In this document: positions 1 to 32,400 of the stretch, in pieces
Layout of the letters: each line of letters starts with the position of its first letter
Numbering within the stretch: position 1 is the stretch's first letter
Notes under the pieces: model-generated
Told to the model about the DNA's origin: nothing
The model's input: only the letters and a program-made list of their open reading frames with translations
Database searches by the model: none
Translations under genes and position numbers: made by a program
Origin: Kiritimatiellia bacterium
Lineage (GTDB): Bacteria; Verrucomicrobiota; Kiritimatiellia; RFP12; UBA1067
Assembly: GCA_017514235.1 (NCBI GenBank)
Contig: JAFWKK010000041.1
Span: 1 to 32,400, forward strand
DNA: 32,400 nt
Reading direction: 5' to 3'

Positions 1-16
1 CGACGGGAGCGGGAGC

Positions 17-22
17 ATTATA
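17..22 (-). promoter_or_regulatory. Extended -10 promoter of a gene beyond the left edge
   Basis: The minus strand reads TTTTGGTATAAT here, a perfect TATAAT preceded by TG and one base, which is the extended -10 form. No good -35 hexamer lies 16-18 bases upstream. The same 12-base pattern precedes several minus-strand operons in this window, so a leftward gene probably begins just outside position 1. The rest of 1-216, downstream of prmC, shows no convincing gene; a short GGGC/GCCC hairpin near 200-213 is not followed by a T tract. Confidence 0.5.
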
Positions 23-216
23 CCAAAACGCCGCGATCCCGGACGAAAAAACCTTTACGCCCTCACTGCGCCCGCTCCGAGCCTGAAACTTGCAAAAGCA
101 AACGCAACTTCAACGGCAGAAATGGCACTGACGCTGCATGGCCTTGCCTAAACTTTCGTTTACTTTTTCAATCGTCAAATTGTACGCGGGCGCGCATGAT
201 GGGCATCGACGCCCGG

Positions 217-1083
217 TCAAGGAAGCCGCGCCGACGCATAACGGTCGTGTCCGGCGAAGTCCTTCTCTATCGCAATCCGCTCGAACCCATAGTCGGCCAT
301 GAGCCGGCGAAGCGCCTCGCCCTGACCCTCGCCAATCTCGAAGAACACCGCCCCTTCCGGCTTCAGCAGGTTGACGGCGTCGCCAAGGTAACGGTCGTAG
401 AAGTCAAGCCCTTCCGGCCCGCCGTCCAGCGCAAGGCGCGGCTCGAAGTCGCGAATGCGGCTGTCGAGCGCGTCGCATTCCGCAGTCGAGACGTAAGGCG
501 GATTCGAGACAATCACGTCCACGCACTGCGGCTCGTCGAAATCGTCCAGACCGTCGGCGACGGCAAACTTCACGCGTGCGTCAAGACCGCACCTGGCGGC
601 ATTCTCCTTCGCAAGTGCGACAGCATCTTCGCTGACGTCGGTTCCGAGCAGAACGGCATCGCCCTTGTACTCCTGAGCGATGGATAGGATTATCGCACCG
701 GTTCCCGTGCCCACATCGACGACGAACGGCGGCACGTCGCATGCGGCGCGACGCTCGGCAAGATGAGCGAGAACGCGCGTGACAAGCTCCTCCGTCTCGG
801 GACGCGGGATCAGCGCACGGCTGTCGCACGCAAGCGTCAGCCGCCGAAAGTCCCACTCGCCAAGCACGTACTGCAAAGGCTCGCCGCGGACGAGCCTGGC
901 CATTCCGCGGCGCATGGCCTCAAGGTGTCGCGGCGACGGCTCGCCAGACAGCGCCGCGGGAAGTTCCCCGCGTCTCTTGCGCAAAAGCCTCGCTACGAGC
1001 AACTCGCCCGCCGTGCGCGGATCGGGTACGTTTCTCGCGGCAAGGTACGCCTCTGTCTTGGCGATGACTTCCCGCCAGTCCAT
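217..1083 (-). CDS. prmC: PrmC, release factor glutamine N5-methyltransferase
   Basis: This enzyme transfers a methyl group from S-adenosylmethionine to the glutamine of the GGQ motif in release factors RF1 and RF2, in the cytoplasm, improving peptide release. The 288-residue length is normal. An N-terminal helical domain (about 1-80) is followed by a Rossmann methyltransferase domain with the SAM-binding motif VVDVGTGTGA (121-130) and the family hallmark NPPY (194-197), whose Asn and Pro residues hold the substrate glutamine. The ATG overlaps the TGA of the upstream DUF3127 gene by one base (TGATG), so the two are translationally coupled. Family assignment is firm. Confidence 0.96.
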   Translation of the reverse strand: MDWREVIAKTEAYLAARNVPDPRTAGELLVARLLRKRRGELPAALSGEPSPRHLEAMRRGMARLVRGEPLQYVLGEWDFRRLTLACDSRALIPRPETEELVTRVLAHLAERRAACDVPPFVVDVGTGTGAIILSIAQEYKGDAVLLGTDVSEDAVALAKENAARCGLDARVKFAVADGLDDFDEPQCVDVIVSNPPYVSTAECDALDSRIRDFEPRLALDGGPEGLDFYDRYLGDAVNLLKPEGAVFFEIGEGQGEALRRLMADYGFERIAIEKDFAGHDRYASARLP

Positions 1084-1466
1084 CAGAACGGCATGTCGTC
1101 CAGATCTCCCGCATCAGCCGGGAGGTCAGGCTCGGCAGGCGCCGGCACAGGCTCGGTGCTGGACCCGTCCGCATTCAAGACCTCGATCTTGAGCCCGGTG
1201 AGGTCTACGAAATACTGCACGCCCTTCTGCCCCTCCCAGCGGCGGCCGTCTATGGCGAAATGCACCTTCGCGCGCTGGCCCTTCTGTATGCCGTCCAAAA
1301 GCGAGCAGTTGTCTTTCTTGAACGAGAACTTCACCGGGTTCGGGTACTTCGACGGCGAGTCGACGTCGTTTCCGATGATGATCTCACGCTTGGTGAAGCC
1401 GCTGGCAAACGTCTGGACCGGCAAGACTTCCTCCACAACTCCCGTATAATCAAAGAACTGCGACAT
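1083..1466 (-). CDS. DUF3127 protein with SSB-like acidic tail
   Basis: This 127-residue protein has a compact beta-rich core (about 1-95, with FSFKKDNCSLLDGIQKGQRAK resembling the OB-fold strands of DUF3127 proteins). A low-complexity linker rich in Pro, Ala and Glu follows, and the protein ends in DLDDMPF. That ending resembles the DDDIPF tip by which single-stranded DNA-binding proteins recruit partners. DUF3127 proteins, best known from Bacteroidota, are annotated as SSB-related, so a nucleic-acid-binding role is likely but inferred. AAAGGAG lies 9 bases before the ATG, and a TGATATAAT promoter lies 25 bases upstream. It is coupled to prmC. Confidence 0.82.
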   Translation of the reverse strand: MSQFFDYTGVVEEVLPVQTFASGFTKREIIIGNDVDSPSKYPNPVKFSFKKDNCSLLDGIQKGQRAKVHFAIDGRRWEGQKGVQYFVDLTGLKIEVLNADGSSTEPVPAPAEPDLPADAGDLDDMPF

Positions 1467-1490
1467 TTACTGATTCTCCTTTGGCGTCGT

Positions 1491-1496
1491 ATTATA
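1491..1496 (-). promoter_or_regulatory. Extended -10 promoter of the DUF3127-prmC pair
   Basis: The minus strand reads TTTGATATAATACG, a TGnTATAAT extended -10 with no recognisable -35. The TGA in the motif (1497-1499) is also the stop codon of rsmB, so the promoter is packed against the end of the preceding gene. Transcription would start near 1484, leaving a leader of about 18 bases with an AAAGGAG ribosome site. Confidence 0.65.
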
Positions 1497-2675
1497 TCAA
1501 ATTTTCACCATGGCGGCGGCGAAGGCCCCGTCGTGCCCTGTCTTGAACGGCAACGACTCTTCAGCCCTGTCCAGGCGGAACTCATGATGCCTGGCGAGAA
1601 ACGCTTCGACCTGTCCGCCGTTCTCCTCCGGCTCTATGGAGCAAGTCGAGTACACAAGCCGTCCACCGGGCGCGAGCCGCGCCGCAGCCTTGTCGAGTAT
1701 CTCAGCCTGCAGGCTGACCAGCGAGGCCAGCTTCGCGGGCGACCAGTTCCACCGTGCGTCGGGCCGTCGCCGGAAAACGCCGGTGTTCGAGCACGGCACG
1801 TCCGCAAGGACCTTGCCGAAGGTGCCCGGCGCTTCGTCAATCGACGACACGACCGCGACGCTGCCGTCAAGACACGTGCGACGCAGGTTCTCGACAAGCC
1901 TGCGGCGACGCACGGGATTCACCTCGCACGCCGTAACGGAAGCTCCGCGCCATGCGATCTGCACCGTCTTGCCTCCTGGCGCGGCGCAGGCGTCCAGCAC
2001 GGCGTCTCCGGGCTGCGGAGCAAGAAGCTCGACCGCAAGCGCAGTTCCGGGATCCTGCACTATGAAGTCGCCCTCGGCGTAGCCGGACACGTCCCGAACC
2101 CTCGCGCCACGCTCAAGGACCGTGAACGAGCCGTCCTTCCTCGCAAGGTATGTCTCTGCCGGCTCGTTGAACAGACGGCAGAGGCGTTCGGCGTCCTCTG
2201 CGCCAAAACGCTCCTTCCAGCGGCGGACCAGTTCCGTCGGAAAGCTCTCCCTCTCCTCCAGCGGAGCGGCGGCGAGCGACGCGTTCACGGCGGCACGGTT
2301 GCGTATCAGCGAGTGCAGGACCCCGTTGACGACCTTCGCCACGCTGCGGTTGGGACACGCCTTCGCCGCTTCCACCGTCTCGTTGACGGCAGCATAGTCC
2401 GGCACATCCGGCATATAGAGGATCTGGGCCGCGCCTACATAGAGCAAAGCCTCCAGCTCCCCCTTCGGCCACTTCGCCAGCAGTTCGCCGAGGACGCGGC
2501 GCAACGGACGCAGACGCCTTATCGCGGTATAGACCACGTCCTGCACGAATGCGCGGTCGGGTCCGTCGGGCAGAAGGTCTGCAGGGAACTCCTTCGCAGC
2601 CAACCACCTGGCCACGGCAAACGCCGCAACGCGCCGCGCGTTCCGTCCCGGCGCCTTGCCTTCGCCCGTTCTCAC
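1497..2675 (-). CDS. rsmB: RsmB/Sun family 16S rRNA cytosine-C5 methyltransferase
   Basis: RsmB methylates C967 of 16S rRNA with S-adenosylmethionine. The 392-residue protein has an N-terminal NusB-like RNA-binding domain (about 8-130) and a C-terminal RNA m5C methyltransferase domain. The latter shows the SAM motif DACAAPGGKT (228-237), the PCS motif with a catalytic Cys (C295) and the second active-site Cys in YSTCSIEPEENG (C345). The start is GTG, forced by a GTGA overlap of 4 bases with the creatininase-family gene upstream. This start trims the N-terminus slightly compared with some homologues. The NusB fusion separates it from RsmF/YebU relatives; the exact target base is inferred from family. 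Confidence 0.93.
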   Translation of the reverse strand: MRTGEGKAPGRNARRVAAFAVARWLAAKEFPADLLPDGPDRAFVQDVVYTAIRRLRPLRRVLGELLAKWPKGELEALLYVGAAQILYMPDVPDYAAVNETVEAAKACPNRSVAKVVNGVLHSLIRNRAAVNASLAAAPLEERESFPTELVRRWKERFGAEDAERLCRLFNEPAETYLARKDGSFTVLERGARVRDVSGYAEGDFIVQDPGTALAVELLAPQPGDAVLDACAAPGGKTVQIAWRGASVTACEVNPVRRRRLVENLRRTCLDGSVAVVSSIDEAPGTFGKVLADVPCSNTGVFRRRPDARWNWSPAKLASLVSLQAEILDKAAARLAPGGRLVYSTCSIEPEENGGQVEAFLARHHEFRLDRAEESLPFKTGHDGAFAAAMVKI

Positions 2676-3415
2676 TTGCCCAGGACGCGGCGGAAGTGGT
2701 CGAGGATCATAGCGACTCCGCCGTCGCCAGTCTCCTTCGACGCCTTGAGCGCGGACTGCGCGTACCAGGCTGTCTTGTCGAACTCGGCCATGTTCACCGT
2801 ATCGGGGCAGAGCGACATCATTAGCGACGTCTCGCCTTCGCCGGCGTGGTCGAACGGATACTTCTCAAGAACCTTCGCGTCCATGAGCGCATGGTTCTGT
2901 ATCCATATGAACGGGTTGGCGTCAAGGTTCGTGTGGTCGGTGTAGTACGACGCGCTCGACGGGTCGCCCCACCAGCCGTCGCCCTTCTTCTCCTCGAGGA
3001 ACTCCATGATAACCTGCCGCGACGCGAGGCGGAACGCAAGGTCGGTCGGCATGCCGGCGTTGAAGTCTTCGCTCTGGTGGTGCACGAACGTGTGAATGTT
3101 GCGGAAGCCCACGTCGAGGAGTCCGCGGAATATCTGGCGCGCGATCGGCACAAGCGCCTGCGAGTCGACGGGAATCGAGCCGCGCCCTTCGCACGGCGCG
3201 ACGGCGCGCGACGACGCGCCCCAGTAGAAGCTGGGCAGAATCACAACCTCCGCTTCCTTCTCGTACTCACGAAGGGCACGTTCGACGGCAAGCGTGTCCA
3301 TGCCGACGGGAAGATGCTCTGAGTGGTATTCAAGAACGCCAAGCGGCAGCACCACGGGCGTCCGCTTCTTGATCGCCTCGCGAATCTGCGAGGGCCTCAT
3401 GAGTTCGTATCGCAT
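2672..3415 (-). CDS. Creatininase-family amidohydrolase
   Basis: This 247-residue protein belongs to the creatininase family of metal-dependent hydrolases, which includes creatinine amidohydrolase, the riboflavin-pathway FAPy deformylase and MftE. The N-terminus carries the family signature LPLGVLEYHSEHLPVGMD (23-40), with E29, H31 and D40 as likely metal ligands. A second conserved stretch, HHQSEDFNAG, lies mid-protein, and AGEGETSLM near residue 190 supplies the late Glu seen in the family. Real creatininase is uncommon and the substrate cannot be assigned from sequence. AAGGAG sits 7 bases before the ATG. The stop overlaps the rsmB start (GTGA), so both are probably made from one transcript. 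Confidence 0.82.
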   Translation of the reverse strand: MRYELMRPSQIREAIKKRTPVVLPLGVLEYHSEHLPVGMDTLAVERALREYEKEAEVVILPSFYWGASSRAVAPCEGRGSIPVDSQALVPIARQIFRGLLDVGFRNIHTFVHHQSEDFNAGMPTDLAFRLASRQVIMEFLEEKKGDGWWGDPSSASYYTDHTNLDANPFIWIQNHALMDAKVLEKYPFDHAGEGETSLMMSLCPDTVNMAEFDKTAWYAQSALKASKETGDGGVAMILDHFRRVLGK

Positions 3416-3458
3416 TTCGGTTCTCCTTAGTGCGGACCCCTATGCGGTCCGTGCCGTA

Positions 3459-3464
3459 ATTGTA
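3459..3464 (-). promoter_or_regulatory. Extended -10 promoter of the creatininase-rsmB pair
   Basis: The minus strand reads TTGTGATACAATTACGG, giving TGnTACAAT, five of six matches to TATAAT plus the extended TG. No -35 is visible at 16-18 bases. It lies 44 bases upstream of the creatininase-family ATG and just downstream of the HU terminator, so it starts an independent unit. Confidence 0.5.
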
Positions 3465-3490
3465 TCACAATTCCGCAACCCCGTGTGCCG

Positions 3491-3525
3491 AAAAAAACAA
3501 GCGCGAGCCCGACGAGGGCCCGCGC
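3491..3525 (-). terminator. Rho-independent terminator of the HU gene
   Basis: On the minus strand, a stem of GCGCG-GCCC type (3516-3525 pairing with 3501-3510, one A-C mismatch) closes a 5-base loop at 3511-3515. It is followed at once by TTGTTTTTTT (3491-3500). It lies 26 bases past the HU stop codon, as expected for a strongly expressed gene. Confidence 0.85.
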
Positions 3526-3550
3526 CTGCCGTTTTCGTCCCGTCTCAGAC

Positions 3551-3844
3551 TTACGCGAGGACGGCGTCCTTCGCAGCCTTGGCGACGCGGAACTTCACCT
3601 TCGTGCGAGCCGGAATCTTGATGGCGGCGCCGGTCGCAGGATTGCGGCCCATGCGAGCCTTGCTCTTCGCCTTGATGAGCTTGCCGAGGCCGGGAAGGAG
3701 GATTCCCTTCGGGCCCTTGGCGCCAGCATAGGCGATCTTGAGGAGCTCGTCGTACGCGGCGACGGCCTGCTTCTTGCTGATCTGGGCAGCGTCAGCGATC
3801 GCGGCCATGATCTCCGATTTGGTGGCAGGAACTTTCTTTGCCAT
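3551..3844 (-). CDS. HU-family nucleoid protein
   Basis: This 97-residue HU/IHF-family protein bends and compacts DNA as a dimer in the nucleoid. The helical dimerisation half (about 1-45, KSEIMAAIADAAQISKKQA) leads into the GILLPGLGKL strand region and the DNA-binding arm, whose tip GRNPATG (66-72) inserts into the minor groove. The Lys/Ala-rich C-terminus is slightly longer than in classical 90-residue HU. It stands alone, with its own promoter (3911-3939) and an intrinsic terminator. AAGGA precedes the ATG at suitable spacing. A second HU-like domain occurs in the zinc-ribbon fusion near 31333. Confidence 0.95.
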   Translation of the reverse strand: MAKKVPATKSEIMAAIADAAQISKKQAVAAYDELLKIAYAGAKGPKGILLPGLGKLIKAKSKARMGRNPATGAAIKIPARTKVKFRVAKAAKDAVLA

Positions 3845-3910
3845 TGTTATGGTCCTTCGTTTGTGTCAGTACTGAAACAGTCGGGAACCCTTCCCTCGTG
3901 TCTGATGCGT

Positions 3911-3939
3911 AATTTACACTATTTTCTTCGCTTTGACAA
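3911..3939 (-). promoter_or_regulatory. Sigma-70-type promoter of the HU gene
   Basis: On the minus strand, TTGTCA (3934-3939, five of six matches) and TAAATT (3911-3916, four of six) are separated by exactly 17 bases. A run of eight A residues at 3953-3960 lies just upstream of the -35, resembling an UP element. This is the most classical -35/-10 arrangement among the housekeeping promoters here and fits a highly expressed nucleoid gene. Confidence 0.7.
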
Positions 3940-3997
3940 GGGGGAAATTGTGTTTTTTTTGGAACCCCCTCCACAACAGATTGTATCGGACCGGCGC

Positions 3998-4014
3998 AAA
4001 AACCGTCAGGACGG
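3998..4014 (-). terminator. Weak terminator-like hairpin after the OppD-type gene
   Basis: The minus strand has CCGT-CCTG-ACGG (4003-4014) followed by TTTTT, ending about 22 bases past the ATPase stop codon. The 4-base stem is short, so this is a candidate only. Confidence 0.3.
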
Positions 4015-4019
4015 ACACT

Positions 4020-4913
4020 TCATCTTGTTTCGCCGCGAAGGAAAAAACACAATCCGTTGAATTCGGGAGAGGCGCATTCGGGCTTTGCGTTCGGGCAGCG
4101 CGGATGGAACGCGCAGCCGCTCGGCCAGTTCCATGGCGGAGGCACGGTGCCCGGTATGTCGGCAAGCGGCGCGTCCCTTGGCGCATCAAGGCGCGGCACG
4201 GCGGCGAGAAGTCCCTGCGTATACGGATGGCGCGGACGGCTCAGCACCGACGCGACGTCGCCTCGTTCTACGATCTCGCCCGCATACATGACGTTTACGA
4301 ACTTCGCATAGCGCGAGACAAGCCCAAGGTTGTGCGTAATCAGCAGCAGCGCCGTCTTCCGCTCGTCGGCAATTCGCACGACAAGGTCAAGCACGTCGCG
4401 TTGCGTCGTCACGTCGAGCGCAGTCGTCGGCTCGTCGGCGACGAGCAGGTCCGGCGACTGCGCAAGCGCCATCGCTATCATCACGCGCTGCTGCTGTCCG
4501 CCGGACAGCTCGCACGGATACCTGCGCACCGTAGCGGCAGGAAGCCCAACCGACTCAAGCAGCCGCTCCACCGCATCGGCGCGATCCTGCCTGCTTGCCG
4601 TATCTTCATTACGCCTCATGCCCTCCTCAACCTGTCTGCCTATGCGCAAGACGGGATTGAGGCTTTGCATCGGATTCTGGAACACGTAGGCGATGCGAGG
4701 CGAACCGATGACGCTGCCGCTTATCTCCGCACGCTCAACAAGACCACCTATTGCAAGCGCAGTCAGCGACTTGCCGCAGCCGGATTCGCCGACAAGCGCG
4801 ACACGCCCGTTCTCCGGGATGTCGAAGGACACGTCGCGGACAGGCACGGACATCCGACCCTCCATGCGGAAGGCGATCCGCAGATTCCTGACCTGGAGCA
4901 ACGGGCCTTTCAT
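4020..4913 (-). CDS. OppD/DppD-type ABC transporter ATP-binding protein
   Basis: This 297-residue ATPase of the oligopeptide/dipeptide/nickel importer class would power uptake through a membrane permease. It shows Walker A GESGCGKS (42-49), the Q-loop VFQNPMQSLNP, signature LSGGQQQR (136-143), Walker B LLVADEP (156-162) and the H-loop THN. The C-terminal extension typical of OppD has four cysteines (C267, C273, C280, C289) in the CAFHPRCPNA pattern that can bind an iron-sulfur cluster in some OppD proteins. No permease, substrate-binding protein or OppF partner lies in the window, which is unusual. It follows the second Gfo/Idh gene by 22 bases and probably shares its transcript. Confidence 0.9.
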   Translation of the reverse strand: MKGPLLQVRNLRIAFRMEGRMSVPVRDVSFDIPENGRVALVGESGCGKSLTALAIGGLVERAEISGSVIGSPRIAYVFQNPMQSLNPVLRIGRQVEEGMRRNEDTASRQDRADAVERLLESVGLPAATVRRYPCELSGGQQQRVMIAMALAQSPDLLVADEPTTALDVTTQRDVLDLVVRIADERKTALLLITHNLGLVSRYAKFVNVMYAGEIVERGDVASVLSRPRHPYTQGLLAAVPRLDAPRDAPLADIPGTVPPPWNWPSGCAFHPRCPNAKPECASPEFNGLCFFLRGETR

Positions 4914-4935
4914 TCAGCAGGTGCGCCGCACCCGA

Positions 4936-6147
4936 TCAGTTGATCTCGATGACCTTGCCGCCGGCGAGGCGGGAGCGTTCCGCGGCGAAGCAGATGAGAT
5001 GGCTCTGAAGCGCCTCTTCCGTAGTCTCGCGTATCTCGTCGGGATCGTTCCGCCGGAGTATCCGGATCATCTCTGAGACGAGGTTGAAGTCGCCTCCGCC
5101 ATGCCGCGACCTGTTCGGGATCCGGTAGACGGAAGGAACGCCAGTCTCGACCGTGTTGCCGTCGAAGCGGCATATGTCGAGGTTCTCGCCGTCGCCTATG
5201 ATCTCGCCGCGCGTCAGCGCAATGCGCGTGGTGCGGACGTTCTTCTCGGTGAAGCCCGTCATGACGTGGCTCACCGTGGCGCCGCCGTCGAACTCCAGCG
5301 TGACCGCCTGGTGGTCGGGCACGTCGTTGTCGGCCTGGTACACGCACTTGCCGTATTCCGTCTCCTCGATCAGCTTGCGCATCGCGTCGTCGGAATGGTC
5401 GGCGAACAGGTACTTCAGCTCGTCGTGGTCGACGTACATGTTCCTGGCGCTCCAGACGCACCGCCGCTCGATGTGCGGCGGACAGTCGGCGCAGCGCGTC
5501 GCGGCGCCGCGCGGCATGTTCTCGCGCCGGAAGAGCTTGATGGACCCGAAGCTCGTGACGCGCCGGCACTTCCGCCCGATCCACCAGACGAACAGGTCGA
5601 AGTCGTGAGAGCACTTCGCAAGTATGATCGGGGAAGACTTCTTCGAGTTCGCCCAGTTGCCGCGCACGTACGAGTGGGCGACCTTCCAGAACCCGGCGGA
5701 CTCCTGATGCGCGATGGACACGACCTCGCCGAGCTCGCCGGAGTCGATGAGCGCCTTGACGTGGGCGAAGTAGGCCGTGTACCTCAGTATGTGGCCGACG
5801 ATGACAAGCCTCTTCTCCTCCAGCGCGCACGCTATGACCTCGCGGCACTCCTCCTCGGTCGGCGATATCGGCTTCTCCAGCAGCAGGTGGTAGCCGGACT
5901 TTAGCGCCATGATCGCAGGGTCGTGATGGAGCGAATCCGGCATCGTGACCATCACGATGTCGGCCTCGGGGTGGTCGTCAAGGCACTCGCGCCAGTCATT
6001 CCAGTAGTGCCTCGCGGGAATAACCTTGGCCTGCACGGGATCCGCCACGCCTACGATCTCAAGCTGGTCGGGATGCTCCGCCGCGTATTCCGCATAGGCG
6101 CGCCCGCGATATCCAGCGCCCAGGACGATGGCCTTCAGACGCTTCAT
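4936..6147 (-). CDS. Gfo/Idh/MocA-family oxidoreductase, cytoplasmic
   Basis: This NAD(P)-dependent sugar or cyclitol dehydrogenase has an N-terminal Rossmann fold beginning VLGAGYRGR (near residue 8), the family motif LLEKPIS near 93-99 and a C-terminal alpha/beta domain. There is no signal peptide. A cysteine cluster, CADCPPHIERRC, sits in the C-terminal domain and occurs in a subset of the family; it may bind metal. A TTG two codons earlier is possible, but the ATG at 6147 gives an ATGA overlap of 4 bases with the small lipoprotein gene and is preferred. The substrate is unknown; the neighbouring isomerase and second dehydrogenase suggest a sugar or inositol route. Confidence 0.88.
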   Translation of the reverse strand: MKRLKAIVLGAGYRGRAYAEYAAEHPDQLEIVGVADPVQAKVIPARHYWNDWRECLDDHPEADIVMVTMPDSLHHDPAIMALKSGYHLLLEKPISPTEEECREVIACALEEKRLVIVGHILRYTAYFAHVKALIDSGELGEVVSIAHQESAGFWKVAHSYVRGNWANSKKSSPIILAKCSHDFDLFVWWIGRKCRRVTSFGSIKLFRRENMPRGAATRCADCPPHIERRCVWSARNMYVDHDELKYLFADHSDDAMRKLIEETEYGKCVYQADNDVPDHQAVTLEFDGGATVSHVMTGFTEKNVRTTRIALTRGEIIGDGENLDICRFDGNTVETGVPSVYRIPNRSRHGGGDFNLVSEMIRILRRNDPDEIRETTEEALQSHLICFAAERSRLAGGKVIEIN

Positions 6148-6629
6148 TTGCAAAGCCGCAGCTGCTGGTCGCAGAAGGTGCGCACGTAACCGTCATCAGT
6201 TCCGGAGCGAGTCCGTTCGAGCGCCGCGACCCAGACCTTGCGGCGGGCCGGAGCCTTCTGGCACTTGGGGCACATCACAAACTGCGTGACGGCGGCAATC
6301 TGGGTCAGCGCCAGCGGGTCGCCGTCGTATGACGTTCCGATCTTCGCGAGAAGCGCGTCCGCCGCCTCGTCGGACGTCACGAACGCCGCAAGGACCTCGG
6401 GCTTGGTCGCGTCCGCAACGGCCTGAGGGTTCTCACGCTGCCACTCGTAGGCCATGCGGTAGCCGTCATTATGCGCCATGGCCTTGCCGTAGTTCGAAAA
6501 CGTCGACGGCTCAGACGGCGCAAGCGCAGGCTTTGGCTCGAACGCGCCGTACTTCTCGGTCGCGCACCCCGCCACAAGCAGGACAAGGGACGCGAACGGC
6601 AGGAGACGCGATGCTATGGAATTATTCAT
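6144..6629 (-). CDS. Small Cys-rich lipoprotein, function unknown
   Basis: This is a predicted 161-residue lipoprotein. The N-terminus MNNSIASRLLPFASLVLLVAGC has a hydrophobic core and a lipobox (LVAGC, lipidation at C22). The mature part is mostly helical and polar. Near its end it carries CPKCQKAPARRK, then two more cysteines close to the C-terminus (FCDQQLRLCK), a CxxC layout that could bind zinc or form disulfides outside the cytoplasm. I do not recognise the family. A longer frame starts at 6680 but would overlap the preceding gene and bury the signal peptide; the ATG at 6629 has GGAAGGA upstream. It is coupled to the next gene by ATGA. Confidence 0.75.
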   Translation of the reverse strand: MNNSIASRLLPFASLVLLVAGCATEKYGAFEPKPALAPSEPSTFSNYGKAMAHNDGYRMAYEWQRENPQAVADATKPEVLAAFVTSDEAADALLAKIGTSYDGDPLALTQIAAVTQFVMCPKCQKAPARRKVWVAALERTRSGTDDGYVRTFCDQQLRLCK

Positions 6630-6655
6630 GGCTCTTGTTCCTTCCTTGAATTCCC

Positions 6656-7987
6656 TCACCCGAACATTTCCCTGCGCCAAGGCTCACGCATCATGTCTTC
6701 CTGGTACAGGAAGCGCTCCGCCGCCTCGTCGCCCTTCGCGTGCAGCGTGTCAGGATCGAACTCGAACCCGCGCCCGAGACGCCACGCTACGATTGCGAGG
6801 TTAAACATCGTGGACGATCGGAATCCGTTCGACTCGTTCAGGGCGAACGGAACGCGGCGTTTGCAGGAGTCGATGAAGTCAGTCTGCTGCGGCGCAGGCT
6901 TGGGCAGCTCCGCAAGCGTCTTCAGAACTTTCTCCTCAGGCCACCAGCCGCTGGCGTCCCTGATGCGGAGCGTCTTGCCGCCCTCAGCCTTCTTGTACAC
7001 GCACAGGCCGTTCGACCCCTTCAGCAGGGGCTCGTCGCGCAACGACACGTCGCCGTCAAGAATGACCTCCGTGCCGTCGGCGTAAGTAAGGGTGAACCTG
7101 TCGAAGCTGCCGACCGCCTCGGGGTGCTGCTTCAGCCCCTTGTAGTCGATTTTCACGGGGCTCGTTTCGTCCTTGCAGAGGAGGTACTGAAGCGGATCGA
7201 GGTAATGCTGAGCCATGTCGCCCAGACCGCCGGAGTCATAGTCCCAGTAGCCGCGGAAGGACGTGCCGAAGCGATGGTCGGTGTACGGCTTCCATGGCGC
7301 CGGGCCCAGCCACATGTCCCAGTCAAGCCCGTCGGGAACGACCTGAGCCTTGTCCTGAACGCGCCCGGACCAGCCGAACTTCCACGTGAAGCCCTGGCCT
7401 TCGCCGAAGACGCACTTGAGCGGACCCTTGCCCAGGAGCCCGTTCTCCACGATCTGGCGGATCGGCTCGACTGTCGTGCCGAAGCCGTAGAACGTGTCCT
7501 TGAACCGGAACCACGTGTTGAGGCGGAACATGCGCTTCTCGGCCTTCACGACTTCCATCACGCGCTTGCCCTCGCCTACGGTGCGCGTCATCGGCTTCTC
7601 GCACCAGACGTCCTTGCCGGCCCTCGCCGCCATCACGCTCATGCAGCCGTGCCAGTGCGGCGGAGTGCAGATGTGCACGATGTCCACGCCCGGATCGGCC
7701 AGCAGTTCAATGAAGTTCCCGTACGCCTTGACCTTGCCCCAGCCGAGCTTCTCCGCCTTGGCGACGGCCGCCGCCGCCCTAGGCGCATAGCAGTCCGTAA
7801 GGCCGACGAGCCTCGACCCCTTGAACGGCAGGTGGTTGGCGCTGTGTGATATCGCTCCGCAGCCGATGATTGCGCGGGCAAGCTGGTTCGAGGGCGCGTC
7901 CGCACCCCACAGAGTCTTCGCCGGAATGATGTTGAAGGCCCCGATCGCGGCGGACGCCTTCAGCATCTCTCGTCTCGTCATTTTCAT
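6656..7987 (-). CDS. Tat-exported Gfo/Idh/MocA-family oxidoreductase
   Basis: This 443-residue dehydrogenase has a twin-arginine signal, MKMTRREMLKASAAIGAF, predicting export in folded form with its NAD(P) bound, as in periplasmic glucose-fructose oxidoreductase. The Rossmann motif IIGCGAIS (40-47) is slightly degenerate from GxGxxG. HICTPPHWH and WCEKPMTR (EKP at 130-132) are family hallmarks. The C-terminal half, with GGLGDMAQHYLDPLQYLL, matches the large exported subgroup common in Planctomycetes, Verrucomicrobia and Bacteroidota. GGGG precedes the ATG. It lies 16 bases after the isomerase gene and 26 before the small lipoprotein. The substrate is unknown. Confidence 0.92.
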   Translation of the reverse strand: MKMTRREMLKASAAIGAFNIIPAKTLWGADAPSNQLARAIIGCGAISHSANHLPFKGSRLVGLTDCYAPRAAAAVAKAEKLGWGKVKAYGNFIELLADPGVDIVHICTPPHWHGCMSVMAARAGKDVWCEKPMTRTVGEGKRVMEVVKAEKRMFRLNTWFRFKDTFYGFGTTVEPIRQIVENGLLGKGPLKCVFGEGQGFTWKFGWSGRVQDKAQVVPDGLDWDMWLGPAPWKPYTDHRFGTSFRGYWDYDSGGLGDMAQHYLDPLQYLLCKDETSPVKIDYKGLKQHPEAVGSFDRFTLTYADGTEVILDGDVSLRDEPLLKGSNGLCVYKKAEGGKTLRIRDASGWWPEEKVLKTLAELPKPAPQQTDFIDSCKRRVPFALNESNGFRSSTMFNLAIVAWRLGRGFEFDPDTLHAKGDEAAERFLYQEDMMREPWRREMFG

Positions 7988-8003
7988 GGCATTTCCCCTA
8001 GCC

Positions 8004-8918
8004 TTACTCGGTAAGGCTTTTAACCGCGCGGGCTATGTCGCCGGGGCGGTCATCGCCGCCCTCGCGCTCCACGACGTAGTTCCCGCGGAACCCGCCTCTC
8101 TCAAGCGCCTTGACGAACTCCTTGCCGCCGACCTCGCCTTCGCCCCACGGAACCTCGTCGCCCCATGTGCCGGGGACCTTGGTGAACCGGGCGTCCTTCA
8201 CATGGATCTGGCGTATCCACGGACGAAGGATGCGCAACGCCTCAAGAGGCTTGCCCTTCCCGTAGAGTATCATGTTCGCCGGGTCAAGGTTTATGCCGAG
8301 GCCGGGAACCCTGGCCATGAACTTGGCAAGGTCTTCGGCGGTCTCCTGTCCGGACTCGAGAATCAGCTTCACGTCGTACTTGCGGCACTCGTCGCGCATC
8401 CACGAAACCCGCTCCACATACTTCTCCAGCGCCTTGGGGTCGCTCTCGTTAAGGAAGCCCGCGTGCATCAGCATGTACTTGCAACCCAGCTCCTGCGTGA
8501 GCTTCGCACCAGCGGAGACGATCTTCTTGTTCGCCTCCCAGTTCTGGTCCGGAACGATGCCGCCCGTCTTGCGGATCGTATCAAGCGTGGTATAGTCTTC
8601 GCCGACGGCCGCAACCATCGTCGACATCAGCTTCCACTCGCCGGAGGCTATCTTTGCCTTCACGAACTCCAGCGTCTCCGCCCCTTCGGCCGCTCCGTGA
8701 CGCTCGTCCGGCGCGATGAACGGCCCCAGCGCGAGCTGTATGCCCTTTACGCCGGCCTTTTCCATCTCCTCCGCAACGCCCTTCATCGGGAGCCGCCAGC
8801 TCCAGCTGCAGATGCCGACGCGATCGCGGTCGATGCGTCCGTACCTGACATTGTCATAATGGCACCCGGCCGCGACAACGAGCGCGGCGACCGACAGCAG
8901 TTTGATTAATTTACGCAT
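8004..8918 (-). CDS. Lipoprotein sugar-phosphate isomerase/epimerase-like TIM barrel
   Basis: This 304-residue protein belongs to the xylose isomerase-like (AP endonuclease 2) TIM-barrel superfamily, which includes sugar epimerases, inosose dehydratase and hydroxypyruvate isomerase. Metal-ligand positions are visible in strand ends: LILESGQ (Glu), GINLDPANM (Asp), IHVKDARF (His/Asp) and YVVEREGG (Glu). Unusually, it starts with a lipoprotein signal, MRKLIKLLSVAALVVAAGC (lipobox Cys19), placing it at the membrane outside the cytoplasm. It heads a five-gene run with two dehydrogenases. There is no ribosome site; the -10 lies 7 bases from the ATG, so a leaderless message is likely. Confidence 0.87.
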   Translation of the reverse strand: MRKLIKLLSVAALVVAAGCHYDNVRYGRIDRDRVGICSWSWRLPMKGVAEEMEKAGVKGIQLALGPFIAPDERHGAAEGAETLEFVKAKIASGEWKLMSTMVAAVGEDYTTLDTIRKTGGIVPDQNWEANKKIVSAGAKLTQELGCKYMLMHAGFLNESDPKALEKYVERVSWMRDECRKYDVKLILESGQETAEDLAKFMARVPGLGINLDPANMILYGKGKPLEALRILRPWIRQIHVKDARFTKVPGTWGDEVPWGEGEVGGKEFVKALERGGFRGNYVVEREGGDDRPGDIARAVKSLTE

Positions 8919-8925
8919 AAGTTGA

Positions 8926-8931
8926 ATTATA
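8926..8931 (-). promoter_or_regulatory. Extended -10 promoter, probably leaderless
   Basis: The minus strand reads TTTTATGGTATAATTCAACTT then ATG. TATAAT with extended TGG is perfect, and only 7 bases separate it from the start codon of the TIM-barrel lipoprotein gene. A start about 7 bases past the -10 would fall on the A of ATG. No Shine-Dalgarno sequence exists between them. Confidence 0.65.
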
Positions 8932-8948
8932 CCATAAAACTCCGGCCG

Positions 8949-9491
8949 TCACTTCGCAGCGATGAAGTTGCGCCCGGCCTCGACCGCCTTCAGGTTGAGG
9001 TCGAGAAGGTTAGCCTTGCGCGCTGAGATGGTATGCTTAAGGGCGTCCAGCACCGTGTCCGACTTGACGACCTTCAGCTTCTCCACTATCGCCCCGAGGA
9101 TTATCATGTTCGCGAGCGAGGCGGCCTCCATCGCGGTGGCCATCTGGGTGGCGGGTATGTAGACGACGTCGACGTCGGTGTGGCGCACCTCGCGCGAGAT
9201 CAGCGACGAGTCGACGAAGATCGTGCCGCCGGGCGCGACCGTGTCCTCGAACTTGTCGAGCGAAGGCTCGTTCATCACCATCAGGACGTTCGGGTGCGCG
9301 ATGATCGGCGAACCCACCGGCTCGTCAGAGATTATAACCGAGCAGTTGCACGTGCCCCCGCGCATCTCCGGTCCGTAGGAAGGAAGCCAGGAAAGCTCGC
9401 GGTCCTCCAGGAGCCCCGCATACGCCAGCACCTTGCCGGAGAACAGCAGGCCCTGCCCGCCGAAACCGGCCATGATAACTTCGCTAGTCAT
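8949..9491 (-). CDS. korC: 2-oxoacid:ferredoxin oxidoreductase, gamma subunit
   Basis: This is the 180-residue gamma domain subunit of a four-part 2-oxoacid:ferredoxin oxidoreductase, which helps bind coenzyme A and transfer the acyl group. The N-terminal motif [15 protein letters not shown] and the segment [20 protein letters not shown] are hallmarks of the family. A longer open frame runs upstream to 10070, but that part lies antiparallel to nothing useful and in the wrong frame of the beta-subunit gene. The ATG at 9491 overlaps the beta-subunit stop by 4 bases (ATGA) and starts directly at [12 protein letters not shown], so it is chosen. It is the last gene of its operon. Confidence 0.93.
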
Positions 9492-10252
9492 TTCGCCGCC
9501 TCCTTCGCCGCCTCGGCGCCCTTGTCCCTGTACACGCCAAGCGGATAGAACGGAATCATCTTCTCGTCGACCCACTGGCAAGCCTTCTCCGGCGTGAGCC
9601 CCCAGTTCGTCGGGCACGTCGAGACGACCTCCACCAGCGAAAAGCCCTTGCCTTCGACCTGGTTGGCGAACGCCTTGCGTATCGCCTTCTTCGCCTGCCG
9701 CACGTGCGCCACGCTGTTGACCGCAACGCGCTCGAGGTACGCCGGTGCGTCCAGCGCCGCAAGCAGCTCGCAGATGCGTATCGGCATGCCCTGCGTCGCA
9801 GGGTCGCGCCCGTACGGCGAAGTCTGCGTGACCTGGCCGATTAGCGACGTCGGCGCCATCTGGCCCCCGGTCATGCCATAGATCGCGTTGTTGATGAAGA
9901 TCACCGTAACGTTCTCGCCGCGGCATGCGCACGAGACCGTCTCGCACAGACCGATGGACGCGAGGTCGCCGTCGCCCTGGTAGGTGAAGACGATGCGGTC
10001 GGGCAGCGAACGCTTGACGCCTGTCGCCACCGCCGGAGCGCGGCCGTGGCTCGCTTCGATCATGTCGCACGCGAAGTAGTCGTACGCCATCACGGAGCAG
10101 CCGACGGGCGCGATGCCTATCGTGCGCCCTTCGATGCCAAGGTCGTCTATCGCCTCGGCCACCAGGCGGTGTACGATGCCGTGCGTGCAGCCCGGACAGT
10201 AGTGGAGAACCGCGTCAGTCAGGGACTTCGGCTTCTGGAACACGACAGACAT
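9488..10252 (-). CDS. korB: 2-oxoacid:ferredoxin oxidoreductase, beta (TPP-binding) subunit
   Basis: This 254-residue subunit binds thiamine pyrophosphate and decarboxylates a 2-oxoacid. Near the N-terminus is HYCPGCTHG, then GIAPVGCSV, and the TPP/Mg motif GDGDLASIG followed about 28 residues later by [17 protein letters not shown]. The lack of its own long Fe-S domain fits the Vor/Kor class, with a separate ferredoxin subunit. A GTG one codon earlier (10255) would overlap the alpha-subunit stop by 4 bases. The ATG at 10252 has GGAGG at a better 7-base spacing and a TGATG overlap, so it is preferred. Substrate could be 2-oxoglutarate or branched-chain 2-oxoacids. Confidence 0.94.
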
Positions 10253-11316
10253 CACTTCGCCTCCTTTTCAATAGCGGCGACCACCTCGTCCGTCGACGGT
10301 ATCATGCCGCCGACACGGTTGCACATGGCCACGGGGCGCGTGCAGCCCGTCGCAAGCAGCACGTCTTCGCGCATCTGGCCCATGTTGAGCTCGACGGTCA
10401 GGAAGCTCCTGACCTTAGCCGCCGCCTTAGCCAGCGCCTCCTTCGGGAACGGGTAGAGCGTTATCGGACGCACCATGCCCACCTTGATGCCGCGCTTGCG
10501 GCACTCGGCGATCGCGTTCTTCGAGACGCGGGCCGTTATGCCTGTCGAGACGACGCAAATCTCCGCGTCATCCATGAGGTAATCCTCCCAGCGGGCCTCT
10601 TCCCTCTCCAGTTGCGCGTAGCGCTCGAAGCGGGAGAGGTTAGTCTTTTCCAGCTCGTCCGGCTTAAGGTAGAGGGAGTTTATGATGTTGTGGGGCCGTT
10701 TCATCTCCGTGCCGGTCGTCGCCCACGGCTTGCCCTTCATGACATCCGCGGGATCGGTCTCGTCGGCCGGCAGCACGACCGGCTCCATCATCTGGCCCAT
10801 CGTGCCGTCCGCAAGCAGCATCGCCGGCATGCGGTACTTCTCGCCCAGCTCGAACGCAAGCCGCGTAAGGTCGGCCATCTCCTGCACCGTCGCCGGCGCG
10901 AGGACGATGATGTGGAAGTCGCCGTGGCCGGGGCCGCGCGTCATGAAGAAGTAGTCGGACTGCGACGGCTGGATGCCGCCGAGGCCGGGGCCGCCGCGCT
11001 GCACGTTCACGATCAGCGCGGGCAAGTCGGCGCCAGCGAGGTACGACATGCCTTCGGCCTTTAGCGAAATGCCGGGCGAGCTCGAGCTGGTCATGGCGCG
11101 GCGCCCGGTAGAGGCGCACCCGTAGACCATGTTTATCGCCGCGATCTCGCTCTCCGCCTGGAGAAACGTGCCGCCGATCTTCGGCATGCGCTTGGCCATG
11201 TACGCCGCGATCTCGGTCTGCGGCGTGATCGGATACCCGAAATAGTGACGGCAGCCGCAGCGTATCGCCGCCTCGGCGATCGCCTCGTTGCCCTTCATCA
11301 GTGCTTTTTCGCCCAT
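10252..11316 (-). CDS. korA: 2-oxoacid:ferredoxin oxidoreductase, alpha subunit
   Basis: This 354-residue alpha subunit of the Vor/Kor family carries the pyrimidine-binding domain with [10 protein letters not shown] (27-36) and [19 protein letters not shown], including the Glu that activates thiamine pyrophosphate, then [13 protein letters not shown] second domain near the C-terminus ([16 protein letters not shown], then [13 protein letters not shown]) is the transketolase-C-like region. The arrangement ferredoxin-alpha-beta-gamma matches operons often annotated as 3-methyl-2-oxobutanoate or 2-oxoglutarate:ferredoxin oxidoreductase; which acid is used cannot be told here. The start is 4 bases after the ferredoxin stop. 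Confidence 0.94.
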
Positions 11317-11320
11317 TGCG

Positions 11321-11527
11321 TCACCTCTCCACCGTTATTACGCAGTCGGGGCACATCATCGCGCACGACGCGCAGCCGACGCACTCGCCTGGCTTCGTCA
11401 GTTCCACCGGCGCGTGGCCCTTGTGATTCAATTTCGTCTTCGAGATGGCGAGAATCTTCTTGGGGCATGCGGTCACGCACAGCCCGCATCCCTTGCACAG
11501 GTCTTCCCTGAAGGTCAATTTAGCCAT
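11321..11527 (-). CDS. korD: 2-oxoacid:ferredoxin oxidoreductase, 2x[4Fe-4S] delta subunit
   Basis: This 68-residue ferredoxin-like subunit passes electrons from the active site to free ferredoxin. It has two complete CxxCxxCxxxCP clusters, CKGCGLCVTACP (11-22) and CVGCASCAMMCP (49-60), each able to hold one [4Fe-4S] centre. It is the first gene of the operon, behind a TATAAT promoter. AAGGA lies close to the ATG, with a better-spaced AAGGAG 11 bases upstream. Low-potential electrons made by this enzyme imply an anaerobic or ferredoxin-based metabolism. Confidence 0.95.
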   Translation of the reverse strand: MAKLTFREDLCKGCGLCVTACPKKILAISKTKLNHKGHAPVELTKPGECVGCASCAMMCPDCVITVER

Positions 11528-11560
11528 TCCTTATGTCTCTCCTTCGCGTATTGACTGCGT

Positions 11561-11566
11561 ATTATA
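11561..11566 (-). promoter_or_regulatory. Extended -10 promoter of the korDABC operon
   Basis: The minus strand reads TTTATGGTATAATACG, a perfect TATAAT with extended TGG. A possible -35, TTGGCT, is 15 bases upstream, which is short. The -10 lies 33 bases before the ferredoxin-subunit ATG. The remainder of 11528-11638, after the pseudopilin stop, shows no terminator hairpin. Confidence 0.65.
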
Positions 11567-11638
11567 CCATAAATCCGCCCCAGCCAACGCAACCACGGAT
11601 TCACTCGCAACAGCCGCCTGTCAAGCAAGGGAGTTAAG

Positions 11639-12301
11639 TCAGTACTTGTTTCCTGCATCCTTCATCGGCTGTATCTTGCCGAGGATCGGCACAACGACGC
11701 GCTCCCGCCGCACGATCTTGTCGCCGTTGAGGCGGTTAACGTCCGCCTCAAGCCCTATGTCGAAATGAAGCCGGTATATGTTCGAGCCGTTCAGGCTCCT
11801 GGCGTCGTAGCCCATGATGTCGGACATCTCCGTGCAGTCCTCCGCAAGAGCCAGTGCGCCGGGCCACAGCCAGCGCACGTGGCTGTCCTTGTCGGGGGTG
11901 CGCTCGTTGATCAGCATCTTGCGGTCGCCTACCTGCCATACGAGAAGGCGGATGGACGAGTCAGCCGTGCTGCCGATCGTCGTGCCGACCGTATGCCCGC
12001 TCATCTCGACCGAGTTGTACCCGCGCACGTCGCTTTCGTTCAGGCTCATTCCGCTCAGGAGCCCGGAGTAATGGTTGCCGGAAATGTCGGGAGACGCCTT
12101 GAAAAGAAGCTTGTCGCGCAGCTCCCGCATGGCCAGCGACAGCTCTGACTCCGCCATTGCCGTATGGAGCATGCGCTGCGCGGAAACGAACGACGCCATA
12201 ACCGCCGCCAGCACGATTACGCCGATCGACGCCGTGACCATCGTCTCGACAAGCGTGAAGCCCTTCCGGCCACGCGCCGTTCTCCCTATGGCCGCCGTCA
12301 T
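11639..12301 (-). CDS. Type II secretion/type IV pilus pseudopilin
   Basis: This 220-residue pseudopilin has the leader MTAAIGRTARGRKG ending in Gly, followed by the class III prepilin motif FTLVETMV and a hydrophobic helix (VTASIGVIVLAAVMASFVSAQ). The prepilin peptidase would cut after Gly14, and the helix packs into a pseudopilus in the envelope. The mature globular part has no match that I recognise. An upstream in-frame extension to 12385 lies inside the preceding gene; the ATG at 12301 overlaps that gene's stop by 4 bases (ATGA) and puts the leader at normal length. It is the last gene of a three-gene unit. Confidence 0.9.
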   Translation of the reverse strand: MTAAIGRTARGRKGFTLVETMVTASIGVIVLAAVMASFVSAQRMLHTAMAESELSLAMRELRDKLLFKASPDISGNHYSGLLSGMSLNESDVRGYNSVEMSGHTVGTTIGSTADSSIRLLVWQVGDRKMLINERTPDKDSHVRWLWPGALALAEDCTEMSDIMGYDARSLNGSNIYRLHFDIGLEADVNRLNGDKIVRRERVVVPILGKIQPMKDAGNKY

Positions 12302-12813
12302 TCCAGCACCCCCCTGTCGATCTGGCTCTTGTAGACGGACACCGGATGGCTGTAGTTCGCACTTCCGCAGAGTCCGTTCAGGCACTTGCGGTCACCGGCC
12401 GGCCCCCACTCCACGTCCACGTCAATACGCTTCACCTTTACGTTCGTACCGTGCCTGGCGATGGCTCCGGTGCCTTCGCACATGACTACCCGCACGACGA
12501 CACGCGGATCGCCGCCGGCATGCTCGAAGTTCAGCACCGGACAGTCGTTCGTCGTCATTGCCATAGCCGTGTCGGTCGCCGAGTCGTAGACACGCCCGTC
12601 CGCCTGCGCGGGCAGGTCGTCGTAGGACTTGTTCAGCCACTTCCACGCCGTGTCCCACGCAAAGGCGTCCGCAGCCAACAGCTCGGAGTTCTCGTGCGAA
12701 ATCTTGGCGGAGACGATCAGCCCCTCCATGAGCGCAAGCGTCATGAGCACGGCGATGGCGCCCGCCAGCATCACCTCCACGAGCGTGAAGCCGCCTCTCA
12801 TGCCTTTCGTCAC
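12298..12813 (-). CDS. Type II secretion/type IV pilus pseudopilin
   Basis: This 171-residue pseudopilin begins, from a GTG, with VTKGMRGG, followed by FTLVEVMLAGAIAVLMTLALMEGLIV. Thus it has a leader ending in GG, Glu at position +5 and one N-terminal helix. GTG at 12813 overlaps the TGA of the upstream gene by 4 bases (GTGA) and has a GGAGGG ribosome site at about 8 bases. The ATG at 12801 has only a poorly placed AAAGG, so GTG is preferred. A longer frame to 13113 runs inside the preceding gene and would bury the leader. The C-terminal domain carries paired Cys residues (CLNGLCG) that might form a disulfide. Confidence 0.88.
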   Translation of the reverse strand: MTKGMRGGFTLVEVMLAGAIAVLMTLALMEGLIVSAKISHENSELLAADAFAWDTAWKWLNKSYDDLPAQADGRVYDSATDTAMAMTTNDCPVLNFEHAGGDPRVVVRVVMCEGTGAIARHGTNVKVKRIDVDVEWGPAGDRKCLNGLCGSANYSHPVSVYKSQIDRGVLE

Positions 12814-13643
12814 GGCGACGGCCCTCCCCCTCCCGGAAACGCCGCGCCCAGCCACGCCTCCGCCGCAGAGGGCAGCGTCACGTAGAACCGGCACTTCATA
12901 ACCTCGGAAAGACGCTCGCGCAACTTCTCGTCCGCCGGATTCGTCAGCGCGACCAGCGCGACCTCGCCTATCCTGGCGAACGGAACGACCCCGCGGATGC
13001 GCAGCGTTTCCGCAGGAAAACGGCCCAACAAGTCGGCATTGCGCTCGAACGGCGAGACCGGAACCGGCGGAGTCCCGAACCGGTCGGCGAGAAACGCCAG
13101 GCACTTCTCGCACAGCTCGGAATTCTCTTTTTCGAGAATTGCAAGTGCAGAAACGAGAAAAACGCGGCCATCGGACGGCGAGGCGACGATCTGGTCGCGC
13201 AGATGCATGGCGTCTTCTTCAGAAGCAATCACCCCGTTGGACCACAGCAGCTCCACGAGCGCAACCTCGGAATCTACGGCGGTTTGCGTCTCCTCCACCG
13301 CAAGTTCGGCCGGCGTAAGGGGCTTCGGAGTCTCAGGAACAAGCTCGGGACCGGGAGCGGTAAGGCGGCGAATCTTCAGCACAAGTATCTTCGCCTCGTC
13401 CGTATCAACGGTCTCCAATCGCGGCAGAAGATCCGCTGCTGCCGCCAAATCGCCCTGTTTCAGCAGGAGGTTCGCCAGCGAAACGACGGCCTTCTTGCCC
13501 TTCTCGACCTCGCCGAGCTGATCGTACGCCACAGCCAGGAACTCCAGCGTGACGCGATCGTCCGGCATCAGCTGGAGCATCTGCTCGAAGTACTTTACGC
13601 CTTCTTCGAGGCGCGCGTCGAATTTAGGTGCAGGTTCTGCCAT
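12810..13643 (-). CDS. TPR protein with GspE N-domain-like C-terminus
   Basis: This 277-residue cytoplasmic protein has no signal peptide. Residues 10-95 form tetratricopeptide-like helix pairs (EGVKYFEQMLQLMPDDRVTL, then AYDQLGEVEKGKKA). After a Pro-rich linker, residues 125-265 (VALVELLWSNGVIASEEDA ... VVPFARIGEVALVALTNPAD) resemble the MshEN/T2SSE N-terminal domain that recruits secretion ATPases and can bind cyclic di-GMP in MshE. No ATPase domain follows. Coupled by GTGA to two pseudopilins, it is probably an adaptor for the pseudopilus machine. No ribosome site is clear before the ATG, and no promoter is obvious in 13644-13694. The family assignments are from pattern only. Confidence 0.72.
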   Translation of the reverse strand: MAEPAPKFDARLEEGVKYFEQMLQLMPDDRVTLEFLAVAYDQLGEVEKGKKAVVSLANLLLKQGDLAAAADLLPRLETVDTDEAKILVLKIRRLTAPGPELVPETPKPLTPAELAVEETQTAVDSEVALVELLWSNGVIASEEDAMHLRDQIVASPSDGRVFLVSALAILEKENSELCEKCLAFLADRFGTPPVPVSPFERNADLLGRFPAETLRIRGVVPFARIGEVALVALTNPADEKLRERLSEVMKCRFYVTLPSAAEAWLGAAFPGGGGPSP

Positions 13644-13694
13644 GACAGAACCGACTTAGCAGAAGGCGTGCCACAAAGTCTCCGGAAGGACGTG

Positions 13695-14720
13695 TTACAC
13701 GAACCTAATGTGATATGCGTTGCCGTTGAACGTCGCGCCACAGACGTACTGAGTGACGCCCTCGCAGAACTGCGAGTGGTACTCGAAGTGCTTGTGTCCG
13801 CAGAGAAGCGCCTTCAGGTTCTTCTGCTTCGGCAGCCATTCGACCAGAGTCTTGTTGATCTTGAGGTCGCCCTTGCCGGGACATGCCGCGAGCCACCCGC
13901 TGTGCAGGTCGGCGACGGTCTTAACCGCGTTGCGCGCCCAGTGGTTCGGCACCGACTGTATCACGTCCACCGAATGCTGCGCAAGCTCGGGGGTGTAGAA
14001 CGGAATGTGGTACGCGAGCACGGTCGGCAGACCCTTCGCGAACTCCTTCTTGATTGCGGAGAACTGAGCCTCGAACATGTCCTTGCTCATCCCCACGTTG
14101 TCGATCGTGACGATGTTCACGCCGTTGACCACCTTCGCCGCACAGGGGATGGCATTCGGAAAGGTCTTCTCCATCCGCGCCCGCGCATCCTTCAGCCATT
14201 CGCTTTTCGGCGACGGCTTGGCGCTGCCGCTGTACTCGTGGTTGCCGATGGCGTATGTCCATTTAAGCTCAGCCATGTCGCGGCGAACCTGGGCGAGGCC
14301 GCCCTCCGTAACGAAGTCCAAGAGATCGCCCGTGTGCAGGATCGGCAAGTTCTTCGCCTTCGCGTAGGCGAGCGCGGCAGCGAACATCTCGACGTTCTTG
14401 GGATGCCCGAACACCTTCAGTCGCGTGCGGAAATAGGCGATGTCCTTCTTGTCCGACCTCGCGAAGTCGTCTGAACCGAGCGTCACGAGGTGCGAATCGG
14501 AGATGTGCAGCACCTCGAACGGCTTCTTCGCGCCGACCTTGAGCTCAAGCGTCGTCGGCTTGAAGCCCTCCATAATCGGCATGTCAAGGAGCGCTTCGCC
14601 GGTCACCTCCGGCTCGTACCACTGCTGCCTGTCGTCTAGCGCGAAAAGAGGCAAGGCCCCTGCCGTCACGAACGCCGACGCCCCCAAGCCAATGAACGAT
14701 CTCCTGTTCATGTTCTCCAT
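13695..14720 (-). CDS. Tat-exported metallophosphoesterase (copy B)
   Basis: This 341-residue calcineurin-like phosphoesterase would hydrolyse phosphomono- or diesters outside the cytoplasm using two metal ions. All five motifs are present: DSH (75-77), GDLLD (131-135), GNHE (159-162), AYHIP with H238, and GHKH (308-311). The N-terminus MENMNRRSFIGLGASAFVTAG is a twin-arginine signal. The ATG at 14720 has AAGAAGGG upstream at 9 bases. An ATG at 14756 would overlap the previous stop (ATGA) but bury the signal behind 12 extra residues. It is a paralogue of the gene at 16072, sharing VGAKKPF, KxxxAKGLPTVL and the ending FNGxxYxIxF. Confidence 0.9.
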   Translation of the reverse strand: MENMNRRSFIGLGASAFVTAGALPLFALDDRQQWYEPEVTGEALLDMPIMEGFKPTTLELKVGAKKPFEVLHISDSHLVTLGSDDFARSDKKDIAYFRTRLKVFGHPKNVEMFAAALAYAKAKNLPILHTGDLLDFVTEGGLAQVRRDMAELKWTYAIGNHEYSGSAKPSPKSEWLKDARARMEKTFPNAIPCAAKVVNGVNIVTIDNVGMSKDMFEAQFSAIKKEFAKGLPTVLAYHIPFYTPELAQHSVDVIQSVPNHWARNAVKTVADLHSGWLAACPGKGDLKINKTLVEWLPKQKNLKALLCGHKHFEYHSQFCEGVTQYVCGATFNGNAYHIRFV

Positions 14721-14752
14721 TTTACCATTCCCTTCTTGTTTCGGTTTTTCGT

Positions 14753-16045
14753 TCATTTCCTGAAGCAAAAGATTTCCATCGCCCCTGGATCCATCCAATA
14801 CTCATTGGAATAGAGCGAAGCGGCCACGACCGTGCCGTCCGAACGGACGTATTTCACGCCAGGCGCGAGGTCTATCTTCAGCGTAAGTTCCTTGTCGGGG
14901 CTGCGATTGACGACCGCAAGGCATTCGTTGCCGCCGTTCCTGAGCAGCGAAACGACCGCTCCTCCGTCCGGCGTCTCAAGCGACTTGACCCACTTGGGCA
15001 GGTCCCCCTGTGCAAGCCGCACGGTGCCAGGCGGCAGGAATTCGCCCGTAAGCCGAGTCCCTTCGCCCGGCCATGGAACACCGGTATGCCGAACCTTCTC
15101 AACCTTCGCTCCCAGGAAGACGACGGCCCTGGCCTGAAGCTCCCTGTTCACGCGGCGCATCCGTTCGTAGACAGTGGAGCGCTTCCCGTCCGACGCAAGC
15201 GGACGCCCGTGCGAGAACATCTTCCCGGGGTCTTTCGGATCGACGCAGTAGTTGTAGTACCACAGGCCCTGCGCACCATAGGCGAGGTTGGAGTTCTGCT
15301 GAAGGCGCAGATGCCCCTCCGTCGCGATCGGATAGTCGTTGCCGGGCTTGTGACGGAGCGCACAGGAGATCGCGAACGCCCAGTACGGCCTGCCCGTCCG
15401 CTTCGACGTGTCGAGCACAGTCTCAAGCGAATGGTACCAGTTCGTCTGGAGATGGCAGTCGCCCGTCGCCGGGCGGAACGTCGGTGTCGGAAAGAGGCCG
15501 GGATTCAGCACCGGGTACTGGTCGAAGCTCAGTACCGGCGTTGGCACCTTCTCGGTGAACTGGCCGACGTATTCCTCGAACGTCGGCACCTTGTACCAGT
15601 ACTGCATCCTGTCCACGCGCCCGAACCAGTTGACGATGCAGGGATGGACCGAATCAACCGCCTGGATGAGGCGCACGGCACGCCCCAGGTTGTCAAAGTC
15701 GTTCACGCTCGGCTCGTCGCGAACGTAGTATGCCATGAGCGCGGGATGATCCTTCACGGCGGCAGCGAGCTGCGAGCCGTCCGCTTCGAACAGCTTGCGG
15801 TTCGCGAGAAGCAGCCTGATGCCGGTCCGCTGCGCGATGTCAAGGCACTTGCGCGCCTCTCCTGCGGTTCCGAAGCCCTGCATGAGCGCGGTAAGTCCGC
15901 ACTCCTTCGCCTCGCGGTAACGCATTTCCAGATTAGGCGACACGGCGCTGAAGCCGCTGTAGCCCATGATCGGCAGCTCATCCGCCGCGAACAGCATCCC
16001 TGCCGCAACGAGCGCAGAGCCAAACAAACTCTCTCTAACCATCAT
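14753..16045 (-). CDS. Secreted TIM-barrel protein, glycosidase-like (copy B)
   Basis: This 430-residue protein starts with a signal peptide (about MMVRESLFGSALVAAGMLFA), followed by what looks like a (beta/alpha)8 barrel and a C-terminal beta domain (about 340-430). It resembles clan GH-A glycosidases in layout: KDHPALMAYYVRDEP (98-112; E111 a possible catalytic acid), VLSFDQYPVL, and EGHLRLQQNSNLAYGAQGL are all conserved with its paralogue at 23334. I cannot assign a GH family. Two ATGs are adjacent, with AAAGG at 4 and 7 bases. It lies between the two phosphoesterase genes in the surface locus. Confidence 0.7.
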   Translation of the reverse strand: MMVRESLFGSALVAAGMLFAADELPIMGYSGFSAVSPNLEMRYREAKECGLTALMQGFGTAGEARKCLDIAQRTGIRLLLANRKLFEADGSQLAAAVKDHPALMAYYVRDEPSVNDFDNLGRAVRLIQAVDSVHPCIVNWFGRVDRMQYWYKVPTFEEYVGQFTEKVPTPVLSFDQYPVLNPGLFPTPTFRPATGDCHLQTNWYHSLETVLDTSKRTGRPYWAFAISCALRHKPGNDYPIATEGHLRLQQNSNLAYGAQGLWYYNYCVDPKDPGKMFSHGRPLASDGKRSTVYERMRRVNRELQARAVVFLGAKVEKVRHTGVPWPGEGTRLTGEFLPPGTVRLAQGDLPKWVKSLETPDGGAVVSLLRNGGNECLAVVNRSPDKELTLKIDLAPGVKYVRSDGTVVAASLYSNEYWMDPGAMEIFCFRK

Positions 16046-16071
16046 TCAACCTTTCAAACTCCTCAAGCCTC

Positions 16072-17112
16072 TCAACTGAATGAAATCTCGTAGCACTCGC
16101 CGTTGAAGTTGCGCCCGGCGATTACCACCGGCACCCTGCCGGCGAACAGGCCCTGCCACTCGAAGTGCAGATGTCCGCAGAGCATCGCCTTGAAGTTGCT
16201 CTGCTTCGCCAGGAACGCGAAAAGATCCCTGAACGCATTCGGAGCCTTGGTTTTCTCATAGTCCTCGCCCATCATGTAGTAGCTGTCGAGGTTGTTGGGC
16301 TTAGGAAAGTAGCTGGCCTTGCGTTCGCGGTGCATTTCGAGATCGGCCTCGTGAAGCTCCCGCGAGAACGGCGGCATGTGGCACATCAGCACAGTCGGCA
16401 GACCCTTGGCGAACTCGGCCTTGATCATCTGCACCATCCTGTCGCGGATGAACCGCGACATCTCGCAGTTGTCGAACGCCACGAAGTTCACGCCGTTCAT
16501 GACACGCGACGCGACTACGAGCGGGTTGCCTATGGCCTTCTCGTAGCGGGCGCGCAGCTGATCTTCCGCCGCAGCCGTGCGCGGGTTCATGCCAGGCGTA
16601 TGGAGACCGTGTCCCTCGTGGTTGCCGAGCGACGAAAAGACGTCAACCCCGGCGAACGACCGCTCGATGCAGGCGATGTTCGCCTCGCTGCGGAAGTCGA
16701 AGAGGTCGCCCGTGTTGAGCAGTGGGATTTTCTTCCGCTTGGCGTAGGCGATAGTGGCGGCAAGCGACTGCACTGCGAACGGGAAGCCGCCGCGCCCGAA
16801 GATGCCGTTGTTCCGCGCCTCGTAAAGGCGAAGGTCCCTTGAGCCATAGGAAAGGATGTCGGCGGCGTCAGCCATGCTCACATGCGTATCCGAGAAATGC
16901 AACGCCGCAAACGGCTTCTTCGCCCCGACCGAAAGCTTGATCTGCTTCGGCTGAAGATACTGGTTGATGAGATTGTCCTCCAGCGGCGCCTTTAGGTCGA
17001 GGCGCTTCTGGCGTTCAAGCGGCTGTGTGGCGTCGGATATCGCCGCCATAGCAGGCGCGAACATTCCCATCGCGCCAAGCGCAAGGAATCCCCTTCTGTT
17101 CAGGTCTGTCAT
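16072..17112 (-). CDS. Tat-exported metallophosphoesterase (copy A)
   Basis: This 346-residue calcineurin-like phosphoesterase starts with the twin-arginine signal MTDLNRRGFLALGAMGMF. Metal-binding motifs are complete: DTH (75-77), GDLFD (135-139), GNHE (163-166), CHMPPF and GHLHFEW near the C-terminus. It is paralogous to the gene at 13695 through most of its length, including VGAKKPF before the first motif and a FNGECYEI ending. The substrate is unknown; an exported enzyme of this type could remove phosphate groups from a glycan or phospholipid head group. The ATG overlaps the stop of the large FAD/esterase gene by 4 bases (ATGA), so both are made together. Confidence 0.9.
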   Translation of the reverse strand: MTDLNRRGFLALGAMGMFAPAMAAISDATQPLERQKRLDLKAPLEDNLINQYLQPKQIKLSVGAKKPFAALHFSDTHVSMADAADILSYGSRDLRLYEARNNGIFGRGGFPFAVQSLAATIAYAKRKKIPLLNTGDLFDFRSEANIACIERSFAGVDVFSSLGNHEGHGLHTPGMNPRTAAAEDQLRARYEKAIGNPLVVASRVMNGVNFVAFDNCEMSRFIRDRMVQMIKAEFAKGLPTVLMCHMPPFSRELHEADLEMHRERKASYFPKPNNLDSYYMMGEDYEKTKAPNAFRDLFAFLAKQSNFKAMLCGHLHFEWQGLFAGRVPVVIAGRNFNGECYEISFS

Positions 17113-20100
17113 TTCGTATTCTGTCCTCTCTTTTTTCCGCCTTCGGTAAGGATGGCGAGCAGGTCGTCATGATGGCCGTAGCGGCAGGCGATGCCGCGCG
17201 CGTCGCATATCTCGGCGAACTTATGCCGGAACGTACCTGAATGCGTGGGATCCTTCGCCAGCTCGCCCGGCTTCGGCGCGGCGGGGCCGTCATGGACGAA
17301 CGCCGGCGCGCGCGACGGCGTGCAACGCCTGAGCAGGCCAGCCGGAGAATATTTCTCGATCCACGGCAAAACCTCCGCACGGTGGTCGAACCACGTCTGG
17401 AAGTCAGGATAACCGAAAAGGCGGGCACCGTACTTGGAATTCGGAATCCACTCGCGCATCTCCTTCGGGTCGATGGAGGTCTGCGGGTACTGTGTGTACA
17501 CGGCGCGTATGCCGAATTCGTTGTCGCCGGCGAGCGACGCGTAGAGGACCGCATGCGCTCCCGCGCTGCTTCCGGTAAGACCGATGCGCGACAAATCGAT
17601 GTTCCACTCCGCCGCCTTCGACCGCACGAACCTTATCGCCGCCATGACGTCGTCCATGCACACTCTCACGGGCGGTTTCACGTCCCCGGCATCCTTCAAG
17701 AGCCTGTATTCCACCGAAACGAGCGCGACGCGCTTCGCCATGCATTTCGGTATGCGCCCTCCGAGTCGCGAATCCCGCCTGTCGCCGTTCATGAACCCGC
17801 CGCCATGCACAAATATGATCGCAGGCGTCGCAGGGCCCTTCTCGGGCAGCCAAACGTCCATCTTCTGCATCGGATGCTTGCCATACGCCACCGAGTCGAA
17901 CGTAGCCTTCGGCAGCGGCGGCGGCTCGTCCTTCGCCTTCCCCTTCGCCTTTTCGCCTCCTTCGTAGACGCGGATTTCCTGGATGCAGGCGTAAGGCGCG
18001 CCCCACGTCGCGTCGACCTTCACGTTGACCGCCGCGACCTTGACCGGATCGAACCGATGAACCTGAAGGCGCTTCATGTTGTCCTTCACCTCGGCCAACT
18101 TGCGCCACTTTCCATCGGCAAGGCCCCAGACAGAATAGTCCTTCACCAGCATCTTCGGCTGCGGCCACATGACGCCCCCGAACGTCAGACCCGAGTCAAA
18201 CACTATACGCACCTCGCTCGCCGTCACCGGCTTCGGAAAGTCAAGCCGTATCGCCTGGGGGAGAGGCTTGGCAGGGTCCGACCGCCAGGCATGGGTGCAA
18301 GAGCCGTCCTCTGCCGCGTATATCTCCGGACGCGACAAGCCGTCAATCACATACTCCGGCTTGGCGTCCACGCTCCCAGTCAGAGCGGGCTTCGTGTAGA
18401 ACGCGAGCTGGTAGAAGTTCCGGATGTCGAACTTGCCGCCGGCCCTCACATATGCCATGCATCCGCCTTCTGGATAGACGTGGATGCGACGGAACCAGTC
18501 CACGCCCTTGCATATCCGCACCTTCAGCCACACGTACTTTTTAGTCGGCTTAAGCGGAGCGGACGAGGCAAACCGCACGAACTGTGCAGAGCCGCCCTTC
18601 GGCTCGATCGTTGCCGTCATCGTGCCGAGCGGCGTCCGCGTGGCATTGTCCACTGCGATATCGTCGCTCTCCATCACGTCCATCACAAGGCTCTGCGCCG
18701 TGCCGTTGCGGTTGCGCATGTAGCAGTTAACCTCGTCGAGCCTGTCAACGTCTCCACGGGGGAAGCACGCCGCGAGCTCAAGCCACAGCGACTCGACGAA
18801 CGCCCAGTTGGAGTTGACTCCGCAGAAATCCAGGTCGTCTTCGCCGTAAACTATACGCCGCATTGTGGACGTCGCCTTGACCTTCGCAGTGCGCGCCAGG
18901 TCAAGCGGATCCTCGTTCTTCACGCCGGGAATGAACTGGTCATCCTTCAAGAGCGCCTGCTGGAGCGCCTTGATGCGCTTCGCGCCCACGTCTCTCACGG
19001 ACAGCCCCTCGCGCACCGCGATCGCGGCGGCGGTTCCGGCCGCCTGGCCGATGGTGAAGATGGTCCCCATGATGCGCGTGGAGCCGAGGGCGGCGTGAGT
19101 GACGGAAATGTTGCGTCCCGCCATATAGAGGTTTGACATGTCCTTGGAGTATATGCAGCGGTACGGAATCGTGTAGATGCGAGTCTGGTCCACCGACCAC
19201 CAGCCGTTGCCCTTCGGGTTCATGACGCCCATCGGGTCGTGAAGGTCGAGCGCCCACCCGCCGCACGTTATCGCGTCCGGAAACCGCCTCCCCTCGCGGC
19301 AGTCGGTGGAGGTGAGCACGTAGTCGCCGAGCAGGCGCCACCCCTCGCGTCGTCCGTTGTGGATCTTGATCTCGTCAAGCCGGCTCGTGCGGGCCTTCGC
19401 CCCGAACGTCGGGTGCTTCCTGAGCCAGCCCCAGTAGTCAAGGTGTATCCTTATCAGCTCGTCGCGCGCTCGCTCCGGGTCGTCGAGGTCATCGAACGTG
19501 CCGGGATGCTCCAGCCACCAACGCGCCTGAATGCCGTTGACATCGGGACGGTTGAAGCCTTCCGGCAGGATTTTCGCCCACTCGGGCACCTCGAACGGCT
19601 CCTCCTTGCCCGTGCTGTGGTACAAGTAGTCGTCTATGCATCCGCTCATCGTGAGCGTGTCGGCCTTGTCCGGCGCGTCCTTCTCGCCGAACTCGCCCTT
19701 TGCCTCGCGCCCGAACATCCGTGACGCGCCGACGAAGTATCCCAGCCATCCGTCACCCGTGCCGTCTATGAACACCTTGCCGCGATAGCTCACCCGCCCC
19801 CCGGTCAACGTGCTGTTCGCCGTCACCGACACGATCCTGTCGCCCTTCCTTTCGGCGGCAAGGACGCGCTCGTTAGACTTTTCCGTGATGAGCGGCTCGG
19901 CGTCGACCATCATGCGATACGCCGCACTCTCGGAGCACTTCCTGCTGCGCCGCAGAAGCCGCGCCTCCTCCAAAATGCCGCCCTCGCGCGAATCGGCGAC
20001 GCCGTCCTTGTAGTTGTTGCCGGAGCCTCCGATGCTCGTGTGTTGCTCGATGCTGTTGTTACCGCCGAGGACCGGGCGGTCGTGTACGAGGAGCGTCTTC

Positions 20101-20780
20101 ATGCCGTGCCTCGCGGCGGCGATGGACGCCCCGAGCCCGCCCGGTCCTGCGCCAACGACCACAACGTCGTATTCGCCGCCATCCGCAATCTTCGGGTCTG
20201 CGCCCGAAAGTCTCCGTCGCTCAGATGCAAGGGCCTCGCCGCCTTCCGGCGGAACGTAGCCAAGGTCTGTGGTGAAAAGCACCGCGTCACAGCGGGCGAA
20301 GCCGCCGGCAAGATCGACAAGCGCAACCTCCGTCTTGCCTGCCGCGAGCGTGAAGTCGCCCGCATTCTCCCAGCGCCAGCCAGGCTTCTTTGAAACGCCG
20401 AGTACTCCGCTACGCTTGCCGCCGACCTCAAGCGCGAATCGTCCGGGCGAGAACTCCGGCAGCCAGTCCTTCGTGCGCACCCACGCCCGCCAAGTGCCGG
20501 ACGACGGTAACGTGACCTCGGTCTTCGCCGGAGCAAGCGGCTTCAGCACACCCTTGGAGATGAGATACGCGCTCCCCATCTTGTGGACGAACTGCGTGTC
20601 GATCTCCCAGCCGCCGTAGTCTGCGAACTCCTCCGCCTCAAGCCAAAGGAAGCCCTTCGCCGCCTCGCGGCATTCTTTCGCAGAGGCGCGGAACTTCTTC
20701 AGCGTCTCTGCCGGGTCCTCCCCCGCCGCGGAAAGCGCCAGCAGAATTGCGGCGCACAAGAGATGTCCGCCAAACTTCAT
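17109..20780 (-). CDS. Secreted FAD oxidoreductase-esterase fusion protein
   Basis: This 1223-residue protein has at least four parts. A signal peptide (1-20) leads to a carbohydrate-binding-like beta domain (about 44-172, FLWLEAEEFADYGGWEI). An FAD-dependent oxidoreductase follows, with the dinucleotide site VVVGAGPGGLGAS (207-219) and late FAD motif MAGRNIS (553-559). A discoidin-like domain spans about 800-942. The C-terminal alpha/beta-hydrolase esterase (about 958-1210) has the oxyanion motif HGGGF (992-996), nucleophile elbow GSSAG (S1072) and a candidate Asp (D1164) and His (H1203 or H1204). FAD_oxidored proteins of this type often occur with polysaccharide-degrading genes. The join is intact, with no frameshift. 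The start overlaps the previous stop (ATGA). Confidence 0.85.
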   Translation of the reverse strand: MKFGGHLLCAAILLALSAAGEDPAETLKKFRASAKECREAAKGFLWLEAEEFADYGGWEIDTQFVHKMGSAYLISKGVLKPLAPAKTEVTLPSSGTWRAWVRTKDWLPEFSPGRFALEVGGKRSGVLGVSKKPGWRWENAGDFTLAAGKTEVALVDLAGGFARCDAVLFTTDLGYVPPEGGEALASERRRLSGADPKIADGGEYDVVVVGAGPGGLGASIAAARHGMKTLLVHDRPVLGGNNSIEQHTSIGGSGNNYKDGVADSREGGILEEARLLRRSRKCSESAAYRMMVDAEPLITEKSNERVLAAERKGDRIVSVTANSTLTGGRVSYRGKVFIDGTGDGWLGYFVGASRMFGREAKGEFGEKDAPDKADTLTMSGCIDDYLYHSTGKEEPFEVPEWAKILPEGFNRPDVNGIQARWWLEHPGTFDDLDDPERARDELIRIHLDYWGWLRKHPTFGAKARTSRLDEIKIHNGRREGWRLLGDYVLTSTDCREGRRFPDAITCGGWALDLHDPMGVMNPKGNGWWSVDQTRIYTIPYRCIYSKDMSNLYMAGRNISVTHAALGSTRIMGTIFTIGQAAGTAAAIAVREGLSVRDVGAKRIKALQQALLKDDQFIPGVKNEDPLDLARTAKVKATSTMRRIVYGEDDLDFCGVNSNWAFVESLWLELAACFPRGDVDRLDEVNCYMRNRNGTAQSLVMDVMESDDIAVDNATRTPLGTMTATIEPKGGSAQFVRFASSAPLKPTKKYVWLKVRICKGVDWFRRIHVYPEGGCMAYVRAGGKFDIRNFYQLAFYTKPALTGSVDAKPEYVIDGLSRPEIYAAEDGSCTHAWRSDPAKPLPQAIRLDFPKPVTASEVRIVFDSGLTFGGVMWPQPKMLVKDYSVWGLADGKWRKLAEVKDNMKRLQVHRFDPVKVAAVNVKVDATWGAPYACIQEIRVYEGGEKAKGKAKDEPPPLPKATFDSVAYGKHPMQKMDVWLPEKGPATPAIIFVHGGGFMNGDRRDSRLGGRIPKCMAKRVALVSVEYRLLKDAGDVKPPVRVCMDDVMAAIRFVRSKAAEWNIDLSRIGLTGSSAGAHAVLYASLAGDNEFGIRAVYTQYPQTSIDPKEMREWIPNSKYGARLFGYPDFQTWFDHRAEVLPWIEKYSPAGLLRRCTPSRAPAFVHDGPAAPKPGELAKDPTHSGTFRHKFAEICDARGIACRYGHHDDLLAILTEGGKKRGQNTK

Positions 20781-23311
20781 CTGAGGAGCATCAGCGTGCC
20801 GGCAAGCCTTTCAACGCGCCCGACGATTGCAAACCAGCCCAAGTTCCAGTTCTCGGAAGACGGCGCAAACGTCCAAGAGGATACAACCGGCATCGAGGCG
20901 TTTGGCTCGGTCAACTTGCCGCAGCGCTCCCACTTGCCGTTCGCCGTGCCGTCGTGGCGGTAGACGTGCACGAAGTTCAGCCCTTCAAGACCGAGCGGCG
21001 AATACTTGAACTTCAACTTCGCGGACGTAAACGTCACGGGGTTCACCGGCTCGTCGATCTCCGGCCCGTCGGAGAAGTACCCGATGCGCCACACGGCGAT
21101 CACCTTGTCCGCGCCAAGCCCGTCCAGCCCAGCCGGTATGTCGTCGCGGTCGGTCGCGTACAGCTCCGAGAACACGAAGTGGTTCAGCTCCGCACCCGTG
21201 AACTCGTAGTTGAACGTGTTAGTGAGGCGGCGGTTGCCAGTGCCAAGGTCCACCTTGGCGTCGAAGCAGTCGCCCACGCACTTGTAGCCACTCCTGTTCG
21301 GCAGACTGCGCGGCAGTTTAAGCCGCCCCTTGTTCACCGCGAACCAGCCGTTCGTGCCGGATGGGTTGGCATCGGTGTTGGCGTAGTTGAGCGCTCCGAA
21401 CCGGCCAAAGTCGAGATCGCGCATCTCGCCCTCGCCATCGGCTATGACCTGACCGTAGTGCGTTATGCCGGAAGGTATGTTTGCCTCCGTCACGTATGTC
21501 CTGGGATCGGAGAATGCAATCTTGCCCCAGCCGCGTATGCGACCTTTTACCGTGCTGACGTATCCATTCAAATTGATCGGGTTGTATCTACCATTGCTAA
21601 TGTAACTGGGATTCTCGGGATCGATGTCGAAGAATATCGAACCACCGCGCATGGCAACCGTACCCGACTGCCCCACACCCGTGGTCGATGTAGCGTTGTA
21701 TGCGATTCTAAGATCATGCACATTAGTGACAACGCTGTTGCCACCCACTTCAAGCGTCCCAACCCCTTGGCTGCCCCAGCGCGGAACGCAGATATTCGTC
21801 GAAAAGAGCGTCGCCGTATCGGAGAGTTTCACAAAACCAGTGGTACCTGCCACACTCGTCTGCCCTACGAACAGATCATTCGCATGCAGCTGGGCGTTTT
21901 CCGCAACATTCAAAACGCCAGTGCCACCGCCGTTGTAGCCAACGACAAACGAACTGTTCGTCACATACAACGCGGAGTCTCCTGCAAGGGAAACGATTCC
22001 TTTCGCACCCGCATCGACGCCAAGATAGACATAATACTGCATGTCCATTGTCGCGGAATTTGTGAGCGTCAGCATTCCGGTCGAGTTGGAACCATAACCG
22101 ATTTGCACATTGTCCTTGACCACGGTCGCTGCTGAATTGGTCATCGTCATGATTCCGACAGCGCTTGCTGCATGACCGATCCGCAGTGCGTATCCGAGTT
22201 TGAGGCTACTGTTGCTACCCATTGTTACAGTTCCTGTGGACGACGATGCGCAACCAAGATACATTGATCCTGTACCGAGTTCGATACTGCTATTACCACC
22301 CATCGTAATGGTTCCAAAGGAAGACACGCCATTGCCGGCATAGATCGCCTTCGTGGGCACGATCATCTTAGACGAATCGTTGAGCGTGAGCGATCCAATG
22401 CACTTTTCACGCTGCCCCAAATACACGGCGTTCGATGCCGCGAAAATGGAACTGTCATTCAAAATGATACGACCTTCCGCGCCTGTGTAGCGCTTATCCT
22501 TCGATGAGCCGCCGACATGCCATTCCGCATTACCAGAGAGATAGCCATTGTCGCTCAGTGTGATGATACCAAGCGAACCATTGCTGAGACCGAGCGCTAC
22601 ATGTTGCCCCGCGAAGAAACGCCCGTTGCCTCTCACGATGATTTCGTTTTGGGAATAGACTTTGCTCGACAACCCCATCCAGATTTCCCCTGTGTTGTCG
22701 AAGAAATCGCCTTCGTTGATTATTCCGTTGAACTTGTTGGCCGAGTTTCCATCTACGCCAAAGTAGAATGTATACTCATTTCCGCCGGTCTTTCTCACGG
22801 TCGCGCCTGCATGGTTATAGAACAGGCTTGGTGTCCCCTTAATCTGCATCCGAAGCGCATTCTCAACCGTCAACGTTCCAAAGTTGTCAAACTGCGCAAG
22901 CGTACCCTTTGAGGCGCTGTATGTGCCAAGGTCCAGGTTATAGGCCGTTATCGAACCATAGTTTGTCACAACACCCATGGCGCTTCCAGACTTGGCAAGC
23001 GACATTCCGCCAGCTTTTCCCTTCTTCGCCGTCAGCGTCGCGCCATGCTCTACATGGAGCGTGCCTATATCGACGCACAGGTTTGATGATACCGCGCTCT
23101 CACCAGACTGCACAATCAGCGGACTTGTCTTTAGGCCCGCCTGCGAAATCGTAGCCGCATCTTCCGTCGTGGGCAACGTCCCACCCCAGGCGGCGGCGTT
23201 AGACCAGTAGTACGGCGCAGAGCCTTGCGGGGTATACGAGACGTTTGCGGCGAGCAATGACAGGGAAACCATCGCCAGTGCCGCTAGAATTGTTCCACTT
23301 AGTGTTCTCAT
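20777..23311 (-). CDS. Secreted beta-helix surface protein (copy B)
   Basis: This 844-residue exported protein has a signal peptide (1-21, MRTLSGTILAALAMVSLSLLA). It then has about a dozen loose repeats of 23-25 residues (about 246-560), each of the type G-T-hydrophobic-T-hydrophobic-x-x-N-S-S followed by YLG, with regularly spaced Gly, Asn, Ser and Thr. This is the pattern of a right-handed parallel beta-helix, as in autotransporter passengers. No C-terminal membrane barrel is present. Residues 590-844 form a separate module, from GWGKIAFSDP to the ending NWNLGWFAIVGRVERLAGT, shared with the protein at 24619. The repeat region is visibly richer in A/T than the module. Role as adhesin, scaffold or polymer binder is inferred. 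Confidence 0.75.
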   Translation of the reverse strand: MRTLSGTILAALAMVSLSLLAANVSYTPQGSAPYYWSNAAAWGGTLPTTEDAATISQAGLKTSPLIVQSGESAVSSNLCVDIGTLHVEHGATLTAKKGKAGGMSLAKSGSAMGVVTNYGSITAYNLDLGTYSASKGTLAQFDNFGTLTVENALRMQIKGTPSLFYNHAGATVRKTGGNEYTFYFGVDGNSANKFNGIINEGDFFDNTGEIWMGLSSKVYSQNEIIVRGNGRFFAGQHVALGLSNGSLGIITLSDNGYLSGNAEWHVGGSSKDKRYTGAEGRIILNDSSIFAASNAVYLGQREKCIGSLTLNDSSKMIVPTKAIYAGNGVSSFGTITMGGNSSIELGTGSMYLGCASSSTGTVTMGSNSSLKLGYALRIGHAASAVGIMTMTNSAATVVKDNVQIGYGSNSTGMLTLTNSATMDMQYYVYLGVDAGAKGIVSLAGDSALYVTNSSFVVGYNGGGTGVLNVAENAQLHANDLFVGQTSVAGTTGFVKLSDTATLFSTNICVPRWGSQGVGTLEVGGNSVVTNVHDLRIAYNATSTTGVGQSGTVAMRGGSIFFDIDPENPSYISNGRYNPINLNGYVSTVKGRIRGWGKIAFSDPRTYVTEANIPSGITHYGQVIADGEGEMRDLDFGRFGALNYANTDANPSGTNGWFAVNKGRLKLPRSLPNRSGYKCVGDCFDAKVDLGTGNRRLTNTFNYEFTGAELNHFVFSELYATDRDDIPAGLDGLGADKVIAVWRIGYFSDGPEIDEPVNPVTFTSAKLKFKYSPLGLEGLNFVHVYRHDGTANGKWERCGKLTEPNASMPVVSSWTFAPSSENWNLGWFAIVGRVERLAGTLMLLR

Positions 23312-23333
23312 TTTTACATGTCCCTTTATTTTT

Positions 23334-24587
23334 TCAAGGCGCCTGAAATATCTCGGCCATGCCAGGGTCTATCCAGTATTCATCCGTATAGAGGGCGGCG
23401 TCCAGAATCGTGCCGTCAGCCCTGATATACTTGACCCCACTGGCAAGTTTTATCTTGAGCGTGAGCTCCCGCTCAGCGCTCCTATTCACGACAACCAGAT
23501 ATTCCTTGCCACCGTTCGTAAGCCTAGAGACGACGGCGCCGCCATCGGGAGTCTCCAGCTGTGCGACCCACGTTGGCAAATCCTTCTCCGACAATCTAGT
23601 TACGCCCAGGGGGATGCTTTCGCCTGTGTGGCGGACAGACTTCACATCGGAACCAAGAAACACGAAAGCTCTGCGCTGCAGTTCCAGATTGACGCGCCGC
23701 ACTCTCTCGTACACCGTCGTGCGTCTCCCGTCGACTGCAAGCGCAAGACCGTGCATCATTATCTTCGACTTGTTGACATCACGAAGATTCGTCCTGTAGT
23801 CGTAGTAGATAAGCCCCTGCGCGCCATATGCTAGATTCGCATACTGCTGAAGACGCAAATGGCCTTCTTCCGGTACGGGATTGTCACCGTCGGGCTGATG
23901 GCGCATCGCGCACAGGCAGGCATGCGCCCAGAACGGCTTGCCGCTACGCTTGGATGCATCAAGCACGGTCTCCAGCGCATGGTACCAGTTCGTCATGACA
24001 AGGCATTCGCCATTCACGGGGCGGAACGGAACCGACGGAAACCGCCCTTCGATCAACACTGGGTACTGGTCGAAGCTCAACACAGGCGTAGGAATCTGCT
24101 CCAGGAAGCGCGAAATGTATTCTTCGTAGGAATTCACGCCGTACCAGCGCTTCATCTTGTACACGCGCCCGAAAAGATTGACCACGCAGGGGTGAACGGA
24201 GTCAATGGATTGGATGTCACGTACGACCTGCCCTATTTTCGGCAACAGCGAAACGTCCGGCTCATCCCAAGCATAATGAAAAAGCAATGCGGGATGATCC
24301 TTAATGGCGTTAACGAACGCAATGTGGTTGGTTTTGTACTGATCGGTGTAGAATGAAGCCTTGATGCCTGCGCTCTGCGCAATATCCAAAGCTGCAAGCG
24401 CCTGAGACGTTTTTCTGGGCACGAGTGCCAGAGCGGTAAAGCCCGCATCGCGAACTTCCTCCATCTTCGCCTTGTCCATATTCGCAATCGGCTCGCTGCT
24501 GAATGCGATGAGCGGCAACTCTTCGGCACCCATGGCTACGACGACGACAAGCCCCGCCGCAGCAGTAATAATTCCTGCGATTCTCAT
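23334..24587 (-). CDS. Secreted TIM-barrel protein, glycosidase-like (copy A)
   Basis: This 417-residue protein is a clear full-length paralogue of the gene at 14753, by eye about half identical. It has a signal peptide (MRIAGIITAAAGLVVVVAMGA), then a barrel with KDHPALLFHYAWDEP, VLSFDQYPVL, TNWYHALETVLDASKR and EEGHLRLQQYANLAYGAQGL. A C-terminal beta domain reads DGGAVVSRLTNGGKEYLVVVNRS. Residues kept in both copies, especially the Glu in DEP and the Glu in the EGHLRLQQ strand, are the best candidates for catalysis. No GH family is assigned. It lies between the two beta-helix genes, 22 and 31 bases away, so it is in the same transcript. Confidence 0.7.
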   Translation of the reverse strand: MRIAGIITAAAGLVVVVAMGAEELPLIAFSSEPIANMDKAKMEEVRDAGFTALALVPRKTSQALAALDIAQSAGIKASFYTDQYKTNHIAFVNAIKDHPALLFHYAWDEPDVSLLPKIGQVVRDIQSIDSVHPCVVNLFGRVYKMKRWYGVNSYEEYISRFLEQIPTPVLSFDQYPVLIEGRFPSVPFRPVNGECLVMTNWYHALETVLDASKRSGKPFWAHACLCAMRHQPDGDNPVPEEGHLRLQQYANLAYGAQGLIYYDYRTNLRDVNKSKIMMHGLALAVDGRRTTVYERVRRVNLELQRRAFVFLGSDVKSVRHTGESIPLGVTRLSEKDLPTWVAQLETPDGGAVVSRLTNGGKEYLVVVNRSAERELTLKIKLASGVKYIRADGTILDAALYTDEYWIDPGMAEIFQAP

Positions 24588-24618
24588 TTATCTCACACCC
24601 CTTCCGTCCTGTCTCGCG

Positions 24619-27090
24619 TTACAAAACGGTGATAATCATTCCGCCAAGCCGCTCTTCGCACGCCAAGACAGCAAACCAGCCGAAATTCCAGTTCTCCGAG
24701 CATGGTGCGAGGGACCGGGTGTCAATGATCGGGTTGTCCACTGAAAGCTCGCGATAACCGACTTTGTGCCACTTCCCGTTCGCCGTGCCGTCGTGGCGGA
24801 AGACGTAGACATATTTGAGGCCCTCTGCGCCTGTAGGGCAGTATCGGAACCTAATCGTGGCAGAGGTGAACGCCGCCGGATGCGTCGGCTCGTCAATCTC
24901 CGGCCCGTCGGAGAAGTGGCCGACGCGCCAGACGGCGAGCGTCTTGTCCGCATCAATTTCGTCAAGCCCCGCCGGAATGTCATCGCGGTCGGTTGCGTAC
25001 AGTTCCGCAAACATGTAGTTATTCGTCTCCGCGCCCTCAAGAGTGTAGTTGAACGTATTCATGAGACGCCTCGCCTTCGAAGGGCTAACCTTCCAGTAGT
25101 CGCCCACGCAACGGTGGCTCGCGGATTTGCGCGGCAGGCTGCGCGGCAGTTTCAACCGTCCCTTGTTCACCGCGTACCAACCGTTCGTGCTGCCGTTGAG
25201 GTTCGCATCCGTGGTATCGTAGGTCAAAACACCAAGCCGACTGAAATCAAGGTCGCGCATCTGCCCTTCGCCGTCGGCAATGATCAGTCCGTAGTGTGTA
25301 ATGCCGCCTGGCTTTTCGTAGTCGCCCGGATTCTCGGAGTTCATGTCTCTGACCATCGCGATTGGATCGGTGAACGCCAGCTTGCCCCAACCGCTGATGG
25401 CGCCCGCCGTCTTGTCACGCAAGGGATTGAGATAGATGACGGCACTGTTCTTGCTATACCCGATATTGAACAGCATCGTGCCGCCGCGCATCCTCAGCAA
25501 GCCGCCTTTCCCGGCCGCCGTGTTGGCGTCATAAGCCGCGCCGATCTGGATGTTAAAGACATTCGAGACCACGCCGCCATCCGCCACCACAAACTCGCCG
25601 GCCGAACTGCTCCCCGTAGAAACCGTGATGTTCGATGAGACCACGCATCCGCCCGCCACGTTAAAGGTGCCTTTCGAACTGCTTCCCTCCGCCACCGTAA
25701 TGCTCGGCGCGAGGACATAGCCGCTGTTTGTGACCGTCACCTGCCCTGATGACAGCCATTTGCTCGCGATGGCCAGCAGATTGGTCGCGGCCTCTGCTGG
25801 ATCAATCTTGGAGACTAACAGTCGGGCGTTGTCTGCAACCGTCAGTGAAGCTGTCGTATCGCGCGACGCGCCTACCAGCAGTTCCCGGTGCAGCACCGAA
25901 ACCGAGGCGTTGTCCTTGATCATAAGCGAACCTTTACCTTGCCGTCCGCTGGAAATTTGGAGATAGTTGTTGAATACGGCTGTTGAAGAATCGTCGAACG
26001 TCATATGCCCCGTGGAAGTATAGTCTTCATCATTGCCGTGGGCAATGTAGCCATTCGAGGTGCACTCCAGATGCGACTGGCCGCCGAAAGTGGCCGTTCC
26101 CAAACCATTCGAGTAGCACCCGACGCAAAAAACGTCATTCGTAACATGCGCCGAATCCGCCGCCACCAATTCGCCCGTCGTGGAAGAGGCACTTCCACCC
26201 ACATAAAGATACGTACCGGCTTTTAGACTGGCATTGTCGTGCAGCTCCACCCGTCCTGCTCCTAGGCCCATTGCGCCTACATACAGAACATTCGGAAGAT
26301 CGACACGAGAGTTGTCGTTCAGCGACAGGCATCCGAATGAATTCGTGTTCGCTCCAAGATGGATGTATCCTTTTGTCTTCACAATGGCCGCATCATTCGA
26401 AAGGATGATGTACGCCAATGAGTTTGGACCTCTGCTGTTCTGGTTCACACGGGCGGGGGCGACGATGTTTCCAGAACCTGTCAAGCGACTATTGTCCTTC
26501 ATCACAAGGGTGCCGAGAGTGTTGTTCGCTTCGCTCATATAAATGTGGCCATTGGCCGTAAAGGTTCCGGACTTTGCAAGCACGATATGGTTTGTGGTTC
26601 CGGAATTCGCGCCCGCACGAAGCTGGTCGCCAGAGGGGAAAGTAAAATTCCCTTCAGAAATGAGTGTGCTCACAGTTCCAGCAGCATTCGCGCCCAGATA
26701 GAAGTTGTAGCCGCCGCCGCCCGTCTTGTTCACGGTGCCGCCCTCGTGGTTGTAGAAGATGCTCGGCGTACCCACGATGCCCATGCGGAGATGGGTGCCG
26801 ATTGTCAGCGTGCCATAGTTGTCAACTTGCGCCAACGCACCCTTACTGGCGGAGTACTTGCCTAGGTCAAGCTCCTTGACATTCATTGTACCGTAGTTTT
26901 CGACTTTGCCAGTCGCACCGGCAGTCGTGGCAATTGACATGTTGCCTGTCACCTCAAAACTGTCGCCTCTTTCAACGACCAGCACGCCGTTCAAGTTTGT
27001 ACTTGCGATTGTCGTCGAAGTGGCATGCGCCGTAGCCATTCCAACTACCGCGGCGACTGCCGCGAGGATTACCTTGCATACGGTTCTCAT
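24619..27090 (-). CDS. Secreted beta-helix surface protein (copy A)
   Basis: This 823-residue protein starts with the signal peptide MRTVCKVILAAVAAVVGMATAHA. It continues with repeats of about 23-25 residues (for example SFGCLSLNDNSRVDLPNVLYVG) typical of a parallel beta-helix. It ends with the C-terminal module seen in copy B: GWGKLAFTDP, ADGEGQMRDLDFSRLGVL, NKGRLKLPRSLP, AELYATDRDDIPAGLD and NWNFGWFAVLACEERLGG. A longer frame starts at 27210 but adds 40 residues before the signal peptide and lies in the leader region. The ATG at 27090 has AAAGGA at 8 bases. It is the first gene of the surface operon, behind the promoter at 27228. Confidence 0.75.
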   Translation of the reverse strand: MRTVCKVILAAVAAVVGMATAHATSTTIASTNLNGVLVVERGDSFEVTGNMSIATTAGATGKVENYGTMNVKELDLGKYSASKGALAQVDNYGTLTIGTHLRMGIVGTPSIFYNHEGGTVNKTGGGGYNFYLGANAAGTVSTLISEGNFTFPSGDQLRAGANSGTTNHIVLAKSGTFTANGHIYMSEANNTLGTLVMKDNSRLTGSGNIVAPARVNQNSRGPNSLAYIILSNDAAIVKTKGYIHLGANTNSFGCLSLNDNSRVDLPNVLYVGAMGLGAGRVELHDNASLKAGTYLYVGGSASSTTGELVAADSAHVTNDVFCVGCYSNGLGTATFGGQSHLECTSNGYIAHGNDEDYTSTGHMTFDDSSTAVFNNYLQISSGRQGKGSLMIKDNASVSVLHRELLVGASRDTTASLTVADNARLLVSKIDPAEAATNLLAIASKWLSSGQVTVTNSGYVLAPSITVAEGSSSKGTFNVAGGCVVSSNITVSTGSSSAGEFVVADGGVVSNVFNIQIGAAYDANTAAGKGGLLRMRGGTMLFNIGYSKNSAVIYLNPLRDKTAGAISGWGKLAFTDPIAMVRDMNSENPGDYEKPGGITHYGLIIADGEGQMRDLDFSRLGVLTYDTTDANLNGSTNGWYAVNKGRLKLPRSLPRKSASHRCVGDYWKVSPSKARRLMNTFNYTLEGAETNNYMFAELYATDRDDIPAGLDEIDADKTLAVWRVGHFSDGPEIDEPTHPAAFTSATIRFRYCPTGAEGLKYVYVFRHDGTANGKWHKVGYRELSVDNPIIDTRSLAPCSENWNFGWFAVLACEERLGGMIITVL

Positions 27091-27227
27091 CTTGAGATTC
27101 CTTTCGTTGTTGTCGTGTTGGGCTGTTTGAAGAAGACTTCCATCGCGTCGGACGCCATCAAGGAGAGGTCCGACCCTCAAAATGTGCGTTTTTATCACTA
27201 TATGCATCATTCGCGTTTGGTGCTTGC

Positions 27228-27256
27228 ATTATACCAAAATTCCCCAACCGCCGCAA
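27228..27256 (-). promoter_or_regulatory. Promoter of the surface operon
   Basis: On the minus strand, TATAAT (27228-27233), preceded by TTTTGG (extended -10), is 17 bases from TTGCGG (27251-27256), a partial -35. The predicted leader to the ATG at 27090 is about 130 bases, long for this window; I see no riboswitch or stable hairpin in it. The -35 lies inside a 22-base repeat. Confidence 0.65.
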
Positions 27257-27265
27257 CCGCTGTTG
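27244..27265. repeat. 22-base direct repeat, copy 1
   Basis: This 22-base sequence (starting CCAACCGCCGCAACC on the plus strand) recurs exactly at 28097-28118. Similarity extends about 7 bases further (GGGGCCCC against AGCCCC). The two copies, in the same orientation, flank the toxin-antitoxin pair. Copy 1 also holds the -35 region of the surface operon promoter. Confidence 0.85.
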
Positions 27266-27322
27266 GGGCCCCGCCTGTAGAAAGCTGCCTTTGCAGATTT
27301 CGGCCAGAGAGAATAACAAGTC

Positions 27323-27730
27323 CTACCGCATGAATGACGATGGCGGCAAAACGGCGACAAGCGACGAATCGTAATGGGTGGGGTTGCGCGTGTATATCTG
27401 CGAACATTTCGCTTTCATGGCACACTGCTGCTGTATGTCGTCTTCGTAGTCCTTGTCGTGGAAATCTGCCGCCCGCGAAAGGATATCGGCGTCGACAGGG
27501 ACGACCTTGAATATGCGTAAGATTATCCGTACGGCAATCATCGCCGTTGTCTCACTCTTAAGTCGCCTTATCACATAATGGACGTTGTTGACGGAAATCG
27601 CGGCGACGTACGCCTCTACATTCCCCGCTTCGGCACTGGCCCAAATGTTAAGCGCGTCATAATAGAAGCCTTCACGTTCAAGAAGGACATCAAGAAGTAT
27701 GTTAGTGTCTACAAATATCCGCTTCTTCAT
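27323..27730 (-). CDS. vapC: PIN-domain toxin (VapC-like ribonuclease)
   Basis: This 135-residue PIN-domain protein is probably a magnesium-dependent RNase toxin. It starts MKKRIFVDTNILLDVLLERE, where D8 and D14 fit the first acidic metal site. A later HDKDYEDDIQQQCAMK block supplies the C-terminal acidic residues, and FYYDALNIW and NNVHYVIRRL match related PIN proteins. The ATG at 27730 overlaps the antitoxin stop by one base (TGATG). An in-frame extension to 27787 lies inside the antitoxin gene and is not needed. No terminator is clear between the stop and the surface promoter at 27228. Confidence 0.88.
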   Translation of the reverse strand: MKKRIFVDTNILLDVLLEREGFYYDALNIWASAEAGNVEAYVAAISVNNVHYVIRRLKSETTAMIAVRIILRIFKVVPVDADILSRAADFHDKDYEDDIQQQCAMKAKCSQIYTRNPTHYDSSLVAVLPPSSFMR

Positions 27731-27990
27731 CACTGCGCTCCATACTTCTCCACCAATGCATCGGCAAGTGCGTCGCGATAGTCCCAATCGTCAGAAACAC
27801 AGCCCTTCGCAAGTCCAAGTGCTCGTTTCGTCAGCGGCGGCAGTTCGTCCGTCACCGCATTAGCCTGCTCCATCAGGCACACGAAAGACACGAAAAGCCT
27901 TGATATGCTTGTATTCCGCGCATCAGCGAGCCTGCGGGCGCGTTCAACCACGCTTTCGTCCATACTAAGAGACAATCTGGTAGCAGCCAT
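27730..27990 (-). CDS. DUF6364-type antitoxin
   Basis: This 86-residue protein is probably the antitoxin for the PIN toxin. Its N-terminus, RLSLSMDESVVERARRLADARNTSISRLFVSFV, forms a beta strand and two helices like a ribbon-helix-helix DNA-binding domain, as in DUF6364 proteins commonly paired with PIN toxins. The C-terminal part (DWDYRDALADALVEKYG) would bind and inhibit the toxin. A GTG one codon upstream (27993) is possible, but the ATG at 27990 has AGGAGG at 6 bases. The promoter is framed by an inverted repeat, so self-repression is likely but inferred. Confidence 0.82.
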   Translation of the reverse strand: MAATRLSLSMDESVVERARRLADARNTSISRLFVSFVCLMEQANAVTDELPPLTKRALGLAKGCVSDDWDYRDALADALVEKYGAQ

Positions 27991-28017
27991 CACACACCTC
28001 CTTTATACATATTGTTT

Positions 28018-28055
28018 TTGACAAAATTATACACAATCGATGTTGAGGTTGTCAA
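28018..28055 (-). promoter_or_regulatory. Toxin-antitoxin promoter with inverted-repeat operator
   Basis: On the minus strand, TTGACA (28050-28055, perfect) and TATAAT (28026-28031, perfect) are 18 bases apart, the strongest promoter in the window. It is framed by a perfect 7-base inverted repeat, TTGACAA at 28018-28024 and TTGTCAA at 28049-28055, whose arms are 31 bases centre to centre, about three helical turns. The outer arm covers the -35 and the inner arm the start region, a layout suited to repression by the antitoxin. Confidence 0.75.
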
Positions 28056-28096
28056 CAGGCGCGGGGCAACTCATTTCATCGTTTCATCCCACTCCT

Positions 28097-28118
28097 CCAA
28101 CCGCCGCAACCGCTGTTG
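28097..28118. repeat. 22-base direct repeat, copy 2
   Basis: This is an exact copy of 27244-27265 in the same orientation, 853 bases away. In this copy no TATAAT follows at the matching distance, so it cannot serve the same promoter role. It lies 11 bases before the TPR/MshEN-gene-like fragment at 28130. Confidence 0.85.
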
Positions 28119-28129
28119 AGCCCCTCACG

Positions 28130-28188
28130 TTCTTTTTTTCAAGAACCGCAGGTGCAGAAATGAGAAAAGAGAGGCGGTCTGACGGCGA
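28130..28188 (-). pseudogene. Fragment related to the TPR/MshEN-like gene
   Basis: This 59-base stretch matches 13123-13181 at 47 of 59 positions in the same orientation. Read on the minus strand it gives SPSDRLSFLISAPAVLEKKN, against SPSDGRVFLVSALAILEKEN in the protein at 12810-13643 (residues about 155-174), 13 of 20 identical. Similarity stops abruptly on both sides. It is probably the remnant of a second copy of that gene that once lay divergent to gspE. The rest of 28056-28228 holds no other gene, and no clear promoter or ribosome site for gspE is seen. Confidence 0.5.
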
Positions 28189-28228
28189 AAATCGGCGTTG
28201 GCATGGTTTGTGCTAGAAAAAACTTTGC

Positions 28229-29884
28229 ATGGCTATCCTCAGCACAAACCCGTCGCTCCGTGCCAAGCACGGCTCGATTGACGAGATTCGCGAGATCAAA
28301 GATCCCCGCGCGTTCATGTTCGCGGCGGCGGACTACCTGCGCATCTCGCCTTTCACTGTTCCGCCGTCGTTCACGCCCAGCGAAGAACTGCTGTGCGGAA
28401 AAAGGGCGGAGCAGTGGGCGCGTGTCAAGGCGTTGCCGGTGGCGAAGGTCGCAGGGCGGCTGACGGTGGCGTTCTCCGACCCGTTCGACCTGCCTGCGAA
28501 GGAAGAGGTCTCACGGTGGTCCGGCGGACGGCTCTGGCAGCTGGTGGTCGTCGACTCCGAGCTGCAGGAGGTGCTGACCCGCCTAAAGAACGCCGAAGAC
28601 GCCTCCAACCCCGCCCTCGCGATGGAAAACATCATGAAGGGCGACGAGGCGGACGTGGAGATTTCGTCCGTCGCCGACCAGAAGTCCGACGAGATCGACG
28701 CCTCCGTGGACGCAGCGGGCGAGGCGCCGGTCATCAGGATGGTGAACACCATCATGATCGAGGCGCTGAAGACCAAGGCGTCCGACATCCATTTCGAGGC
28801 GATGGAGAAGACGTCTCGCCTCCGCTACCGCATCGACGGCGAACTGGTGGACCGTCCGGCGCCGCCGAAGGCGCTGCACAACGCCGTCGTTTCGCGCATC
28901 AAGATTATGTCGAACCTCGACATCGCCGAGCGTCGGCGTCCGCAGGACGGCCGCTTCAAGGTCAAGGCGATGAAGAAGGAGGTCGACGTCCGCGTGTCGA
29001 TCCTGCCGACCGTCCACGGCGAGAAGGTCGTGATGCGAATACTTGACAAGGCGAACCTTGCGCCGGGTCTCGCGTCCCTCGGTCTCGACGAGTACGCCTA
29101 CAAGGCGATGAAGTTCGCGATCGACCAGCCGCACGGCATCATACTTGTGACGGGGCCGACCGGCTCCGGCAAGACCACCACCCTCTACTCCTGCCTGCAG
29201 GACCTCAACAAGCCGAACGTCAACATAGTCACGGCCGAGGATCCCGTAGAATACGAGCTTTCCGGCGTCAACCAGTGCCACGTCAACGTGGCGCAGGGCC
29301 TCACCTTCGCGGGAATCCTGCGGTCGGTCCTGCGTCAGGACCCCGACATCGTGCTGGTCGGCGAGATACGCGACAACGAGACGGCCGACATCGCCGTCAA
29401 GGCCGCGCTTACCGGCCACCTCGTGCTTTCCACGCTCCATACGAACGACGCCTGCGGCGTCATACCGCGTCTCATCGACATGGAGGTGCCTCCGTTCCTC
29501 CTGGCGAGCTCGCTGATACTCGCCCAGGCGCAGCGGCTCTTCCGGCGGCTGTGCCCGGCATGCCGCAAGCCTGTCGACGTGAACCTTCCCCTGCTGGAGG
29601 CTAACGGCGTCGATCCCGCGCCGTTCGAGGGCGTGCAGATATACGGCCCCGGCGGGTGCCCGAAGTGCCACGAATCCGGCTACAAGGGGCGCGGCGCGTT
29701 CATGGAGGTTTTGCCCATCTCGGCAAAGATACGCGCCATCGTCGAGAAAGGCGGCAACGCAGAGCTGTTGAAGAAGGCGGCGCTGGAAGAGGGCATGGTC
29801 TCGCTGAAGGAGGCCGGCATGCGCAAGGTGCGCGACGGGCAGACCTCGCTTGAGGCAGCCTTCGAGGTGACGGGAGGCGAATGA
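28229..29884 (+). CDS. gspE: GspE/PilB-type secretion or pilus assembly ATPase
   Basis: This 551-residue hexameric ATPase powers assembly of a type II secretion pseudopilus or type IV pilus from the cytoplasmic face. It has a shortened N-terminal domain (about 1-125), then the ATPase core with Walker A GPTGSGKT (309-316), the Asp box IVTAEDPVEYEL (333-344), Walker B DIVLVGEIRD (373-382), the His box LSTLHTNDA (400-408) and a four-Cys zinc site (C442, C445, C477, C480). The zinc site and PGGCPKCHESGYKGR mark it as a GspE/PilB extension ATPase, not a PilT. The start has no good Shine-Dalgarno sequence. The stop overlaps gspF by 1-4 bases. Confidence 0.94.
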   Translation: MAILSTNPSLRAKHGSIDEIREIKDPRAFMFAAADYLRISPFTVPPSFTPSEELLCGKRAEQWARVKALPVAKVAGRLTVAFSDPFDLPAKEEVSRWSGGRLWQLVVVDSELQEVLTRLKNAEDASNPALAMENIMKGDEADVEISSVADQKSDEIDASVDAAGEAPVIRMVNTIMIEALKTKASDIHFEAMEKTSRLRYRIDGELVDRPAPPKALHNAVVSRIKIMSNLDIAERRRPQDGRFKVKAMKKEVDVRVSILPTVHGEKVVMRILDKANLAPGLASLGLDEYAYKAMKFAIDQPHGIILVTGPTGSGKTTTLYSCLQDLNKPNVNIVTAEDPVEYELSGVNQCHVNVAQGLTFAGILRSVLRQDPDIVLVGEIRDNETADIAVKAALTGHLVLSTLHTNDACGVIPRLIDMEVPPFLLASSLILAQAQRLFRRLCPACRKPVDVNLPLLEANGVDPAPFEGVQIYGPGGCPKCHESGYKGRGAFMEVLPISAKIRAIVEKGGNAELLKKAALEEGMVSLKEAGMRKVRDGQTSLEAAFEVTGGE

Positions 29885-30951
29885 TGGCAGACGCACCAAA
29901 GATACGCGGCGTAAAGAAGATAGTGTCTACGGAGCTGATCCCCTTCACCCGCCAGCTGGCGTCGATGATCGGCGCCGGCATGCCCATCCTCTCCACGATG
30001 CAGACGCTGGAGGAGCAGTGCGACAACCAGGAGTTCAAGAAGGTTCTCACCCACATGCGCTCCACTATCGAGGGCGGCGACCCGATCTCCAAGTCGCTCG
30101 CGGCGTTCCCGGCGATCTTCGACGACATGTACGTCAACATGGTCGTCGCCGGCGAGCAGTCCGGCGAGTTCGCCGGCATACTCAAGCGCCTGGCGTCGAT
30201 CCTCGGCAGCTCCTCGCGGCTGCGCAAGAAGGTTAAGAGCGCCATGACCTACCCGACGGTGATCGTCTCCATCGCGCTCCTGCTGGCCGGCGGCCTCATA
30301 CAGTTCGTGGTGCCTGTCTTCGCCGAGATGTTCGCCGGCTTCGGCAAGCCCCTTCCCGCCCTCACGCAGACGCTCGTGGACATCTCTAACTTCGTCAAGG
30401 CCAACTGGTACTTCGTGCTCGGAGCGGTCATCGTGGCGACATTCGTCTTCAGGCGGTGGCGCGCCACAAGAAAAGGCCGCTACCAGCTTGACGAGATCAA
30501 GCTCCGCATGCCGGTCTTCGGCCAGCTCAACCTGAAGAGCTCCATCGGGCGCTTCTGCCGCCTTCTCGCGCAGATGACCAACGCAGGCGTCCCGATACTG
30601 AAGTCGCTCGAGGTCGTCGCCAGGTCGATCGGCAACCGCGTGCTTGAGGAGTCGATACTCGCGGCCCGCAAGGAGGTGGAGCAGGGCAACCAGCTGAACA
30701 TCGCGCTCGACGGCAAGCCATACATGCCGCTCATCATGATCCGCATGATCGCCACCGGCGAAAAGGCCGGCCGGCTGGAGGACATGCTCGACTCGGTGGC
30801 GGACAGCTACGACGAGGAAGTGGAGGCCATGCTGACCACCCTGACGGCCCTGATGGAACCGTTCCTCATGGTCTTCCTCGGCGTGATCATCGGCACGATA
30901 GTGCTGGCCATGTTCCTTCCGATCTTCAACATGGGCTCCCTCGCAACCTAG
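29884..30951 (+). CDS. gspF: GspF/PilC-type inner-membrane platform protein
   Basis: This 355-residue platform protein sits in the inner membrane and couples the GspE ATPase to the growing pseudopilus. Two GspF cytoplasmic domains (about 15-125 and 215-325) each contain the family pattern LASMIGAGMPIL and LAQMTNAGVPIL. Three membrane helices are visible near 125-150, 178-193 and 325-350. Two ATGs are adjacent: the first (29881) overlaps the gspE stop by 4 bases, but the second (29884) lies 6 bases from GGAGG and is preferred. The length is a little shorter than typical 400-residue members because the N-terminal leader is short. Confidence 0.93.
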   Translation: MADAPKIRGVKKIVSTELIPFTRQLASMIGAGMPILSTMQTLEEQCDNQEFKKVLTHMRSTIEGGDPISKSLAAFPAIFDDMYVNMVVAGEQSGEFAGILKRLASILGSSSRLRKKVKSAMTYPTVIVSIALLLAGGLIQFVVPVFAEMFAGFGKPLPALTQTLVDISNFVKANWYFVLGAVIVATFVFRRWRATRKGRYQLDEIKLRMPVFGQLNLKSSIGRFCRLLAQMTNAGVPILKSLEVVARSIGNRVLEESILAARKEVEQGNQLNIALDGKPYMPLIMIRMIATGEKAGRLEDMLDSVADSYDEEVEAMLTTLTALMEPFLMVFLGVIIGTIVLAMFLPIFNMGSLAT

Positions 30952-30959
30952 ACTCGGAC

Positions 30960-31331
30960 ATGACGGAAAAAGACAACAGAAACGACGAAACGGCGCGGCG
31001 GCTTGCAATCGCGGAGATGCAGGTCGAACGCTCGAAGGTGGTCATGGAATCCCTCGCGGGCTTCTGCCACGCCCTCGGGCAGCCGGCGACCGTTCTCCTG
31101 TCGTCAATCGAGCTCCTGCGCATGCCCGAGACCGACGCCGAGACGCGCAAAGCCGTGCTTGACATGTGCTACGACGCCGTGATCGAGATACGCTCGCTGC
31201 TGGCCCAGATGAAGAAGAAGCGCGAATACGTCGCAGAGGCATACCTGGCCGGCAACGAATCCGCAGGAAACATGATTTCGCTTGAGGGATGGGGCGACGA
31301 GCCTGTGCCCGACGCCAAAGAGGAGAAATGA
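30960..31331 (+). CDS. Orphan HisKA-like dimerisation protein
   Basis: This 123-residue cytoplasmic protein resembles only the dimerisation and phosphoacceptor domain of histidine kinases. FCHALGQPATVLLSSIELLRM (35-55) matches the H-box form HExxQPLxVI, with H37 as candidate phospho-His. A second helix (ETRKAVLDMCYDAVIEIRSLLAQMKKK, 61-87) completes a four-helix bundle in a dimer. The ATPase domain is absent. It starts 8 bases after the gspF stop and ends one base before the ATG of the HU-zinc-ribbon gene, so it belongs to the secretion operon. It could be a phosphorelay relay or simply a dimerisation module; function is unproven. Confidence 0.65.
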   Translation: MTEKDNRNDETARRLAIAEMQVERSKVVMESLAGFCHALGQPATVLLSSIELLRMPETDAETRKAVLDMCYDAVIEIRSLLAQMKKKREYVAEAYLAGNESAGNMISLEGWGDEPVPDAKEEK

Positions 31332-31332
31332 G

Positions 31333-32295
31333 ATGAAAAGAAGCAACGCCGGAAGCAAGTCGTTCACGAAGTCGCGCCTCATAAAGGAGCTGTCCTGGAC
31401 ATGTGAGCTGCCGCAGACGAAGGTAAAGGCCCTTTTGGAGGCGCTAGTGGGGATTGCGCGCCGGGAGGCCAAGACGACTTTCGTGCTGCCGGGCCTGTGC
31501 AAGCTCGACGTCGTGCGCAGGAAGCCGCGCAAGGTGCGCAACCCGAGAACCGGAGATACGATCATGCTGCCGGAGCGCGAGGCTCTGCGCATCACCGCGC
31601 CCCGCTCGCTCAAGCTCGTCTTCGCCAGGCCGATAGGGCCCGAAGAAGAGCAGCCTGAGGACGCGCCGCAGGAAGCCGCGGCGATCGCCGAGGAAACCGT
31701 CGCCGCGCAGGAAGTCGCACAAGACGAATCAACTGTGCCGGCCGGAGATCCGAACCTCCTCATCTCCTTCCGGTGCCCACGCTGCCAGCAGGAGGTCGAG
31801 GCCACCGGCGACATGATCGGCTTCGAGACGGAGTGTCCGACGTGCGGCAACCCCATAACGGTGCCGGCGCAGTCCGAGCCCGGCACTCTGCATGGCGGCG
31901 GCGCAACGGACGAAGCCGCCGAAGACGCGCCGCCGATCCTTCACCCGACAGTGGTTTCCTCTCAGGAGGCGGAGTCCATCAGCCCCGAAAAGCTCAAGGG
32001 CCTCACGATTCACATCGACGTGGACGCGCTCGGACTCGGTACAGCGCCAAAGCCGGCGGAGGACTTGCCGTCCGAACACATGGTCTCGTTCATCTGCCCC
32101 GAATGCAAGCAGGAGATCGAGGCCTCGCGCGACATGTCCGGCGAGACGACAGCCTGCCCGAACTGCGGTGCGCCGATCCTCGTGCCGGCAGAATCGGCTT
32201 CCAACACACTTCACGGCTCGCCAAACGCCGACCCGACGCTCCTTCAGGCGATGAAGGGACGCACGATGCGGATCGACATGGGCGAAGACTTCTAA
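31333..32295 (+). CDS. HU-like domain fused to two zinc ribbons
   Basis: This 320-residue protein has an HU/IHF-like DNA-binding domain (about 9-98), with the arm motif RNPRTGD (69-75), then an Ala/Glu linker. Two zinc ribbons follow: CPRC...CPTC (C148, C151, C168, C171) and CPEC...CPNC (C255, C258, C275, C278). Each ribbon is followed by the same order of short motifs, a TLHG tetrapeptide (185-188, 292-295) then KG-x-T-x-x-ID (222-229, 308-315), so the C-terminal half is an internal duplication of about 107 residues. The ATG at 31333 is one base after the previous stop. A start at 31282 would overlap the preceding gene by 50 bases and is rejected. Its role in a secretion operon is unknown. 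Confidence 0.8.
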   Translation: MKRSNAGSKSFTKSRLIKELSWTCELPQTKVKALLEALVGIARREAKTTFVLPGLCKLDVVRRKPRKVRNPRTGDTIMLPEREALRITAPRSLKLVFARPIGPEEEQPEDAPQEAAAIAEETVAAQEVAQDESTVPAGDPNLLISFRCPRCQQEVEATGDMIGFETECPTCGNPITVPAQSEPGTLHGGGATDEAAEDAPPILHPTVVSSQEAESISPEKLKGLTIHIDVDALGLGTAPKPAEDLPSEHMVSFICPECKQEIEASRDMSGETTACPNCGAPILVPAESASNTLHGSPNADPTLLQAMKGRTMRIDMGEDF

Positions 32296-32316
32296 CAAAA
32301 GATTGCGAGCGATACG

Positions 32317-32400
32317 ATGAAACTCTGGTTCTCCAAAGACAAAACGACAACTCACGCCCCAGCGCCTGCAACGCCGGCGGCGATGCCCGAACCGCCGCCC
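32317..32400 (+). CDS. Start of an unidentified gene, cut by the window end
   Basis: An open frame starts at the ATG at 32317 and runs off the window after 28 codons: MKLWFSKDKTTTHAPAPATP, then Pro-rich sequence. It begins 21 bases after the HU-zinc-ribbon stop on the same strand, so it is probably the next gene of the secretion operon. The short basic start followed by a Pro/Ala linker is a common opening for pilus and secretion proteins, but 28 codons are not enough to name it. Only a weak ribosome site is present. Confidence 0.55.
   Translation, partial: MKLWFSKDKTTTHAPAPATPAAMPEPPP

Follow-up and report, generated by a model that had tools for sequence, protein, structure and literature searches.

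Esterases of the BD-FAE type have been found in polysaccharide utilisation loci (PULs) for xylan, and BD-FAE, acting on xylan substrates, is reported to have released both ferulic acid and acetic acid (PMC8165983). Fused esterases are also known as a kind: in multicatalytic carbohydrate-esterase fusions, of which CE6-CE1 is an example, an esterase and a second catalytic domain lie in one exported protein (PMC7110780). We analysed a locus in which a BD-FAE esterase domain is fused to an FAD oxidoreductase, and in which the same domain, at the same chromosomal site of a sister species, is fused to a GH42-like barrel. Among the titles listed in searches of open-licence literature, none describes this locus. 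An earlier note on this DNA had stressed the paired paralogues of the locus, but we consider the natural exchange of partners of one esterase domain at one site to be of greater interest.

The stretch of DNA analysed (the window) is 32.4 kb long and constitutes an entire contig of a 3.96-Mb Kiritimatiellae MAG; the habitat of the source bacterium is the gut. Seven intact, co-directional ORFs run on the minus strand from 27090 to 13695 in the order beta-helix A, barrel A, beta-helix B, FAD::esterase, phosphoesterase (PE) A, barrel B and PE B. The features of the locus, and the three genes that follow it, are as follows.

27228..27256, minus strand: probable promoter, TTGCGG-N17-TATAAT, about 137 bases ahead of the first ATG
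24619..27090, minus strand: beta-helix protein A, 823 aa; ATG at 27090, Sec-type N-terminus
23334..24587, minus strand: barrel A, 417 aa, GH42-like TIM barrel; Sec-type N-terminus, C-terminal end ...IFQAP-stop
20777..23311, minus strand: beta-helix protein B, 844 aa; Sec-type N-terminus
17967..20780, minus strand: FAD_oxidored region of the fusion, residues 1-938; PF12831, E=3.3e-75; Sec-type N-terminus
17109..17966, minus strand: Lys/Pro-rich linker and BD-FAE esterase domain, residues 939-1223 of the fusion; PF20434, E=9.9e-22
16072..17112, minus strand: metallophosphoesterase A, 346 aa; PF00149, E=3e-07; Tat-type N-terminus
14753..16045, minus strand: barrel B, 430 aa, GH42-like; Sec-type N-terminus
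13695..14720, minus strand: metallophosphoesterase B, 341 aa; PF00149, E=3.7e-08; Tat-type N-terminus
11639..13643, minus strand: three co-directional genes after the seven (gaps 51, 8 and -4), in place in the genome of the relative L056 too
12810-13643, minus strand: the first of these, an MshEN/TPR protein; PF05157
12298-12801, minus strand: the second, a 167-aa protein with a pilin-like N-terminus; no Pfam match
11639-12301, minus strand: the third, an N_methyl pseudopilin-like gene; PF07963

The gaps between the seven, recomputed from the ATG starts, were 31, 22, -4, -4, 26 and 32 bases, in agreement with the unbroken run described in the earlier note; the likely ATG of the first gene is 27090 rather than 27210. 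Three families each occur twice, as had been claimed, with identities within the pairs of 38% (beta-helix), 52% (barrel) and 35% (PE). The run may extend past 13695 by read-through into the three co-directional genes. The hexamers of the probable promoter are kept ahead of the first gene in L056 (TTGCGG-18-TATAAT, with a spacer of 18 rather than 17); a consensus promoter scan of the window did not list the site. BLASTN of the DNA around the promoter gave no convincing match between the window and L056. Signal types were assigned by eye from the N-termini: five proteins have a Sec-like start and both PEs a Tat-like start containing an RR motif (NRRGFLAL and NRRSFIGL), in agreement with the claim that all seven carry export signals. 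TatC is encoded in the source genome, and no anchor or sorting signal was present among the Pfam and NCBIfam matches of the locus proteins.

The nearest named relative that we found was L056, a Kiritimatiellae MAG from goat ileum (JAFRDO010000026.1) belonging to the same genus; L056 and G004 (contig G004:C89) were treated as one genome. Since the 17 called genes downstream of the locus (window 217-13643) match L056 in order and at 89-100% identity, the site of the locus is orthologous in the two genomes. The upstream flanks are unlike: the window has type II secretion-like genes together with a toxin-antitoxin-like pair of the PIN-domain kind, and L056 has an AXE1 esterase; among the upstream genes of the window only T2SSE was matched in the L056 genome, at 44%. 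Every part of the locus adjoins at the orthologous site of L056, although in another order: beta-helix A, barrel A::esterase, PE A, barrel B, beta-helix B, FAD and PE B. The possibility that these genes are nowhere neighbours in a related genome therefore does not apply, because L056 holds all of the parts together. Relative to L056, the block [esterase-PE A-barrel B] in the window is exchanged with [beta-helix B-FAD]. Identity to L056 was 77% for beta-helix A, 55-57% for beta-helix B, 91% for barrel B and 92% for the esterase domain; barrel B is also 80% identical to a barrel in the genome G102. The whole locus was found only in these two genomes. The gene orders, both fusions and the block swap are observed directly, as are the conservation and the separate PE groups described below, while the direction of the swap is one that we infer: in G112, which belongs to another genus, beta-helix B and FAD are followed by PE B as in L056, and the order in the window is thus probably the rearranged one.

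The FAD::esterase gene encodes a single protein of 1223 residues that combines FAD_oxidored and BD-FAE. Residues 205-610 cover positions 1-416 of the PF12831 profile and contain the dinucleotide motif GAGPGG; the FAD region also gave sub-threshold matches to Golvesin_C and F5/8 C. The BD-FAE domain was recognised by the PF20434 profile and carries HGGG and GSSAG (GxSxG) motifs. Its counterpart in L056 lies behind barrel A in a single ORF of 704 aa (9971-12085), and the FAD enzyme of L056 is a protein of 936 aa without an esterase. The FAD enzymes of L056 and G112 end in ...EIRVY-stop and ...EIRVYE-stop, respectively, whereas that of the window continues through a Lys/Pro-rich linker into the esterase. 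Conversely, the C-terminal end of barrel A in the window is ...IFQAP, as in the barrel of G102, whereas barrel A of L056 reads on into the esterase.

Among the matches listed, none of the 22 FAD genes in the mapped regions carried an esterase; 15 of the 22 were complete to the C-terminus and four ran off the contig. Esterase matches lay inside called genes at 45 of 47 places, and the sole one that also matched FAD was the window's own; the other two places had no called esterase gene (G104:C598 and G079:C228). The gene maps of the relatives were drawn with a crude caller based on codon scores, which may put starts in the wrong place and which called no gene in L062. Separate esterases of 296 residues with signal-like starts were present in L200 and L201. 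One contig of G099 has at its edge an esterase with a signal-like N-terminus and a Lys/Pro stretch, and on a second G099 contig the end of an esterase precedes PE A; the two pieces presumably belong to one gene. As the relatives of the FAD enzyme and of the barrel stop where the fusions begin, and as esterases also occur as separate proteins, the two fusions appear to be derived, each independently of the other. The simplest reading is that a secreted esterase, presumably once separate, was captured twice independently. Conceivably, the ancestor was instead a barrel A::esterase that later received an insertion precisely at the boundary; this would require a coincidence at the stop codon.

Esterase matches occurred in 23 of the 115 genomes of the window's family. 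We scanned 11 fused or long esterase proteins; nine had an N-terminal WbsX barrel, in one the esterase is followed by a GH95-type domain, and the last has no named N-terminal family. Fusion also affects the FAD family elsewhere: L222 (2254-7284, in G086) encodes a 1676-residue protein in which a GH78-type alpha-L-rhamnosidase is fused ahead of a related FAD enzyme, and the gene caller mapped similar long FAD proteins in L223 and L228. The window and L056 amount to a natural experiment in which one esterase domain, at one site in two sister species, has two different partners. The same domain on two partners therefore permits a direct test of whether fusion serves enzyme synergy or export only.

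Between the window and L056, dS was 0.16-0.39 for nine of the 17 downstream genes and 0.46-0.60 for six of the eight locus parts; it reached 1.22 in barrel A and 1.42 in beta-helix B. Codons ~125-300 of beta-helix A showed almost no synonymous change (pS 0.02-0.10), whereas the rest was mostly near 0.5, and this stretch includes an exact match of 182 bases; this mosaic fits exchange with other lineages. The PEs and the esterase had dN/dS values of about 0.08-0.14. Searches of 13000-28200 revealed four exact direct repeats of at least 18 bases, the longest of 24 bases and none at a junction, and no inverted pairs of at least 28 bases; phase variation by inverted repeats was set aside, as no such pair lies in this interval. 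As the window is one MAG contig and the only other complete locus has a different order, both the gene order and the FAD::esterase fusion could be an error of assembly. We regard this as very improbable, since three junctions, at 17900-18000, 23311-23334 and 14720-14753, would have to be wrong together and yet leave intact ORFs with operon-like spacing, the repeats are short and lie away from the junctions, and the raised dS of barrel A and beta-helix B against values of ~0.5 fits real recombination.

Both PEs matched PF00149 above the cut-off and contain all five motifs (DxH, GDxxD, GNHE, H and GHxH) that we take to be those of the active site of calcineurin-like metallophosphoesterases. In a tree of 25 rows, which is far fewer than all of the matches found and from which L057 was left out as a duplicate of L056, PE A grouped with sequences from L056, G102:C1, G099, G064 and G080 (99/98), and PE B with sequences from L056, G031, G112 and G102:C81 (100/99). 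Both groups lie inside one group of 12 rows (93/89) with an inner order that is not fully resolved. Judged from these sequences, the two groups may be old sisters, and an older duplication outside this locus is therefore possible. Elsewhere, PE A has a barrel as its neighbour in G102, and in G099 an esterase; in G112, PE B comes after beta-helix B and FAD, and G102 holds both PE types in separate loci.

Trees of the other two families comprised 19 barrels and 17 beta-helix proteins, with L057 again omitted; 412 residues of L056's barrel A were used, and the final 270 of each beta-helix protein. In the barrel tree, A and B share one clade with the barrel of G102 (99/99), which joins barrel B (100/99), so that either the barrel duplication predates the locus or a gene has moved. 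The C-terminal domains of the beta-helix proteins of the locus form one clade with an unresolved centre. Because there are close paralogues within each family, duplication is plausible, indeed likely, for the barrels and beta-helices, and it would predate the divergence of the two species. The earlier note had proposed one module, duplicated and then specialised; this part of the proposal is plausible for the barrels and beta-helices but is not supported for the PEs, which fall in separate supported groups at different loci outside. In its strict form, duplication in place of a three-family module (beta-helix, barrel and PE) followed by specialisation appears distinctly improbable: the two single clades, the presence of beta-helix, PE A and a barrel together in G102, and the perhaps sister PE groups would fit it, but the members of those PE groups lie at other loci of other genera, G102 keeps its two PE types apart, and its barrel sides with barrel B. 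The locus looks best read as two joined modules, [esterase-PE A-barrel] and [beta-helix B-FAD-PE B], because the PEs belong to separate older groups found at different loci of other genera. A further recurring pair consists of a 623-635-residue protein and a third kind of PE (L132 752-3560, L133 4943-7779, L154 5539-8378 and L136 8248-11917). In L132 and L136, the copies scanned, the former was CBM_4_9-like and had a GH42-like part. The pair has PE B as its neighbour in G112 and G031 and is close to a relative of PE B in G102, but in the window's genome it is on a different contig, C53.

The likeness of the barrels to GH42 is weak. The GH42 Pfam match was just above the cut-off for barrel A and below it for barrel B, the model matched seven of the 19 family members at 0.01, and a profile built from the 19 rows matched a GH42 chain of the PDB at E=5.5e-4. 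All 19 keep DEP and the Asp of (F)DxYP, and we take the Glu of DEP to be the GH-A acid/base on beta-4. In residues 218-230, 17 of the 19 barrels, including both of the window, have no Asp or Glu after P220, and the other two (L072 and L073) have an Asp at column 227; we assume that this stretch corresponds to the beta-7 strand that bears the nucleophile in GH42. As the barrels of the window have no acidic residue at the expected position of the nucleophile, ordinary retaining chemistry is doubtful, and they may bind glycan or cleave it by another route. In PDB sequence searches, neither barrel B nor PE B had a match above chance level, and an AlphaFold model of barrel B made from four sequences (pLDDT 48) was kept out of the fold search. 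At an E-value no higher than 1e-30, the barrel family occurred in 25 of the 346 genomes of the class, and 19 of the 25 belong to the window's family. In this little-studied gut lineage, the GH42-like family of unclear chemistry and the export-type FAD enzyme, which is elsewhere fused to a rhamnosidase, deserve biochemical work.

The beta-helix proteins are the fastest-diverging proteins of the locus. A Pfam scan gave no match for either, autotransporter domain included, and their matches to the T5SS/PEP-CTERM repeat were sub-threshold. The AF2 model of beta-helix B is a beta-helix with a pLDDT of ~88-97 over residues 281-480, and much of its C-terminal domain is of low confidence. A PDB sequence search returned nothing for this protein, and Foldseek against the PDB returned nothing at an E-value of 0.001 or better (best, 0.037); the top matches, none of them significant, were autotransporter passengers.

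Our favoured reading, which we hold to be reasonably probable, takes the locus for a PUL-like set of exported proteins that arose from two older modules, probably acts on a decorated plant-derived glycan and contains an esterase that has changed partners. The substrate, the reactions and the surface location are those that we infer. The beta-helix proteins would be exposed rods that hold or bind the polymer, the BD-FAE domain would strip acyl esters, the two Tat-type metallophosphoesterases would cleave phosphoesters, the FAD enzyme would oxidise a sugar, and the barrels would bind or cleave glycan. The esterase, once a separate secreted protein, would have lost its own signal in the source genome and come to form the C-terminal end of the FAD enzyme there, and in the sister species it would have become the C-terminal domain of barrel A; fusion would keep it exported and physically beside another enzyme. 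In the relatives, GH127, GH2 and AXE1 are neighbours of the modules and GH78 and WbsX are fusion partners, and these families would point to plant glycans. The repertoire for cutting esters and phosphoesters given in the earlier note was corroborated by the above-threshold BD-FAE and PF00149 matches with the motifs looked for, and the locus may, as the note proposed, bind and strip a decorated polymer at the cell surface.

Alternatively, the locus might mainly serve the surface of the host or of the cell itself, with beta-helix adhesins and neighbours that remodel the cell's own surface glycan, and be no nutrient locus. The rapid divergence of the beta-helix proteins, the mosaic beta-helix A, the resemblance, though not significant, to autotransporter passengers and the absence of a transporter or regulator among the seven speak for this; the associations of BD-FAE, GH78, GH127, GH2 and WbsX in relatives point instead to the breakdown of plant glycans, and the low dN/dS of the PEs and the esterase also argues against it. 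We consider a surface system a real but minor possibility and retain the PUL-like gene set. A more speculative extension, which we think improbable, is that Kiritimatiellae possess recombination-prone and partly oxidative glycan systems in which the FAD enzyme oxidises a sugar, the nucleophile-less barrel completes a non-hydrolytic cleavage, and the upstream exported neighbour repeatedly captures the esterase. If so, sister species carry different two-enzyme chimaeras at one chromosomal site.

Several features flank the locus. Downstream, a Gfo/Idh/MocA-type oxidoreductase with a Tat-like start (TRREMLKASAA) lies with a lipoprotein-like xylose-isomerase-type barrel (4936-8918), and a second gene (4936-6147) resembles a Gfo/Idh/MocA oxidoreductase by eye. 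Such sets presumably resemble those of oxidative glycoside-cleavage pathways, and on the speculative oxidative reading given above these genes might supply the remaining steps. Both sides carry type II secretion or pilus-like genes, with MshEN and N_methyl downstream (11639-13643) and T2SSE and T2SSF upstream (28229-30951); the downstream genes are kept in place in the genome of L056 and the upstream ones are not. The claim that the locus has no dedicated transporter agrees with the Pfam scan of the seven proteins, but these secretion-type genes border the locus. Ahead of the locus, at 27244-28124, two direct repeats of 28 bases that are 93% alike enclose a PIN-domain/DUF6364 toxin-antitoxin-like pair (27323-27990); this pair has a perfect TTGACA-18-TATAAT promoter (28055-28026). 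The 20-base core of these repeats occurs twice in the genome at up to two mismatches, and the region looks like a cassette inserted right before the locus promoter. Rfam gave nothing at gathering thresholds, and ARAGORN found no tRNA.

Among known systems, the PULs of Bacteroidota contain co-directional exported enzymes for a decorated glycan and BD-FAE-type esterases; the locus resembles them in its co-directional genes and its BD-FAE domain, and probably in the export of its enzymes and the kind of substrate. The locus differs in having no SusC/SusD, sulfatase or regulator and in having beta-helix proteins and an FAD enzyme: the Pfam scan of the seven proteins confirmed the earlier statement that SusC/SusD and sulfatase families are lacking, and no SusC/SusD pair was present among the seven and the ten neighbours scanned. 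As a cluster of carbohydrate-active enzymes it has a clear BD-FAE, a GH42 likeness on either side of the cut-off (barrel A just above, barrel B below) and export judged by eye. Like the T5SS/PEP-CTERM repeat and PATR beta-helix proteins, its beta-helix proteins combine an export-type N-terminus with a beta-helix, but their matches lie below the curated cut-off and they have no Pfam autotransporter domain. The WbsX-BD-FAE fusions of the same bacterial family likewise place BD-FAE C-terminally behind another domain and differ in the N-terminal partner. Fusions of the CE6-CE1 type share with ours the union of an esterase and a second catalytic domain in one exported protein, whereas the partner here is an FAD oxidoreductase and, at the same chromosomal site of the sister species, a GH42-like barrel.
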